This document shows, in pieces, positions 1-64,000 of a DNA stretch of 64,000 nucleotides (positions are counted from its first letter, which is position 1; each line of letters starts with the position of its first letter). This DNA is from Chitinophagaceae bacterium (GTDB lineage Bacteria > Bacteroidota > Bacteroidia > Chitinophagales > Chitinophagaceae): positions 434,001 through 498,000 of the forward strand of contig JAMLHK010000001.1 of assembly GCA_023957155.1 (NCBI GenBank), written 5' to 3'. The notes under the pieces are model-generated. The model saw only the letters and a list, made by a program, of their open reading frames with translations, was not told the DNA's origin and ran no database searches. A program made the translations under genes and the position numbers.

Positions 1-793
1 CGGACTCCGACAACCGGGTAAAAAAAGTGGCGGCTTATCCTGCTTCGACAATTCCCGGTTCAGATCTTTCATTACCAACCCGTAAGCATAAGTGCCGCCA
101 GGTCCATATAACGACAATTACCGGCAAGAGGCAGATAATATCCCGCATCATTTCTGCATGCCCGGTCAATATCTTCCACCAATGCATAGCCGTTTTCTAC
201 CAGGTAAAAAGCTTCCCGCGCAAAAGCTGCCATGAAGCGGGCTCTGATACTGTAGCCGCAATGAAGAGTATACGGATCCTTGCTCCAATCTTTTACAGCC
301 AGGGCTGCCACCTTCTTTAATACAATATCGGGTGTTAACCGGTTCCCTATGATCTCAAGGAATGCGGTAGTATGCGCCGGATCACACCAGTTCAGACCGA
401 TGATCCTGCCGGGATACTTCGTGTTTTGCTGCAGGTCTTCCAGCAGGAAGCTTTCAGTGTTCAACGCCATGATAATGGCTTCAGGAGAAAGTGTTTCCTC
501 CAGTTCGCGCAATCGCTGCTTAACGGCCCGGGTTTCTTCCGTAATGCTTATCGCCATGCCTGCCATAGCTGCATTCTTGCCGATGGTATATAATGCAGCC
601 TGCAGGTATCAATAGTAACAGCCTCGTATCGTTCCAAGTCAGCTGCATTATCGGCCACATATTTTTTATCATTCCCGGCATCATCCGAAACAACATGCAC
701 ATCCGCTCCCGCCTTTAACAGGGCCGTTACCACTCCCGATGCCATTCTGCCCGTACCTGCCAGCAATATATTTTTAAAACCTGTAAGATCCAT
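1..793 (-). pseudogene. 3-hydroxyacyl-CoA dehydrogenase-like gene, frameshifted, runs off left edge
   Basis: Reading leftward from ATG at 793, the product begins with a Rossmann nucleotide-binding segment (NILLAGTGRMASGVVTALL). The frame is lost near position 605-615 and resumes in another frame (LQAALYTIGKNAAMAGMAIS), followed by the typical dehydrogenase body (GLNWCDPAHTTAFLEIIGN). A second shift near position 100 moves the tail to a third frame (YGLVMKDLNRELSKQDKPP), which is still open at position 1. Each shift is mended by adding one base to a short C or G run. The intact relative at 2120-3106 has the same layout. The gene follows the broken aminomutase gene by 14 bp, so it was the fourth gene of that operon. 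The lesions could be real decay or sequencing and assembly errors; the well-conserved protein text favours recent decay or error. Confidence 0.75.
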
Positions 794-807
794 CCTTTAA
801 CCCAATT

Positions 808-2100
808 TTATAAATGCTTTAATACTTCTCCCGCCACCACAACAGCCTGTTCAATATCCTGCCGGTTATGCGCCGCGCTAATGTATACCAGCCCCCGCCC
901 AATGATCCTGATATTACGATCATGCATATCCGCAATGAACTTCGACAACTTAGCCTTATCACAACTGAAATACCGCGATAATCCTTTATCGTATCAGCTT
1001 CAGTAAAAGCAATAAAACTGTAGGACCGGGGCCTTGTACACGCATATTTGTCCTGTGCAGCGGCTGCATTCCCGTAATCCTCCATAAAATTTTCCCCAGC
1101 TCAAACCATGCGACGGTAAAGGCCTCCCGCTCCAGTACTTCAATAGTGCTTAACGCCGCAGCCAGTAGCATTTCCTGAGTTCTGGTCGCCCGCATGGATC
1201 ACCGTTCCCTCTTCCAGCAAATACATCCACTCGTTTACCCACCAGCGCTTATGGGATGACACTTGCAAATGCCTTTGCAAAAATGGACATATCAGGTATG
1301 ATGCCAAAATATTCCTGTGCGCCTCCCAAACCCAAACGAAAACCGGTGATCACTTCATCAAAGATCAACGCTATGCCATACTGATCGCAGATATCCCTAA
1401 GCCCCTGTAAAAATCCGGGAGCCGGCTCTATGCAATTGTTGTTGCACATTACAGGCTCAGTAATGATCGCAGCTATCTCCTGATGCTTTTCCGCAACAGT
1501 TTTCTCCACCAGTGCCAGATCGTTCCAGGGTAATAAAAGACTTTCGTGCTTTGTTCCTTCCGCTAATCCTTTGCTCCAGGGATTGGCAACGGGATGCTCC
1601 CGATCGCCCATGTCGCTCAGTGAAGGAGCAGCATTTCCCCAGCTTACATTATCGAGCCATCCGTGATAATGACCTTCAAATCTCAAAAATTTTTGTCTGC
1701 CGGTTTTGGCCCTCGCCACCCGAAAAGCAGTTTGTATAGCGGTTGATCCGTCAAGACAAAAACGCATCAGTTCTGCGGAAGGAATGACGGCATGAAGCTT
1801 TTCGGCCAACTCTATTTCTTTAAGATGTTGACCGGCGTACAACTGCCCGTCTTTTGAATAATCGGAAACAGCTTTTACCACCTCAGGATGGGAATGTCCG
1901 AGGATCAACGGGCCCTGACTCAATGTAAAGTCGAGGTATTCATTTCCGTCTGCATCATACACTCTGCTGCCTTTTCCATGCGCATAAAATAGCGCGTGCG
2001 GGTGATTATATTTCCTGAATTCTGAAGAAACACCTCCCGCCAGCACCTTCCGCGCTCTCTGGAGCAAACGTTCGGACTTCGTATATTTTATATTACTCAT
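808..2100 (-). pseudogene. Glutamate-1-semialdehyde 2,1-aminomutase-like class III aminotransferase, frameshifted
   Basis: The first 280 or so residues (2100 down to 1249) form an intact class III PLP aminotransferase N-terminus: LARKVLAGGV-like start, SQGPLILGHSHPEV, RFEGHYHGW, the aspartate region IFDEVITGFR and the PLP-lysine region SIFAKAFAS. The frame then breaks just after that lysine. The rest can be recovered in pieces from other frames (WMYLLEEGTVIHAG, then AAALSTIEVLERE, ending QAVVVAGEVLKHL at 808). At least four 1-2 base losses are needed to join them. True HemL makes 5-aminolevulinate in the cytosol; operon relatives of this type are often catabolic transaminases instead, and the neighbours here (RidA, two hydroxyacyl-CoA dehydrogenases) favour catabolism. 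It starts 19 bp after the dehydrogenase gene. Confidence 0.8.
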
Positions 2101-2119
2101 GATAATACTCTCTTCTACT

Positions 2120-3106
2120 TTATGTATGTTCCCCCTCTTCCCCGCTCAAATGTTCGGGATAATTTGCTGCCAGGCGAAAAATATCCTTATTAAACACTGA
2201 GAAAGCCTGTGACCATTGTGCTGCTTCATCCCGCGTATACGAGTAAAAACCTTTCCCGTTCTGTATACCACGTGAACGTGTATCAGCAATTGTTTGCATT
2301 TGCGGGGATATATCATCACTATTCGACAGTAATGGGAAGATATTACGGTAGGCTGTGAAGCAATCCCTCAGCCCTGTATAATCCATCCTTCTGAAAATAC
2401 CCATCAATGTCATCCATGATCCGGCGTCATAACGAAAGCATTTATCGGCATTTGCAAAACTGGTATCTCCTTTTTCAACAAGATGCAGTATTTCGCGGTA
2501 TACCGCATACATCAGCCGGTTGGTAATAAACCCCCTGATGTCTTTTTTGAGCACGGTGGGTTCTTTACCCCAGCTAAGTGCCAGCGCTATCACTGCATCA
2601 GCGGTGGCTTCGCTGGTTTGATTGCCACAAACGATCTCCAGGAAACGTGTGGCAAATGCCGGTTCAGCCCAATGTATACCGATAAACCTTTGCGGATCGG
2701 GTACCATTTTTTGCAGTATGCTGATGGGTATAGCTGAAGTATTACTGGCAACTATGGTATCTTTTGGAATAACAGCAGCAATTTTTTTGAAAACAACCTC
2801 TTTGATACTAATATCTTCCACGATACATTCCACCACTAACTCACAATCCTTCAGATCATCAAAGTCCTCCGACACCGTAAGCAATGCAAGATACGTTTCA
2901 AAGGGATCCGACAGCATATCAAATTTTTCGCACAACAGCAGCTGTTCCAGGATACGCTTATACCCGGCTTCTTTTTCCCCGCGCAGCGGTGCAACCGCCT
3001 TTACAGGATGCTTAAATGCCAGCAACGACGCTACAATGCTGCTGCCCATCAATCCAAGCCCTACGATGCCAATAGCAGCGGGCCGGGCATTCATTTTTCC
3101 ACTCAT
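2120..3106 (-). CDS. 3-hydroxyacyl-CoA dehydrogenase family protein
   Basis: The 328-residue product has an N-terminal NAD-binding fold (IGIVGLGLMGSSIVASLLA) and a C-terminal dehydrogenase domain with the family signatures VASNTSAIPIS, GIHWAEPAF and GFITNRLMYAVYREILHLVE. Family members oxidise 3-hydroxyacyl-CoA or related hydroxy acids with NAD+ in the cytosol. An ATG at 3106 (MSGKMNARP) was preferred to the longer frame opening at 3244, because the longer form would run through most of the RidA gene; a second ATG at 3094 is also possible. RidA ends at 3111, 4 bp upstream, so the two are surely co-transcribed. The true substrate is unclear: the paired paralogue and the aminotransferase downstream suggest an amino- or hydroxy-acid pathway rather than ordinary fatty-acid oxidation. 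Confidence 0.85.
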   Translation of the reverse strand: MSGKMNARPAAIGIVGLGLMGSSIVASLLAFKHPVKAVAPLRGEKEAGYKRILEQLLLCEKFDMLSDPFETYLALLTVSEDFDDLKDCELVVECIVEDISIKEVVFKKIAAVIPKDTIVASNTSAIPISILQKMVPDPQRFIGIHWAEPAFATRFLEIVCGNQTSEATADAVIALALSWGKEPTVLKKDIRGFITNRLMYAVYREILHLVEKGDTSFANADKCFRYDAGSWMTLMGIFRRMDYTGLRDCFTAYRNIFPLLSNSDDISPQMQTIADTRSRGIQNGKGFYSYTRDEAAQWSQAFSVFNKDIFRLAANYPEHLSGEEGEHT

Positions 3107-3110
3107 GCTC

Positions 3111-3512
3111 TTACGGTTGATGGGATATACAGGCAATGCAGTCAATTTCCACCCTGATACCTTCTGCCAAAACAGACTGTACGGTGGTTCTGGCCGGCTT
3201 AATGCCGGGGAAGTAGGTTGAATATACTTTATTGTAACGGTCAAATTCGCTGATGTCGCTCAAATGCACCGTGCATTTTACAATATCCTGCATGGAAGCG
3301 CCTGCCGCTTCTAAAATGGCTTTGATGTTTTCGAGCGTACGTATTGTTTCTTCCTCGATGGTGCCTAATACGAACCTGGAAGTTGTAAAGTCAACCGAAG
3401 CCTGCCCGCTTACAAACAGGAAGTCTCCTGTTGATACGGCATCAGAATAAGCGCCGGTAACAAAAGAAGCATCCCTGTGCGGATGATGAACCGCTTTTTT
3501 ACTCATGGTCAA
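3111..3512 (-). CDS. RidA/YjgF/TdcF family protein (copy 1)
   Basis: This 133-residue protein has the length and text of the RidA family: SGQASVD near the middle, a central helix LENIKAILEAAGAS, HLSDI, and the C-terminal FPGIKPARTTVQSVLAEG with the arginine that binds the carboxylate of the substrate. RidA enzymes hydrolyse reactive enamine and imine intermediates released by PLP enzymes, in the cytosol. That fits its place at the head of an operon with a PLP aminotransferase-like gene (now broken). The operon promoter probably lies in the 450 bp upstream. A very similar paralogue sits at 25289-25690; I judge them roughly 80 percent identical by eye. The C-terminus is unusual in ending CISHQP. 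Confidence 0.92.
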   Translation of the reverse strand: MTMSKKAVHHPHRDASFVTGAYSDAVSTGDFLFVSGQASVDFTTSRFVLGTIEEETIRTLENIKAILEAAGASMQDIVKCTVHLSDISEFDRYNKVYSTYFPGIKPARTTVQSVLAEGIRVEIDCIACISHQP

Positions 3513-3965
3513 TACATTTGTACTATGGTATCAAAATTAGCTTCCCAACATCCCGGAGTATGTTACTTTTGTTCGGATTTATAGTATTATTTTTCAGAAA
3601 AGAACTACCCTGAAAAAGTCAGAAGCCGTTAGGAACAATTAATATTATACTTCCGCAAGCCGGTTTAACCGCAGGAACACCACCGGTATACTTTGCACCA
3701 AACGGCAGGGAATACGGTCTGACCCCTCCGGGTACCTACCGCATAGATCACCATCAGTATGGTTTGCGTCAGATGACAGTGTATCGAATACGAGCTTCCG
3801 GGTGCCAACCGCGTTTGTGGAAGAATAAAAAGACAAATTACAAAAAAGTAAATAAAAAACAATAGGGTCTTTCCCGCGGGCATATTACTGTTAAACCATA
3901 AAGCTTAATGAGGCAGTTCATCCCGGGTATTATTTCGAACCGGCATGCTATCCCCCACAGCTTCT
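3513..3965. other. Intergenic region with REP-like palindromes
   Basis: No convincing gene is present; the short frames here have no recognisable domain and one is built from repeat sequence. The stretch from about 3700 to 3815 carries an imperfect hairpin (listed separately) followed by two degraded relatives, one around 3762-3785 and one around 3790-3813 that ends in GGGTGCCAACCGCG. These resemble the hairpins around the zinc-ribbon gene at 30.4-31.2 kb. The promoter for the RidA operon should lie close to 3513-3600, but I could not identify a clear Bacteroidota promoter. Confidence 0.5.
3714..3742. repeat. REP-like imperfect hairpin
   Basis: A 29-base element with outer arms ACGGT and ACCGC (near-complementary) and inner arms around a three-base loop. 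Its core TCAGACC/GGTACC text matches the hairpins at 30397-30424 and 31138-31165 with a few changes, so all belong to one dispersed family. Confidence 0.55.
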
Positions 3966-5582
3966 TCATCTAAACCTGCCATCGGCAATTTCATAGATCA
4001 CTTCACCAACATTTCCGCCGGGCATTTGTATATTTAATAAAGCAGCAAGCGTTGGCGCTATATCTGTCATACCTACCGTACGATGTGTTTTGCCGGGATG
4101 AATGCCATGTCCCATCCATACCAGCGGGATATGGGCATCATAGGGATTCCAGTTACCATGCTCTGCTCCTTTTTCCGAACCGGGTTTCCATCCTGCTGCC
4201 CACCATATCAAGACATCTCCACTGCGTTTCGGGTTATACCCATTGATATACATTTGCCTGATCCGCTCCGGCAGCGTAGCTGTGGCCAATGTTGCCGTTG
4301 CATACGCATTCTGGATGCCGGGCTCTTTTCCTAATTGCTCCGCTATAAAATCAGCCACCGTCCGTTTGTCTAATCCTTTTTTTGCAATAATATCATCATT
4401 AATATAAACCTGCGCTTCGTTGAATGCCAAGACCAGATCTGAGGTACCATACTTTTTCTCCACCGCATCTTTTACATGCTGAACAATATCTTTCCCATTC
4501 AACAGTCCTGTCGGCAGACGATGTTCTTTCAGATAGCCGGGAGACTGATTTCCCCCGTGATCTGCCGTAAGAAAAAACAGGTAACCCTCTTTTCCAAAAC
4601 GATCATCCAGGTAATGAAAAAAACTTTCCAGCTCCTTATCTAACCGGAGATAATTATCTTCCTGCTCTATTGAAGTCGGTCCGAAATGATGACCGATCCT
4701 GTCCGGTGTGGAAAGGCTGATCGCCAGCATATCAGTAAAACTACCTTCACCTAAATGATACCCTTCAATGGCAGCACGTGCAAAAGAAAGCGTGAGCGTA
4801 TTTCCAAAAGGAGTGCTGGTAACGGGTGCTTTTTTATGGGGGAATACCGGTCTTTCTTCACCACTGAAAATATTCTCATAATCTTTATCATCCGCATCAC
4901 TAAGCACGTACGTTTCAAGAGGATAAAGTGTATTCCAGCCCTCCGGCATCAAGGTGTCTTTCCAGTTCACGCGGTTAAACCGGTTGACCCAGTCCGGCAA
5001 AGTATCCATATAGTAAGTACTTGTGGTAAACTTCCCGCCATCATACCAGAAAGCTCCGTTGGCCGTATGTCCCGCCGGTAAAATAGCAGCCCGGTCTTTA
5101 ATTGCCAATCCCACCACCTTGCTTTGATAGTTGGTGGCTATTCTTAATTCGTCTCCAATAGTAGTAGTCAGTAAATTACGCGGTGAGCGTCCCTCTTTTG
5201 AATCACTCCCAATGATCTTAACGGTTGTATCCGCCACATTAGATATCTCCCTTCCCCATGACCTGTCATACCAGGAATTTTCAATGATGCCATTAATAGC
5301 AGGAACCGACCCGGTATATACTGAAGCATGCCCGCAAGCCGTAGCCGTAGGTACATGACCAATCAGAGTATTTTCACAACTAAATCCGTCTTTCAGCAAT
5401 CTTTTGAAGCCGCCTTCTCCATACCGCTCTTTAAAGCGGTATAAATAGTCCCATCGCATCTGGTCTACCATCAGACCTATTACAATTTTAGGATTTTCGG
5501 CTGACGGCTTTTTTACCGGTCCCGAACAGGAAGCTATCCACAGGATCACCACTAAAAAAAATACATTCCGGACTTGTTTCAT
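3966..5582 (-). CDS. PafA-like alkaline phosphatase lipoprotein
   Basis: A 538-residue member of the alkaline phosphatase superfamily close to the Flavobacterium/Chryseobacterium PafA type. It opens with a lipoprotein signal (WIASC, Cys19). Zn-ligand and catalytic regions are visible: GLMVDQMRWDYLYR (Asp40), the nucleophile strand VPTATACGH (Thr81), NSWYD (Asn102), and KDRAAILPAGH (Lys162, Arg164), which in PafA bind phosphate. Further ligands are in RIGHHFGP, TADHGG and the C-terminal YDAHIPLVWMGHG. The Lys/Arg pair points to phosphate monoesterase rather than diesterase activity. It should act at the cell surface or in the periplasm, releasing phosphate from organic esters. The neighbouring gene upstream encodes a second phosphatase (purple acid type), so the pair may be a phosphate-scavenging unit. 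Confidence 0.88.
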   Translation of the reverse strand: MKQVRNVFFLVVILWIASCSGPVKKPSAENPKIVIGLMVDQMRWDYLYRFKERYGEGGFKRLLKDGFSCENTLIGHVPTATACGHASVYTGSVPAINGIIENSWYDRSWGREISNVADTTVKIIGSDSKEGRSPRNLLTTTIGDELRIATNYQSKVVGLAIKDRAAILPAGHTANGAFWYDGGKFTTSTYYMDTLPDWVNRFNRVNWKDTLMPEGWNTLYPLETYVLSDADDKDYENIFSGEERPVFPHKKAPVTSTPFGNTLTLSFARAAIEGYHLGEGSFTDMLAISLSTPDRIGHHFGPTSIEQEDNYLRLDKELESFFHYLDDRFGKEGYLFFLTADHGGNQSPGYLKEHRLPTGLLNGKDIVQHVKDAVEKKYGTSDLVLAFNEAQVYINDDIIAKKGLDKRTVADFIAEQLGKEPGIQNAYATATLATATLPERIRQMYINGYNPKRSGDVLIWWAAGWKPGSEKGAEHGNWNPYDAHIPLVWMGHGIHPGKTHRTVGMTDIAPTLAALLNIQMPGGNVGEVIYEIADGRFR

Positions 5583-5665
5583 ATTCTATACTTTTTAAGG
5601 TACTCAGGCTTTGCCTTATTACTGATTATTTCTACTTCATTTAATTCCTTTAGAGAACACATCTC

Positions 5666-7024
5666 CTATCGCTCAATTAATTTGTTGGATCTGCCTTTAC
5701 GCTTCACCAGGTCAAAAGCATCAAACAATTCATCTGCGGAAGTATAGGCCCGGTATTCCAGTTTATTATTATTTACCGTTATTACCTGGTAAAGCTGTGT
5801 ATATACAGCCGATTTATCCATCCAGGTGTCTTTCGCCACATCATGGTCTGTCATTTTAGGGCCGCTTACGGATACCACGTACATGGTACCGGATACCTCT
5901 CCTTTCTTTTCCATAGGAATATTTTTCATACCCCGTGCATAAGTGTGGTCGTGTCCCTGAAGCACCAGATCCACTTTATATTTATCGAAGAGCGGCTTGA
6001 ACGTTTCCCGCATACGTTTATTATCACGGGTAGTTTTAGTGGAGAATATCGGGTGGTGAAACACCACACAGGTCCATTTGTTGGGATTATGACTTAGCAA
6101 ACTATCCATCCACCGTTTTTGTTTCTGAAGATATTCATCTGATTCTTCTACCATATAAGCATCCAGCGAAATAAAACGTACCCCCTGCACATCAGAGAAA
6201 TAGCAGGTTTCTTCCAATCCTCCCGGCCCGTTTTCCGGAAGGGTGAACTGGTACCGCCAGAAGGGCGATAAATCCTTCACAAAGCTTTCTCTCCCGTAAT
6301 CATGGTTCCCCGGCGAAGGCATGTTGGGCACGGTAGCATGAATAAATGCGCCTGCCTCAAACCACTCTCCCCATTCCTCATCATTACTATCCCGGTTTAC
6401 CAGGTCGCCTGCGTGCAACATCAGCTTTGCCCCCGGTACACGGGCATAAGCGCCCCGGATCACCTTAGCCCACATGGAACGTAAGCCGGTTTGCGCATCA
6501 CCAAAATAAAGGAAGGAGAACGTATCATTTTTATCCGAAGTGGTTCTGAACTGAAACCATTCACTCCAATGATCTCCGCTACCCACCCGGTAACTATACA
6601 GGGAATTGGGTTGCAGATTGTTGAAAACAACAGAATGATAATTAGCGGTTACGCCTTTCCATTTAAGCTCCTTATAATGATCGTCTCTTGAAACAAGCGT
6701 TTCGGTACGGGCCGTTAGCCGGGTAGCTTTACTTACAGATAACGGATTGGCATTGGCGGGTATAATTTCTGCATAAGCTGTGGCTACCGAAGTAGCCGTT
6801 CTCCAGGTTACCGCCGCAGAAGTTGAAGGATCTTCCGTAACGGTAAGGTTAATTCTATCCGGCATTTCCCCGGGAGTATAAGAATTATCCAGGTATTGGG
6901 AAGAGACCGCAAGAGGAAGAACAAACAAGAGAATAACATATATCACTTTTCGGAAATCACCTCCTTTCAGAACAAAGGCGTTTGTAAAATAGTTTTTCAC
7001 GGAATAATAATTACATATAACCAT
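5666..7024 (-). CDS. Purple acid phosphatase-like metallophosphoesterase with N-terminal Fn3-type domain
   Basis: An exported 452-residue protein. After a signal peptide (VILLFVLPLAVSSQ) comes a fibronectin-like purple acid phosphatase N-domain (residues about 55-160, SAAVTWRT, NSLYSYRVGSG), then the calcineurin-like catalytic domain. Metal motifs are in order: YFGDAQTG, HAGDLVNRDSN, PGNHDYG, CVVFHHPIFS and LQGHDHTYARG. It probably hydrolyses phosphomonoesters in the periplasm. The longest frame starts at ATG 7024, but a GTG at 6946 (residue 27) lies downstream of a complete anti-Shine-Dalgarno match at 6956-6968, so the real start may be 6946. It lies 83 bp upstream of the PafA-like gene, on the same strand. 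Confidence 0.87.
   Translation of the reverse strand: MVICNYYSVKNYFTNAFVLKGGDFRKVIYVILLFVLPLAVSSQYLDNSYTPGEMPDRINLTVTEDPSTSAAVTWRTATSVATAYAEIIPANANPLSVSKATRLTARTETLVSRDDHYKELKWKGVTANYHSVVFNNLQPNSLYSYRVGSGDHWSEWFQFRTTSDKNDTFSFLYFGDAQTGLRSMWAKVIRGAYARVPGAKLMLHAGDLVNRDSNDEEWGEWFEAGAFIHATVPNMPSPGNHDYGRESFVKDLSPFWRYQFTLPENGPGGLEETCYFSDVQGVRFISLDAYMVEESDEYLQKQKRWMDSLLSHNPNKWTCVVFHHPIFSTKTTRDNKRMRETFKPLFDKYKVDLVLQGHDHTYARGMKNIPMEKKGEVSGTMYVVSVSGPKMTDHDVAKDTWMDKSAVYTQLYQVITVNNNKLEYRAYTSADELFDAFDLVKRKGRSNKLIER
6956..6968 (-). promoter_or_regulatory. Full-length Shine-Dalgarno match
   Basis: On the minus strand this reads GAAAGGAGGTGAT, a 13-base match to the complement of the usual 16S rRNA 3' end. 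The GGAGG core is 12 bases before an in-frame GTG at 6946 in the purple acid phosphatase gene. Bacteroidota rarely use strong Shine-Dalgarno sites, so this is either an unusual ribosome site deciding the start or a coincidence inside the coding region. Confidence 0.4.
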
Positions 7025-7147
7025 ACTATACTAATTTATAAAATACAAAATAAGAATCCTTTCACCTGATTGAAGAACCACTACACATCATAAGCTGTAA
7101 TGCTGATAAAGCCGGAGGCAAGGAACGCAACATTTTTATTTATCGAA

Positions 7148-8239
7148 TTATTTGAACTGATTAAACCAATTTGCTGCGTTGGTATAATAGATCTTATCCA
7201 CTACCGTTTTCGGCAGCTTCAATCCTTTGAATACACCGTCAAACGCTGATGAACGCATTGTGTCTTCCGTACAAAAAAATTTCCAGTCATCAAGCCAGGC
7301 ACGGTGAACAAACGCTTTCATTTCCTCCGCCGGTTTCGTGTCATCAACAATCCGGTCGGTTCCATAGATCAGCCTGTCCTGGTAGCGCACAAAAAAATCA
7401 TACACTTTTTGCCGGTCATTCATCGCCTGTAATTGCAGGTGTGATATCCGGGCAGCCATATCCACAGCCATATTAGGGAAGCGGTCCAGCCGCTTAGCCA
7501 GTGCATCGGTGTCCCATTCCAGGCTTCCGAGGTGTGCGCCTATAAACTTCAGCCCGGTATGTTGGGCTACCATATTGTCTCTCGCCTGCATCTGTTCCTC
7601 ATACGAGGGATATTCCGGATGCAGGTACATGTGAAATTCAGGATGACGGCTATAATACCGCTTATCGGAACTGACAGTCATCTGCTCCACAGGCAGCCAG
7701 CAATTTTTGGGCTCACCCAAATGCCCGATCACCGGGACATTGTTTTTAACAAGAAAATCCCATACCGGGTTAAACTTCGGGTTATCCACCATCACCATAT
7801 TACCCTGCGGATCCCGCAGCTCCATCCCGATACTCTTATATACTTTAACCGCAATGGCTCCCTGATCTACAGATGCTCGCAGCCCGTCAATCGTCCGGTT
7901 TACCCAGGAGCTGCTGTTAAAATCATCCAGAGAAAAAGTAGTTGCAAAAGCTACGGTTCCGGGAAAAGATTTTTTTTGAGCGATAGCGTATTGCTGCTGT
8001 AATGACATTCCCGGTTCCTCTTCTACCACGATAGACAACAGGCGGAAATTGTCATGCTTTGCCTGCTGAACAAAACTGCTGTCATAGGTTCTGATATGAA
8101 CATGCGCATCTATTTTCGGCACCCGGGTAAAATCATCTAAGGTATAAAAGGAGGGTCCGTCATATTTGCCGGGCGCAGGCGAACAGGAGAACAGGAACCC
8201 TGCCATAGTCAATATGGCAAATAACTTATTCTTTTTCAT
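7148..8239 (-). CDS. Amidohydrolase family lipoprotein (TIM-barrel metal hydrolase)
   Basis: A 363-residue protein with a lipobox (FLFSC, Cys19) and an amidohydrolase-2-like barrel. Metal-binding elements are visible: KIDAHVHIR at residues about 42-50, VIGHLGEP, FIGAHLGS and the late aspartate in YGTDRI. Relatives hydrolyse lactones or decarboxylate aromatic and sugar acids; a lactonase role would match the DHDPS-like aldolase in the same operon, but this is inference. Its start overlaps the end of the beta-helix gene by 14 bp, which implies translational coupling. It should be anchored to a membrane, facing outside the cytoplasm, an uncommon place for this family. Confidence 0.83.
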   Translation of the reverse strand: MKKNKLFAILTMAGFLFSCSPAPGKYDGPSFYTLDDFTRVPKIDAHVHIRTYDSSFVQQAKHDNFRLLSIVVEEEPGMSLQQQYAIAQKKSFPGTVAFATTFSLDDFNSSSWVNRTIDGLRASVDQGAIAVKVYKSIGMELRDPQGNMVMVDNPKFNPVWDFLVKNNVPVIGHLGEPKNCWLPVEQMTVSSDKRYYSRHPEFHMYLHPEYPSYEEQMQARDNMVAQHTGLKFIGAHLGSLEWDTDALAKRLDRFPNMAVDMAARISHLQLQAMNDRQKVYDFFVRYQDRLIYGTDRIVDDTKPAEEMKAFVHRAWLDDWKFFCTEDTMRSSAFDGVFKGLKLPKTVVDKIYYTNAANWFNQFK

Positions 8240-11200
8240 CCGCTACTTCAATTTTCCAATCTGTAAATTCCACCTGGTACTGCTGCTTATCCGGTGATCC
8301 TGCAGCCAGCCCTAAATCTATGGCTTCGGCAATACCGGGGATATCCGTGGTATGCCGTTCAATGATCCAGTTCTTACCATCCACGCTGATATACCCGCTA
8401 AAACGATTACCGTGACGAACCAATTTCAGGTAGATAGGCGTTTGCTGATTTTCAGGAAGGTTGGTACTGCTGGCTTTATGCATACAACCTTCCCCAAATT
8501 CATCATATTCAATTCCGGCACGTGCAGGGGAGGTAAAGACCAGCACGGACCCTTTACTACCCGGCAAAACATCGAAGCTTTGCGCCATATCGTTCCGGAC
8601 AAATAACCCGGCACGAAACCACTGGTGTGTCCGCTCTCCGAACCGGCTGACTTTTACCGTAGCAACAAAGTCTCCTTTTATTCCCTTTACGTAAGCTGCC
8701 GCATAAGAATCTTCCGCATGAAAAAAGTCTGATCCGCCTGCCGCAATCTGAACGCGATCTGATCGTATATCCGCATCTATCTTATAGGGCTGAGCTCTTG
8801 GAGAGCCATACTGTAATACCGGGATAGCCGCAAGATTAATTTCCTTTCGTTTAGCCACCCGTAATTCCAGCTTAGCACTATTCCCGATCTGCACGAGATG
8901 CTGTCCTGCACCGGGCTCCCATTCAAAACTAACCCGGAGAGAATCGTTGGGTTTTAGCTGAACCGTCTGACTTTGCAGTTCCCTGTCATTCAGGAATAAT
9001 ACGGCTTTCTCATTTTGCCCGACCGATGTCATGTTCCGGATCAGTACCGTTGCTTTTATTTTTTCTCCCTGTAAAACCCGGTTTTCAGACAGTTGCAGAT
9101 GCTCAAATACCAGCGGCGGAGTGGCTCCTTCAACACGAACAGTTTGATATGGCGTGGATCCGATAGCCAGATGGTGTTCTCCTTCATCATACAACCGCAC
9201 TTCAAATTCAATTTTCCGGGTATTGTTTTTGATCACGGGAAACCATTTCCGTTCTTTGATTTTTCCATCTACATATAATGCTACAGGCGCTATACCGGTA
9301 GATCCTTTATTGATTACGTCAGCCGTTAACCTGATGATACTTCCCGTGGGAATAGCTCCGGAAGCTGTTGCAGATGCCGGTTCTATCTTAAGATCGTGCT
9401 CTTCGAACTGCGGCTCACCTTCAATTATCATTTCGGGATCGTGAAGCGGAGGTTCAATAGTAAAGTTATTCCGATAGACATTATCCTCCGGTAAGGCCGC
9501 ACACAGTTTCCACTCACCCTGTGAAAGGTTATAGAAAATATTTTCCTCCGCCGTCCAGCCGTTGGACAAATTATCAAACCAGAATCCATCATTTTCATTA
9601 AAGAATCCTGCATGGACATGGTGAACGAGATTACGCCGGATGACCGAATTAAACGTTAAACCGGCTGTGGTAATGGCACCGGCATCATCTGAGTCTTCCA
9701 ACACATTATCCAGATGATTGTATTCCACCAGGTAGCCTCCGTCTATAGCCTCTTCGAGATTAGCCCAGCCTCCTACATAAATAGCAAATCTTCCGCGGGT
9801 TTTTGTAATATAATTATGAGAAATGGTCGTCAGCAGGGTATAGGAAGCAGAAATATTTATTCCGCCACAGTCGGAGAATTGATTATAAGATACCTGCGTT
9901 TCCCGTGTTATCTCCCGTCCATCGGAAGGATTTACCGGACCTTTCACCGTAACCGCACCATTACGGATGCTTTCAAAGCGGTTATGAAGAATACGCGTAC
10001 CATAACACCCGTTCATTACAGACAACCCCACCCCGCCGCATGAGCGAATGGTACAATCCACTATTTCGCAGGAGGTTGTATTTGCATAGCGGATAGCAGT
10101 GCTGCCGGATGTCGTTCCTTCAAAAGTCAGTCCATAAAAACGTAAGTTACGCACCGGCCGGCTTACGCTTCCCTGTATTGTCAGCAGGTTGGAAAGCGAA
10201 GCTACCCCGGTAAAGACCTGGTTGGGGTCCTTCACCTCTGCACCGGGGATATAGCTTATCTCTTTTAATTTCTTATCAAAAAACCATTCCCCTGCGGTAT
10301 CCAGCAATGCTTTTATATTTTCTATATAGTAGCGCGGCGGAACGATAGTCAATCCGCCCTGTGGGGACTGAAGTGTTGCCACGGCTTCCTTTTCATTAAT
10401 CTGCTGAATACTGTTTATACCCGTATGCCAGCGCAGCAACATGATTAACCGGTTGCCTGATATCTCGCTCCAATTCTTCAACTGTCCTTTGTGAAAATGG
10501 AGTTCGTTAGCTGTTGGAGAAACTATGGATGGAGTATAATATCCCGTATTAGGAATACGGGCTAGGGTCTGGCTCTTACCATTCACGATCAGCATAGCCG
10601 CAGTATCCGCGTTAAACCCTGCAGTCCACAACCTGCCCTTTTTCTTCCACGCGCTCACCGGCAGGGCACCGGTGATGACCGGCTTTTCTCCCGGGAAAGC
10701 AGCATACGTTACATAGTGATCCCGCAGCTTGCGGTATTCTACTGCCCCCGTTGGCAGGTTGGTTTCCACACGTTCGCCGCCATCACCCGGCTCAAACACC
10801 AGCGGTTCAGTCAGCGGATAGATCCCATCGCGAACATAAACTAATATGTCTTTCCCGCTGCCAAAAGGATGAGGTGACCCGATATAGGGTATGGCCCCCG
10901 GTGAAGACAGGTGCTCTATAGCTTCGCGCTTGGGCAAATACACTTTTTCTTTTAATTTCCGGACAGCCTCCTGCGCCCGCCTGATGGTACGAAAGGGACC
11001 ATCCGTTTTACCGCTATCTGGCGCCGGCAACGTACCTGTCCAGTTGTCATTTCCCTGCGGAGACACATAAAAATCTGCCCGGGCGGGGTAATCAAACGGG
11101 ATCCATTTTTCCCCCTGTAATAATTTTCCATCCCGATGAGCGGCCGGGATTTGTGCCACCGCGGAAAGTATACTGATACTTCCCCAAATCATAATCCCGG

Positions 11201-11249
11201 TAACCACGCTGACGATTGATCGTGTCATACTATTATATTCCGTATTCAT
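8226..11249 (-). CDS. Large exported right-handed beta-helix protein with CARDB-like and C-terminal LamG/DUF1349-like domains
   Basis: The 1007-residue product has a signal peptide and a mature start FYVSPQGNDNWTG, the classic opening of right-handed parallel beta-helix carbohydrate-active proteins, with GPFRTIRRAQEAVR just after it. The helix repeats run to about residue 600 (NRFESIRNGAVTV, HNYITKTRGRFAIYVGG, DSDDAGAITTAGLTFNS). Two Ig-like CARDB-type segments follow (about 620-800), then a concanavalin-like module (about 820-1000, FRAGLFVRNDMAQSF, FSGYISVDGKNWI). Proteins of this build bind or cleave polysaccharides outside the cell; the exact family (polysaccharide lyase or glycosidase) cannot be set by eye. 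A second start (MTRSIVS) at 11228 is possible. It lies 26 bp after the aldolase gene. Confidence 0.8.
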   Translation of the reverse strand: MNTEYNSMTRSIVSVVTGIMIWGSISILSAVAQIPAAHRDGKLLQGEKWIPFDYPARADFYVSPQGNDNWTGTLPAPDSGKTDGPFRTIRRAQEAVRKLKEKVYLPKREAIEHLSSPGAIPYIGSPHPFGSGKDILVYVRDGIYPLTEPLVFEPGDGGERVETNLPTGAVEYRKLRDHYVTYAAFPGEKPVITGALPVSAWKKKGRLWTAGFNADTAAMLIVNGKSQTLARIPNTGYYTPSIVSPTANELHFHKGQLKNWSEISGNRLIMLLRWHTGINSIQQINEKEAVATLQSPQGGLTIVPPRYYIENIKALLDTAGEWFFDKKLKEISYIPGAEVKDPNQVFTGVASLSNLLTIQGSVSRPVRNLRFYGLTFEGTTSGSTAIRYANTTSCEIVDCTIRSCGGVGLSVMNGCYGTRILHNRFESIRNGAVTVKGPVNPSDGREITRETQVSYNQFSDCGGINISASYTLLTTISHNYITKTRGRFAIYVGGWANLEEAIDGGYLVEYNHLDNVLEDSDDAGAITTAGLTFNSVIRRNLVHHVHAGFFNENDGFWFDNLSNGWTAEENIFYNLSQGEWKLCAALPEDNVYRNNFTIEPPLHDPEMIIEGEPQFEEHDLKIEPASATASGAIPTGSIIRLTADVINKGSTGIAPVALYVDGKIKERKWFPVIKNNTRKIEFEVRLYDEGEHHLAIGSTPYQTVRVEGATPPLVFEHLQLSENRVLQGEKIKATVLIRNMTSVGQNEKAVLFLNDRELQSQTVQLKPNDSLRVSFEWEPGAGQHLVQIGNSAKLELRVAKRKEINLAAIPVLQYGSPRAQPYKIDADIRSDRVQIAAGGSDFFHAEDSYAAAYVKGIKGDFVATVKVSRFGERTHQWFRAGLFVRNDMAQSFDVLPGSKGSVLVFTSPARAGIEYDEFGEGCMHKASSTNLPENQQTPIYLKLVRHGNRFSGYISVDGKNWIIERHTTDIPGIAEAIDLGLAAGSPDKQQYQVEFTDWKIEVADEKE

Positions 11250-11275
11250 TACATCATCCTTCGCAGCAACCCATC

Positions 11276-12325
11276 TTAAGATCGCAGTTGTTCAAGCGTT
11301 TCTTTATACATTTCCATCAATGCCTGCAATTTTAAATGCTCATCTACTTCCATTTTCCGGCGTGGGGTACGACAAACAGAGGTGATCGGCAATCCCCTTT
11401 GCTGTAAAAACATTTTTGCCGACATCGGGTAAAGCAGCCCGGCCGCACTACCCATAACCGTTAGTCTCGCACTCAGCCGGTTCAGCTCTTTTTCATCTTC
11501 CTGTTTATGAGCTCTCTTAATTAATTCCACATATAGCTCAGGATAAAAGTTGGCTGCAATCGGCGAAAGACCTGCTCCGCCATCTTTGAGCGATATCAGC
11601 GCGGTTGGTGTATCTGCATTAAAAAAAGAGAACGGTGTATTTGCTACAGCCTTAATTTTTGACTTAATCGCTTCCGGGTTACAACTGGTATCCTTATGAT
11701 ATAAAAACCGGCCGGTTTCTCCAAGCCATTTCATTAGTTCGGGCGATAGCAATCTTTTATATGGAGAAGGGCATTCATATACCCCTAACGGAATATTACC
11801 GGTTAGCTTCAGCAACTGCCCGGTTCTTTTTTTGAGTATGTCGTCATTTTCATCTTTATATGCAATCTGGCTTGTAATCAAAACAACTGCCGCTACCCCG
11901 GTATCGTAAACCTGTTTTATAAAATCGGCACAGGTATCTATAGAATGACTAAACGTACCGGTGCCCACTACCGGCACTTTTCCCCCGGATGCCTTTATAG
12001 CAGTTTTAATGATCGTTAACCGTTCGGCATCTGTGAGTGAATACATTTCACTGGAGGCACAATTGGCAAATAAACCCGTAGCTCCCGACCCGATATAAAA
12101 TTCGGTTAACCTTTCCAGCCCTGCTATATCAATATCTTTATTCTCCAAAAACGGGGTTAACATTACCGGCCACAATCCACCCGGAAGCCGGTTTAATTTA
12201 TCACGAACAGGCTCCTTTATTTCAAAACCGGCGGCATAACCCGGGGCGCCAAAGGGAAGGTCGCTGAAAACAGCGGCTGCTGCTCCAAGCAGGCTTTTCT
12301 TTATAAAATCTCTTCTCTCTCCCAT
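11276..12325 (-). CDS. Tat-exported dihydrodipicolinate synthase/N-acetylneuraminate lyase family aldolase
   Basis: This 349-residue protein starts with a twin-arginine signal (ERRDFIKKSLLGAAAAVF) followed by a DapA/NanA-type barrel from about residue 50 (GLWPVMLTPF). The carboxylate-binding loop is changed to CASSEMYSL in place of the usual GTTGE. The catalytic tyrosine sits in GVYECPSP (about Tyr183) and the Schiff-base lysine in FLYHKDTSC (about Lys211). The family makes or splits 2-keto acids, for example pyruvate plus a sugar aldehyde. Export is unusual for it. The aldolase lies 76 bp after the large glycosidase-like gene and 26 bp before the beta-helix gene, so it probably acts on a sugar acid released by those enzymes; the substrate is unknown. 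Confidence 0.84.
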   Translation of the reverse strand: MGERRDFIKKSLLGAAAAVFSDLPFGAPGYAAGFEIKEPVRDKLNRLPGGLWPVMLTPFLENKDIDIAGLERLTEFYIGSGATGLFANCASSEMYSLTDAERLTIIKTAIKASGGKVPVVGTGTFSHSIDTCADFIKQVYDTGVAAVVLITSQIAYKDENDDILKKRTGQLLKLTGNIPLGVYECPSPYKRLLSPELMKWLGETGRFLYHKDTSCNPEAIKSKIKAVANTPFSFFNADTPTALISLKDGGAGLSPIAANFYPELYVELIKRAHKQEDEKELNRLSARLTVMGSAAGLLYPMSAKMFLQQRGLPITSVCRTPRRKMEVDEHLKLQALMEMYKETLEQLRS

Positions 12326-12401
12326 GTTTTAATTGTTTTATTTTATTAATTCAGCAAAATAGCTACTTTATGACTGCCTTCTTAGAGCATCTCTTTTCCC
12401 C

Positions 12402-15212
12402 TTACCGGGGAATCAGCCAGGCTTCTGATAACAGCGTGCCCCAGCCCCCGGTATTCCGCCACTGCTCTGTCTCTACTCTCCGGGATGTCTTCAGCATGTG
12501 ATCAGCCGGCTGATCCGTTTCTGATAGTTCTGCCGATCTGCTTTCTGAAAAAAGAGTGGAATCTTTCATTAGCCGTATCTCCAAAACGCCTTCTTTAATA
12601 TAGGAAGACGGGATTTCAAAAGTAAAAAAATCACTCCTGTTTTCCGGCAACTCAATATTTTGCGCTAACAGCTTATTATTTGCATATACCGACTGGGTCT
12701 TTTGCTTCATCCTGTCGGCATACCGTTGCTGAAAGGTTGGACGCACTAACGTCAGCCTCAGCGTATAATCCCTACCGGGTAGCAAATCCGTATACAAAAG
12801 CGTTACGCCCTGATCTTCATCCTGGGTAAAATGCATGGATCGCTGACTCGGCCGATTGTCTTCCGAAAGCATCGTGGAAACATAAGGCTGCCCGTGATCA
12901 TACGGATAGCCCGCAACAACATGAGGTGCGATATTACCCGTACCTAAATTATCATACAACGCATGTATCTTTTTTCCTTCGTAATCAGTGATCATATCCA
13001 GCAGCTCGCCTCTTTGTGTTTCATCTTTTGCCTTTTCTGCCCTTTCCAATTGTCTCCTTAACCAACCTAACCCGATGTAATCATGCCGGAGATTGAAAAT
13101 AGCTTCACTCCGGGTTCCGAAGATCCTATTACTCTCTTCACCGAGCCGAATAGCTTCCTTCCGGAGCCTGATCATTTCCGGTGTTTCATTTTTCAATACC
13201 TGATCAATCTGTCCTGCCAGATCATTCCATTTGATATTTTTCCTGTTGGTGATGAGATACTGCTCTATGGAATGTTTTACTTTAAGCTGCTGAATCAGGT
13301 CCAGCCTGATGTATGTGTCCAGCGCTCCTTTTTGCATGTACATTCTCCAAAGCCAGTTGTCTTTCATCAGGTTTGCCGGTATCAGCCGACCCGCCTGCTG
13401 AACAGCGGTATAGTAAGCAGCAATTCCTTTCTTCTCCTGCAACGGTTCATTTTCCAGCTCTTCCATATTGGATTCCAACTGCAGGATAGCTTTAGCCATT
13501 AATGCTGCAGCCGCCCTGCCAAACCAGCTTGCGGCATATTCATGTACCACTTCAGATACGCTCATGCGGGGGTTCCATAATAAACGCTGCCACATCCATT
13601 GGTTGAAGTGATCATGGTTACCGCTGGAATGGGTAATATCACCCGCTCCATAAGGCATCAGATCATTGAACACCCGGTGATAATATTTCGGCCAGGCAAA
13701 AAAGCTCAACCTGTCATACACCATAGTCAGGGTTTGATCCGGCCTGCGCTCATAAATTTCATGACTCCAGGCAGGAGGCTGATTGCCGTCCTTATCCGCC
13801 CTGGGATACATTTGGATATATCCATGCTGTGAATACTTCCAATGGGTTATTTCATTAAAATATAAAATCTTATGTCTCCCCGGAAGCTGGTGCAGCAATT
13901 CTTTCGGATATAAGCCATAGGGTCCAAACCCGGGATACCTGAAAAGATCCATCCGGTGGTTTTGGCGATGCCCCGGCTGCCAGGTAGTGGCATCCGATCC
14001 GGGACCGTATCCCCAGGCCCAGAGCCATTGTCTCGGCTTTTCGTTCAGGTAATCCAAAATGGCAATATCACTTTCATTATCAAATTTCTGATTAGTAAAG
14101 TAAAGTCTTGTCTTCGGGTGATAACGGTATATGATACCTGCAATTTCTTCACACAAATGAATAAAGGTTTTTCCGTAGGGACGGCAGTGGTCACATTCAC
14201 AACCTCCTCCATCGCCTCCTTTCAACTGGATAAAGTCATAAGCAGGACTTTTACTAAAGTAGCGATCAGATGCTTTAAGTATATAGGCATGGGCATCGGG
14301 AACAGAAGGGCAGATATAAGACTCCCGCCCTATAGATTCAAAAGCCCTCCACTCCCGGGGATAATCCTTATCAAGAATAGCATTGGGAAGAAACGTACCG
14401 CAAATCATCAAACCATACGACTTCAGGAACGGGATATCATTATGCTCCTTATCTCCTTCTGCTCTTCCGTCAACAAAAAAGGTATTGGCACCGGCCAGGG
14501 CAAGATCCAATACAGCTCTTTCTCTTTCCTTCTTTGTCCACGGACGGGCTTTTGCTTTCCCGAGCGCTACATGGCTTTGTCCATACTGCGTACCCCTGAC
14601 CTCAAAAGCAGGAGCAGACCTTATATCCAGCCGGTCAATTTCGAGTTTTTCCGAATGCAGCCGGCTCTCTCTCAAAAATGCTCCCACTGCATAAAGCAGT
14701 CCCCGGTTGTCCACACCGGCCATCATCAGTTTTCCCGGCTTTTCGTTTACCCCGGGAAGGTATCTCAACAGAAACCCCTCCGGTCCGGGGTTTTGCTCAC
14801 TTAAAAGAGCGATCCTGTTTTGAATACATAAGTCTGTTAACCCGGTATGAGTAGTCGCAATACCAAAAAAAAGCTGTAGTGTTCCCTGATCCTTTTCAAG
14901 CGATAACGGTTCCTCCCCGATATGACGGACAAATATTTTAACCTGCGACCTTTCTTTCACCCGTTCGCATAGCAATTCCAGCATATTATTTTCGATAGGA
15001 GAAGGAGAGCCGGCTATAATGATAACCACTTTTTCAAAATACGCTCCATGCGCGGGTTTAACAGAAGAAAGACATACCAGCAGACCCAACAGAATCACTT
15101 TTTTACAATATGCAATTCCGTGACCTGCGGCGATGCGGTAATTTCCGACACTATCCTGAATTCCCGTGAATATTCCTGGTAAATGAAGCAATATGCGGCT
15201 GTAAAAAAACAT
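12402..15212 (-). CDS. Large exported glycosidase-like protein with GH67/GH20-type N-terminal domain
   Basis: This 936-residue protein carries an export signal (VILLGLLVCLSSVKPAHGA) after a long N-terminal lead from ATG 15212; no nearer ATG is evident, so the true start may be non-ATG. The mature N-terminus resembles the small domain that precedes GH20 and GH67 barrels (LMMAGVDNRGLLYAVGAFLRE). A barrel follows from about residue 200 (FEVRGTQYG, ANTFFVDGR), with a cysteine-rich GGGCECDHC loop like that of DUF4838/alpha-glucuronidase-like proteins. The last 130 residues look like a beta-sandwich module. It heads the long minus-strand array, so transcription of the array probably starts upstream of 15212. 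Function beyond glycoside hydrolase-like is not assigned. Confidence 0.7.
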   Translation of the reverse strand: MFFYSRILLHLPGIFTGIQDSVGNYRIAAGHGIAYCKKVILLGLLVCLSSVKPAHGAYFEKVVIIIAGSPSPIENNMLELLCERVKERSQVKIFVRHIGEEPLSLEKDQGTLQLFFGIATTHTGLTDLCIQNRIALLSEQNPGPEGFLLRYLPGVNEKPGKLMMAGVDNRGLLYAVGAFLRESRLHSEKLEIDRLDIRSAPAFEVRGTQYGQSHVALGKAKARPWTKKERERAVLDLALAGANTFFVDGRAEGDKEHNDIPFLKSYGLMICGTFLPNAILDKDYPREWRAFESIGRESYICPSVPDAHAYILKASDRYFSKSPAYDFIQLKGGDGGGCECDHCRPYGKTFIHLCEEIAGIIYRYHPKTRLYFTNQKFDNESDIAILDYLNEKPRQWLWAWGYGPGSDATTWQPGHRQNHRMDLFRYPGFGPYGLYPKELLHQLPGRHKILYFNEITHWKYSQHGYIQMYPRADKDGNQPPAWSHEIYERRPDQTLTMVYDRLSFFAWPKYYHRVFNDLMPYGAGDITHSSGNHDHFNQWMWQRLLWNPRMSVSEVVHEYAASWFGRAAAALMAKAILQLESNMEELENEPLQEKKGIAAYYTAVQQAGRLIPANLMKDNWLWRMYMQKGALDTYIRLDLIQQLKVKHSIEQYLITNRKNIKWNDLAGQIDQVLKNETPEMIRLRKEAIRLGEESNRIFGTRSEAIFNLRHDYIGLGWLRRQLERAEKAKDETQRGELLDMITDYEGKKIHALYDNLGTGNIAPHVVAGYPYDHGQPYVSTMLSEDNRPSQRSMHFTQDEDQGVTLLYTDLLPGRDYTLRLTLVRPTFQQRYADRMKQKTQSVYANNKLLAQNIELPENRSDFFTFEIPSSYIKEGVLEIRLMKDSTLFSESRSAELSETDQPADHMLKTSRRVETEQWRNTGGWGTLLSEAWLIPR

Positions 15213-15551
15213 ATAAAACAGGGTTAAAAAACAAATTCTTTTTCTAAACAGGTCATTGTTAGCGACAGTTTTTTTTCAAGATCAGGTAATTGCTGAATAA
15301 TCCCGGCAGGTCAGCTTCATCCGTTAAAATCCGCAACCTATATTTTATTGTCCGGAGAAAAGCAATAACGCTTTGAAATCCAATTAGCCGTCTCAACCCG
15401 AAAATTTAAGCGTTCGGCTTAACCCGGCATACCTTACTATCCTCTACGGTTCCAGACTCTAAGTTAGGCTAAAAAACAGAGAGGAATATCCATAAAGGAA
15501 CTCCTCTCGTAAAAAAGTACGCAAAAAGACTCTTGATCTACCAGGGCTTGC

Positions 15552-15567
15552 CTGTTCCGCGGAGCAG
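15552..15567. repeat. REP-like palindrome
   Basis: CTGTTCCGCGGAGCAG is self-complementary apart from one T-G pair. It lies about 75 bp before the RAYT remnant, as expected for the palindromes that these transposases act on. Confidence 0.45.
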
Positions 15568-15642
15568 CCACATCCTGGACCATTGGTCATCTACTCTGCT
15601 CTATAATGGTGGGATTGTGCGATAGCTGACCTGTTGCCTGTG

Positions 15643-15810
15643 TATTACTTATTTAAGGCAGAAATGCTTGAACAAAAAATAACTTACCTTCATGAAAACC
15701 CGGTTCGGGTCCGTTTTGTTAAATTGGCAGAACATTGGAAATAGAGTAGTGCCACAGATTATTATACGAAAAACAAGAGAGGGTTGTTGGAAATAGTAAG
15801 TGTTTATTGA
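15643..15810 (+). pseudogene. C-terminal remnant of a REP-associated tyrosine transposase (Y1/IS200-like, RAYT)
   Basis: Translated in one frame, this stretch gives YLFKAEMLEQKITYLHENPV, then RVRFVKLAEHWK, a TAG stop at 15742-15744, then SSATDYYTKNKRGLLEIVSV and a natural-looking TGA at 15808. The text matches the conserved C-terminus of RAYT proteins (QKxxYIHxNPVRAGxV...WxYSSAxxY...GLLEI), in which the stop would be replaced by tyrosine. Only the last 55 or so residues remain; upstream in the same frame there is another stop and no recognisable HUH catalytic motif. It is therefore a dead fragment, but it explains the palindromic elements seen across the window. Confidence 0.7.
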
Positions 15811-16020
15811 TAAAGACTTAGTAATAGCAAGGCACAGGTCCGGCTAACCACAAAACAATGCTACCAACCCTGCGCCAGTGCGCAGAGGTGATTTTTTTTG
15901 CTTATCCCGGTTTCCTTCTGTAACTTACGGAAAACTGAAACAACTGATTTTTTATTTTTAATAACATAAAAGTATTTTTATAAGTTGCTCTAATCATAAC
16001 TATAGAAAGCTAACACCCCG

Positions 16021-16560
16021 ATGACTAAAACAATGCTTATTCTCCTGGCGGTAATTTTCTCGGTACACATTGCCAGTGCACAAGTGGGTGCTATGAAACT
16101 GGTTGGAAAAAATACCAAAAATTACAAGCTCGGCTTTGGCGCCTTTATTAAAACGGCATTGCCTGTTAATGAAGCCGGCAGTATCACCATTGAAGGAGGC
16201 GTAAATATTTTTATGCTTAATGACCCGGATGGTTTTGGGTCTGGCACCATCATGTGCCCGCTTAAAGCCGGTTACAGGTACACTTTTAACCAAACAGGCG
16301 AGGGTCTTTACATTGAACCACAAACGGGATTTAATGTTTACGGCATTACCTCAATGCATGATGAGAATGGCAACCCGGTAGATCTTAAATATCACGGTGT
16401 AGTGCTGGCTGTGGGCACAGGGTATTTATTTACACTCTGGAGACAACCATTCGATTTGAATTTGCGTTATGAAACAGTGATTGCGCACGGAGGCTCCAAT
16501 AATCTTGTTGCCCTCGGTATTTCCCGCTTTATTAGTTTTAAAAAAAGATACTCCGATTGA
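16021..16560 (+). CDS. Small secreted protein, probably outer-membrane beta-barrel
   Basis: The 179-residue product has a clear Sec signal (MLILLAVIFSVHIASAQ). The mature part alternates polar and hydrophobic residues with many glycines and aromatics (YKLGFGAFIKTALPV, PLKAGYRYTFNQTGEGLYI, LNLRYETVIAHGGS), typical of an eight-stranded porin-like barrel, although no family is recognised. It stands alone, with a 120-bp gap to the next gene on the same strand. Confidence 0.7.
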   Translation: MTKTMLILLAVIFSVHIASAQVGAMKLVGKNTKNYKLGFGAFIKTALPVNEAGSITIEGGVNIFMLNDPDGFGSGTIMCPLKAGYRYTFNQTGEGLYIEPQTGFNVYGITSMHDENGNPVDLKYHGVVLAVGTGYLFTLWRQPFDLNLRYETVIAHGGSNNLVALGISRFISFKKRYSD

Positions 16561-16680
16561 GCGGTTGGCATTTCCGGGCTGTACACTGTGGATATAGTAG
16601 GGTAAAACAGAATACTTCAATCCAATTTTCTGGTGAAACTGGTTTCAATTAATAAAACTAATGAATAACAATACCTGACC

Positions 16681-17229
16681 ATGAGATATTATATGGTACT
16701 CATTACAACCTGCGTTTTTTTTGCATCCTGTTTAAAACAGTCTATTCCTGATGCCATGCTTTCGGATAAGCACCGGAACACCGGTGGGATTACTGCAATG
16801 TTAAGCTATGAAATAAAAGGTATTCCAGTACAAATATCTGTGCCTGATGCCGGTAGCCAAAATCCCCTTTATGCAACCCTGAGCTGTATTAAATATCCCG
16901 GTTTTTATAGTTTGTCGGGACTAAGCAGTACAGGAGAAATCACTTTTACGTTTTATACGGACACCTTGACATTGGGTAATTATACCTATAACGGAAGTTA
17001 CGGAGAGGAATTTTTTATGAGTTTTTACAATGAGAACCAATACACTGTTATTACAACAGATTATCTCACTTTTTCAGTTACCTCTTATGAAAACGGCTGT
17101 ATAAGCGGAAGTTTCTCAGGGCAGCTTACACCAATGATTAATAACGGAAATAATGGCTTTATACATGGAGACTATGGCTCAACAAAGATTACAAACGGGG
17201 TGTTTCAAAATATCCCCGTATTTTATTGA
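16681..17229 (+). CDS. Hypothetical lipoprotein
   Basis: A 182-residue protein opening with a lipoprotein signal (VFFASC, Cys17). The mature region is rich in Ser, Gly, Tyr and Thr (GLSSTGEITFTFYTDTLTLG, ENGCISGSFSGQL) and is likely all beta, similar in feel to small DUF6252-type Bacteroidota lipoproteins, but I do not recognise the family with certainty. It is followed by another short lipoprotein gene on the same strand. Confidence 0.65.
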   Translation: MRYYMVLITTCVFFASCLKQSIPDAMLSDKHRNTGGITAMLSYEIKGIPVQISVPDAGSQNPLYATLSCIKYPGFYSLSGLSSTGEITFTFYTDTLTLGNYTYNGSYGEEFFMSFYNENQYTVITTDYLTFSVTSYENGCISGSFSGQLTPMINNGNNGFIHGDYGSTKITNGVFQNIPVFY

Positions 17230-17325
17230 TTTGAATCCCCCTATAGTCCAGACATCTGAGCAAATGTGATAAGACATATTGCAAATACTCAGGTAGTTGA
17301 TCTATCATTACTTATTTACCCAATT

Positions 17326-17589
17326 ATGAAAAAAATATACACTGCTGTTTTGATCGTTGTTTTGTTTTCCTGCACTTCTGTGCCATCTTCTGAAAAAGAC
17401 ATACCACCTGGCGATATGAAGGGCGATGTAAAGAAAGAAACAGGCGCGACCGGGATACACAGGTTCATATTAAACCCTGCTGTTAAAGCAGTGTACCGCT
17501 ATCTGTTAAATAATCTACGCTATCCGAAGTCTCCAGACTTCGGATACAATATGTTCTTCCGGGACTCCGTCCCGCTGCTCTGTACATAG
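17326..17589 (+). CDS. Short, probably truncated lipoprotein ending in repeat sequence
   Basis: From ATG 17326 an 87-residue product starts with a lipoprotein signal (MKKIYTAVLIVVLFSC). After about 45 residues the protein text changes: the last 25 residues (from about YPKSPDFGYN) are encoded by two hairpin repeats at 17521-17546 and 17560-17574. The natural C-terminus therefore seems lost and replaced by read-through into a REP-like pair. It may be a non-functional remnant. No domain is recognised. Confidence 0.45.
   Translation: MKKIYTAVLIVVLFSCTSVPSSEKDIPPGDMKGDVKKETGATGIHRFILNPAVKAVYRYLLNNLRYPKSPDFGYNMFFRDSVPLLCT
17521..17574. repeat. Pair of REP-like hairpins
   Basis: The first (17521-17546) is a perfect inverted repeat with 12-base arms TATCCGAAGTCT and AGACTTCGGATA. 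The second (17560-17574) is CGGGACTCCGTCCCG, six-base arms around a TCC loop. The pair lies between convergent genes and could also act as a transcription terminator in either direction, but neither arm is followed by a T-run. Confidence 0.65.
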
Positions 17590-17618
17590 TAACTGCAAGG
17601 CACAGTACGGGAGATAAA

Positions 17619-18794
17619 TTATCTTAAATTGACATTGCAATTATCACAATCAATAGTGATCTTTGCAAAGGGAGCAGTGCCGGACTTAGCCGTAAATCCG
17701 GGAGCAGTAAGACTGGAAGTGTTCCCGCCTGTAGGATTTCCTTTTTCGTCCGTCTCATTCTTTTCGAACGGTGCAAAGCAGGTGGAATGCTCTCCAGTGA
17801 ACCGGACCGTGTATCCTTTCAGAGACCGCAACGGGATCTGAACATTAGCAAATGTGTTGATCACTTCTATATTTTTTAGGCTATCGGTCGTCTGGAGGAT
17901 CCGCAAATCGGCATTCTCACCCTTCATCTGTATTCCTCCTGTCAGCCTGTCAATCTGCAAATGCCCGAACTTCTTTATTACATCTGCCTCCTGCAACGAA
18001 TCAATATTGATTTTGTCGCCCTCACTATCCACCTGCGCATAACTTCCCCCGGCGTAATCAATCGTTGAAGTAACCGACTTAATATAAAGCCTGTCAATGC
18101 TTCCGCCGGATAAAGTACCGTTCTTAAAATCTATTTGGGCAATTTTGCAGTTCCCCACGCTTACCGTTGAATTTTCAGCTTCCAGCTTCAAATGGTTACC
18201 ATCAGGCAGGCTCAGCGTAGACCCCTTAAGAACTGCCGTCATCTTCCCGAACTCAGGATTTACAACTACATCAGAATACGCATTGTAAACATTAAATGTG
18301 GTGTGCTCCGGGATCGAAACGATGATTGTAAAATCTACCCGCTGTTTACTCAGTTCATTTAAGATTTCCCCCCGCCTTTTTACTACAGGGTCGTCAGGAT
18401 TTCGCTGCGCCTCCCTGGCCCGGCGTACAACCTCGCCGTCTATGGCAAAATTGTCCCGATGCCCCTTTAACCATTCTTTTGACAGCCCGGCCACGCCGGG
18501 AGCATACACTTCCACAACACCCTTTTTAGAGCTATCAATCCCGATCATTAAAAGATCCATCCAATCAATATCATCAGCGTTCTCTATCCTGGCATCAAAA
18601 ACAAGCTGTAACCCTACTTTATTTTTTGCGCCATTCTTTACGATAATATTGCGCTTGGAGCTGATAATATCAACAGTTTCCACCGACCCGAATGAAAAGA
18701 CTTTATTTACCCTGATCGTATGGGTCTTTTTCTGCCCAAACAAAACCCCTGTGGTTATTGACAGGATGAGTACTGATACTATTCTTAAAACCAT
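17619..18794 (-). CDS. Exported DUF4097-like protein of an ECF sigma module
   Basis: A 391-residue secreted protein with a Sec signal (VSVLILSITTGVLFGQ). The mature part is a long series of short beta strands with aspartate and asparagine turns (HTIRVNKVFSFGSVETVDI, FNVYNAYSDVVVNPEF, TIDYAGGSYAQVDSEGDKI), like the beta-solenoid DUF4097 or auto-transporter-adhesin-like proteins that often follow anti-sigma genes in Bacteroidota. The segment ISIPEHTTFNVYNAYSDV-type text is typical. It starts 11 bp after the anti-sigma-like gene and is most likely its operon partner and target. Function is unknown; a role in envelope sensing is inferred from context. Confidence 0.7.
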   Translation of the reverse strand: MVLRIVSVLILSITTGVLFGQKKTHTIRVNKVFSFGSVETVDIISSKRNIIVKNGAKNKVGLQLVFDARIENADDIDWMDLLMIGIDSSKKGVVEVYAPGVAGLSKEWLKGHRDNFAIDGEVVRRAREAQRNPDDPVVKRRGEILNELSKQRVDFTIIVSIPEHTTFNVYNAYSDVVVNPEFGKMTAVLKGSTLSLPDGNHLKLEAENSTVSVGNCKIAQIDFKNGTLSGGSIDRLYIKSVTSTIDYAGGSYAQVDSEGDKINIDSLQEADVIKKFGHLQIDRLTGGIQMKGENADLRILQTTDSLKNIEVINTFANVQIPLRSLKGYTVRFTGEHSTCFAPFEKNETDEKGNPTGGNTSSLTAPGFTAKSGTAPFAKITIDCDNCNVNLR

Positions 18795-18805
18795 GACAAA
18801 AAAAT

Positions 18806-19534
18806 TTATATGCTTATAAAGTAGTGTGCATCAGCATTAAAATGGGGCAGTTGCATGATCCGGGCATTCATCTTTTCAATCTCAAACTGAAGCTGGCTAA
18901 GCAAAAAATACTTTTGCTGATGAAATAATGAAAATATAGCATTGAACTCCTCCTTATTTTCTCCCAGCTCTCCCTTTAATTTTTGCTCATCCGCAACGAT
19001 CTTATGGTATTGATCAATGAATACATTAAAATAATCCGGCCGGTCGGCGTACACCGGAATAGACCGGATGGTGCGAATTTTATGATCGAGATCGTTATCA
19101 GGATCACCATGCAAGCCGGGATCCTGTTCTCCCGCAACCGGCTCTTTTATTTTGTGGTCGCTTTTTTTAGTGAGCACCGGTTCCTTCCATTCAATCCTGT
19201 TCTGTTCGGTATCCTGCTGTAATGATTGCAGAAGTGTTGAACTATCTTTTTCAGCAGGAAAAACGTCTTCCAAACTCCTGATATTCGTATTTGCAGTTTT
19301 TCCAGGGGTAACTGCATCCCCGCTTTCTGATGGATGCAGGATAGGTGTAATATAAACCACAACCAACACCGCCGCTGCAATGGTTGCCGCAGCCCAATAT
19401 GCCCCTATCTGCCAGACCGGCTTTCTTCGGATCGGAGACAAATTTTGACGGATTTGTTCCCATACCTCTTCTTCCCGGAACTCCTCTTCCAGCTCGTGCT
19501 TATGGTCGTATATATAGTTTTTAAAGCGATCCAT
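18806..19534 (-). CDS. Single-pass membrane protein, probable anti-sigma factor
   Basis: The 242-residue protein has a cytoplasmic N-terminus of about 45 residues (FKNYIYDHKHELEEEFREEE), one membrane helix at about 46-66 (AAATIAAAVLVVVYI) and a charged external domain rich in Gln, Glu and Lys, likely helical. The layout matches anti-sigma factors although no ZAS zinc motif (HxxxCxxC) is present. Its start overlaps the sigma gene end by 14 bp, so the two are translationally coupled. It would hold the partner sigma factor at the membrane. Confidence 0.72.
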   Translation of the reverse strand: MDRFKNYIYDHKHELEEEFREEEVWEQIRQNLSPIRRKPVWQIGAYWAAATIAAAVLVVVYITPILHPSESGDAVTPGKTANTNIRSLEDVFPAEKDSSTLLQSLQQDTEQNRIEWKEPVLTKKSDHKIKEPVAGEQDPGLHGDPDNDLDHKIRTIRSIPVYADRPDYFNVFIDQYHKIVADEQKLKGELGENKEEFNAIFSLFHQQKYFLLSQLQFEIEKMNARIMQLPHFNADAHYFISI

Positions 19535-20078
19535 TTTGCGCTAAAATTTTAGTCAGACTTTTCTTCAATAATGCTCTCGCCCGTTTGTATTGACTTTTGG
19601 AGGTAGATTCGGAGATACCAAACAATGCGGCAATCTCAGCATGTGAATAGTCCTCCGTTACGTACAGCGAAAATATTTGCCTGCATCCATAAGGGAGCCT
19701 GCTGATCTCCGCGCCTATCTGTGCCATACTGATTCCCTGAAACCATTCGTCTTCATCTTCCCCTGTATCATCGTACATACATTCCGTCAGTTCCACCCAC
19801 CGTATATTCTTTCGGATGTGTTTTACACACTGACTTACTACAATTTTCTTCAACCAACCCGAGAACCGGGTTTTGTCTTTTATGGTATCCAGGCTTTTAA
19901 ACACAATTACAAAAGCATCCTGCAAAACATCTTCGGCATCCTCCCTGTTCTCCACCATTCTCAGGCAAACATTGTACATCGCCTTCCCGAAGCGATCATA
20001 AATACACCTTTGGGCACCGGGATCGCCTTTACATGCCTTATCTACAATTTGTGGAAGTATATCGTCTTGAATTTTCAC
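19521..20078 (-). CDS. ECF RNA polymerase sigma factor
   Basis: This 185-residue protein has sigma region 2 (YNVCLRMVENREDAEDVLQD, AFVIVFKSLDTIKDKTRFSG) and region 4 with its helix-turn-helix (LPYGCRQIFSLYVTEDYSHA, EIAALFGISESTSKSQYKRA). It directs RNA polymerase to a small regulon, probably including its own operon. The downstream genes encode a membrane anti-sigma-like protein and a DUF4097-like exported protein, a common three-gene envelope-response unit in this phylum. It is unrelated in sequence to the PUL sigma factor at 58.3-58.9 kb. Confidence 0.92.
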   Translation of the reverse strand: MKIQDDILPQIVDKACKGDPGAQRCIYDRFGKAMYNVCLRMVENREDAEDVLQDAFVIVFKSLDTIKDKTRFSGWLKKIVVSQCVKHIRKNIRWVELTECMYDDTGEDEDEWFQGISMAQIGAEISRLPYGCRQIFSLYVTEDYSHAEIAALFGISESTSKSQYKRARALLKKSLTKILAQNGSL

Positions 20079-20189
20079 GCTCTATTAAGTAAGAGACATA
20101 AACCTGGAAAAAGTTGGAAAAAATAAAAAAATATATAGAGCTTCTCAGGATACTCACCCCCAGCCTGCTCCGGGCACCCGGCTCAACTG

Positions 20190-20207
20190 ATCGCCGAAAA
20201 CGGCGAT
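20190..20207 (-). terminator. Candidate terminator hairpin of the ClC gene
   Basis: A perfect hairpin with arms ATCGCCG and CGGCGAT and a four-base loop lies 15 bp beyond the ClC stop codon, between it and the sigma gene. No T-run follows. A second short palindrome, CCGGGCACCCGG, lies next to it at 20170-20181. Confidence 0.45.
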
Positions 20208-20222
20208 GAAGGTCACTCCCCT

Positions 20223-22112
20223 CTATTTATCTTTTATCTTCATGGAAGTCATCAGCTTTTGTCCCCGCAACAATATTTTCAGTCCTCTTCTTTTTAAGGA
20301 AATGTCGGGGTGTTTTTTTACATGCTCATCCATATTTTTTTTGTACGAGGCGATGATCTCCCGGTAAGACAGGATACCGACAATGGCATTATTATTTTCT
20401 TTCGATACCACAGGCAGCACATCTGTATTTTCTTTTGCCATGATCTCCACTGCCGTACGCAGGCTGCTTCCTGTGCCAACAGAAATATTTTTGCGTTTGA
20501 TAAGCGTCCCTATCCTGCTGCCGTCATGTTGCAGATTACTGAATAAGGTAGAGGAGCTGAGTATTCCTTTATATTCCCCTTCATTACCGGAAATAATAAA
20601 ATAGTTGCTGCGGTACTCAGGCTCTTCATCAAGCCATTCTTTTATTTCTTTAACTGTGTTATCCTCACTCAGCACTATGCCATTTTCTTTAATTACCTGC
20701 TCTACTGCAATCTTTTCCAGGATATCGGGCTCATACGAATGCGGAGTTTTTACGCCTCTTCGCGCGATCTTTTCCGTCATGATGGTGTTTTCCATTATAA
20801 AGAAGGAAACAAAATACGAAGCGGCGCAGGCTGCCAGCAATGGCAACAGCGCATTGGACTGAGCAGTAGTTTCCAGCGCAAAAATAATAGAAGTAAGCAA
20901 GGCCCTGGAAGCGCCGGCAAACATAGCCGACATGCCTATCAACGCTGCTAATGGAATGGTAACACCACTTTGCGGAAAAAAATAAAGCACAGCGCTCCCC
21001 AGCAAAACACCAACAGCTCCGCCTATGGTAAGCAACGGTGCCAGTGTGCCGCCGGATGTGCCGCTCCCCAGGGCAACAGACCATGATAGAAATTTGAGTA
21101 AGCACAAAGACCATACAACACGGATGGTAAGCTCACCCGACAGGATATTGGTTATATTTTCATATCCTACGCCCAGCGTTTCGGGCGAAAAATAACCTAT
21201 GATGCCAACAACCAGCCCGCCGATAGCAGGCCACCACATCCAGTGAACAGGCAATTGCTCAAATCCATCCTCGATATAATAAACAATTTTAGTAACCAAA
21301 ACCGACAACACACCAATAACAATGCCCATTCCGCTATATGCCGCCAGCGCCGTATTAGAAGGAGTGGCAATAATATGCTTAATGGCAAATACCGGCTCTG
21401 ACCCAAACAAAAGATGGTGCCCCGCCGCGCCGGTAATACATGCGAGCGCTACGGGAATGATAGAGCGCGGTGAAAATTCAAATAACAACAATTCCACTGC
21501 CAGGAAAATAGCGGCGATCGGAGTTCCAAAAATAGCCGACATGCCTGCCGTGGCGCCCGCCGCCAATAATATCTTCCGTTCGTTATGGGTGATCCTCATC
21601 AACTGACCCAGGGTAGAGCCCAATGCGCCGCCGGTAGCTATTATGGGTCCTTCTGCTCCAAACGGGCCACCGGTGCCGATAGATACAGCCGATGACAATG
21701 GTTTTAAATAAGTAATGGTAGGTTTTATTTTACTCTGATTGGTGAGTATTTGCTCCATGGCTTCCGGAATGCCATGCCCTCTTATAGCTTTTGAGCCATA
21801 CAGGGCCATGAAGCCAACGATCACTCCACCTATTGCAGGAATGGCAATGACCCATAACCCCAACGTATGATGAACAGGAGTGGAATGTGCCACGGAAAAG
21901 CTTCCGTAAAAGGAAATATTTGTAATGAGGTCAATAAGCCGGATCAGCAGTTTGGCGATAAAACTGATACAAACGGCTACCAGCACTGCCAATGCAGAAA
22001 TCGTTACCAATCTTTTTTTGTCCCGGGCCACCAGCGGCTGATCCATCCCCGCTTCAATAGCTGGATTCAATGAAACGGAAACAGGAATGCCCTTGTTCAG
22101 GATTTTGGTCAT
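20223..22112 (-). CDS. ClC-family chloride channel or H+/Cl- antiporter with C-terminal CBS domains
   Basis: A 629-residue inner-membrane protein. The ClC filter motifs are recognisable: RGHGIPEAME (GSGIP region), GTGGPFGAEGPIIATGG (GxEGP region with the gating glutamate) and GSGTSGGTLAPLLTIGG (GxFxP region). The internal glutamate AIFLAVELLLFEF is consistent with the proton path of transporters. About ten to twelve hydrophobic helices are followed from about residue 450 by a pair of CBS domains (EWLDEEPEYRSNYFIISG, RTAVEIMAKENTDVLPVVSK) that bind nucleotides and regulate gating. It moves chloride, perhaps in exchange for protons. It lies alone on the minus strand, with nearly 290 bp before the next gene. 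Confidence 0.93.
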   Translation of the reverse strand: MTKILNKGIPVSVSLNPAIEAGMDQPLVARDKKRLVTISALAVLVAVCISFIAKLLIRLIDLITNISFYGSFSVAHSTPVHHTLGLWVIAIPAIGGVIVGFMALYGSKAIRGHGIPEAMEQILTNQSKIKPTITYLKPLSSAVSIGTGGPFGAEGPIIATGGALGSTLGQLMRITHNERKILLAAGATAGMSAIFGTPIAAIFLAVELLLFEFSPRSIIPVALACITGAAGHHLLFGSEPVFAIKHIIATPSNTALAAYSGMGIVIGVLSVLVTKIVYYIEDGFEQLPVHWMWWPAIGGLVVGIIGYFSPETLGVGYENITNILSGELTIRVVWSLCLLKFLSWSVALGSGTSGGTLAPLLTIGGAVGVLLGSAVLYFFPQSGVTIPLAALIGMSAMFAGASRALLTSIIFALETTAQSNALLPLLAACAASYFVSFFIMENTIMTEKIARRGVKTPHSYEPDILEKIAVEQVIKENGIVLSEDNTVKEIKEWLDEEPEYRSNYFIISGNEGEYKGILSSSTLFSNLQHDGSRIGTLIKRKNISVGTGSSLRTAVEIMAKENTDVLPVVSKENNNAIVGILSYREIIASYKKNMDEHVKKHPDISLKRRGLKILLRGQKLMTSMKIKDK

Positions 22113-22398
22113 TGACTATTTGTTCTTTTTTTCTGCCTGTGCAGCATCAGGAATAGGAAAGTCGGTACAGGGAACGGTTTACCCGGTTTTGAAAGTGACG
22201 AAGGTAAGCACTAAAGAGCAAAATGTATTGCACGCTGACATAAGACACTGGTGTTAGAATGGAAGGATATGCCGGACAACATATTCAGGGATAAGATGAA
22301 AGATATCCGCACCTGCGCATTACTTATTTAAGGCTAAAATTTGAAGCTAAAACAAGACACCTGTTTTTATCAAACCGTTCCGTTAATTGTTCCGTATG

Positions 22399-23559
22399 CT
22401 AATTGATTTCCAGTATCGTTCCGGCTATATGTCGTATGCCGTTTTCTATATTATAATAATAGACTACCAATACCCGGTTATTATCTAACAATACCGGCCA
22501 GGTATACCCGATGTCAGTACTTCCGCCATCTTCTCTTAATATCATCTCAGGCGCGGTTGTAAAGTCGGTACATTCTGCATTTAATACCCGTGCCCGGATG
22601 CCAAAAGGTTTATGCCGGTAGCCATAGGTAATTAATACCCTGCCATCGGGCAGCTGCAGTGCGTTCATCGGGTGCCCTTTAAAACCCATGGACTGCCAGG
22701 TAAACGTTTTCCCTCTATCTGTTGAGCGGGCGATCACCGCATTATGTTCAAATCCGGCTGTTCTTAAAAATCCCACTATATCTCCTTTGGGTGTTTCTAT
22801 AACGGACGCTTCATTGAATGATACTTTAGGATCCCGGGCTACTTCTCCGGAGTACTGCCAGGTTAAGCCTTTGTCTTTAGAAGTAATTAAATAATTAGAG
22901 GTCTTCTTCTCACTGTCACTTGCAGCTACTATCCACAGCACCCTGCCATCCCTGGCTTCATACATTGCTCCCCGGTTATACGCGGGTACTTTTTGTCCAT
23001 ACGCATTGTAACGGATCTCCGGGGCTATGGAAAGAGGATAAATCGCGTCACTCCAGATTCTCCCCCCATCGGATGACCTGACGAGATAACCTCCAAGAAA
23101 TATATAGCCGGAGCCGGAATAGGGCTTTCTCAAATTAGCTATCCCTTCCTCATTTACCCGCTGCCATCCATAGCTGGCGCATAATATCGTACCGTCTTTT
23201 AACTGGATGAGACAGGGATCCTGGGAACCACCAAAAGGATGTGCATAAATCAGCTCCGGCTTGTTCGTCCAGTGCTCCCCGTCCGTAGACCTTACCGCAA
23301 CAAGATAACTGTTATGGTCGGTATGGTCATTTCTTTTTTCACCAAAGATCATCCTGTTGGGCGCTCTCCGGAATGCGAGCAATAATTCTCCATCAGGCTT
23401 CCGGATCACAGAGGGGAAGCAGCTGTAAAAAGCGGTATCAGCATAAATTACAACGTCTTTAATTTTTTTTAGGGCCGGCGACATATTACCCTGTCCATAA
23501 ACCATCGAAAAGCAAAACAATCCCGCAACCACTGTGCTGAATTTCCTGGTCATACCCAT
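22399..23559 (-). CDS. Exported sialidase-like (BNR/Asp-box) protein
   Basis: The 386-residue product has a signal peptide (VVAGLFCFSMVYGQ) and a six-bladed sialidase-type propeller with four Asp-box motifs (RSTDGEHW, RSSDGGRIW, TSKDKGLTW, RSTDRGKTF). An arginine-rich start of blade one (SVIRKPDGELLLAFRRAP) is present. Such proteins range from neuraminidases to other exo-glycosidases and lyases; the sialic acid arginine triad cannot be confirmed by eye, so the substrate is open. An alternative start (MTRKF) is two codons later. It follows the TIM-barrel lipoprotein gene by 88 bp and probably belongs to the same transcription unit as the second RidA. Confidence 0.82.
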   Translation of the reverse strand: MGMTRKFSTVVAGLFCFSMVYGQGNMSPALKKIKDVVIYADTAFYSCFPSVIRKPDGELLLAFRRAPNRMIFGEKRNDHTDHNSYLVAVRSTDGEHWTNKPELIYAHPFGGSQDPCLIQLKDGTILCASYGWQRVNEEGIANLRKPYSGSGYIFLGGYLVRSSDGGRIWSDAIYPLSIAPEIRYNAYGQKVPAYNRGAMYEARDGRVLWIVAASDSEKKTSNYLITSKDKGLTWQYSGEVARDPKVSFNEASVIETPKGDIVGFLRTAGFEHNAVIARSTDRGKTFTWQSMGFKGHPMNALQLPDGRVLITYGYRHKPFGIRARVLNAECTDFTTAPEMILREDGGSTDIGYTWPVLLDNNRVLVVYYYNIENGIRHIAGTILEIN

Positions 23560-23647
23560 TTAGTTTAAGTGCTTAATATATAAATTACACGATTGTATTA
23601 CACGGGATAAATGTCCGGGTAAATACCGATCCTGCAAAAACAGGAGT

Positions 23648-25270
23648 TTAAAAAAATCCGTTGGTTTCCACCGGGCCGTATTTCAATACCAGCTCCACCC
23701 GTTCCAACATCGTTTCGCCGGACGAAGAAAAATGTATTTCATTTTTCCCTTTTCTCAGGGAAGAAGGAGACACTTTAAACGCCCATTCTTTCTGATTATC
23801 CTTCAATCCCCTAACCTTATCGTATAAGCGGGGCAAGGAGCTGTCTGCAAGGCTGGTATGTTCTCCATTCACAGATACGTCCAGTCCGTCCGTACTACCC
23901 GAACGGATAAATAATATCACTTCTTCCGGCTGGTCGGCATCCACATCATCTCCTACAAAAACAGATACCACACCCTCATTACTTATTTTTAACGGTAGCG
24001 GGGTATTGGGAAGCACTTCGTAGGAGGCTGCGCCGTCCGACAGGCAGTACACTTTATTTCGCTTTCTCAGGGTTTCTACAGATCCCAACTCCTGTAACAG
24101 CTCAGGCGCTATAGTACGACAAACCACCGTTCCTTCTTCGGGTTGTAATTGCTGTCCTGCCTCATTGTAAGCCGTCAGAAAATAATTGAACAGCAGGGTA
24201 CCTGTGGCTCCCTGTGCCAGCGCATGAGACGCCATCCCCCTGTACATGCCATGCGACCACACTTCCCTGGGACGATAACTGCCGTCATCTATCGTTGTGT
24301 ATACGGGAATGTCCGCACCAAGCGTTGCTTTAAAAGCTTCTACGTCCATTGCCGGGTCTCCACTCCAGTGTACACCCATTGTTAAAAAATCAACTAAACC
24401 CGCTTTTACCCATTCCTGCACATCTAACCCTTTTTTCCTGCAATCGCTTATAGTTGCGGGAACACGGGCTGTAAGCAATATCTTTTTTTTGTACACTTTA
24501 CCAACGGAATCCGCAACCTGCTTAACCGCCTGTACCAATGAAGTGATCAGCGGGGCATTCTTTTCTGCTTCAGCACGTTTAAAGTAAACAATAAAACGCA
24601 TAAAATCCAGCTCATACCCGTCTATCAATGCACCATATTTTTCTAACTGCTCCCTGATAATACCCAACTTATACGCCCGTACTTCGGGATGGGCAAAATC
24701 AAGCGCTCTCGAAGCATTCCAACCGGGCAAAGTGGTATCGTTGGTCCAGTATTCGGGATGAGCAATCCAGAAGTCACTGTACTGAACCGTACAATGCCGG
24801 CTGGTGTCTGCAAAATGCAGATCATTCATCCGAAAAGTTATAAATGCCTCCAGTTTCTTTTCTTTAGCCCTTTTCAGCGATGCCTCTACAATATCTGTTC
24901 CTTCCTTGTCTAACCCGATGGCATTATCGTAAAGACGCTTAAACATATTATTAAGCGTAGTATCTTCTCCGCAATTCAGCTGCCCGTTTAAATCATCACC
25001 AATCAGCCTCCCGTATTTGGAGCGGTAATAAAAGAAATCACTGCCCGAACAAATCATATAAGTGGTAACCTGTGAGCCTGCAATCATATCAATATACCGG
25101 TTAAGATCATCCCGTGTTAACGGGCGCTTACCGAACCAGTTATTACCCAAAATTTCCGTACCGTCATTATTGTAAATTAAACGGTGCTTAGTCCTGACGG
25201 GAGTATCGCTGAATTGGCAACCGGTCAACCCAAGCAGCAAAAAAGGAATAAGCATTCTTATGGCAGGCAT
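23648..25270 (-). CDS. Lipoprotein with TIM-barrel glycosidase-like fold
   Basis: A 540-residue protein with a lipobox (LLGLTGC, Cys18). The mature part looks like a GH10-like or GHL-type barrel: EAFITFRMNDLHF, GYELDFMRFIVYFKR (candidate acidic residues), ILLTARVPATISDC and ARKGLDVQEWVKAGLVDFL-type text. The C-terminal 130 residues appear to be a beta-sandwich (RKGKNEIHFSSSGETMLERV). It is probably anchored on the cell surface and acts on a saccharide. It lies 18 bp after RidA copy 2 and should be co-transcribed with it. No exact family is recognised. Confidence 0.68.
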   Translation of the reverse strand: MPAIRMLIPFLLLGLTGCQFSDTPVRTKHRLIYNNDGTEILGNNWFGKRPLTRDDLNRYIDMIAGSQVTTYMICSGSDFFYYRSKYGRLIGDDLNGQLNCGEDTTLNNMFKRLYDNAIGLDKEGTDIVEASLKRAKEKKLEAFITFRMNDLHFADTSRHCTVQYSDFWIAHPEYWTNDTTLPGWNASRALDFAHPEVRAYKLGIIREQLEKYGALIDGYELDFMRFIVYFKRAEAEKNAPLITSLVQAVKQVADSVGKVYKKKILLTARVPATISDCRKKGLDVQEWVKAGLVDFLTMGVHWSGDPAMDVEAFKATLGADIPVYTTIDDGSYRPREVWSHGMYRGMASHALAQGATGTLLFNYFLTAYNEAGQQLQPEEGTVVCRTIAPELLQELGSVETLRKRNKVYCLSDGAASYEVLPNTPLPLKISNEGVVSVFVGDDVDADQPEEVILFIRSGSTDGLDVSVNGEHTSLADSSLPRLYDKVRGLKDNQKEWAFKVSPSSLRKGKNEIHFSSSGETMLERVELVLKYGPVETNGFF

Positions 25271-25288
25271 AAAAGCAAGATTTATATT

Positions 25289-25690
25289 TTATTGTTGATC
25301 CGGTAGCAGGGCGATACAATCAATCTCTACTTTTAAGCCTTCTGCTAAAACAGATTGCACCGTTGTCCTGGTTGGTTTGATACCGGGAAAATACGTTGCA
25401 TAAATTTTATTATACCGGTCAAATTCCCTGATATCACTCAAATGCACTGTACATTTTACCACATCCTGCAGGGAAGCTCCTGCCGCTTCAAGAATAGCTT
25501 TAATATTTTCAAGTGTGCGGGTTGTTTCTTCCTCGATGGTCCCCAATACGAACTTAGAGGTTTTAAAATCTACTGAAGCCTGTCCGCTGACAAATACGAG
25601 GCCATTAACTACCACCGCATCAGAATAAGCTCCGGTAACGAAAGAAGTGTCTCTTTGCGGATGATGAACAGCTTTTTTAACCATAGTCAT
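25289..25690 (-). CDS. RidA/YjgF/TdcF family protein (copy 2)
   Basis: Same length (133 residues) and almost the same text as the copy at 3111-3512: LENIKAILEAAGAS, HLSDI and FPGIKPTRTTVQSVLAEG with the family arginine. It is expected to remove reactive enamines and imines in the cytosol. Here it stands between an SMP-30 gene (71 bp upstream) and the barrel lipoprotein (18 bp downstream), without a neighbouring PLP enzyme, so the reactive intermediate it clears is not evident. Confidence 0.92.
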   Translation of the reverse strand: MTMVKKAVHHPQRDTSFVTGAYSDAVVVNGLVFVSGQASVDFKTSKFVLGTIEEETTRTLENIKAILEAAGASLQDVVKCTVHLSDIREFDRYNKIYATYFPGIKPTRTTVQSVLAEGLKVEIDCIALLPDQQ

Positions 25691-25760
25691 TGTTATTATT
25701 ATTGTGATTGATGAATTATCATATATAAAACAGCGTACGCCGTCCGGGTCCGGAGCTTAT

Positions 25761-26771
25761 TTATCTTGCTCCTTTCACTTCCATCCGTAACGTATATACC
25801 GCTTTTGAAGCCGCGATGAACAAGGTTTTCCTGTCTTTTCCACCAAAACAGATATTACCTACCCAACCTGACGGAACAGGAATATTACCTATCTTTTCCC
25901 CCTTCCGGTCATAAACCGTTACCCCGTTACCTGTAATGTACAGGTTCCCCTTATGATCAAGCGTCATACCATCTGAGCCCTGCATTACAAAAAGCCGGCG
26001 GTTGGTTACACTGCCGTCTTTGTTGATCCGGTAGGTATAGGTTTTACCGGCGCCTATATCGGCCACGTAAAGCGATTTGCCATCGGGCGTTCCGATAATA
26101 CCATTTGGCCGGACGAAATTACTATCCACGATCTGCGCTTCACGGAAGCCTCTCGCTAAGTAATATAAATTTTGTTTTTCCATATCGGGCTTTTTTCTTT
26201 CCCAGTAATCCCGCTGGTAATAAGGATCAGTAAAATAGATACCTCCTTTTTTATCAATCCATAAATCATTCGGACCATTAAAGCGGATACCATTGAAATT
26301 TTTCAGCAGTACCGTAACTTTTTTTTCAGGGCTGATGGACCATAATTCGCTGTTTTCATCCGCACAGGCCACGAGGTTACCTTCATGATCAAAATACAAA
26401 CCATTGGAACGCCCGGATTTGTCCATGAACACGGACAGCTTTCCTTCCGTATCATATTTCCATATTTTATCATTGGGCTGGTCGGTGAAAAATATATTAC
26501 CGGCCCTGTCTGCGGCAGGACCTTCGGTAAAGATAAACCGGTCTGCAACCAGTTGTAATGTTGCTCCCGGGCTGATGAGCTTTGCCAGGCGACTATTGGT
26601 ATCTGCAGGCGATATCCCGATCGGATATGTCATATTCTGTATACCGGGCAGCATTATTCTATCCGCATCCGAAGAAGTGAGATGAACCGCATTATCTTCA
26701 CTCCGCAGATCTACCGGTAAAAAAATAATACCTGAAATAAAAACTAAAGAAACCAGGGTCGCTTTTATCAT
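25761..26771 (-). CDS. Exported SMP-30/gluconolactonase-like protein
   Basis: This 336-residue protein begins with a Sec signal (TLVSLVFISGIIFLP) and carries an SMP-30/gluconolactonase/LRE six-bladed propeller. Likely metal residues lie in FTEGPAADRAG (Glu), RFNGPNDLWID (Asn) and GSDGMTLDHKGNLYI (Asp). It probably opens sugar lactones in the periplasm. The esterase gene ends 59 bp upstream and RidA copy 2 starts 71 bp downstream. As with the aldolase and amidohydrolase at 7-12 kb, export points to sugar-acid conversion outside the cytoplasm. Confidence 0.87.
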   Translation of the reverse strand: MIKATLVSLVFISGIIFLPVDLRSEDNAVHLTSSDADRIMLPGIQNMTYPIGISPADTNSRLAKLISPGATLQLVADRFIFTEGPAADRAGNIFFTDQPNDKIWKYDTEGKLSVFMDKSGRSNGLYFDHEGNLVACADENSELWSISPEKKVTVLLKNFNGIRFNGPNDLWIDKKGGIYFTDPYYQRDYWERKKPDMEKQNLYYLARGFREAQIVDSNFVRPNGIIGTPDGKSLYVADIGAGKTYTYRINKDGSVTNRRLFVMQGSDGMTLDHKGNLYITGNGVTVYDRKGEKIGNIPVPSGWVGNICFGGKDRKTLFIAASKAVYTLRMEVKGAR

Positions 26772-26830
26772 GTCCGGTTATTTTTAAATACAACACACAA
26801 TTTACTTTTTTTTCACCAACCTGTTCATGC

Positions 26831-29002
26831 TCATTTTATCCAGTTATCATAGAGGTCAAAAAAATGGACCGATTGTTTTTTCTGTATAATACGAAGCCGG
26901 CTACCTGCATCCCGGAGCCGGTATGCTTCTTTAATAACATCATAATCTTCCTGTAATGATTCCGGGTCTAAAAAATCTCCCGCGCCGTCAGTGGAAGATA
27001 TAATAACCAGCTTCCTGGGAGCAAGCCCCCCAGCCAGATCGGACAAATCATAAGCCGTTAAGGCACCGGGTACGAGGCTATGCAAAAAATCTGCTTTATA
27101 GAAACGATGCATGGCAACCGCCCGGTAAGAAATATAGGGTTCAACTAAAGCAATACGACTGATGGACGGCTCAAAAGCCGCAGCATGCAATAAAACCGGC
27201 GCCATTTCTTTTTTAGCCAAACCCCAAACCTCCCGGATACCACTATCCTTCTGCAGCAGCCGGGTAAGCCTGACCAAATCACCGGCTCTTAAACCTACAA
27301 TACTCCTGCCGACAAGCATGGAAGCATACCAGACGTTATAAGAAACGCCTTTGATGTATGAATCTCCTTTAAAAATTCCAGGTCCCGTTTCTCCCGTCCC
27401 GATCAGGTCGGGAGCCAGCACCGTAAATCCTTTTTTTACAAACCATTCGATCCCTCCTCCTTCAGCCAGGTCGGCCTGCTTACCTGAAGGATGCAAATAC
27501 ACAAGCGCCCTGTGGTTTGTCTGCTCCGGCTTCAGAAGCAGGTAAGGAATAACATAGTCCCCTTCTCCTTTTAAAAAATATTTTTCAATTACATAGCCCT
27601 CTTTTTGAATCCTGCCGGTAAAAACAGGTGCCTGTACTGGACCGGGAGGTTCAAAGCCGGACAGCGTACGGGCTGCCTCCACAGCATTTGCCAGATGCAC
27701 ATTCAACCGCTTACGGGAACTGTCTAACTGCCTGACCAACTGCCCGGTGTACGCACGATTTAAGCTAAAGACCGTTTCGCTATGTACATCAAAAGCGATC
27801 TGCCCTGTTGTTGTTACCTGTAACTCCTGTATTGTTAAAGTATCGGTTTTTTCATCTTCCGGGTTTCCGGGATTATTTAATTGCTTTTGAAAAAAGGCGT
27901 ACATCGCTTCCCTGTTCTTTCGGGTAGAAGCATGCGCGGCATCATCCTCCACCATCTCAAAATGATCTTCCTTACCATAAGATGTATAAATACGCGACAC
28001 TTCCCCCGCGGTTTCTCTTGCTCCTTCTATGCTAAACATATCGCGGGTTGTAGTGATCATTAAGGCCGGCTTCGGCGCTCTGACCAACAAAAGATCGGCA
28101 TGGTCAATACCGCGCAATACTGCATTACCCAGGTTTTGTTCCGCATCCTGCGGCCCGATACTTTGAAACAGCCGCGATAAGCTGGTAATATAACATTCAG
28201 GAGCAGCAGCCATAATGCGTTCATCAAAAGCTGCGATATACGCCGACTGGGTACCTCCGCCAGATCTGCCGGTGATGCCGATCCGTTGGGTATCTATTTC
28301 TTTTCTGCCAACTAAATAATCTACTGCTCTTACTCCGTCCCATATCATATACTTTGCCTGAGAGCTGCCGGCCAAAAAAGCCTGCGCACCGGGATAAGAA
28401 TGTTCGGATACCGGTCCGCCAACTACCGATTTACCTGTTGCGGTATCCGGGTATTGCAAACGTTCTCCCTGCCCCACAGGGTCAAAGGCAAATACAACAA
28501 ATCCTTTTTTTACCAGGTTTAAAATAACATGCTGGTAGACTGTGCTCCGGTAACCCTCACCGGTGTGGCCACTGCAATAAATAACAGCCGGGAGCTTTTT
28601 TTTCGATTTATTGCGGGGAATAAATAATGAAGAAGTGACATAAAAACCGGGTATTGACTCATATATAATATGCTCAATGGTATAGTCTTTTTTTACCACC
28701 CTTTTTACCACCCTGGCATTCAATGCCGTTTTTTGCGGAAAAAGTTTCACTATATCCTGTAATGTATTCCGTATATATTGTTGCCTGTCCTGCCACTCAG
28801 ATAACGAATGGATATTACCTATTACACTGCTTCGCTTGTCCAGCAGCGTATATGCCTGCCGGGCAAAATGATGATATAGCGCATTAGGGGCATCGCTGTA
28901 TTGGATCCAACTGTTTCGTATTACCTCGTATTCTTTCTGGGCAAGTACTTTACCGCCTGCTAACCCGATAAGACTTAAAAAAATAAAAAGGAATTTGTTC
29001 AA
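26831..29002 (-). CDS. Exported two-domain alpha/beta hydrolase (acetylxylan esterase-like)
   Basis: A 723-residue secreted protein with two alpha/beta hydrolase folds in tandem. The first (about 100-370) has the nucleophile elbow GITGRSGGG (about Ser247), an acid in ITTTRDMFS and a histidine in DDAAHAST, so it should be active, probably as a carbohydrate or acyl esterase. The second (about 480-720, ALVYLHPSGKQADLAEGGG, VLAPDLIGTGETGPG) has GLAKKEM where the GxSxG elbow should be, so it appears to have lost its serine. A histidine remains near the end (QSVHFFDLY). The second domain may bind substrate or shape the enzyme. It is the first gene of the 29-22.4 kb minus-strand set. Confidence 0.82.
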   Translation of the reverse strand: MNKFLFIFLSLIGLAGGKVLAQKEYEVIRNSWIQYSDAPNALYHHFARQAYTLLDKRSSVIGNIHSLSEWQDRQQYIRNTLQDIVKLFPQKTALNARVVKRVVKKDYTIEHIIYESIPGFYVTSSLFIPRNKSKKKLPAVIYCSGHTGEGYRSTVYQHVILNLVKKGFVVFAFDPVGQGERLQYPDTATGKSVVGGPVSEHSYPGAQAFLAGSSQAKYMIWDGVRAVDYLVGRKEIDTQRIGITGRSGGGTQSAYIAAFDERIMAAAPECYITSLSRLFQSIGPQDAEQNLGNAVLRGIDHADLLLVRAPKPALMITTTRDMFSIEGARETAGEVSRIYTSYGKEDHFEMVEDDAAHASTRKNREAMYAFFQKQLNNPGNPEDEKTDTLTIQELQVTTTGQIAFDVHSETVFSLNRAYTGQLVRQLDSSRKRLNVHLANAVEAARTLSGFEPPGPVQAPVFTGRIQKEGYVIEKYFLKGEGDYVIPYLLLKPEQTNHRALVYLHPSGKQADLAEGGGIEWFVKKGFTVLAPDLIGTGETGPGIFKGDSYIKGVSYNVWYASMLVGRSIVGLRAGDLVRLTRLLQKDSGIREVWGLAKKEMAPVLLHAAAFEPSISRIALVEPYISYRAVAMHRFYKADFLHSLVPGALTAYDLSDLAGGLAPRKLVIISSTDGAGDFLDPESLQEDYDVIKEAYRLRDAGSRLRIIQKKQSVHFFDLYDNWIK

Positions 29003-29297
29003 GATTCAATGCTTTTTGATATCAGAAAAAAGCCTGCCGGAAAACATTTTTTTGTTCAGTCCGGTCTAATGAAATTACACACAACAAGATAACATAAAAA
29101 ATTGTTCCTCCCCCCGCTACATCTCGATGACCTCCACTTTTACTCCTCCATCTTTTTCAGAACACGTCTTTAAAATTTATTTTCGGAGACAGGCTACACA
29201 GAGGAACGAAATGCAAAGAAGGAGAAGTTTTCTTCATTATCAACACATAAAAAAAGAAGAAGTATTATATTGCATCATCAATAAATTAAGACAGATC

Positions 29298-30386
29298 ATG
29301 AGACTGCTATTAATCATTATTTCATTTTTTTTAATGACCACCCCGTTTTTTTCCTGTAATTCCTCTTCTTCCCAACAGGGAGATGAAAAAACGAATACCG
29401 GTAGCGGACCCAAAGTTGAGCTCATTGCCGGGGAAGCAGAGCAAAAGGTAGACGTTACCATTGACGGGAAGCCCTTCACTACTTTCTGTTATTCCGATAC
29501 ATTGATGAAACAAATTCTTTTTCCGATTTATACGGCAGGAGGTAATTTCGTTACCCGGGGATGGCCGATAAACCCGAGACCAGGTGAACATACCGACCAT
29601 CCGCATCAGAGAGGAATGTGGTTAAATTACGGAGATGTGAATGGATATGATTTCTGGGGAAATTCTTACGAAATACCGGCTGATATCCGGGCAACGAAGA
29701 AAGGCAGGATCAAACACGTTAAGATAGAAAATACCAGCTCCGGGAATGGCGAAGGCTCCCTCGTTACCGAAGAAAGCTGGGTAAGTCCTTATGGCAATGC
29801 CCTTTTAGCTGAAAAGACCACCTATCACTTCATTGCAAAAGAAGATGTGCGGATCATAGATCGTATTACTACATTGACAGCACCTGACAGTGCCGTAACA
29901 TTTAAAGATACCAAGGAAGGGATGTTTGCCATCCGGTATAACAAAGACCTGCACCTGCCATCAAAAAAAGCCATGACTTTTATTGATGCTATGGGTAATG
30001 AAACTACCATAACGCCGGATTCACAGAACACCACAGGAGATTACATCAGCAGTGAAGGCGTAACAGGCGAAGCTGTCTGGAGTACAAAAGCCAAATGGAT
30101 GGATTTATACGGTACAATCGAAGGAGAAAAAGTTTCCGTGGTTATATGTGATCATCCCAAAAACTTTGACTACCCCACCTATTGGCATGCCCGCGGCTAC
30201 GGATTGTTTTCTGCTAATCCGTTTGGCGCCCATGATTTTACCAATGGAAAGCTGACTTCTAATTTTTCGCTCTCTAAAGGAGAGTCCATAACATTCCGGT
30301 ACAGGGTTATTATCAGCTCGGGCACACATTTGTCTAATGAGCAGATTAATGTATTAGCCGAGGAATTTGCCGGGTTGTATAACTAA
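29298..30386 (+). CDS. PmoA-family (DUF6807) lipoprotein
   Basis: From ATG 29298 the 362-residue product starts with a lipoprotein signal (IISFFLMTTPFFSC); the frame opens earlier at 29127, but that extension has no signal character. The core matches the DUF6807 family, annotated as PmoA-like: ILFPIYTAGGNFVTRGWP, HTDHPHQRGMWLNYGDVNG, YDFWGNS and the late HARGYGLFSANPFGAHDF. The conserved HxDHPHQRG histidines suggest metal or sugar binding. Members are common beside glycoside hydrolases and sugar oxidoreductases in Bacteroidota, yet no activity is proven to my knowledge. It is divergent from the esterase gene and shares its 295-bp upstream region. Confidence 0.82.
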   Translation: MRLLLIIISFFLMTTPFFSCNSSSSQQGDEKTNTGSGPKVELIAGEAEQKVDVTIDGKPFTTFCYSDTLMKQILFPIYTAGGNFVTRGWPINPRPGEHTDHPHQRGMWLNYGDVNGYDFWGNSYEIPADIRATKKGRIKHVKIENTSSGNGEGSLVTEESWVSPYGNALLAEKTTYHFIAKEDVRIIDRITTLTAPDSAVTFKDTKEGMFAIRYNKDLHLPSKKAMTFIDAMGNETTITPDSQNTTGDYISSEGVTGEAVWSTKAKWMDLYGTIEGEKVSVVICDHPKNFDYPTYWHARGYGLFSANPFGAHDFTNGKLTSNFSLSKGESITFRYRVIISSGTHLSNEQINVLAEEFAGLYN

Positions 30387-30396
30387 TAAAACAGAC

Positions 30397-30424
30397 GCGG
30401 TCGGTACCCGAAGGGTCAGACCGC
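30397..30424. repeat. REP-like hairpin, left arm of the inverted repeat
   Basis: Arms GCGGTC and GACCGC enclose a second stem ACCC/GGGT with a GAA loop and a small bulge, the layout of REP elements. Positions 30403-30425 recur exactly, in inverse, at 31138-31160. Confidence 0.75.
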
Positions 30425-30437
30425 ATTATACCCAATA

Positions 30438-30463
30438 CCGTCTGACGCAGAGCGTGCCAACGG
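30438..30463. repeat. Second REP-like hairpin
   Basis: Outer arms CCGT/ACGG and inner arms ACGC/GCGT around an AGA loop. It follows the first hairpin by 13 bp, giving a close pair just before the zinc-ribbon gene. Confidence 0.6.
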
Positions 30464-30489
30464 CGGTAATACCTAAAACCCGTTTTCAA

Positions 30490-31116
30490 ATGTTTATAGT
30501 TTACGGTAGACGGACAGCAAGGATTAAAAAGTATAAAAATGACACTCAATCGTGTCCAAATTGCAACTTTTTTGGGGTCAACATCAAAGTCTATAGAGAC
30601 TACTATCATTTATTCTTTCTCCCAATAATACCTGTTGGAATTAATACGTCCAAAATATACTGTAATAATTGCAAACGACAGATAAGGTCAAATTCTATCG
30701 AGACGGAATACGAAGGGAAAGCAAGAGCACCTATTTATCTATATACGGGTATTTTGCTTATTCTAAGCTTAATACTATTTGCAATACTTAATAATCTTGA
30801 AAATCAAAAAGAAAATATAAAATTCGTTGAAAACCCGATTGAAGGTGATGTCTACAGAATAGTGAAAAAAGAAGGTAATTCTACCTTTTATTACTTTCTT
30901 AGAATTAATGAAGTTTCTGATGACACAGTATACTCTTATCACTCTAGTTTAATGTATAATCAATTTACAGACAAACTAAGCGACAATGACTTTTTTGACC
31001 AAAGTGAATATTTCATTTTTACCAAAGCAGACTTAAAAGAAATGCTAGATAAAGGAGAAATACAATCTATAAAACGTAATTACAAAGAAAACACAGGATT
31101 TAATCGTGTTAAATGA
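30490..31116 (+). CDS. Zinc-ribbon single-pass membrane protein
   Basis: A 208-residue protein from ATG 30490 (the frame opens earlier, within the REP-like repeats). Two CxxC pairs, CPNC (Cys22, Cys25) and CNNC (Cys58, Cys61), form a probable zinc ribbon like the zinc_ribbon_15 family, which is followed by one membrane helix at about 80-100 (YLYTGILLILSLILFAI) and a C-terminal region of about 105 residues of unknown fold. The gene is clearly more AT-rich than its neighbours and is flanked by inverted REP-like repeats, which suggests acquisition. Function unknown; the ribbon lies on the cytoplasmic side if the N-terminus is inside. Confidence 0.68.
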   Translation: MFIVYGRRTARIKKYKNDTQSCPNCNFFGVNIKVYRDYYHLFFLPIIPVGINTSKIYCNNCKRQIRSNSIETEYEGKARAPIYLYTGILLILSLILFAILNNLENQKENIKFVENPIEGDVYRIVKKEGNSTFYYFLRINEVSDDTVYSYHSSLMYNQFTDKLSDNDFFDQSEYFIFTKADLKEMLDKGEIQSIKRNYKENTGFNRVK

Positions 31117-31137
31117 CCAAGGCAGGTTAGGAACCCC

Positions 31138-31165
31138 TGCGGTCTGACCCTTCGGGTACCAACGG
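31138..31165. repeat. REP-like hairpin, right arm of the inverted repeat
   Basis: Positions 31138-31160 are the exact reverse complement of 30403-30425 (23 bases). The element reads inverse to the left copy and closes the stretch containing the zinc-ribbon gene, 22 bp after its stop. Confidence 0.75.
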
Positions 31166-31170
31166 TAATC

Positions 31171-32661
31171 TTAATCTCCTTTATAACCGGGGTTCAATGT
31201 AACCCCTCTTGCGTTCGTTTCTTTTTGCCAGGCATGTAATTTTTCCAATAACTCCGCAGCTTTTTCAGGATTTTCTTTTACTACATTCTTTGATTCCCCT
31301 GAATCAGCCGATAAATCATACAACTCTAATCTCTCATCTCCCAAATACTCCAGCATCTTCCAGTTACCATCCCGGATAGCGCTCACCGGAGCCGTTGTGG
31401 GATAATAATGAGGATAATGCCAGTACATCGGCCGGGTCTGTAAGGCTTCACTTTTTTCCCCTTTCAATAAGGGAAGAAAACTTTTACCATCTATCCCGGG
31501 ATAATCCTTTACACCTATTAAATCCATAATGGTCGGGAAATAGTCAATGGTGCTGACAGGTATATCAATTTTCCCTTTAAAAGAACTATGTGGTAAAGCA
31601 ACAATGGTAGGGATACGAATGCCCCCTTCATACAGGCTTCCTTTCCCCGACCTGAGAGGATAGTTATCCGTAACCACCTGATCTTTGTACTTATTGATAT
31701 ATCCTCCGTTATCAGAGAGTAAAAAGACCACCGTATTTTCAGCTATTTTTTCTTTTTCCAGTTTTTTCAGGAGCCGTCCTACATTGTAATCCACCGCTTT
31801 TACCATAGCGGCATAAGCCGGATTCCGGTGCTTTAACTCAGGAGTCAGCTTGTTCCTGAAATATTCAATATCATCTTCCGGTGCTTCAAGCGGAGTATGG
31901 ACACTATAATACCACAAGTTCAGAAAAAAAGGACGACTTCCTGCATCTTCAATAATTCTAAGCGCTTCATCCGTTAAACGATCCGTAAGATATTCTCCTT
32001 TTCTGTCGGTAAAATACCGTCCTTCCGCATCGGTTCCAAGTTGTCCTACAAAGCGATGTTCCCGAAAAGCAAAACCCTTATACGGATAAAAATAGGTGGG
32101 CGGCGCTCCGCGCTGACTGGCAGCAATACTTACGTCAAATCCCTGGTTTTCCGGGAAATGCATATAGTCTCCGATATGCCACTTCCCAACGTGCGCGGTA
32201 AGGTAGCCATGCTCTTTTAATTTTTCTGCGATAGTTACTTCTTCTAATGGTAAGCTTTCGATTGTCTGCGGCGGAAGATATTTATATACTTCCTGGTTTT
32301 TCCTCTCTACCGGAGAGGCAGCTTCACTCCAGATCGTAAAATTCAACCGGGCCGGAAATTTTCCCGTCATTAATGAAGCACGGGATGGCGAGCAAACCGG
32401 GGCGGCAGCATAGCTGTTGGTAAATACAAGGTTGTTCTTCGCAAATTGATCAATATTAGGTGTTTCATGCAGATCGGCACCGTAACAACCAAAATCAGAA
32501 GCACCTAAATCATCCACAACAATGAAAATGATATTAGGTCTTCCTGCATCTAAGCCCGGCTTAGGTTGATCCCTGCAACTAAAAAACAAAAAACTCCACA
32601 GACCTAATACGACAGGTATCTTTTTTATACCCGTCCCAAATGTAAGATTCATGCTGCCCAT
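31171..32661 (-). CDS. Sulfatase lipoprotein (formylglycine type)
   Basis: The 496-residue protein has a lipobox (FLFFSC, Cys29) and a type I sulfatase fold. The Asp pair that binds calcium is in FIVVDDLGASDFG, the formylglycine motif is CSPSRAS (Cys90), followed by LMTGKFPARL and GKWHIGD; the late metal ligands are in LLSDNGGY. The cysteine must be matured by a sulfatase-modifying enzyme, not seen in this window. It should remove sulfate esters from a polysaccharide at the cell surface. It lies directly downstream (57 bp) of the GH36-like gene, so both may treat the same sulfated glycan. Confidence 0.92.
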   Translation of the reverse strand: MGSMNLTFGTGIKKIPVVLGLWSFLFFSCRDQPKPGLDAGRPNIIFIVVDDLGASDFGCYGADLHETPNIDQFAKNNLVFTNSYAAAPVCSPSRASLMTGKFPARLNFTIWSEAASPVERKNQEVYKYLPPQTIESLPLEEVTIAEKLKEHGYLTAHVGKWHIGDYMHFPENQGFDVSIAASQRGAPPTYFYPYKGFAFREHRFVGQLGTDAEGRYFTDRKGEYLTDRLTDEALRIIEDAGSRPFFLNLWYYSVHTPLEAPEDDIEYFRNKLTPELKHRNPAYAAMVKAVDYNVGRLLKKLEKEKIAENTVVFLLSDNGGYINKYKDQVVTDNYPLRSGKGSLYEGGIRIPTIVALPHSSFKGKIDIPVSTIDYFPTIMDLIGVKDYPGIDGKSFLPLLKGEKSEALQTRPMYWHYPHYYPTTAPVSAIRDGNWKMLEYLGDERLELYDLSADSGESKNVVKENPEKAAELLEKLHAWQKETNARGVTLNPGYKGD

Positions 32662-32718
32662 AAATAAGTTTTACAGTTAACATTAAAAACAAACCCATAC
32701 CCGTTATATCCTTTTTAT

Positions 32719-35538
32719 CTACTCTGTAAAAACAAACCATTTCCTGCCTTTAGGCGGCAAAACCACCCGTAAGTTCAGCTTTGTATTGCTTAAGGTTTTT
32801 CTCACAGCCGTTCCGTCATCTTCACTTACCATAGCCTGGTTTTTTAAGCCGGTATAATAAAGATCTACTTCTATATCTCTCGTGATTGTTTCATTCAACG
32901 GGTTGTAGATCATCAATAATCCTCTTTCTTTACCGGCCGGATCTACATGTAATATCGCATCATAATCTCTTCCGTTGGGGCGGCGGAGATGTATGATATC
33001 TGCATCCAATACCCGGCGATGCTTCTTGTAGAAGTCAACCCATCTCTTAACCAGCATTTGAGTTTCGGGTGCATCGTATAATTGCGGGCCCCGGTAACAG
33101 GCCTGCACACCGGCTCCAAATAAATTAGCCAGGCGCTGCTCGTAATGGGACAGATGTGCTTTTAACGGCTCAATAGTTGCCGCGGCGCCGCCCCCCTGGT
33201 ATTCCACCAGCGGAACAAACATCCAACCCATCGAAGGTGCTTTTTCCCATGTACCGTCATAGATGTTCTGGCGCTCAATGATCTCCTGCAGCTCCCGTGG
33301 TAACGACCAGTTGGTTTCACGATACCCCATTGCTGTCTTATTGCTGCCGCTTAAAAAATACCAGTCGGGCACATTCAGGTAAATGCCTTTACTCCTGCAC
33401 CAGCGATAAAATTCCTGGATCTCCCGGTACTGTTTCCATCTCGAATCCTCCAGCCCTCTGTGTCCCGGATGGTCCTGTGAGGCACATACGTCACCGGGAT
33501 AAGAACCATCATGCTCCAGGAGATCCTGCCCGGTGGTTTCATAAAAATGATACAGTTTCTTAAAATATTCCTGTCCCCACCGGCTTTCCAAACAGGGTGA
33601 ATTTCCAAAAGCAGGCTCCATCCCTTCGGGCATCACAACATCGTTGTTTGCATCAATCGTCCGGCTGGCTAACAGCGAATATCCCCCCAATGCCACTCCC
33701 TTAGATTTTGCATAGTCCTTCAACGCTTTCATCCGCTGCAGGTTATGCCGTGAAGTATCCTCGATATCAAACCCGCTGCCAAAAGTCATAATAACCATTT
33801 CAAAACCTACTTCCGCACATTGATCAACAGCCTTTTTTACCGGTTCATCTTCCGAACGGCTCACGTGCATAATGATCGGGTTTTCGGTTACCCACGGGGA
33901 AATGGTACGATACATCTTCCGCATACTTAATCCTCTTCTTTCACGATCATAACTATCGTAAACCAGCTCCCAAAGCCGCATACTTTCCAAAGAACCACCG
34001 GGCGCTAACTCCTGCCCCATCCCCGTTTTGGGCATACAGGTCAATACAGCGGGCGTTTGAAGCGTATAGTTTACCTGTGTAGTATAAGAGGAGTCTGTTT
34101 GCCAGGCTATGCAGGCATTTTCCGCAGCGTTAGCGGTTCCCGATCCAAAAGCAAAATCACTTTCTGCAAAAATAGGGGGTAGCTCCCAACGCTGCTTATG
34201 TTCTACTGCACTCTCTGCTTCTGTTACGGCGAGGTGTTCACTTTTAATATTATTTACTATAATTTCCTGCCTGCTGTTATTTTCCACACTTACCCATTTG
34301 CTTATCAACGGCAACCCATCGTATATTTCATAGTGTATCTTTACTTTAAGTCCTTCTAAAAAATCAACATCATACACAGATGGACCGGTCTTCCCAAGCA
34401 ACAATACCTGTTCTATCCTGCTCCTTCCCAAAGCGCCTGCTTCCCCCTTTACGGTTTCACCACCCTGCGGATCTGTTTTACCGATACGGATATGCGAAGG
34501 CTTTTCCTTCACCGGTAATGTCATCAGCGAAGTATAATGCACTCCATCTTCCGATGTGCTGTATACTATATTTCCTTCACCCAGCAACAACCTCAAATAA
34601 TAAGACTTGCCGGGGTCAAATCCCTTAAAATGATTTTGCTTATTCTTATACATCACCGAAAAATGCTTTTTACCGGGAGACAGGTAGAATTTAGCTTTTT
34701 GCCCGTTGGCAAACACCAGGGTAATGCCGGGACCATAGCCCGTACTTATATCCGTGCCGGCATTCAGCTTACAGACTATAACCTCCGTACCGGCAGGTAT
34801 TGCCTGCTCCGCATATACAACGGCACGGGAAGGAGCTAATATTTCACCCGCCTTACCTTCATTGTTAAAAGCATTAGACGGTGCGTTAACCGTAACCACC
34901 TTCCACCTGGGTGAAAGTGTGATAAAATCATCTTTCCATATTACTGCTCTCCGGGCATCCTGTCCATACCGATTCTGAAAATCCCGGATCAAAGATGGTT
35001 CCGCTTTATACGTAAAGCTAAGCTCCAGCCCTTTGGGTGGCCAGGGCATTTCCCCTGAATACCACTCCTTACGGCGATTCCACTCAAAACGTGCTTTTAT
35101 GGGAGAAGCGGCATAAGACACCAATTGTAAACTATAGGGATCTGCCTTCATTTCGGGTATCCATTCAGGTAAGAGATAATTGGCTATAGGCTGACCCGTT
35201 AATCCTCCTGCTTTTATTTCATGTCCGTTTATCCAGAGTACCGCCTCCGGTGATACCGCACGTACCAGGGATTCATGAGTGACCAGGTTGTCTAACCCGA
35301 TGGTGGCGCCATTAGGTGCTACGGTAAACGTTCTGGTAACCAGCCCGTTGCTCATCGCTATATACCCTTCCGGGGTTTTATATATGGCAGACGGTTGAGA
35401 AGAGGTGCTTATAAGCCAGTCTTGATGATAACGCAACTGTACCGGGTTATAGAGCGGAAGGTCGTCTACATGAATATCCTGGGCGTTTACGACAAGAAAT
35501 GCACAAGCGGACAGGGCGAGTACTGTTGATTTCAACAT
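32719..35538 (-). CDS. Exported alpha-galactosidase-like protein (GH36/clan D type)
   Basis: A 939-residue secreted protein (signal VLALSACAFLVVNA). An N-terminal beta-sandwich (MSNGLVTRTFTVAPNGATIG) leads to a barrel at about 540-830. The candidate nucleophile is the aspartate in DLLEHDGSYPGD, followed by GIYLNVPDWYFLSG, GYRETNWSLPRE and a C-terminal beta domain (LLMIYNPLNETI). An inserted jelly-roll segment around 200-390 resembles a LamG-like module (GYGPGITLVFANGQ). Overall it recalls clan GH-D alpha-galactosidases but is long and divergent. It lies 57 bp upstream of the sulfatase gene. Confidence 0.72.
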   Translation of the reverse strand: MLKSTVLALSACAFLVVNAQDIHVDDLPLYNPVQLRYHQDWLISTSSQPSAIYKTPEGYIAMSNGLVTRTFTVAPNGATIGLDNLVTHESLVRAVSPEAVLWINGHEIKAGGLTGQPIANYLLPEWIPEMKADPYSLQLVSYAASPIKARFEWNRRKEWYSGEMPWPPKGLELSFTYKAEPSLIRDFQNRYGQDARRAVIWKDDFITLSPRWKVVTVNAPSNAFNNEGKAGEILAPSRAVVYAEQAIPAGTEVIVCKLNAGTDISTGYGPGITLVFANGQKAKFYLSPGKKHFSVMYKNKQNHFKGFDPGKSYYLRLLLGEGNIVYSTSEDGVHYTSLMTLPVKEKPSHIRIGKTDPQGGETVKGEAGALGRSRIEQVLLLGKTGPSVYDVDFLEGLKVKIHYEIYDGLPLISKWVSVENNSRQEIIVNNIKSEHLAVTEAESAVEHKQRWELPPIFAESDFAFGSGTANAAENACIAWQTDSSYTTQVNYTLQTPAVLTCMPKTGMGQELAPGGSLESMRLWELVYDSYDRERRGLSMRKMYRTISPWVTENPIIMHVSRSEDEPVKKAVDQCAEVGFEMVIMTFGSGFDIEDTSRHNLQRMKALKDYAKSKGVALGGYSLLASRTIDANNDVVMPEGMEPAFGNSPCLESRWGQEYFKKLYHFYETTGQDLLEHDGSYPGDVCASQDHPGHRGLEDSRWKQYREIQEFYRWCRSKGIYLNVPDWYFLSGSNKTAMGYRETNWSLPRELQEIIERQNIYDGTWEKAPSMGWMFVPLVEYQGGGAAATIEPLKAHLSHYEQRLANLFGAGVQACYRGPQLYDAPETQMLVKRWVDFYKKHRRVLDADIIHLRRPNGRDYDAILHVDPAGKERGLLMIYNPLNETITRDIEVDLYYTGLKNQAMVSEDDGTAVRKTLSNTKLNLRVVLPPKGRKWFVFTE

Positions 35539-35688
35539 ACCTGAATGATTTACTATAATGAGAGTGGAAAACTACTACAGTTTATTTCAATTTTCACCGA
35601 AAAACTCACAAATTTGATGCTACTTTTACTCCATCCGTTTTTTGATTCGCTCATTTAAGATTTGCGTCTCACGAATAAAAACTTAATC

Positions 35689-37119
35689 ATGGTCAACAGA
35701 AGAAAATTCATTCACCAGGGTGTGTTATCTATTGGTGCACTGGCAGGAAGTCCGCTGCTTTCAGGCGGGCTAACCCTTACCGGCCGGCAATTCAACTTTG
35801 ATCTCCGGTTAGAAGCTGAGGAAGATATCTATTCTTATACGCCGGCAAATAATGGAGCAGGCCCCATGTGGGGACAGGGAATGACCAGTGTTATCCGGAT
35901 GGGAGACCAGGTGTTTGCCAGCGGACTGGAAACGGTTCCCGAAGTAAAAGGGCTGAGCAACTGCCGGTGGATGCTGTTTAAACGATACGATTCGGGATGG
36001 AAGCTGGAGGCGAAAGACCTGATCAACCTGACCAGGGAACCCTGTTCGCTTTCTGTTTTTAAAAACGAGAAGGTTTTATTATCTGTTAATCCCAAACAAG
36101 CTGACTCCTGTACAGAATATTGTCTTACCCATCCCGAGATACTGAGTTTTAGCGGGCGAAATTTACAAATGCCTTATGATCGTCTTGTACCGGTATGGAA
36201 GAACAACCCGGGGTTTAACGACCACTCGTACAGGGCATTGGCTGTAGACACAAAAAATAATGAACTGATCCTTTTCCAGAACTATATGTACCACCATGCA
36301 GAATGGAGCTTTTTGAACCGGAACGGCGTATGGCAATCAAGTGGCGCTATACAATGGCCGACAGACGTATACAACGACAAGGAAACGCCACTCCGGTTGT
36401 GTTACAGCAACGTGGCCATCCGGGATAAGCAGGTATATTTCTTTTCTACGGGAGATATCGTAGAACCTATTGATGAATGGAGAAAATATAAAAAGGATCT
36501 GACCGGTGCTGCCTGGGATTATGTTTTCAGGAGATTATATTTCTCATGGACAGATGATATCACTAAAAAGCCCTTCGGGTCATGGATAGAAATATCAAAC
36601 CGGGATAAGACGGCGGGGCATATCCGAAACCAGGATCTATGGTTAGACAAAGAGGGAAACGTTCACCTGTTATGGATAGAATACGCAATTGACGAGCGAC
36701 TCCGGGAACGTTTCTTTCCTGGTGAGAAACAGGAACGATCTTTACTTTACGCCACGATAAGGAAAGGGAACGTAATTGTCCGGCGTGCCCTGGTAACGTA
36801 CAAAGAAGGTGACCGGGATCATGTTGCGGTGGAAGGTAATGCAAGATTTCATGCACTGGCAGACGGACGCCTGTTTGTGGTATACTATCGAAAAGGGCAA
36901 CTGGCAAACGAACAGAAAGTTTCTGAAAACTGTATAATGGAAGTCTTTGCAAACGGGGAACACAGTGCCCCCCGGGTGATCCCGTTTAAGAAAGCATTCA
37001 TTCAATTTCAAACAGCTAATGAACGTGCAGGATGTGCTCCCTCAAACCGGCTCGACATGCTGGGTGTTCAGGAAGGAAAACAAAATACCATCAGCTACGG
37101 ACAGGTTGATATCCGGTAA
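35689..37119 (+). CDS. Tat-exported BNR-like propeller protein
   Basis: From ATG 35689 the 476-residue protein starts with a twin-arginine signal (NRRKFIHQGVLSIGALAG). The mature part is all beta with repeated tryptophan and aspartate turns (DVYNDKETPLRLCYSNVA, QDLWLDKEGNVHLLWIEYA, ADGRLFVVYYRKG), like BNR_4-type propellers found in exo-glycosidases and polysaccharide lyases. No catalytic signature can be assigned. The motif GTCTCACGAATA at 35666-35677 lies 11 bases before the start. The gene is transcribed away from the GH36-like gene and towards the DUF4838 gene. Confidence 0.68.
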   Translation: MVNRRKFIHQGVLSIGALAGSPLLSGGLTLTGRQFNFDLRLEAEEDIYSYTPANNGAGPMWGQGMTSVIRMGDQVFASGLETVPEVKGLSNCRWMLFKRYDSGWKLEAKDLINLTREPCSLSVFKNEKVLLSVNPKQADSCTEYCLTHPEILSFSGRNLQMPYDRLVPVWKNNPGFNDHSYRALAVDTKNNELILFQNYMYHHAEWSFLNRNGVWQSSGAIQWPTDVYNDKETPLRLCYSNVAIRDKQVYFFSTGDIVEPIDEWRKYKKDLTGAAWDYVFRRLYFSWTDDITKKPFGSWIEISNRDKTAGHIRNQDLWLDKEGNVHLLWIEYAIDERLRERFFPGEKQERSLLYATIRKGNVIVRRALVTYKEGDRDHVAVEGNARFHALADGRLFVVYYRKGQLANEQKVSENCIMEVFANGEHSAPRVIPFKKAFIQFQTANERAGCAPSNRLDMLGVQEGKQNTISYGQVDIR

Positions 37120-37125
37120 AACCAA

Positions 37126-37146
37126 TGGGATGAAGGGTGTATCCCA
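37126..37146. terminator. Possible bidirectional terminator
   Basis: A six-base stem TGGGAT/ATCCCA with a nine-base loop lies in the 51-bp gap between convergent genes. No T-run follows on either strand, so the call is weak. Confidence 0.3.
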
Positions 37147-37170
37147 AATTGTCGCTGCTTATTTAATTCT

Positions 37171-39054
37171 TTATTTCGTCCCTTCAGCTAAAAAAGCCCT
37201 GTACTTTTCCAGGTATTCTTTGGGCGTAGTGTGCCACTCAGACGTTCTGCTTACTTTGGTGCGCACGCAATGATATACAAACTCGTATAATACACTTACG
37301 ATCTCAGGATCAGGTACCAAAGAGCCATCTGTCCCCTTGATCAATGCACCCCGGTTCCCGGCTTTGGCTTCCTTTGCAATTTCAAGCATCGCATAATACA
37401 CCGGCAAACGGGCAGATTTTACCCTTACATGATACCCGGGCTTATTTTTTACCTTCTTCTCTCCCCTGTCGAAAATCCGGTTATAGCGTTCTATTAAATC
37501 CACCGATAAAAAACTTTCTTTTTCCTGTACCGGCGAGCCGAAAATGGACATCCTGACGCCCTGCCCCGAACGGTTATTATCATGTAACAGCCTGATATAC
37601 TCCTTTATTTCGGCAGCGGCAGGTCCGTAATAAGCATCAATAAATTCATTTTTTTCTTTTTCAATATCAATATCAGGATTCCATAACAAGCGGGCTATCA
37701 GGTAAGATCTTAAGGGTGCAAAATCGCCTCCCGACTGAATGTTGCCCTGCTCAAACAACGCCGTCACATTGTTATCCCGGAGAAACTGAATATTAGGCTG
37801 AAGGACCCGCAGATTAGGAAAAGGAGCGAGCAAATGTGAAAAGCGTATCACATAATCCCATACCAGGATATTATTCGTCAGTTTTCCCCAACCGACCAGA
37901 TCTTCACAAAAAGCTTTATCACCTACCGTCATGGGATCATTGCGTGAACTTTCTATACTGCAAAGCATAATGTTCACATTCTTACGCGGCACAATACCTT
38001 TAGGCGGAGTGCGGGAGTACTGGTAGGCCAATGTAGAAATAATTTTATCCGGGAATCTTTCCGCCACTTTATTGACAAACGTAAGCAGTGATCCCATACC
38101 TAATGCAGTATACCCGCTTGTTCCATGCGTAGCCAGATTTTTTTCTTCCGGCTTATATGCAGCGTATTGACTGTCTAAGGCAGCACAGTTTTCGCAACGG
38201 CAATAATTCACATTATCATTCTGGCTAACTGACCAGTATAATGCGCCCGGATTTTTGTCTATTGCCTTTTTCAGATTATCACAAACGATCTCTAATACAT
38301 CCGGATTGGTCAGGCACAGCTGCGCCTCCGGCTGCGTACCCCCTCCATCCCAGGAAGAGATCAGTCCTGCATGTCTTTTACCGTCATAATAGCTGAAATA
38401 CTCCGGATGTGAAGCTCCATATACTTTGGGGTCAAGCAATGCATGAAAAGTATGCACCCAATACCCCCATTTTGTTTTATCGCTTCCCCTGCCCTCAAAA
38501 GAGTGGAGCTTATGCCAGTCCATATACTCCGGATCATACACATCATGATAATAGGTTTCCCGGAAGGTAAATACCGGTAGCTGCATATCATCAATGAACG
38601 GTAGCCTTATCGTCCTTTGCTTAGGAACATAAGTAAAATCCGATGTGTATTTCCGGCAGCCCAGGTATTTATCAAGAAAAGTATATACGCTATAGATCAC
38701 TCCTTTCTTATCACCTCCTGTCAGGATCAGCTTCCGGTTGTTCGTCTTAATCAGCAACCCATCCTCTTTTAACTGATTATAATCCACCTGGCCCTGCTCC
38801 GGCCGGTTCACTCTGCCAACTAAAATCTCTTCCGGGGAAGCTGTTGCATTATCGGCAACCAGGGGCAGGCTCACCCCGGTTATCCTGAACAAATAATCCT
38901 GTAATACTTTCGCCGCCTGTATTTCTATTACGGTAGCTTTCTCCGGCAGCACAATATGATAGTCGGATTTTCCTTTTTTAATTAACGTAAGCGGCTGTGC
39001 AGACAGCATGCCACACACCAGCAATAACAGCGTAAGCTGAAATACCTGTTTCAT
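37171..39054 (-). CDS. DUF4838 family glycosidase-like protein
   Basis: A 627-residue secreted protein; ATG 39054 (MKQVFQLTLLLLVCGM) gives a sound signal peptide and avoids a 16-bp overlap with the upstream gene that ATG 39084 would create. The N-terminal small domain is GH67/GH20-like (TVIEIQAAKVLQDYLF, SVYTFLDKYLGCRKY), then comes the DUF4838 barrel (YWSVSQNDNVNYCRCENCAA with its double-cysteine loop, LAYQYSRTPPKG, ILVWDYVIRFSHLL). DUF4838 proteins resemble alpha-glucuronidases, but activity is not established to my knowledge. It lies 14 bp after the GH42-like gene and is probably co-transcribed. Confidence 0.85.
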   Translation of the reverse strand: MKQVFQLTLLLLVCGMLSAQPLTLIKKGKSDYHIVLPEKATVIEIQAAKVLQDYLFRITGVSLPLVADNATASPEEILVGRVNRPEQGQVDYNQLKEDGLLIKTNNRKLILTGGDKKGVIYSVYTFLDKYLGCRKYTSDFTYVPKQRTIRLPFIDDMQLPVFTFRETYYHDVYDPEYMDWHKLHSFEGRGSDKTKWGYWVHTFHALLDPKVYGASHPEYFSYYDGKRHAGLISSWDGGGTQPEAQLCLTNPDVLEIVCDNLKKAIDKNPGALYWSVSQNDNVNYCRCENCAALDSQYAAYKPEEKNLATHGTSGYTALGMGSLLTFVNKVAERFPDKIISTLAYQYSRTPPKGIVPRKNVNIMLCSIESSRNDPMTVGDKAFCEDLVGWGKLTNNILVWDYVIRFSHLLAPFPNLRVLQPNIQFLRDNNVTALFEQGNIQSGGDFAPLRSYLIARLLWNPDIDIEKEKNEFIDAYYGPAAAEIKEYIRLLHDNNRSGQGVRMSIFGSPVQEKESFLSVDLIERYNRIFDRGEKKVKNKPGYHVRVKSARLPVYYAMLEIAKEAKAGNRGALIKGTDGSLVPDPEIVSVLYEFVYHCVRTKVSRTSEWHTTPKEYLEKYRAFLAEGTK

Positions 39055-39068
39055 GTTCCTGTAATTGA

Positions 39069-40313
39069 TCAGTTTTTCAGCCATGAATATATTACCATAT
39101 CCCCCGGGTCAACCTCTAACGTATTTGTATACGTGCTTGCGGGAACCAGCGTTCCGTCCTTCAATACTCTTTTCACCTTGTCTTCCGTTACTATAGTCGC
39201 CTTCATCTTAGTATACAAATCCCTGTTCACAACAACCATAAATTGCCGGTTTCCTTTTTCCAGTACGGACACTATTGCTCCGTTATCGCTTGTTTCCAAT
39301 ACTTTTACCGGAGGAGGTAAAAGGAGGAACCTCCGGGTTCCTGCGGGTATCTGCTTTCCGGTATGCGCCACGGAAAGCAATTTGGCATTAAGAAAAACAC
39401 CTGAAAGATTTTGTATTTCCTGATTTACCTGTTTAATCCGATCATACACATCCGTGCGCCTTCCATCTAATCCTATAGGAGCGTCATGAAAATCCCAGGA
39501 AGGGTTGATCCCCGGGTTCCAGTAAGTGAAATATTGCAGCCCCTGCGCACCATAAGCCAGGTTGCTGTACATCTGCAGCCTGATGTCTTCGATAACCGGT
39601 ATGGGATGAGCTCCGTGTGGAACGGATAACGCAAAGGCCCAGAAAGGCAGGTTGTTTTTTTTAGCTGCTGTGGTAATAATTTCCAGGTTTTTATACCAAT
39701 CGGAGCGGATCGTTTTTACGTTATTTTTTTCTGTTATCGGGTAATGATCGAAAGAGATAAAAGGTACGGGTACCTGCCGGAGAAAAGTATCTACATGTTC
39801 AGTATAAATATCTGTCCCCGGCCGTTTTTTATAGTCATCACCAAACAATTGATCCTGGTTTGCATAAGTGGGAAAGAGATTAATGTAGCAATAATGCTGT
39901 TTGTCTACCGACTGTATGCGTTTCACCCACCGGCCTAATTCGGGGAAGTCTTTTGCATTAGGCTCATCTATCAAATGGTACCCTGCCAAAGCCGGGTGTT
40001 TCATCAATCGTTTTGCCGTTTTTTCAGGTTCCGATTTTAATTCGGGGCAGGACGGAAGTAATTTAACGCCTGTCCGCTGCGCAATATCCAATGCTTTTTC
40101 AACCGCTTCGATACTGGAATACCAGGAGAAATTAATATTGATCCCCGATCCTTTCAGCTCTTTGAATCGCTCAATGGTGGTTTCTTTTTCAGGAACACCG
40201 ATCCAGGCTAAAATGGGTATTTCTCCATCTGATTGTAGCTTCTCCTGGGCAAAGGGGCTAAGACAGGAGATGCTTAATATCAATACTAAAAAATGCTTGT
40301 ATAAGATACTCAT
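39069..40313 (-). CDS. Exported TIM-barrel glycosidase-like protein (GH42-like)
   Basis: The 414-residue product has a signal peptide (LVLILSISCLSPFAQ) and a barrel reminiscent of clan A enzymes such as beta-galactosidases. The likely acid/base glutamate is in GYHLIDEPNAKD; the strand PFISFDHYPIT and the segment YGAQGLQYFTYWNPG are typical of the clan. A short C-terminal beta domain follows (FMVVVNRDLYTKM). Substrate unknown. It precedes the DUF4838 gene in one transcription unit. Confidence 0.72.
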   Translation of the reverse strand: MSILYKHFLVLILSISCLSPFAQEKLQSDGEIPILAWIGVPEKETTIERFKELKGSGININFSWYSSIEAVEKALDIAQRTGVKLLPSCPELKSEPEKTAKRLMKHPALAGYHLIDEPNAKDFPELGRWVKRIQSVDKQHYCYINLFPTYANQDQLFGDDYKKRPGTDIYTEHVDTFLRQVPVPFISFDHYPITEKNNVKTIRSDWYKNLEIITTAAKKNNLPFWAFALSVPHGAHPIPVIEDIRLQMYSNLAYGAQGLQYFTYWNPGINPSWDFHDAPIGLDGRRTDVYDRIKQVNQEIQNLSGVFLNAKLLSVAHTGKQIPAGTRRFLLLPPPVKVLETSDNGAIVSVLEKGNRQFMVVVNRDLYTKMKATIVTEDKVKRVLKDGTLVPASTYTNTLEVDPGDMVIYSWLKN

Positions 40314-40539
40314 GGGTTTAGATAAAAAGCTTTAAATAATTCCTGAAAACTACTACTATTTATCCATTTTATGAGTGAGCGGGTAATTCATCCGTATATA
40401 AAGCATCCATACCTGCCCGGGGAAAGGGCTTCAGGCTCTCCGGCAACATTGAATTAACCCGTAATAGCTGTAGTTCAAAACCTGTACATACAGGAGGTTA
40501 TCACGCAACGTTTTGGGATATTCATGCAATGGCAGCATA

Positions 40540-41727
40540 TCATTTAAATACATCCCGGACAGCTTCAAGGTATTTCATCTCATTCCGGGTATCTGGTTCC
40601 AGGTAAGATCCTTCCCCCCATTCATTCCACGAATTAATAGTAACAATGCGCTCACCGGGAGGCTTTTCCATTGTTATTTTTTTAGCTTTCGCCAAAGCTT
40701 TTTTAAACAGGTAGGGGGTATTATCCGTTATCACCGCGCCATAAGGATAATCGCGCCGTTGCATCCAATCGCCTGCATTCCGGCACCTGGGCGAAGAATC
40801 CCAACCCATACTTACATTGAGGTGATAAGGAACCGGGATAGATGCCGCCGGCTTCTCCAGTCCGTTTGCACCACCGCCATTTTCCACACTGCGGAAATAC
40901 TGGTCAACTGCCACCTCGTATTTTGTAGCAGGAAAAGAAGGTAACGCATTGTGATGGATCCATACATAAGACGTTGTACTGCTCATCTTCAGGTTATTGA
41001 CCGCCGCATCCATATAGTTATTCAATCCAAACAGCACGCCATTCAAATGCAGGTCCTTAAACCCCGCTGCCTTAACCTTTGACCGGAACAGTTCGATAGC
41101 TTCAGCAGCTTTTTGAACATCTCCTCCAAAGGTTTCGATAAACGTATGCATCTGGTAAATAGAAAAATAAGGGCAGCCGTCAATTAACCAATAAGAAGGA
41201 TGTTTAAAATATTTTTCTATTATATAATCCATGATCTCTGTGAAAGTGTCCGGGGTTACAGCGCCCTTCATATCGCCTACATCATGATTGCACCATAAGA
41301 GCGCGAACTTAATGTCTGCATTATTGCCTGCCCCCAGGAAGCCTTCTTCCAGCGCCTTATAAAGATATTTTCCATAAGGCGGATCAAAATAATACCAGTC
41401 GAAAATAAAGGCATCAATTCCATGTCCGGCAGCCGCCTCTATTTTTTTAGACATCACTGCAGGTTCATTTTCATTTTCGTATCCCCACAGCGGGACTTTA
41501 GGTTGCTGATGACCATTAAAACGAGGCTTGGCAAACTTAACGAGCTGCCATTCGGATTCAGCTACCGGTCCCCAATTAGGGAAATAGTAGGCAGCCACCG
41601 ACACCTCGCCTTCAGGGATATCTATTGGCAATTCAGGCTCCGGATCAATGGATTCAGCAGATGATCTGCAGCCCGCGAGCATCAGCATCGAAACGGCACA
41701 AATAAAAAGAATACATTTCGTTCTCAT
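40540..41727 (-). CDS. GH99-like (WbsX-type) lipoprotein, paralogue 1
   Basis: From ATG 41727 a 395-residue lipoprotein (SMLMLAGC) is predicted; the earlier ATG at 41784 adds 19 residues before the signal. The mature part is a WbsX/GH99-like barrel: VAAYYFPNWGP at the start, the core GIDAFIFDWYYFD, HPSYWLIDGCPYFSIYQ and the C-terminal INSWNEWGEGSYLEP (Glu369 and Glu372 in an N-E-W-x-E motif). In GH99 endo-alpha-mannosidases, two glutamates of an NEWHEG motif are catalytic, so this motif suggests a related hydrolytic mechanism. It is the last gene of the six-member array behind SusCD and is separated from paralogue 2 by 88 bp. Confidence 0.85.
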   Translation of the reverse strand: MRTKCILFICAVSMLMLAGCRSSAESIDPEPELPIDIPEGEVSVAAYYFPNWGPVAESEWQLVKFAKPRFNGHQQPKVPLWGYENENEPAVMSKKIEAAAGHGIDAFIFDWYYFDPPYGKYLYKALEEGFLGAGNNADIKFALLWCNHDVGDMKGAVTPDTFTEIMDYIIEKYFKHPSYWLIDGCPYFSIYQMHTFIETFGGDVQKAAEAIELFRSKVKAAGFKDLHLNGVLFGLNNYMDAAVNNLKMSSTTSYVWIHHNALPSFPATKYEVAVDQYFRSVENGGGANGLEKPAASIPVPYHLNVSMGWDSSPRCRNAGDWMQRRDYPYGAVITDNTPYLFKKALAKAKKITMEKPPGERIVTINSWNEWGEGSYLEPDTRNEMKYLEAVRDVFK

Positions 41728-41815
41728 CCCAATACGCCGGTTCCCGATTGAACCACTGCGCTGTTTTAAAAAGATCCGGTCCATCTTCTACTGTTTTCTT
41801 GAAATAAGCGTGTAT

Positions 41816-42982
41816 TTAAGGCCTGAACACTTTTTTCACAGCTTCCAGGTATCCGTACCCGAACATCGTACACGGTTGCAGGTAGCTCGTTTCCGTCCAT
41901 TCGTTCCAACTGTTGATGGTGATCAACGGGGCTTGTTTAGGGTGAGCGTCTACATAAACTTTTGCATCCCGAAGCGCTTTTTCAAAATTAGCAGGCGTAT
42001 TGTTTTTGACAATGCCGCCGACCTGCATTTCAAACCTGGGGTTGTTGTCCCAGCCAACAGACACATGAGGGTAATAGGGTACCGATAAGCTTTTCCCGAT
42101 ACTTTCCCATTCTTTTACTGCATCAGCCTGTATTTCCAAATAGTCGCGGTCAATGTTGAGGAAATGAACATACTGGTAATGCGTGGCGCCATCAAACTGT
42201 AATTCTTTAATAACACTCAATTGTGTCCCGACATTATCACCGGCAATACCTGTGATATTCCCGTTCATATTTGACCGCAAAGTAAGCTGGAGATCCAGCC
42301 CTTTAAAGCCAGCCTTTTTCACTTCGGCACGGAACCAGTCTAACGCAGCTTTGGCTTCTTTCAAACCGCCCATACCGTCTATAAAAGTTTGCAACTCATA
42401 GATCATAAAGCTTGGCTTGCCGTCCACTGTATAATAATTCGGCTGATGAAAATATTTTTCAATTACCCGCTTACAAATATTCTCAAACTCCTTACGATTC
42501 ACACCGCCTTTCCAGATCAGGCTGTTATTGGGCTGTCCCGCCAAACGTTTGTCCCATGTCATGTTCACATCATGATTGGCCCACATCAGGTAAAACTTCA
42601 TGTCTTTATTATTAGCTGCTTTCAGAAATCCATCGTTCAAACAGCTTTCCAAAAAGGGCATTCCATCGTACCAATACCAGTCATAAATGAACACATTCAC
42701 ACCGTGGCGTGTAGCCGCCGATATCTGCATCTCCATTACATACGGATCGGCCTCATTCACATATCCCCAAAGAGGGTAACGGGGCTGCTCATGTCCCGGG
42801 AACTTCGCTTTGTTCGATTTCACCGTTTGCCATTCTCCCATACCTTCCGGCCAGAATATTTTTGCCCGGTCATCAGGATGATACGAGGGCCATACAAATG
42901 CAGCAATATCATATTTCTTTTGGGCACCCGCGGTTGCCAGGAAGAATACCACAAAACAGGCAATCAACGATATCTTTCTCAT
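41816..42982 (-). CDS. GH99-like (WbsX-type) secreted protein, paralogue 2
   Basis: A 388-residue protein with a Sec signal (IACFVVFFLATAGAQ). Barrel text: AAFVWPSYHPDDRAKIFW, GVNVFIYDWYWYDG, QPNYYTVDGKPSFMIYE and INSWNEWTETSYLQP (Glu361 and Glu364). The residue after the second glutamate is Thr instead of Gly. It begins 3 bp after the stop of the gene at 42986-44479, tight enough for coupled translation. Likely an endo- or exo-glycosidase on the PUL substrate. Confidence 0.85.
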   Translation of the reverse strand: MRKISLIACFVVFFLATAGAQKKYDIAAFVWPSYHPDDRAKIFWPEGMGEWQTVKSNKAKFPGHEQPRYPLWGYVNEADPYVMEMQISAATRHGVNVFIYDWYWYDGMPFLESCLNDGFLKAANNKDMKFYLMWANHDVNMTWDKRLAGQPNNSLIWKGGVNRKEFENICKRVIEKYFHQPNYYTVDGKPSFMIYELQTFIDGMGGLKEAKAALDWFRAEVKKAGFKGLDLQLTLRSNMNGNITGIAGDNVGTQLSVIKELQFDGATHYQYVHFLNIDRDYLEIQADAVKEWESIGKSLSVPYYPHVSVGWDNNPRFEMQVGGIVKNNTPANFEKALRDAKVYVDAHPKQAPLITINSWNEWTETSYLQPCTMFGYGYLEAVKKVFRP

Positions 42983-42985
42983 CTT

Positions 42986-44479
42986 TTACTTTTTTTCTTT
43001 TTTTTCAAAAAGCTCCGCCGGCATATTATAAGGGGTTTTCCCTATATCTTCAGGGATCAGGTCATCATGCTTTTCAGGGTCTTTGGAAAACACGTTGCGG
43101 ATAGCATCCAGGTACCCGAAACCATATTCGCGATAAGGCGCCAGGTAATGACCTTCGCTCCACTCATTCCAGTTGTCGAGAATAATCATCCTGCTGCCCA
43201 GTTCATCCTTTGAAAAATTATTTTCGATAAAGGCTTTCCCTTTCCGTAGCAGCACTTCAAAGTCTTTCGGGGAAAGTTTCCACACGCTACCCTCATCCTG
43301 CCATCCACTCCACGCCTGTGTAAAAGTGACCACCTGCGGCATCACATCATGCAGGCTTTGCATTTTTCGAATCTGTTCCATCTGGCTTTCAATGGCAACC
43401 TCAGGTGAAGGACTATTGGATACATGCCAGCAGTACTGGAACGTATAATCCAGCCCCATGGCTTTGAAGCGTGCAAGTGAGGCAGGTTGAAACCCGCGCT
43501 CCTCACCCATGATGATCAACCCGTCAAAACCGGCTTTTTTACAGGCCTCGCGCATCATATTAAATGCTGCTTTCGCCTTTTCATCGCTCCCCAGGTCGTC
43601 TGAAACAAAGAGCGGGCGATAAATATAAAGCACCGGTTTATTATCAATCTTGAGATAATTGTCTCTCTTGAAGAATTTCTCAATCCAGTAAGGCATCAGA
43701 TTCTCCATCAGGTCTTTTTCATCAGTGATGCCAGAAGTTCCTTTGGACTGGTTTTCCCACATAATGGTGAACTTCATCTGATCGCCATACTTCGACTTAA
43801 AGAGCGCCTCATCAAAAACACTTTTCTCGAACTGCGTTGTAACGGGCCCGTTCTGGCTGGTGCGATACCAGCAATAGATAAAAAAGGAAATACCGTGTTC
43901 CACTGCCCATTTGGTTTCCCAATCGGCTATTTCGGGATTATCCTGCGAATAAATTCCCAAAGCGGGTGTGCGTTCCTGGTGTTTATGCACAACCTGGTTC
44001 CAGAGTTCATAACGCCCCGTTTCCCACAGCGGGCAATTATGCGCTCCCACCAGTATATCTGTTTTGGCAGGCCTGGGCGCAGGGATATAAGCCTGTTTTT
44101 CTACCTTCCTGGCAGGCATCACTACCTGGTTAATAGCTGATCTTGAAAACACTTTCCCTCCGACAAGTACTTCCACTGCAAAATCTTTTTGCCCCGACTG
44201 AAGGCATTCTACCTCCCAGCTGTGCTGCCGGGAAGAGTCGGACAGCGCCGTAATCATTTCCTTTCCCATGCGGCTGCCATCGCCCGGAAGGATCAGCCTG
44301 CACTCATATTTCAGCTTCTCCGGGTTTTCAACTATCACATTGAAGTGAAACGGGCGGTTTGCCCTGATGATCGGCCGATCTGACTGAAAGCTGTTGCGTT
44401 TGATATTGATCTTTTCCTGCGCAACTAATTCAGAGCAGGAAAAGATCGTAAAGGCAATCAATAAACATATATATTTCAT
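42986..44479 (-). CDS. GH99-like (WbsX-type) protein with extra N-terminal beta domain, paralogue 3
   Basis: A 497-residue exported protein (signal CLLIAFTIFSC, possibly a lipoprotein). Unlike its neighbours it has an added N-terminal beta-sandwich of about 110 residues (RPFHFNVIVENPEKLKYECR) before the barrel (ILVGAHNCPLWETGR, GISFFIYCWYRTS, FTIMWENQSKG, NYLKIDNKPVLYIYRP). The C-terminal motif is LDNWNEWSEGHYLAP (Glu439 and Glu442), followed by a charged tail ending in KKEKK. The extra domain may bind glycan. It lies between two shorter paralogues with gaps of 3 and 15 bp. Confidence 0.84.
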   Translation of the reverse strand: MKYICLLIAFTIFSCSELVAQEKINIKRNSFQSDRPIIRANRPFHFNVIVENPEKLKYECRLILPGDGSRMGKEMITALSDSSRQHSWEVECLQSGQKDFAVEVLVGGKVFSRSAINQVVMPARKVEKQAYIPAPRPAKTDILVGAHNCPLWETGRYELWNQVVHKHQERTPALGIYSQDNPEIADWETKWAVEHGISFFIYCWYRTSQNGPVTTQFEKSVFDEALFKSKYGDQMKFTIMWENQSKGTSGITDEKDLMENLMPYWIEKFFKRDNYLKIDNKPVLYIYRPLFVSDDLGSDEKAKAAFNMMREACKKAGFDGLIIMGEERGFQPASLARFKAMGLDYTFQYCWHVSNSPSPEVAIESQMEQIRKMQSLHDVMPQVVTFTQAWSGWQDEGSVWKLSPKDFEVLLRKGKAFIENNFSKDELGSRMIILDNWNEWSEGHYLAPYREYGFGYLDAIRNVFSKDPEKHDDLIPEDIGKTPYNMPAELFEKKEKK

Positions 44480-44494
44480 GAGGGATGATTTTAT

Positions 44495-45703
44495 TTATTT
44501 TCCAAATACAGTTTTAATCGCCTGGAGATACTTCATTTTATGCACAACGTCAGGCTCCAGGTAGCTGCCTTCCGTCCATTCATTCCATGAATTAATGGTA
44601 ATGACTTTTTGATTATGCTTATCCATCATTTCTTTTACGTCTATGAGCCCCTGCTTAAACGCCTCAGGAGTATTACCTCCGATAATATTAGTATAAGGGT
44701 AGCCGGAATTATTAAACGGCGTATTCTGATTGGTACGTGGTGACGGATCCCAGCCTACCGATGCATTGGGGTAATAGGGTATAGAAAATGTGGCTATTGC
44801 CTGCTCTGCATATTGCAGGTATGCTTTTTTCACCATATCATAAGGTACAACCTGGTCATTCAAAGGCACATGATGGATCCATACATAAGAGGTAAAAGAG
44901 TTAAATCCTAATTTCTTTACCAAAGCTGCAGGATCTGTAACGGATTTCTCTCCCGGAAGTATCGGGTTTCCCCAAACAACGGCATTAAGGTTCAGGTCTT
45001 TAAACCCGGCTGCAATTGTTTTTTTTCTGAATGCAGCAAGCGCTGCTGCTGTTGCTTCCACACTGCCAAACGATTCCTGCAGTTTACTTAATTCATAAAT
45101 AGAAAAATAGGGTGCACCATCAATAAGCCAATAAGAAGGATGCTTAAAATAACGGTCAATGATCATATCCGTCATCTTATCCCAGGTGGCCGGCGTAATG
45201 GTTCCCGGATATACAATTTTATGCGGCTGACCCTGCGTATATGGATGAATATCTTCCCAATCATGGTTAGCCCACATCAGGCTGAACTTCAGTAAATGGT
45301 TATTCTTTGCCTTCATAAAGCCTTCCTCTAACCCCCGTTCTAAAAACGGGCCATCATCATAATAATACCAATCAAATATAAAGGCGTCTATTCCATGGGA
45401 TGCTGCTGCGGCAATTTTTTTTGCCATTTGTTTGGGATCGGCCTCATCGGTATATCCCCAGGCAGGAACTTTCGGCTGATCATGGTTGGCGAACCTGGGC
45501 CTTGCCGCTTTCACCAACTCCCATTCCGTCCATCCCTTTCCAAAATATGCTTCATTACGCTTATCCACGTGATAGTTAGGGAAATAATATACCCCCAGAT
45601 GATAGTCACCTTTCTTTTTGTTGTTGAATGTCTGGCTATCGGCACAATCGCTTATTGCCCAAAGTGCTATCGTTGCAAAAAAAATCATTACCCGTTGTCT
45701 CAT
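44495..45703 (-). CDS. GH99-like (WbsX-type) secreted protein, paralogue 4
   Basis: The 402-residue protein has a signal peptide (IFFATIALWAISDC). Barrel text: LGVYYFPNYHVDKRNEAYFG, GIDAFIFDWYYYDDG, LKFSLMWANHDW, HPSYWLIDGAPYFSIYEL, SVGWDPSPR and INSWNEWTEGSYLEP (Glu375 and Glu378). It is the closest relative of paralogue 1 by eye. It lies 15 bp upstream of paralogue 3 and 9 bp downstream of paralogue 5, all on one strand, so the array is one operon. Confidence 0.85.
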   Translation of the reverse strand: MRQRVMIFFATIALWAISDCADSQTFNNKKKGDYHLGVYYFPNYHVDKRNEAYFGKGWTEWELVKAARPRFANHDQPKVPAWGYTDEADPKQMAKKIAAAASHGIDAFIFDWYYYDDGPFLERGLEEGFMKAKNNHLLKFSLMWANHDWEDIHPYTQGQPHKIVYPGTITPATWDKMTDMIIDRYFKHPSYWLIDGAPYFSIYELSKLQESFGSVEATAAALAAFRKKTIAAGFKDLNLNAVVWGNPILPGEKSVTDPAALVKKLGFNSFTSYVWIHHVPLNDQVVPYDMVKKAYLQYAEQAIATFSIPYYPNASVGWDPSPRTNQNTPFNNSGYPYTNIIGGNTPEAFKQGLIDVKEMMDKHNQKVITINSWNEWTEGSYLEPDVVHKMKYLQAIKTVFGK

Positions 45704-45712
45704 ACCTTTTTG

Positions 45713-46792
45713 TTATTTTAATATTTTACGAATTGCCTCTAACCGGCTGGTATTGTTCCCCAATGTCGGGCATATCCATCCTCCTTCATCAAATTCATTC
45801 CAGGCATACATCAGTATTACACCTGCTTCGGCAGCATTTGTATTGTTACTGGTCCATTTGATTGCATTTTGAAGACTTTGCGCAATCTGATCCGGGGTAC
45901 CATCTTTTGCATACCCATCGGGGGTATAATAAGAATTCCATAAAACAGATCTTTCAATTCTCGGCTTAGGATTCCACCCTGCTGTAACCCAGGGTACCAA
46001 CGGCTTGCCTGAAGCTGCATATTTTTCCCATCCTGCCTGATCGCTTTTAGGAACAGCGGGTGAATATGCCGCCCTGTTATAGGAAGCGCCGGTTTCAAAA
46101 TCGGTCACGCTGGCGTAACAACTAATTGCATCTGCATATAAACTGTCTGCGGCAGCAACTGCATTTTGAGCCGAAAACCCCATCACTACTATATAAGGAT
46201 CGGGAACGCCCGCAAGCCTGCTTAAATTTCTCAACGCTGTAAGCTGCGGAAGCAGGGTGGCCGTAGCCGAAAAAACATATACCAATGGTCTTCCGTTCAA
46301 TACTTTTTGATAATTATTTTCTTTAAATCTTTCTACCAGCCATTTGGCGTCTTTATCGTAATCAAAAGGATTGGTACCCAGTATTACACACCATTTAATA
46401 TCACTTTTATATGCACTTTTAAGATAAAGCTGCCTGGCAGTATCCAGACCGCTGCCGGAAGGATACCAGCAAAAAGCCCAGTAGTCCAGCCCCGCATACT
46501 TTGCATAAGCAATTTCCTGATCCATGATAGCCTGTGTAGTACCCCGGCACTGAATGGAATCATCATGAATTATTTTACTAAAAAATGGAGCCCGGTAATG
46601 ATATTGACGCGGACCTAATATACGCTCTACTTCTAAGCCGGCACGATTTAAATCCCCTACCCACCCGTCCCAGCGAATAGCTCCTACAAGAGGTTGCTCT
46701 TTTTCATTAAACGGCATTACAACACGGGTGACCGGGTCTGTTAAAAGTGGCAGCGCAATCGAAATTCCATATAGAAAAGCGAACAGTTTCAA
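45713..46792 (-). CDS. GH99-like secreted protein, paralogue 5 (WNEFDEG subtype)
   Basis: A 359-residue protein with a hydrophobic N-terminus (LFAFLYGISIALPLL), probably a Sec signal. It shares the opening VGAIRWDGWVGDLN, AGLDYWAFCWYPSG and WCVILGTNPFDYDKDAKW with the next gene, and ends with MYAWNEFDEGGWICP (Glu333 and Glu336). In this pair the motif reads NEFDEG, with Phe in place of Trp. It is a tandem duplicate of 46800-47852 and probably acts on the same glycan with altered specificity. Confidence 0.82.
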   Translation of the reverse strand: MKLFAFLYGISIALPLLTDPVTRVVMPFNEKEQPLVGAIRWDGWVGDLNRAGLEVERILGPRQYHYRAPFFSKIIHDDSIQCRGTTQAIMDQEIAYAKYAGLDYWAFCWYPSGSGLDTARQLYLKSAYKSDIKWCVILGTNPFDYDKDAKWLVERFKENNYQKVLNGRPLVYVFSATATLLPQLTALRNLSRLAGVPDPYIVVMGFSAQNAVAAADSLYADAISCYASVTDFETGASYNRAAYSPAVPKSDQAGWEKYAASGKPLVPWVTAGWNPKPRIERSVLWNSYYTPDGYAKDGTPDQIAQSLQNAIKWTSNNTNAAEAGVILMYAWNEFDEGGWICPTLGNNTSRLEAIRKILK

Positions 46793-46799
46793 TTGTATT

Positions 46800-47852
46800 C
46801 TACTTTAAGATTTCTTTAATGGCATCTAAGCGGCTTGTATTATTCCCGAGCGTGGGACATATCCATCCCCCTTCGTCAAACTCATTCCAGGCATACATCA
46901 GCACTGTATTGGCCTCTACCGTTGATTTGTTCATCATTGTCCACCTTAACGCATTGCTGAGGTTATCTGCAATTTGCCCGGGTGTCCCATCACTTACCCA
47001 TCCATCAGAAGAAACTGTCGTCCACGATACCGGGTTATCAATACGCGGTTTGGTATTGTGACCCGTAGTTACCCAGGGTACCACTTTTCGCCCCGTAGCC
47101 TTATACCCTTCCCATCCAAGAGAATCAGCATGGGGAATGACCGGGTAATACGGCTCTCCATCCTTGCCCGTCCAACTGATGTATGCACTCATTGCATCAG
47201 CCTGCAAACTATCCGCCATTGCAACAGCAGCTGTAACAGAAAATTCCATCACTACTATATACGGCTCCTCTATATTTGCCGCCTTACTCAGATTTCTCAG
47301 TTTAGCAAGCTCTTGCGGCTTAGTCATTGCAGAGGGAAAGACATACACCAATGGTCTTCCATTTAACACCTTCTGATAGTTTTTCTCTTTAAACCGGTCA
47401 ACCAACCACACCGCATCCGTGCCATAATCAAACGGGTTAGTACCCAGTATTACACACCATTTAATATCATCCCGGTGTTTACTGGCCAGGTAAAGCTGCC
47501 TCGCCGTATCCAACCCGCTATGCGGAGGATACCAGCAGAATGCCCAATAATCCAGCCCTGCAGCACTGGCATAAGCTATTTCCTTATCCATAATATCCTG
47601 GGTGGCTCCCCTGCACTGGATGGAATCATGAGAAATTTCCTTACTATAAAATGGGGCACGGTAATGATATTGATTTGGACCCAGCGCACGCTCTACTTCC
47701 AGCCCCGCAGGATTCAAATCCCCTACCCATGCATCCCATCGAATAGCGCCTACAAGCGTATCCTGCCTGTAGGGGGAAGGGGAGTTACACGATATAAGAA
47801 AACTGAATACAACAAGCATTATACATAACAATACCTTACTCATAGTGGACAT
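46800..47852 (-). CDS. GH99-like lipoprotein, paralogue 6 (WNEFDEG subtype)
   Basis: The 350-residue product is a lipoprotein (VFSFLISC). Text is closely parallel to paralogue 5 throughout (VGAIRWDAWVGDLNPAGLE, AGLDYWAFCWYPPHSG, VILGTNPFDYGTDAVW, MYAWNEFDEGGWICP with Glu324 and Glu327). It is the first gene after SusD (21 bp) and 7 bp before paralogue 5. Its lipid anchor suggests a place next to SusD on the cell surface, whereas paralogue 5 is likely periplasmic, so the two could cut the glycan in turn. Confidence 0.83.
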   Translation of the reverse strand: MSTMSKVLLCIMLVVFSFLISCNSPSPYRQDTLVGAIRWDAWVGDLNPAGLEVERALGPNQYHYRAPFYSKEISHDSIQCRGATQDIMDKEIAYASAAGLDYWAFCWYPPHSGLDTARQLYLASKHRDDIKWCVILGTNPFDYGTDAVWLVDRFKEKNYQKVLNGRPLVYVFPSAMTKPQELAKLRNLSKAANIEEPYIVVMEFSVTAAVAMADSLQADAMSAYISWTGKDGEPYYPVIPHADSLGWEGYKATGRKVVPWVTTGHNTKPRIDNPVSWTTVSSDGWVSDGTPGQIADNLSNALRWTMMNKSTVEANTVLMYAWNEFDEGGWICPTLGNNTSRLDAIKEILK

Positions 47853-47873
47853 TATAACAGCAGTTTGAATGAA

Positions 47874-49670
47874 TTATTGATAGCCGGGGTTTTCAACAAG
47901 GTTTGGATTATTACCCGTACGGGTAAGCGTAACCGGCAAATAATAATTTTGCGGATAAAATGCAGGAGGCGCAACAGTCCCGTCCACATTTTGAATAATC
48001 AATAATTTGTATTTGCCAGTGGTATAATCCAGGATATACTGTAACCCGGAAAAATTCCGTGAAAGATCGGTAACGGCCGTTCTCCACCTGCGCAGATCCC
48101 AGTAACGATGTCCTTCAAAAGCAAGTTCCACTTTCCTTTCGTGCCTTATCTTATCCTGGTCAACAGAGGCTAATGGTGCGATCCCTGCCCGTTCTCTGAT
48201 TTGATTGACGGCATCTAATGCATCATCCGACTTCCCAAGATATAAGGCAGCTTCCGCATAATTCAACAAGACCTCCCCTAAACGGAATACAATAAAATCC
48301 GTAGAAGAAGTAGCCCAATCCCCATTAGATCCTATCAGGTTACCATGGCTCTCGTCCAAATATTTCATTACACCAAAACCGGTGGTCTTGTTTTGAACAC
48401 CATTAGCCAGGACACCATTGTATGATCCGTCCGTCTGAATCGTACCATCGGGCTTAAGTATCCCTTTATGATAATCCAGCATCGTTCCCAGCCATGATGT
48501 ATTCTGCGTATAAATAGTTGCAAAGAATCTCGGATCCTTATCCCCCCATAATTGTTCCGTAGTCCACAATCCCTGCTGAATGGCATTCCGGTCCAGCGTA
48601 CCGGAACGTCCATCAATATATTCAAACGCCTCTGCCATTTCTAAGTAAACTGCATTTTGATTACCCGATCCCCAACCATTGGGTACAGGGCATTGAAAAA
48701 AATCATAGCCCCATCCGTTTCCTCCATTTCCCATTCCATTATTTTCATCATGCCGCTTTACCAAAATTTGCTCCGTATTATTCTTATCAAGAAAAAGATT
48801 CCTAAAATTTGTCACTTTGTCATCAGGATATTTTTTATACAATGAATAAACATGGCTGTTTATAATCTGCTCTGCAGCATTATACGCCTCCTGATAATAG
48901 GTATTGGCCGCCGAGGCCTCAATACCTACAACCCCGTCTAATTGTACCGTTCCAAACTGCGCTATGCTTCCGGCATATAAAGCAGCCCTGCATTTTAAAG
49001 CTAATGCGGCATATTTTGTAGGTCTGCCCAGGTCATTAGAGGTTTCCGGAAGGTCATTTGAAAACCCGTTGACTTCGGACAACACAAAATCATATATCTC
49101 CCGCTCTTTAGCACGTTTCGGATACAATACATCCTGCGGGGTATTCAGATCCTGGACTTCGATAATTAAAGGAATACCACCATAACGCTTTACCATTTCA
49201 AAATAATTATACGCTCTTAAAAACCTTGCCTCTGCTATTCTCCTTTTTTTTAGATCAGCCTCCAGCGGTGATTCCGGCACCGTTTGAATGAACTGATTCA
49301 ACTTACGAATAACCTTATACGCGTTTTCCCACCATTCTAACAGACCACCGTTAATTTTTAAATTGCCTGATTTATATGGATACGCATCACTAAGCCATGC
49401 GGTCCGGGATTCATCACTTACCTCGTTGATCCACATGGGTGCAGGTCCCGCATCCCCCTTCCACAAATTATCCCAGGAATTATCCGTAGAAACATTAGTA
49501 AAAACATAAGTTTCCGCATAACATTCAGTAAGGTATGCATTAATTAATGCCGGATCTTTCCACACCACATCGTCAGAGATCATGTCTAAAGGCACTTTAT
49601 CTAACACGCCTTTTTTACAGGATGCATTTATTATAAAGAATATTAAAAATATTCGGATTGTAATTTTCAT
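47874..49670 (-). CDS. SusD/RagB family nutrient-binding lipoprotein
   Basis: A 598-residue lipoprotein (IFFIINASC, Cys18) with SusD features: the N-terminal DKVPLDMISDDVVWKDPALI, helical TPR-like text (RRIAEARFLRAYNYFEMVKR with YGGIPLI just after), and the C-terminal VNQIRERAGIAPL and ELAFEGHRYWDLRRW. It sits on the outside of the outer membrane as the lid of the SusC channel and binds the target polysaccharide. It follows SusC by 23 bp and precedes the GH99-like array, defining the locus as a PUL. Confidence 0.96.
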   Translation of the reverse strand: MKITIRIFLIFFIINASCKKGVLDKVPLDMISDDVVWKDPALINAYLTECYAETYVFTNVSTDNSWDNLWKGDAGPAPMWINEVSDESRTAWLSDAYPYKSGNLKINGGLLEWWENAYKVIRKLNQFIQTVPESPLEADLKKRRIAEARFLRAYNYFEMVKRYGGIPLIIEVQDLNTPQDVLYPKRAKEREIYDFVLSEVNGFSNDLPETSNDLGRPTKYAALALKCRAALYAGSIAQFGTVQLDGVVGIEASAANTYYQEAYNAAEQIINSHVYSLYKKYPDDKVTNFRNLFLDKNNTEQILVKRHDENNGMGNGGNGWGYDFFQCPVPNGWGSGNQNAVYLEMAEAFEYIDGRSGTLDRNAIQQGLWTTEQLWGDKDPRFFATIYTQNTSWLGTMLDYHKGILKPDGTIQTDGSYNGVLANGVQNKTTGFGVMKYLDESHGNLIGSNGDWATSSTDFIVFRLGEVLLNYAEAALYLGKSDDALDAVNQIRERAGIAPLASVDQDKIRHERKVELAFEGHRYWDLRRWRTAVTDLSRNFSGLQYILDYTTGKYKLLIIQNVDGTVAPPAFYPQNYYLPVTLTRTGNNPNLVENPGYQ

Positions 49671-49693
49671 GACTTATTTTTTTACGATTATTG

Positions 49694-52600
49694 CTATAGA
49701 GATATGTTCACGCCAAATGTTACCGTCTTTTGCTGCGGATAATAATATCCCGAATTACCGGATGGCGCTTCCGGATCGGTACCATACTTCTTTAACCCGT
49801 CAAACGTTATCAAATTATTGCCGGCAACATATATCCTTACCTGCTTTAATTTAACGGTTTCTAACCATTGCCTGGGCAGGTTATAGCCGAGGGCAACGGC
49901 CTTCAATCTCATATATCCGGCTTTCTTGTAGTAATAATCTGATGATAATCCATTAGTGGCTGCTCCTCCTAACCGGGGTACCAGCGCATTGGGATCATTG
50001 GTTTCCTGTGTCCATCTCAGATCATAAACGATAGCAGGCGGTAAGTCGCCATGTGTTAATACAATATAGTTATAGTATCCAAACGCTCCCTGGAACAAGG
50101 CGGAAAGATCAAAATCTTTGTATTTTATATTGCCATTGAAGCCCAGCATCCAATGGGGAACAGTACCCTTCCCTATTTCTACCTGGTCTTTCCAGTCTAA
50201 CGTACCGTCTCCATTTGCATCCGTATACCATATATCACCCGGACGAAGTGAAACATTTCCCTGGTTATCCTGATTAAATTTTAACCCGTTGATCTGATCC
50301 TGGCTGGTAAATAACCCGTTGGATAAATAACCATAACTACGATCAGTCCACCTTCCTGATTTTTTATAAATTCTTTCCTGGTCCGGATCGGAATACTCCG
50401 GCTCCTCATAATGATCCCACTTTGCCCTTGACCAGGAAATATTCCCGTTCACATCCCATTCAAAGTCTTTACTTCTCCCTGATGTGCCTAATCTTAATTC
50501 AAATCCCCTGTCATTTAAACTATTTATATTTTCAGGAGGAAGGTCTGCTCCAAATGTAGTCGGCAAAGTAGTAATTCTTGTAGCCGGTATACCTTTACGC
50601 TCCCGGTAAAAAATATCACCCTCCCCATATAATTTTCTATTCCATAAAGAAAAATCCAACCCGGCATTATAAATACGAATTTTCTCCCAGGTTAAATCCG
50701 GGTTAGCCAAACCGCTCGAAACAATGCCCTGCTGAACTCTGTTGTCTAAGATGTATGTAAGTCCATACTGATATCCGGTGAGATACTGAAAATTGCCGAC
50801 CCCGTCATTACCCGACTCTCCATAGCTTGCTCTAAGTTTCAAGTCACTTAAATTATTACTTATCTCCCTGATGAAGTCTTCCTCAGACAGCCTCCATCCA
50901 AGAGAAACACTGGGGAAATAACCCCATCTCTTAGCAGAAGGAAACTTAGCGGAAGCATCCGCTCTCAGAATAGTTTCCACCAGATATTTTTCCTTATACG
51001 AATAATTAATCCTGCCTACATAACTTTTTCTTCCCATTTCAGATGCCGAACCATTATTTACCATACCGGAAGTACTCCCTGCAAATAACTGGTCTATGGC
51101 AGGAGTAAGAAAATTAATCCTGCCCACACTTACATAATCACTACTATAATCAATCGCCTCATAAAGAGCTAAGGCATTTACATGATGGAATCTCCCGAGA
51201 GTGCGATTGTAGCTCAGCGAAAGCTGACCGGTTATCACCCGGCTCTTATTATTGACCTGAGAAAGCGAAGCCGTTGAGCCTAATGCACCCGCTAATGTAT
51301 AGGTATCACTTACAGGATCGTAGGTATAGAACTGTACCGGTCGCGTAAAATGCTTATTATTACCGTAATCCTGTACAATATTCAGAAATGCCTTAGCTGA
51401 TAATCCCTCGATAGCATTAGAAGTATAATTTAAGGCAATAGCCCCTCTTAAATTTTGAGATTCCGTGTTGTCATATCCGGCTATCTCACTATTGGTAATG
51501 ACGTGAGCGCCTCCTGTACCTCCACCGTTGGCAAAAGAAATTTTAGTGGGGTCCGGTAACGTGGGCGGATATATGGGCAATGTGGCCCAGTAATCCTGCC
51601 ATACCGTATTTGCTCCGGCATTTTGGGGCCGCCAGGGGAATTTACGGCTTTCAAAAATGGAAGAAACATCCAGCTGAAAAGACAGGTTATCCGAAATTGC
51701 CGCGTCAATATTAGATTGAATATTGTACCTTTTATAATCTCCCCCATTCTTCTTCCATATTGTCTGCTGATCCAGGAATCCTATTAAGCCATAATATTTG
51801 ATCCTTTCACTTCCTCCCCTTACAGATAAATTATGTTGTTGCTGAGGCGCCCAGTCCCTGATCAGCTCACGATACCAATTTGTATTAGGATACAGCGGAT
51901 CTGTACCATTATAGTATTTTTGAATCTGCTCCTCCGTAAAAGGTACCTGGTCAGCCGGTCGGCCCGATTGGAGCCATGCTTCAGATTTCATCTCGGCATA
52001 CTGTCCTGCACTGGCGGGTTTGGGCATTATAGTGATCCCCTGCATCGTTGTAGAGGAATTTAGCATGATAACCGGCTTACTGTTATTTCCCCGCTTCAGG
52101 GTAACTAATATCACGCCATTCCCCGCGCGGGCTCCGTAAATAGAGGCCGCTCCGTCCTTCAATATGGTAACAGATTCAATTTGGTTGGCATCTATGTTGT
52201 TAAAGCTTGACTCAACTCCGTCTACAATAACAAGCGCCCCGCCAAAGCCCCTGATGCTTAAACTTGCCGCATCAGACCCCGGCTGTCCGCTGGATTGTAA
52301 AGAAATCAAACCCGGAAGCCGCCCGGCTAAGCTATTAGCAGTACTCGCTACGGGAGCCGCCGCTAATTGTTCTCCCTTGACAGAAGCAATGGATCCCGTA
52401 ACCGTTTGCTTTTTTTGTGTTCCATATCCGGTAACAACTACCTCATCAAGCCCCGCAGCAGCTACTTTCAGCACAATAGACTGCAATTGGGCTATGTCGG
52501 CAACCCGAATCTCCCTCGATTCATAGCCTACCATGCTTATCTCCAGAATATCCGTATTATCTGCAGCTATAGAAAAAGAACCATCGGAAATGGTTGTCAC

Positions 52601-53065
52601 GCCTTTATTCTGTCCTTTTACTTTTACACTCACCCCTTCCAGCGGGTTCCCCCCTTCATCTGTTACCCGGCCGTAAACCTCAACCTGCTTTTCCAGTTCG
52701 GAACGATTGGGTGAAATGACTACCAGGTAATTATTTACAATTTTATACACCAGGAAGTCACCCAGTACCTGTTGCATGATCTCAGGTACGGTTGCATTTT
52801 TTACATCTACACTTACCTTACCCAGCTTTTTGATATCTTCTTTTAAGAAGAAGAAACGGTAGTCGCTCGTTTCCTGTATCTTTTTGAATACATGCGATAC
52901 ATTGACCTGCTCCAGCTTCATAGAGAACCTTTCCTGTCCGTAACCATTGGCAGACACATGCAGAAAAGGCATGAGAAGAAGCAAGACAGTTATTTTCATA
53001 AACAGTAAAAACTTAAAGGAGGAGCGCAAAGGAATATCCTGCAGCAGATTCCTGCATTTTTTCAT
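49694..53065 (-). CDS. SusC/RagA TonB-linked outer-membrane transporter with STN domain
   Basis: The 1123-residue form from ATG 53065 is preferred; ATG 53125 would add 20 residues. After a signal peptide (ITVLLLLMPFLHVSANGYGQ) come an STN secretin-like domain (about 45-110), a CarboxypepD_reg-like domain (about 125-205, VYGRVTDEGGNPLEGVSV), the plug with DEVVVTGYGTQKKQTVTGS, then the beta-barrel ending KTVTFGVNISL. It imports oligosaccharides with SusD using TonB energy. The STN domain is typical of transporters that signal through a FecR-type anti-sigma factor, and such a gene lies 192 bp upstream. So substrate binding probably activates the PUL sigma factor. Confidence 0.96.
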   Translation of the reverse strand: MKKCRNLLQDIPLRSSFKFLLFMKITVLLLLMPFLHVSANGYGQERFSMKLEQVNVSHVFKKIQETSDYRFFFLKEDIKKLGKVSVDVKNATVPEIMQQVLGDFLVYKIVNNYLVVISPNRSELEKQVEVYGRVTDEGGNPLEGVSVKVKGQNKGVTTISDGSFSIAADNTDILEISMVGYESREIRVADIAQLQSIVLKVAAAGLDEVVVTGYGTQKKQTVTGSIASVKGEQLAAAPVASTANSLAGRLPGLISLQSSGQPGSDAASLSIRGFGGALVIVDGVESSFNNIDANQIESVTILKDGAASIYGARAGNGVILVTLKRGNNSKPVIMLNSSTTMQGITIMPKPASAGQYAEMKSEAWLQSGRPADQVPFTEEQIQKYYNGTDPLYPNTNWYRELIRDWAPQQQHNLSVRGGSERIKYYGLIGFLDQQTIWKKNGGDYKRYNIQSNIDAAISDNLSFQLDVSSIFESRKFPWRPQNAGANTVWQDYWATLPIYPPTLPDPTKISFANGGGTGGAHVITNSEIAGYDNTESQNLRGAIALNYTSNAIEGLSAKAFLNIVQDYGNNKHFTRPVQFYTYDPVSDTYTLAGALGSTASLSQVNNKSRVITGQLSLSYNRTLGRFHHVNALALYEAIDYSSDYVSVGRINFLTPAIDQLFAGSTSGMVNNGSASEMGRKSYVGRINYSYKEKYLVETILRADASAKFPSAKRWGYFPSVSLGWRLSEEDFIREISNNLSDLKLRASYGESGNDGVGNFQYLTGYQYGLTYILDNRVQQGIVSSGLANPDLTWEKIRIYNAGLDFSLWNRKLYGEGDIFYRERKGIPATRITTLPTTFGADLPPENINSLNDRGFELRLGTSGRSKDFEWDVNGNISWSRAKWDHYEEPEYSDPDQERIYKKSGRWTDRSYGYLSNGLFTSQDQINGLKFNQDNQGNVSLRPGDIWYTDANGDGTLDWKDQVEIGKGTVPHWMLGFNGNIKYKDFDLSALFQGAFGYYNYIVLTHGDLPPAIVYDLRWTQETNDPNALVPRLGGAATNGLSSDYYYKKAGYMRLKAVALGYNLPRQWLETVKLKQVRIYVAGNNLITFDGLKKYGTDPEAPSGNSGYYYPQQKTVTFGVNISL

Positions 53066-53257
53066 ACATTTGATTTGAAAAGTTAAAAAGATGAATAAGC
53101 CTGCCTGATCGCTGTGCCTATTCAATGATCTGAATGTAACTTTTTAGAGAGGAGGAGTACCATTCTTCCTCTTTTTGTTATTTAGGATATGATTCTCCCG
53201 GGGGGACTATGACCTGTCATAAGCATAATTTTAGTTTACAATTTGAGTAATTACCTT

Positions 53258-54337
53258 TTACCGGATATAAATTTCTTTACCTTTTATCTCGTACTTAAAG
53301 TTTACCATAATCTGTAAGATCTGTAAAGCCTGCTGAATATCCACATTATCAAAATCGCCATTCATCAAAATGCTTTTCATCTTTTCATTTTCAAACCGGA
53401 TGCGTACATCATACCATCTTTCCATTCTAAGCGCTACCGTTTCAAAAGGCTCATCGGTAAAAATCATTTTTTCTTTCACCCATACCGCTTCCTCCGGCAT
53501 ACCGTTTTTTTCAATATCCGGCGAAACCGTTTTTACTTCGTAGCTTATCCCGGTTACAGCAGCCGGGGATTCTTTAAGCGAATTGGTATTCTTCAGTGAG
53601 ATCTTTTCATTAGGCAGGAGGATCACTTTTTTTTCCGCACCCTCTTTCAGGCTCACTTCTACCTTACCTTCCACCACAGTAGTTTCAATATCCTCTTTGG
53701 TATCGTACGCTTTTACATTAAAAACAGTACCTAACACCTTCACTAACATCCGATCGGTATTAACCAAAAAGGGATGAGCCGCATCTTTGGTTACTTCAAA
53801 AAAAGCTTCCCCGCTTAACCATACTTCCCTGTTTCTTTTGCCAAAATTTTTATTGTATACCAGCCGGCTGCCGCTGTTCAGATGCACCATAGTGCTATCC
53901 GGAAGTAATACGCTCTTCCTTTCTCCATTTTGGGCTATGATCACCGAATCTTTAAGCTGTCGCTGTACGATCAACGGGGACTCCCCCGCCGGCTTCAGCC
54001 ATATCATCCACGCTGTAAGCATTAGTATCGTTACTACCGAGGCCGCTGCCAACAGCCTTTTCATGGTAAAAACTTTCCTTTTCTCCTCCAAGCCGGGTAT
54101 ACGATCAGATGATGGTATAGTATAACCATGCAGTTTGCCGGATACTTTCTCCCATTGCCCATCCAAAAAGGCTTCATCTAATCCCGGATTTTTCTGCCAT
54201 ATATCCTGTAATAACTCCAGATCAAAAGACTTCACCCCCTTATCTTTCAGTAACCAGTTTAATTCGGTTAACTCCTCCGGCGTAGCTTCATTGCTTAGCT
54301 TTTTCCCCAATAAAATAAAAACCCTGGATTCTTTCAT
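53258..54337 (-). CDS. FecR-type anti-sigma factor of the PUL
   Basis: A 359-residue membrane protein. A cytoplasmic N-terminal part (EEARVFILLGKKLSNEAT-type text, NWLLKD) precedes one membrane helix (VTILMLTAWMIWL, about 94-112), a FecR beta-domain (SGSRLVYNKNFGKRNREVWL, GEAFFEVTKDAAHPFLV) and the C-terminal DUF4974 domain (FETVALRMERWYDVRIRF), which contacts the STN domain of SusC. It would keep the ECF sigma factor inactive until SusC signals. Unlike the usual sigma-FecR-SusC order, a GH106 gene and a 449-bp repeat-rich gap separate it from the sigma gene. Confidence 0.93.
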   Translation of the reverse strand: MKESRVFILLGKKLSNEATPEELTELNWLLKDKGVKSFDLELLQDIWQKNPGLDEAFLDGQWEKVSGKLHGYTIPSSDRIPGLEEKRKVFTMKRLLAAASVVTILMLTAWMIWLKPAGESPLIVQRQLKDSVIIAQNGERKSVLLPDSTMVHLNSGSRLVYNKNFGKRNREVWLSGEAFFEVTKDAAHPFLVNTDRMLVKVLGTVFNVKAYDTKEDIETTVVEGKVEVSLKEGAEKKVILLPNEKISLKNTNSLKESPAAVTGISYEVKTVSPDIEKNGMPEEAVWVKEKMIFTDEPFETVALRMERWYDVRIRFENEKMKSILMNGDFDNVDIQQALQILQIMVNFKYEIKGKEIYIR

Positions 54338-54786
54338 GCGTTGTATTATAGTTATAAGGACACACTATTTTGGAGTAGCCCCTAATGCAGGGATGACTTT
54401 TTTTAATTGACAGCAGCTATTCGCTCCCTCCGGGCTGATTTGTTTAACCCGGAAGCATCTCCAGGCGGGAGAAGGCACCGGCTTTTCTATAAAAGCCTAC
54501 CTATCGTGTTCATGACAACCCACCTGTATGAAACCGGTTCTGATATTACGGCACTACGCGCCTTTTTACTTTCTCTCTGTTTCTTTCTTACAGGCTGCTC
54601 CGCAGCTTAAAGGGACTAAGTATTTATCCGGCGCTACGCGCCAAAATATTTGTAGCCAAAAGGGCTTCAACACATTTCTCTAAGCCGCAGCGCGGCGCAA
54701 TATTAAATTGTTCGATAGGTTTGAAATATAAACACCTGCCATGACCAATACCTATGCACAAAAAGGAATATTGCAGGAGATATTTT
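54338..54786. other. Intergenic region between GH106 and FecR, rich in short hairpins
   Basis: No gene is supported. It holds a hairpin GGCTTTTCTATAAAAGCC at 54480-54497 and four 5-3-5 hairpins or near-copies at 54550-54696 (listed separately). The FecR-SusC-SusD-GH99 promoter must lie here if FecR has its own transcription start; I could not identify it. Confidence 0.5.
54550..54696. repeat. Cluster of small hairpins with five-base arms and three-base loops
   Basis: GCTGCTCCGCAGC (54594-54606), GGCGCTACGCGCC (54630-54642) and GCCGCAGCGCGGC (54684-54696) all have perfect five-base arms and a three-base loop. GGCACTACGCGCC at 54550-54562 is a one-mismatch copy of the second. The shared layout, and the TCC loop also seen at 17560-17574, suggest one family of REP-like elements. 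Confidence 0.6.
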
Positions 54787-57700
54787 TTAATAAAATTGCA
54801 GACTAACCGGACCCAGCAATCCGGATCGCTCCAAAGGACTGTCTGCCTTATACGGGTTAACTATCGTCCAGGTTTTACGCTCATTTTCGGGCAGATGCCG
54901 ATCGCCGATCAGCCTGTTTACCCAGGTGTTCACTACTTTTATTTCGATCTTATTCCCGCCCGGCTTTATTGCATTCGTAATATCCAGTGAATAGGGTGGC
55001 GTCCATACCCCGCCCACATCCTTTCCGTTCACTTTTACTTTTGCCAATGCCGTTACACTGCCGAGATCCAGTATGATACGCTTATCCTGATCAATTTTAT
55101 CTATGTTGAAAGTATTGGTATACCAGGCTGCCCCGGAATAATATTTAATACTGTCATTATGGTGTACCGACCAATCGCTCAACGTATGAAATACAACCGG
55201 ATCAACAGGTCCCCGTAACGCCGGATCGAACTTCACTGTCCACGGCGTGGCAACCGGCAGAACTTTAGAAGGCGAGGGGAAGTTTTCAGCCTGCCGGGCA
55301 TTGTTTCCCGCATTATCTTTTTTCCTGAAGAGGATAAACATGCTCTCGTATCCCTCCAGCGAAAGCGGAACAACCGTAGTTTGCCCCTGCAGCTTATACG
55401 ATGGAAGATCGCGCATGGTACCATGAACCGCATTCCAGTATTCCGGCTTTTTACCGGTAACGCGAAACGCGGGCGCTATATCAATCTTCTTATCGCTCTG
55501 GTTGGACAGAAAGTAGACCTCGCCATCTTCAACTGTGCGATGAATGAACAATACCGGTTCTGCATCAGCGGTCTTTACATCCGGAATTACTTTTAAATAA
55601 TCCAACACCTGCTGCATATCCATACCACTCATCACCATTCCTTTTCCCACCCGGTTTATTTTTACAGTTGTACCGTCAATCCTGCCCCATAACAAATCAG
55701 CAACCCGCTTTACTTCGGCATCTGCTTTTCCATAATTTTCAAGACTGGGAGAACGCTCAGGTTTAGGACCCAATACTATACCACCCTGCTCTACCAGTGT
55801 AGCTATTTTCTTTAACAGCTCCGGCCGTATGGTTTTCAATTGCGGCAGCACCAGCACTTTATACGACATCCCGTCAGGAAGTACCAGCCTTCCGTTACGT
55901 ACCGAAAGCCTTGTTTCTATCACTTCCGCATTGATATAATCAAATGCATATCCTTTAGGCAATTCGGGGTCGGTTACCCCGGTCATCTTGGGCGCATCTT
56001 CCCCTATAAAATAAGCAACATCAGCAACATAATTTCCCTGTTGCAGCATAAAGTTGCAACGCTTAAGATATGCCGTAAACAAATCCATATCATCATACCA
56101 GGTATTGAAACGGTTAAATTCATTTCCAAACCAGGCATTCATACCGGGTTTTTTATCTTCATAAGGCTGATGAATATATACATGCAAAAGCGTATTATTT
56201 ATACCTTCCGTAAAGAACCGGTCGCCCCGCTGCTTCATCATGGCGGGATAACGGGCAAAGGGCTTACCTCCTGCCGTAAATGACTCGGCAGAAACTTTTC
56301 TTTTTCCATATATATGCGCCGCGGAGGAGGCAGCCCTGTTCTCTATATTGCCCAGGTCGCCTTCACTCCAGAACTCTCCGCCTATTTCATCAGACTGCCC
56401 GCCATATTGTAAAAACTCCCCGGGAAAACCCCAGTGCCCATAATTTTCAAGCCATGTTTTCAACCCGTACCGGTGGCTGATCTTCCGTAACCCGCCTACA
56501 TATTCATACGCTATATTATCGGCTACAAAACGACGTAGGTCCCACAAAAAGCGATCACTCTGATCCTGGCTACCTACAACATGACCATACATAGCCGGGA
56601 TATATGGCAGGGGATCATACCCATACCGCTTTGTGAACCGCTGTATAAAATCGTCCGTCCAGTTTTGTCCGCCTGTTTCATAACTATCCTCCACAATCAG
56701 CTTCCAGGTCTTTCTGTCTTCTGCAGGGATCCGCCTGATGATCTCGCCCATATAGGCTTCAAAATGGGCTGCTGCATGCCTGCTGCTCATTTTGTCTATT
56801 TCAAGGCCTGTTCCTTCTTTGGAAGCGGGACTGTTCGTTACTCCCGTGGGGAGCATCCCGGTGCGCAGTATCACCCATTTACCCGCGGGAGCATTCCAGT
56901 TCAATATCCCGTCACTATTCATGAACGCGGAAATATCTAATACTGATGAAGGATCAACAAGAAGGTCCTTTTCATTAACGGGCGCCTGCTGCTCCCATTG
57001 ATACTCCTTCCAATAAGGCAGGGGGGTTGGATGCATCTTCGCCAGTGTTTTTTCAACATAACGTTCCACCCGTGGAGTTGAGGACAACTCTATTTCGGCA
57101 ATACCTGCCTTCCCCGATACAGGAGAAATAATTATACGGAATACATTTGAAGAAACGGCTGCAAATGATTCGCTCACCGGCGCGTATTTTTCAAATCCCA
57201 CATGCAATTCATTATTACTTCTGTCTACCATAATTTTTTTTATGGTCTGAAAAGAGCCATCCTGCTGCGCCTGAAGCTCAACTTCCATTTTCAGGTTCTC
57301 GTGTGCAGGATAAATAACCAGGTTCCTGGCAGTATAGGGATGAGTGCAGGAAATATCCACTACCCTATTTGTGCCGGAAGCAACAGGAATACTGTTTGTA
57401 GTATTGCCGTCAAAAAGAACAGATGCATTTTCTGTTTGCGGGGTCATGACAATCCGGGGATCCATATCGGTGATGGATGTTCCGTAATGCCGGGGTGCAG
57501 GAAAAGCAAGCACCTTTACATCCTGGAAATATTCACCTGCTTTGGGAAGTTCCAGGCGGATCATCTTTCCACCTTCTATCATAGTTTTAGTAGAAGCGAG
57601 GTAACGCATGGACTGAGACGGCTTTACCCATGGTCCTCCCGACTGGCTCCATCCCGGACTATTAAACAATCCTATTTCAATATTCAACTCAGTAGCTTTT

Positions 57701-58083
57701 TTAAGCGCCGCATGAGTAATACTCCACCAGTCATCTGAAAACAATTTGGTTTTCCCATAGGGAGCCGCCTTGTCATCTAACCCGATATTCCCGATAAAAG
57801 CCCGGTTTATTCCCACCCGCTTCATGGCTTCCAGGTCTTTTTCCACTCCTTCTTTAGAAATATTATCTGATATCCAGTACCAGTATATGCTGGTTTGTAT
57901 AGAATCAGGTGGGGATATAAAACCCTTTTCCATAGCAGGCACTCCTTTATTTTTCCCCGACTGCGCCGTTACAGTTAACGTAAGCAGCATACCCATCATT
58001 ATACCTACAATAGCCTTTGAATACAATACAACACGTTTATTTTCGCCAATGGTCATTGGCTCCGGATGGAGTTGGAGATTCAT
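54787..58083 (-). CDS. GH106-family (alpha-L-rhamnosidase-like) glycosidase
   Basis: A 1098-residue exported protein (signal VGIMMGMLLTLTVTAQS; ATG 58056 is an alternative start). The N-terminal barrel text is that of GH106: YWYWISDNISKEGVEKDLEA, MKRVGINRAFIGNIGL, GLFNSPGWSQSGGPWV, then SYETGGQNWTDDFIQRFTKR, GLKTWLENYGHWGFPGEFLQ and the C-terminal galactose-binding-like beta domains (RIILDLGSVTALAKVKVNG). GH106 enzymes are calcium-dependent inverting alpha-L-rhamnosidases of about 1,100 residues, and the length agrees. The gene lies between the PUL sigma and FecR genes and has its own 211-bp upstream region with a 23-bp repeat shared with the sigma promoter region. Confidence 0.88.
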   Translation of the reverse strand: MNLQLHPEPMTIGENKRVVLYSKAIVGIMMGMLLTLTVTAQSGKNKGVPAMEKGFISPPDSIQTSIYWYWISDNISKEGVEKDLEAMKRVGINRAFIGNIGLDDKAAPYGKTKLFSDDWWSITHAALKKATELNIEIGLFNSPGWSQSGGPWVKPSQSMRYLASTKTMIEGGKMIRLELPKAGEYFQDVKVLAFPAPRHYGTSITDMDPRIVMTPQTENASVLFDGNTTNSIPVASGTNRVVDISCTHPYTARNLVIYPAHENLKMEVELQAQQDGSFQTIKKIMVDRSNNELHVGFEKYAPVSESFAAVSSNVFRIIISPVSGKAGIAEIELSSTPRVERYVEKTLAKMHPTPLPYWKEYQWEQQAPVNEKDLLVDPSSVLDISAFMNSDGILNWNAPAGKWVILRTGMLPTGVTNSPASKEGTGLEIDKMSSRHAAAHFEAYMGEIIRRIPAEDRKTWKLIVEDSYETGGQNWTDDFIQRFTKRYGYDPLPYIPAMYGHVVGSQDQSDRFLWDLRRFVADNIAYEYVGGLRKISHRYGLKTWLENYGHWGFPGEFLQYGGQSDEIGGEFWSEGDLGNIENRAASSAAHIYGKRKVSAESFTAGGKPFARYPAMMKQRGDRFFTEGINNTLLHVYIHQPYEDKKPGMNAWFGNEFNRFNTWYDDMDLFTAYLKRCNFMLQQGNYVADVAYFIGEDAPKMTGVTDPELPKGYAFDYINAEVIETRLSVRNGRLVLPDGMSYKVLVLPQLKTIRPELLKKIATLVEQGGIVLGPKPERSPSLENYGKADAEVKRVADLLWGRIDGTTVKINRVGKGMVMSGMDMQQVLDYLKVIPDVKTADAEPVLFIHRTVEDGEVYFLSNQSDKKIDIAPAFRVTGKKPEYWNAVHGTMRDLPSYKLQGQTTVVPLSLEGYESMFILFRKKDNAGNNARQAENFPSPSKVLPVATPWTVKFDPALRGPVDPVVFHTLSDWSVHHNDSIKYYSGAAWYTNTFNIDKIDQDKRIILDLGSVTALAKVKVNGKDVGGVWTPPYSLDITNAIKPGGNKIEIKVVNTWVNRLIGDRHLPENERKTWTIVNPYKADSPLERSGLLGPVSLQFY

Positions 58084-58193
58084 GAATGATACATTTTTCT
58101 GAAGCTGAAAATCACTTCAATAGTTCTGTAATTTTTTATCAGCATGAAAGTATAACCCCAAAAATATACAATCTGATATTTAAGATATACTTC

Positions 58194-58213
58194 CTGATAT
58201 TAAAATATATCAG
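58194..58213. promoter_or_regulatory. Inverted repeat in the GH106 upstream region
   Basis: CTGATAT and ATATCAG arms with a six-base spacer, and an additional direct CTGATATT at 58173-58180. It directly adjoins the 23-bp repeat at 58214-58236. It may be an operator for GH106 transcription. Confidence 0.4.
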
Positions 58214-58236
58214 AAATGAAGTATTTTTTGATTTGA
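58214..58236 (-). promoter_or_regulatory. 23-bp repeat, copy upstream of GH106
   Basis: An exact copy of 58938-58960. On the minus strand it is about 130 bp before the GH106 start. Shared by two genes of the same PUL, it is a candidate binding or promoter element. Confidence 0.5.
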
Positions 58237-58294
58237 AATTTCAGTCTCACGAATACAATGAATACCCGCTTTCCGGAAAGGATACAAAATTTTG

Positions 58295-58885
58295 CTAAAA
58301 TCCTGACGAAACAGAAGAAGACTTTTGATATGCCGCTAAATCAATATTAAGTGATGCCGCTATTTTTCTAATTGCAGATGCAATATGATTCTCTACGGTT
58401 CTGGGGGAGATATTCAGCACTTCGGCCACCTCTCTATAGGTAAGCCCCTCTTCCTTAACCAGCTTATATGCTATCCGGCACCTGGGGGAAAGGCTCAGGA
58501 TAGCTTTATTAACCCGTTGAAGCAGTTCTGAAGCTACCAGCATGTCTTCTGGATCTGGCACCAGCCTGAAATAATCCGCACCTATGTCATCCAAATCCAT
58601 AACCTCCTTATCCGTAGCTCTCCTGACATAATTAAAACAGCGGTTTTTAACGGCAATGTAGAGGTATATCCTGAGATTAGAGATCGCTGTAATGGTTGAA
58701 CGTTTGTTCCAGATTGCCACAAATACATCCTCAACAATTTCTTCCGCAGCTTCTTTCAACTTTACTATGGACATGGCAAACCGGAAAAGCCCCGTATAGT
58801 AATACCTGAACAATAGTTTAAATGCATGCGGATCACTCTGCATGGCAACTTTTTCCTGCAACTCAAAAATCTCTTTTCCCGTCAT
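58295..58885 (-). CDS. ECF sigma factor of the PUL (Bacteroidota FecI-like)
   Basis: From ATG 58885 the 196-residue product has the usual length; the frame continues upstream to 59035 but that part lacks sigma homology. Region 2 reads LFRYYYTGLFRFAMSIVKLK and EEIVEDVFVAIWNKR; region 4 reads LSPRCRIAYKLVKEEGLTYR and EVAEVLNISPRTVENHIASA. It is of the FecI-like Bacteroidota expansion type and should be controlled by the FecR protein at 53.3-54.3 kb. The stop is followed after 211 bp by the GH106 gene, on the same strand. Confidence 0.93.
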   Translation of the reverse strand: MTGKEIFELQEKVAMQSDPHAFKLLFRYYYTGLFRFAMSIVKLKEAAEEIVEDVFVAIWNKRSTITAISNLRIYLYIAVKNRCFNYVRRATDKEVMDLDDIGADYFRLVPDPEDMLVASELLQRVNKAILSLSPRCRIAYKLVKEEGLTYREVAEVLNISPRTVENHIASAIRKIAASLNIDLAAYQKSSSVSSGF

Positions 58886-58937
58886 TACAGATAGTTTAAT
58901 GGCTATTGCTGTTCTAAAGTTACTGTTATTTTTATTT

Positions 58938-58960
58938 AAATGAAGTATTTTTTGATTTGA
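58938..58960 (-). promoter_or_regulatory. 23-bp repeat, copy upstream of the PUL sigma gene
   Basis: Lies 52 bp before the sigma start on the minus strand and is identical to 58214-58236. The position suits a promoter or autoregulatory site. Confidence 0.5.
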
Positions 58961-59109
58961 GTACACTTCAGATTTACCCATACCAAAGGGATAAAAATAT
59001 AAAATCCGATCTGCGCTGCTCGACAATATCTCCATCTGTTTTTTTATTTTTTTTGGATATTACAGGTACTTTTAGTTATTTAGTTTACGTACACGAATAA
59101 TATTGAGTT

Positions 59110-59895
59110 ATGCGCAAAATTGCTGTCTCTGTATTCGCCATGATTTTAATGCTGCCGGAGGCATACGCCAAAGCGGAGGATGATGCCATGAAAGCATATA
59201 AGAAACCTCCGCACATTGTATTCCTGATAACAGAAGATACACTGAATTACAACGCTCACGTCACGATCCCTGCATTTGCAAAATACCTGGAAGAACACCA
59301 CGGCTATAAAGTTACCGTGTTATCGGGAGAGGGAGATCGCGCATCATGCCATTTTCCGGGAATGGATGTTCTTTCAAAAGCAGACCTGCTGGCCGTATTT
59401 TGCCGGCGTGTGGCGCTTTCTCCAAAGCAATTAAAGACGATAAAGAACTACATCAAAAAAGGACGGCCTGTTATTGGTATACGAACAGCCAATCATGCAT
59501 TTTCATTTCTTGAAACACCTGCCGAAGGATTCGCAGCATGGCCGGGATTTGTGGATTCCATACTCGGATGTAAAAACAGGGGATATGGACCCGTCCTGCC
59601 GGGTACGGAAGTGTCGGTTGCCCCGGATGCGGCTGATCATCCTGTGCTTAAAGGAATAACCCCGGCTCACTGGCATAGTAACGGAAACGTATACCTCGTT
59701 GCTCCTTTACTGGATAAGAAAGCCCGGGTATTGCTAAACGGAACTGCAGAAGAAAATACTCAACCGGTTGCCTGGACGAGATATTCCGGCAAAAGCCGGG
59801 TTTTTTATACCTCTTTAGGATACCCGGATGATTTTAGTTTACCACAGTTCAGGCAGCTTTTGATTAATGGTATACAATGGGCATTAAGCAAATAA
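59110..59895 (+). CDS. Exported ThuA-like protein
   Basis: A 261-residue protein with a signal peptide (VSVFAMILMLPEAYA). The mature part is a ThuA-type glutamine amidotransferase-like fold: HIVFLITEDTLNYNAHVTIP, a fold-typical ADLLAVFCRRVALS strand-turn, KKGRPVIGIRTANHAF and the late WHSNGNVYLVAPL and GKSRVFYTSLGYPDDFSLP. ThuA-domain proteins accompany sugar-acid and trehalose-type catabolism, yet their biochemistry is not settled. It is divergent from the sigma gene and 87 bp upstream of the aminotransferase gene, on the same strand. Confidence 0.83.
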   Translation: MRKIAVSVFAMILMLPEAYAKAEDDAMKAYKKPPHIVFLITEDTLNYNAHVTIPAFAKYLEEHHGYKVTVLSGEGDRASCHFPGMDVLSKADLLAVFCRRVALSPKQLKTIKNYIKKGRPVIGIRTANHAFSFLETPAEGFAAWPGFVDSILGCKNRGYGPVLPGTEVSVAPDAADHPVLKGITPAHWHSNGNVYLVAPLLDKKARVLLNGTAEENTQPVAWTRYSGKSRVFYTSLGYPDDFSLPQFRQLLINGIQWALSK

Positions 59896-59982
59896 GAATT
59901 AGCAAAAGAATATTATTTTCATGTACGTAGACCGTTTTTATTTTTTATTATAAAAAAGCCCGCATTGCCGGCAATACCTGTT

Positions 59983-61359
59983 ATGTCAAAACACAAATTT
60001 TCCAGGCGCAACTTTCTTAAATATCATTCTGCAGCAGGATTGGGCTTAGTCGTTCCGGGGAGTCTTTCTTCGTTGCCATCACCGCTCCCCGCTATAAACC
60101 GGGGTGCCGGTAAACCTGCATTGCTGGGTGGGAATCCTGTTTTTAATAAAGAATGGCCCAAATGGCCCCAGTGGATTCCCGGGGAAGATGAAAAGCGTGT
60201 TATCGAGGTTTTGCGCAGCGGTACCTGGTCAAGAAAAGATGTGGTAACGGAGTTTGAGAAAAAATGGGCGGAAAAAACGGGGGCAAAACGATGTCTTACC
60301 GTTGTTAACGGCACCAATGCCCTGACCGTTTCTTTAATTGAAAATAATATCGGGGCGGGAGATGAAGTGCTGGTTCCTTCTTATACGTTTATAGCAACAC
60401 CGGTATCTGTACTGACGGCGGGCGCTATGCCTGTTTTTATTGATACGCATCCCGATACTTTTCAAATGGATGTTTCCAAAATTGAGCAAAAAATCACTCC
60501 CGCTACAAAAGCGATTATGCCGGTCCACCTGGCGGGATTACCTGCCGATATGGAATCCATTATGAAGATTGCCGCAAAGCATAATTTGATCGTGATTGAG
60601 GATGCCTGCCAGGCCCATCTTGCCGAAATCAACCATAAAAAAGTAGGAACATTCGGACACACCGGGTGCTTCAGCTTCCAAAATTCAAAAAACCTGCCCA
60701 TCGGGGAAGGAGGTGCCATAATCAGTGATGATGAAGCCTTTATTGACCGCTGTTATGCTTATCATAATTTCGGCAGCGGATACGGCAGTGTTAAACCCAG
60801 GGAAAAAGAAAGCGGTTTCCTGATAAGAGGCAATAAACTGAGGCTGACAGAATACCAGGCCGCCATCGGGTTATCACAAATGAAACGCATTGAGGAACAA
60901 ACCGACAGAAGAAGTGAGAGTGCAGAGATTTTAAATGCAGAACTTCCAAAAATTTCCGGGATAACCCCCGTTCAGTTAGAAAAGAATGTTACCAGGGGTG
61001 CCTATCATCTTTATCCCTTCAGGTATCATAAAGAAGCGTTTGGCGGATTGCCGAGATCCCGTTTTATCGCCGCCCTTAATGCCGAAGGGGTTACCTGTTA
61101 CGGCGGGTACGAACCGCTCAATACCATGCCTTACCTTGAGGATACATTTAAATCGAAGAATTTTCAAAAGTCCTATCCCAGGGAAATGCTGGAAATAACA
61201 AAATACAGGCAAAGAAACAACTGCCCGGAAAATGATAAACTCTGCCGGGAAGCCGTATGGTTGCCGCAGTTTGTGCTCCTTGCTGAAAAAGCGGAGATCG
61301 AAAAAATTGCAGAGGCAATAAACAAAATACAAATCAATGCAGGAAAATTAAACGGGTAA
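59983..61359 (+). CDS. Tat-exported DegT/DnrJ/EryC1/StrS-type PLP aminotransferase
   Basis: From ATG 59983 the 458-residue product carries a textbook twin-arginine signal (SRRNFLKYHSAAGLGLVVPG). The mature part is a complete DegT/StrS sugar aminotransferase fold: VVNGTNALTVSLI, DEVLVPSYTFIATP, IEDACQAHLAE and the PLP lysine in CFSFQNSKNLPIGEGG (about Lys236), plus NKLRLTEYQAAIGL. The family transaminates keto-sugars, normally in the cytosol on nucleotide sugars. Tat export allows the cofactor to be bound before transport. A 12-base palindrome ATTGCCGGCAAT lies 8 bp before the start. Its stop abuts the stop of the convergent gene directly. Confidence 0.9.
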   Translation: MSKHKFSRRNFLKYHSAAGLGLVVPGSLSSLPSPLPAINRGAGKPALLGGNPVFNKEWPKWPQWIPGEDEKRVIEVLRSGTWSRKDVVTEFEKKWAEKTGAKRCLTVVNGTNALTVSLIENNIGAGDEVLVPSYTFIATPVSVLTAGAMPVFIDTHPDTFQMDVSKIEQKITPATKAIMPVHLAGLPADMESIMKIAAKHNLIVIEDACQAHLAEINHKKVGTFGHTGCFSFQNSKNLPIGEGGAIISDDEAFIDRCYAYHNFGSGYGSVKPREKESGFLIRGNKLRLTEYQAAIGLSQMKRIEEQTDRRSESAEILNAELPKISGITPVQLEKNVTRGAYHLYPFRYHKEAFGGLPRSRFIAALNAEGVTCYGGYEPLNTMPYLEDTFKSKNFQKSYPREMLEITKYRQRNNCPENDKLCREAVWLPQFVLLAEKAEIEKIAEAINKIQINAGKLNG

Positions 61360-62268
61360 CTAACGGGCTATCTTCTTAGAAACCGCTTTACGATACCCTT
61401 TTATGGTTATGCTCTTATCCTTACTTATTTCCACTATAGCATAACTGTTGTTTTCTGCACCACTGTCTTCTATTACAGCTTTCAGGGTGTAATAATAGAT
61501 GCGGTTGATCACATTAAAGCCTCCGTCATGATAATGACCCTGGAAAGCAATTAAAACATTGCCCGACTGCTCTAAAATAGCCCTAATGCGGTCGGCATTA
61601 TGAGGGCAATACCTGGAATGATCACCCGCAAAAGCCGGGCCGTCTAACTGCTGATGAATAAATACCACCGTAGGTTGGGGATGCCGCTTTAAATCTTCTT
61701 CCAGCCAGTTTAATTGTTCCTCGGGAACATGACAATCCCTCCAGTCAAAATTTCCGTGGTCATAGTCCAGACCTTCACGGATATAATTAGCATCCAGCAC
61801 TATAAAATGAAAGCCCCTGGTATTAAAGGAGTAATAGTTTTGGGCTTTTGAAAAACCGCTATTCTGAATCAGGCTCAAAAACTGATCTTTCGAAATAGAA
61901 TCCATATCATGGTTTCCCAAAACATGGTACACAGGGCCTTTAAATTCCCTGAACTTCGATTCAATGGTTTCCAGGAACCGCAGCGTTTCCTTTTCATCCG
62001 GCGAAGCACTCTGATCTTTAAAATCACCCAGCTCAATAAGAAAATCTACCTTTTCCTGGTTCATCAAATCAACACACTCAGATAGTTTTTCAAAAGATTG
62101 TTTATAGTACCTGCTTCCGGAAGGAGCCCTGTCTGCGTAATGCAGGTCCGTAACAATACCAAACCTTAAGGGCTTATCTCTTGAAAACCCGTATTCTCCT
62201 GCATGTGTTAATTTAGCACCTGCAATAAAAGTCAATGAGGATAAAATAAATTTTTTCCTGTTCACCAT
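61360..62268 (-). CDS. Exported calcineurin-like metallophosphoesterase
   Basis: A 302-residue protein with a signal-like N-terminus (NRKKFILSSLTFIAGA). The metal ligands are in order: GIVTDLHYAD, LIELGDFKDQ, VLGNHDMDS, TVVFIHQQLDG and FQGHYHDGG. It hydrolyses phosphoesters in the periplasm; the substrate is unknown. The gene follows the transketolase gene by 26 bp on the same strand and meets the aminotransferase gene tail to tail with no gap. Confidence 0.9.
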   Translation of the reverse strand: MVNRKKFILSSLTFIAGAKLTHAGEYGFSRDKPLRFGIVTDLHYADRAPSGSRYYKQSFEKLSECVDLMNQEKVDFLIELGDFKDQSASPDEKETLRFLETIESKFREFKGPVYHVLGNHDMDSISKDQFLSLIQNSGFSKAQNYYSFNTRGFHFIVLDANYIREGLDYDHGNFDWRDCHVPEEQLNWLEEDLKRHPQPTVVFIHQQLDGPAFAGDHSRYCPHNADRIRAILEQSGNVLIAFQGHYHDGGFNVINRIYYYTLKAVIEDSGAENNSYAIVEISKDKSITIKGYRKAVSKKIAR

Positions 62269-62294
62269 CAGCGAAATCCGTTTTATAAGTTTAT

Positions 62295-63128
62295 TCAGTA
62301 ATCTCCCAGGGTTTCTGGTAATTGCGCCAATGCTTTTTGTAACTGCTCATCATTGGGAGCAATGCCGTGCCACTCGTGTGTGCCTTCCATAAAATCCACC
62401 CCTTTTCCCATTACCGTATGCATCATAATGGCCACGGGCTTTCCGTTACCGGTTAATGTTCTTGCTTTGTTCAGGGTAGCAATAAGGTCGTCCATATCGT
62501 TACCATTTGTCTGAAGGGTTACCCAGCCAAAAACTTCAAATTTTTTGTTAATATCCCCCAGGTCCATCACTTTTTTAGTTGACCCGTCAATCTGCTGGCC
62601 GTTCCAGTCAACGGTTGCAATAAGATTATCCACTTTATTATGAGCAGCAAACATAATAGCTTCCCAGTTCTGACCCTCATCTAATTCTCCGTCTCCATGC
62701 AGGGAAAAAACCAACTTATCATCATGGTTCAGCTTTTTTGCCAATGCAGCCCCTATAGCCACACTCATTCCCTGCCCCAGTGATCCCGAAGCTACCCGTA
62801 TACCCGGCAAATGTTCGTGTGTGGCAGGATGCCCCTGGAGCCTTGAATTTAATTTACGAAAACTAGCCAGCTCCTTAACCGGAAAATAACCCGAGCGGGC
62901 AAGCGTGGCATAAAATACGGGAGAAATATGTCCGTTGGAAAGAAAAAACAGGTCTTCACCCTTACCATCCATATTAAACGAAGGGTCATGGTGCATTACA
63001 TCAAAATAAAGCGCGGTAAAAAAATCGGCGCACCCCAGGGATCCTCCCGGATGGCCACTCTGGCAGGCATGTACCATTCTTACGATATCTCTCCTGATCT
63101 GGGTAGCAATGTCTTTTAACTCTGGCAT
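62295..63128 (-). CDS. Transketolase, N-terminal subunit
   Basis: A 277-residue protein matching the N-terminal half of transketolase in the split form. It has HPGGSLGCADFFTALYFDV, the thiamine-diphosphate motif HGDGELDEGQNWEAIMFAA and a closing WHGIAPNDEQLQKAL. It should need a separate C-terminal subunit to form the active site for two-carbon transfer between sugar phosphates. That partner is not next to it: the downstream gene is a phosphoesterase and the upstream gene is divergent. So the partner lies outside the window. Confidence 0.9.
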   Translation of the reverse strand: MPELKDIATQIRRDIVRMVHACQSGHPGGSLGCADFFTALYFDVMHHDPSFNMDGKGEDLFFLSNGHISPVFYATLARSGYFPVKELASFRKLNSRLQGHPATHEHLPGIRVASGSLGQGMSVAIGAALAKKLNHDDKLVFSLHGDGELDEGQNWEAIMFAAHNKVDNLIATVDWNGQQIDGSTKKVMDLGDINKKFEVFGWVTLQTNGNDMDDLIATLNKARTLTGNGKPVAIMMHTVMGKGVDFMEGTHEWHGIAPNDEQLQKALAQLPETLGDY

Positions 63129-63360
63129 AGTTTTTAATCTTTTAAAATAGGCTCAAAGCTAAATAAACTGTTGGATATAAGCAGCGCCTGTTGACGTATT
63201 TAAGAAATATAGTTTTATTTTTCAATACTAACCGCTTATACCAACCGTTTTATACAAGCCGAACGTATCAGTAGTAGCACTAATCGTTTACATAGTAGTT
63301 TGCATTGTATTTATGCAAATAGAATAATTATCATATTTTCGCACCTTTAAAGCGAACCGG

Positions 63361-64000
63361 ATGGGAATCGTTATGCTGGCAACCATATTAGCTTTTGTTA
63401 TTACATTTACCGCTATCCCTGTGATTATCAATGTCTCAGAGATAAAAAAGCTGTATGATCTGCCGAACGCCAGGAAAATACACGCCGGACCCATCCCCTC
63501 TCTCGGAGGACTGGGTATATTCGCCGGTTTTATTATTTCCTGCCTGATGACGATCTCCTTTAGTTCGGAACCCGGTTTTCAATACTTTTTTGCTGCGGCT
63601 CTTGTTATTTTTTTCCTGGGATTAAAGGATGATATCCTGGTACTGACCCCAATGAAAAAATTTATCGGGCAAATTATTGCTGCCTTTATTCTTATTTATA
63701 AGGGAGGGGTAGCTATTCAGTCCATGCACGGATTTCTTGGCGTAAACGAGTTACCCGAAATCGTAAGCTTAATCATCACCTACCTTACCGTAATCGTTAT
63801 CATTAATTCTTTTAATTTAATTGATGGCGTTGACGGGCTGGCCGCAGGGCTCGGTATCTTTACCACAGCTATTTTCGGTACCTATTTTTACGTGGCTGCT
63901 CAAATAGGATATGCAACACTTGCATTCGCCATGTGCGGCAGCCTGCTGGCATTTTTAATTTTTAACCGCTCTCCTGCCCGTATTTTCATGGGCGATACCG
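63361..64000 (+). CDS. WecA/MraY-family polyprenyl-phosphate sugar-phosphate transferase, partial
   Basis: The frame opens at ATG 63361 and is still open at the window edge (213 codons seen). The protein has several membrane helices (ATILAFVITFTAIPVII, FFAAALVIFFLGL) and the family motifs KIHAGPIPSLGGLGIFAGF, the cytoplasmic LGLKDDILVLTPMKKFIGQ, NSFNLIDGVDGLAAGL and ARIFMGDT. It transfers a sugar phosphate, probably GlcNAc-1-phosphate, from UDP-sugar to undecaprenyl phosphate, the first step in O-antigen or exopolysaccharide synthesis. It faces away from the transketolase gene across a 232-bp gap. Confidence 0.92.
   Translation, partial: MGIVMLATILAFVITFTAIPVIINVSEIKKLYDLPNARKIHAGPIPSLGGLGIFAGFIISCLMTISFSSEPGFQYFFAAALVIFFLGLKDDILVLTPMKKFIGQIIAAFILIYKGGVAIQSMHGFLGVNELPEIVSLIITYLTVIVIINSFNLIDGVDGLAAGLGIFTTAIFGTYFYVAAQIGYATLAFAMCGSLLAFLIFNRSPARIFMGDT

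Follow-up and report, generated by a model that had tools for sequence, protein, structure and literature searches.

GH99 enzymes act through a 1,2-anhydro chemistry that is unusual among glycosidases. In the available portion of PMC11025385 their catalytic motif is given as E-W-(H/G)-E, and the excerpted text of PMC13421300 places members of the family in polysaccharide utilisation loci (PULs) for yeast mannan. The related family GH195 is described, in the accessible part of PMC13063451, as an endo-enzyme on sulfated alpha-1,3-mannan from Polaribacter/Ochrovirga, encoded in a PUL with sulfatases and GH92. Here we analysed a window of 64,000 nucleotides from a Chitinophagaceae bacterium (contig JAMLHK010000001.1), in which six adjacent minus-strand open reading frames, G1 to G6, span positions 40540-47852 with intergenic gaps of 3-31 bases (Table 1). 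We consider it about 75% probable that G1-G6 belong to the GH99/GH71/WbsX barrel superfamily and act, after export, as glycosidases of a single SusCD PUL.

Table 1 Features of the array and its co-directional neighbours, in window coordinates.
Feature	Position	Strand	Assignment and evidence
G1	40540..41784	-	WbsX/GH99-like, lipoprotein-like N-terminus, NEWGE (Glu388/Glu391); PF14307 141.8 bits; lipobox LAGC
G2	41816..42982	-	WbsX/GH99-like, NEWTE; PF14307 189.2 bits
G3	42986..44479	-	Additional N-terminal region, then WbsX/GH99-like domain, NEWSE; PF14307 81.8 bits
G4	44495..45703	-	WbsX/GH99-like, NEWTE (Glu375/Glu378), Tyr273; PF14307 180.8 bits; model pLDDT 86
G5	45713..46792	-	Divergent WbsX/GH99-like, NEFDE, TTG start; PF14307 28.3 bits
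G6	46800..47852	-	Divergent WbsX/GH99-like, lipoprotein-like N-terminus, NEFDE (Glu324/Glu327), Tyr224; PF14307 24.1 bits; model pLDDT 91
SusD-like glycan-binding protein	47874..49670	-	PF07980 183.5 bits
SusC-like TonB-dependent transporter	49694..53125	-	Plug + CarbopepD_reg_2 domains
FecR-type anti-sigma factor	53258..54337	-	PF04773, PF16344
GH106 alpha-L-rhamnosidase	54787..58083	-	PF17132 797 bits
ECF sigma factor	58295..59035	-	PF08281, PF04542

Each of the six reading frames contains a single NE(W/F)xE motif, which is otherwise missing from the window's 38 largely non-overlapping ORFs of at least 200 aa (18,570 residues) and appeared in 0.2-1.3% of cases when the G1-G6 sequences were shuffled. 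Pairwise identity within the array is 18-63%, the upper value being that of G5 and G6. The ORF and motif scans thus bear out the preliminary description, which had reported six neighbouring genes behind SusC/SusD, all with this motif; the region it delimited ends at 53065, within the 5' end of the SusC reading frame. The SusD-like gene is 21 bases from G6, and upstream of SusC lie, in the same direction, the genes for FecR, the GH106 alpha-L-rhamnosidase and the ECF sigma factor. FecR with an ECF sigma factor is a common regulator arrangement for such PUL-type loci. The degradative context proposed earlier is supported by the SusCD, FecR/ECF sigma and GH106 neighbours, and by the fusion of some relatives to CBMs and of some to T9SS tails. 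The export calls come from a simple hydropathy and lipobox scan rather than SignalP: G1 and G6 (LISC) have lipobox-like ends and G2, G3 and G4 a hydrophobic N-terminus, while export of G5 is less sure because the N-terminal segment of its ortholog in the sister locus L046 is weak.

Several further genes were noted around the array. The stretch beyond G1 (37171-40313) codes, on the strand of the array, for a DUF4838/GH67N protein and for one with weak similarity to GH42; L046 has a GH106-like gene in their place. A sulfatase lies further away, at 31171-32661. Amidohydrolase_2, DHDPS-family and SMP-30 lactonase-like proteins (7148-8239, 11276-12325 and 25761-26771) possibly belong to a non-phosphorylated sugar-acid route. 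Elsewhere in the same genome, a seventh WbsX-like gene (L094 7595-8731, C1 ~415.8 kb) stands behind its own ECF sigma, FecR, SusC and SusD relatives.

We then placed the six proteins by profile and structure. With Pfam whole-protein cut-offs of 25.1 for PF14307 (WbsX) and 33 for PF16317 (GH99), G1-G5 pass the former and G6 falls just under it, while none passes the latter (G1-G4 20.6-23.9 bits; G5 and G6 without a match at E 0.1); NCBIfam models assigned none of the six to a family (E 0.1). The G6-type profile matches the WbsX profile with a probability of 100%. In profile alignments the Glu pair of the G4-type falls on the GH99 catalytic pair and that of the G5/G6-type does so weakly. The G3-type profile aligns with that of WbsX, Glu pair on Glu pair, and reaches the catalytic pair through it; directly against GH99, a 106-column part aligned, without the motif. 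These mappings agree with the earlier proposal that the two glutamates occupy the GH99 catalytic positions. Against solved GH99 structures, the G5/G6-type and G3-type profiles gave no direct sequence match, the few rows listed being unrelated proteins. The proposed GH99-like barrel was recovered for two of the six: AlphaFold models of G4 and G6 both have GH99 as first fold match, well above unrelated barrels and followed by GH71, at 13-18% identity to GH99 structures in the structure alignments. All six proteins carry E-x-x-E, of which EWGE occurs only in G1, the others reading EWTE, EWSE or EFDE. The H(I/L)EPY motif is found in none of the six, even with a pattern allowing Y or F, and in the 51-row tree it is confined to the two GH99 sequences, where it reads HIEPF. 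We therefore do not name G1-G6 GH99, given the missing HIEPY motif and scores below the Pfam GH99 cut-off.

To what extent do these signatures separate cutting from building members? Classic WbsX proteins were collected by searching 147 genomes from the host's family (Chitinophagaceae); the nine placed in the tree have no clear signal peptide (L037 borderline). The three classic loci examined (L089, L090 and L096) look biosynthetic, with WbsX beside ABC-transporter/Wzt, glycosyltransferase or sulfotransferase-like genes, identified by eye except for Pfam on two L089 genes. Both glutamates are retained in these cytoplasmic proteins. The strict motif is present in 43 of 51 tree rows, (W/F)NExxE in 50 (the exception being L034), and the Glu pair in 54/54 rows of alignments A2 and A3. 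The motif is thus not diagnostic, and the suggestion that it alone indicates hydrolysis does not hold, since cytoplasmic WbsX proteins of biosynthesis-like loci share it. In contrast, the column of the GH99 active-site Tyr holds Tyr in 17/17 non-classic A3 rows and 21/21 A2 rows but in 0/16 classic rows, which are hard to align there and which, where they stand outside the tree, were classified by sequence. Immediately ahead of the second Glu, all 9 classic rows of the tree have Ala, and the 39 remaining WNExxE rows have D, S, T, G or L. Judged from alignment, the Tyr column may be what separates the G1-G6 type from classic WbsX and offers a simple marker to test, although its presence or absence may count as a single event because the split follows one tree branch. 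In a PF14307 survey of 395 Bacteroidota genomes, 50 had matches; most strong ones exceed 300 bits, as in classic L021 and L022, and scores of 90-190 bits occur only in the host's own genome, G203, G347 and G336.

The preliminary description had attributed the array to local duplication. In a 51-row maximum-likelihood tree, however, G1-G6 fall on six separate lineages: G1 groups with L052 from another Bacteroidia, G2 with L017/L018/L048, G3 with L048, G5 with L048 (99/96) and G6 with L047 (98/95), while G4 is sister to the G1/L052 group. Left out of the tree were the L045 and L055 copies (near L046), further classic WbsX used in A3 (L022, L023, L025, L027, L031, L032), L016/L036 (scores identical to L048 genes) and the G6-type of L057 (inserted F5/8C domain). 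The deep order is unsure because of long branches (L034 beside GH99, L012, L030). The six window genes require 6 label changes, against a mean of 5.8 for shuffled labels, and 500 of 500 shuffles were as low. AU tests, on groups chosen post hoc from the tree and including the L046 orthologs, reject clades of G5+G6 (p 0.0044), G1+G4 (p 2.5e-5) and G1+G2+G4 (p 2.5e-93). The tree thus lends no support to duplication in place; a duplication further back, in an ancestral form of the locus, would be compatible with the data.

The order G6-G1 is identical in L046; in L045 the array ends at the contig end after G2, and L055 has G1-G4 in the same order with G5, G6 and SusCD fragmented (SusC, SusD, G6 and G5 at ~4600-12250 of this MAG, perhaps through read errors). 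These separate lineages, with a gene order recurring in L046, L045 and L055, mark the array as an old, maintained assembly. Between the window and L046, dN/dS is 0.047-0.174 for G1-G6 (SusC 0.061, SusD 0.072, GH106 0.104): the six genes are under strong purifying selection. Computation thus supports the fold for two of the six, the residue mapping by profiles, the context, the tree and the purifying selection.

We also examined relatives elsewhere. A contig scan for G6 yielded 13 loci, with flanks of up to 10 kb that were often ended by contig ends. A gene of the G1/G2/G4 clade is present in 8 of the 13 (L045, L046, L047, L048, L049, L052, L055 and L057), or in 6 of 11 when the three close arrays are taken as a single locus; such genes are otherwise rare, strong matches (E <1e-80) being limited to 3 of the 146 other genomes from the host's family, one apparently that of L048. 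GH106 or GH78-like genes occur in 6/13 loci (L046, L047, L048, L052, L053 and L057), and a rhamnosidase is absent from the flanks examined, up to 10 kb and often cut by contig ends, in the other 7. Sulfatases are present in L052 and L053. In L091 and L097, G2 relatives adjoin different SusCD pairs; among four G2-type loci, L092 has a GH78 relative of that in L048 and L091 a partial GH78-like domain, while none was seen in L093 and L097. In Cohnella L049, genes judged by eye to be ABC-transporter-like are followed by a signal-less G4-type; next come SDR, ADH and amidohydrolase genes and then a G6-type with a signal-like N-terminus and F5/8C domains. In Capsulimonadaceae L057, the G6-type with F5/8C comes after genes for a G4-type that lacks a signal, an apiosidase-like protein, GH106 and a beta-helix protein. 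The signal and domain layouts of these two loci suggest that G6-type proteins cut outside and G4-type proteins cut imported material.

Most likely, six separate old sugar-cutting lineages have been kept together to digest a single complex polysaccharide, probably one that contains rhamnose or mannose; for G1-G6 we infer hydrolysis, retention, this substrate and a division of labour. GH99-type chemistry is the most likely: the first Glu of E-x-x-E would take the proton from the 2-hydroxyl, which would then attack C1 to give a 1,2-anhydro sugar; protonation of the leaving group would fall to the second Glu, with retention. Since 1,2-anhydro chemistry needs an axial 2-hydroxyl, alpha-D-mannosides or alpha-L-rhamnosides are likely targets. 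Adjacent rhamnosidases point to alpha-L-rhamnose; by analogy, the precedents of GH99 and GH195 (the latter from the accessible part of PMC13063451) point to alpha-mannose. G6, which is lipoprotein-like and CBM-bearing in relatives, would probably make the first cuts outside the cell; SusCD would import the fragments, G4-like enzymes would cut them further inside, and GH106 would remove terminal rhamnose. One enzyme per linkage is plausible given the 18-63% identity, and the array would have been put together from pre-existing lineages, not by duplication in place. A bolder and rather doubtful version holds that G1-G6 form a new degradative WbsX/GH99 branch that cuts alpha-L-rhamnosidic backbones via 1,2-anhydro-rhamnose, with six co-assembled specificities and Tyr as the marker of cutting versus building.

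An unlikely alternative is inverting hydrolysis as in GH71, where water is activated by the first acid and the second residue of the pair acts as the acid. Profile A3 matches the ten-row GH71-like profile A6 at E 1.2e-17, better than it matches the two-row GH99 profile; this, with a Trp two residues past the Tyr in G1, G3 and G4, lends such a mechanism some probability. GH71 is also the fold ranked next for both models, and the same dyad position serves inverting chemistry in GH71 according to the excerpted PMC12394665. Yet the first acid is Glu, not Asp, in all six, none of which has the GH71 D-Y-G-E motif; all six have Tyr in the GH99 Tyr column, where AnGH71C has Trp in the same excerpt, and the GH99 structure score is higher for both models.

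The structure 5ngw, which we take to be GH99-related and glycan-binding or pseudo-enzyme-like, ranks first among VIA matches for both models, and where the two glutamates would stand its aligned motif has Asn and Ile. That some or all of G1-G6 are likewise binding proteins or pseudo-enzymes is nevertheless very unlikely, with the Glu pair kept in 6/6 and throughout A2 and A3 and with strong purifying selection. Unlikelier still is a role as glycosyltransferases or transglycosidases of surface polysaccharide synthesis, as the Pfam title of PF14307, Glycosyltransferase WbsX, would have it. Classic members do sit in GT/ABC loci, and L009, an exported protein of the G6-type that retains both glutamates, is encoded at 8220-9305 of L095 (G099:C19) among GT4, cytidylyltransferase, nucleotidyltransferase and DHQS-like genes, in what looks like a polysaccharide/nucleotide-sugar synthesis locus, so the G6-type clade is not tied to PULs alone. 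The array itself, however, has SusCD, ECF/FecR and GH106 neighbours, signs of export, relatives with CBM and T9SS fusions, the barrel fold of hydrolases in the G4 and G6 models, and the active-site Tyr that classic rows lack.

If G1-G6 are exported glycosidases, a branch that acts on further axial-2-OH sugars would broaden the range of GH99-type 1,2-anhydro chemistry, and six lineages in one locus would form a ready-made panel for specificity mapping. The Tyr column and the residue before the second Glu would provide a direct, cheap test for hydrolases among WbsX proteins; because PF14307 bears a glycosyltransferase name, its exported PUL members are likely misannotated. A literature search on WbsX with GH99, PUL or rhamnose/GH106, largely outside subscription papers, returned among the matches listed no PUL WbsX enzyme or activity for the branch.

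Compared with known systems, the window proteins resemble GH99 (BtGH99, BxGH99 and human MANEA) in the barrel fold (G4 and G6 models), in placing E-x-x-E behind the last strand and in having Tyr at the equivalent alignment position, but differ from the GH99 endo-alpha-1,2-mannosidases/mannanases in their 13-18% identity, Pfam score and lack of HIEPY. GH71 and GH71-like proteins such as PmGH99 (excerpt of PMC13421300) belong to the same superfamily with the same dyad position, but have D-x-x-E, and inversion is proposed for AnGH71C in the accessible part of PMC12394665. Classic WbsX is the same family by profile, with 5/6 over the cut-off, but has no clear signal, Ala between the Glu pair and no Tyr, and its three examined loci look biosynthetic. 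The GH195 PUL, compared by description rather than sequence from the available text of PMC13063451, is likewise a Bacteroidota PUL, with a mix similar to that of L052; there, one GH195 stands among four active enzymes, whereas the present locus encodes six barrels.
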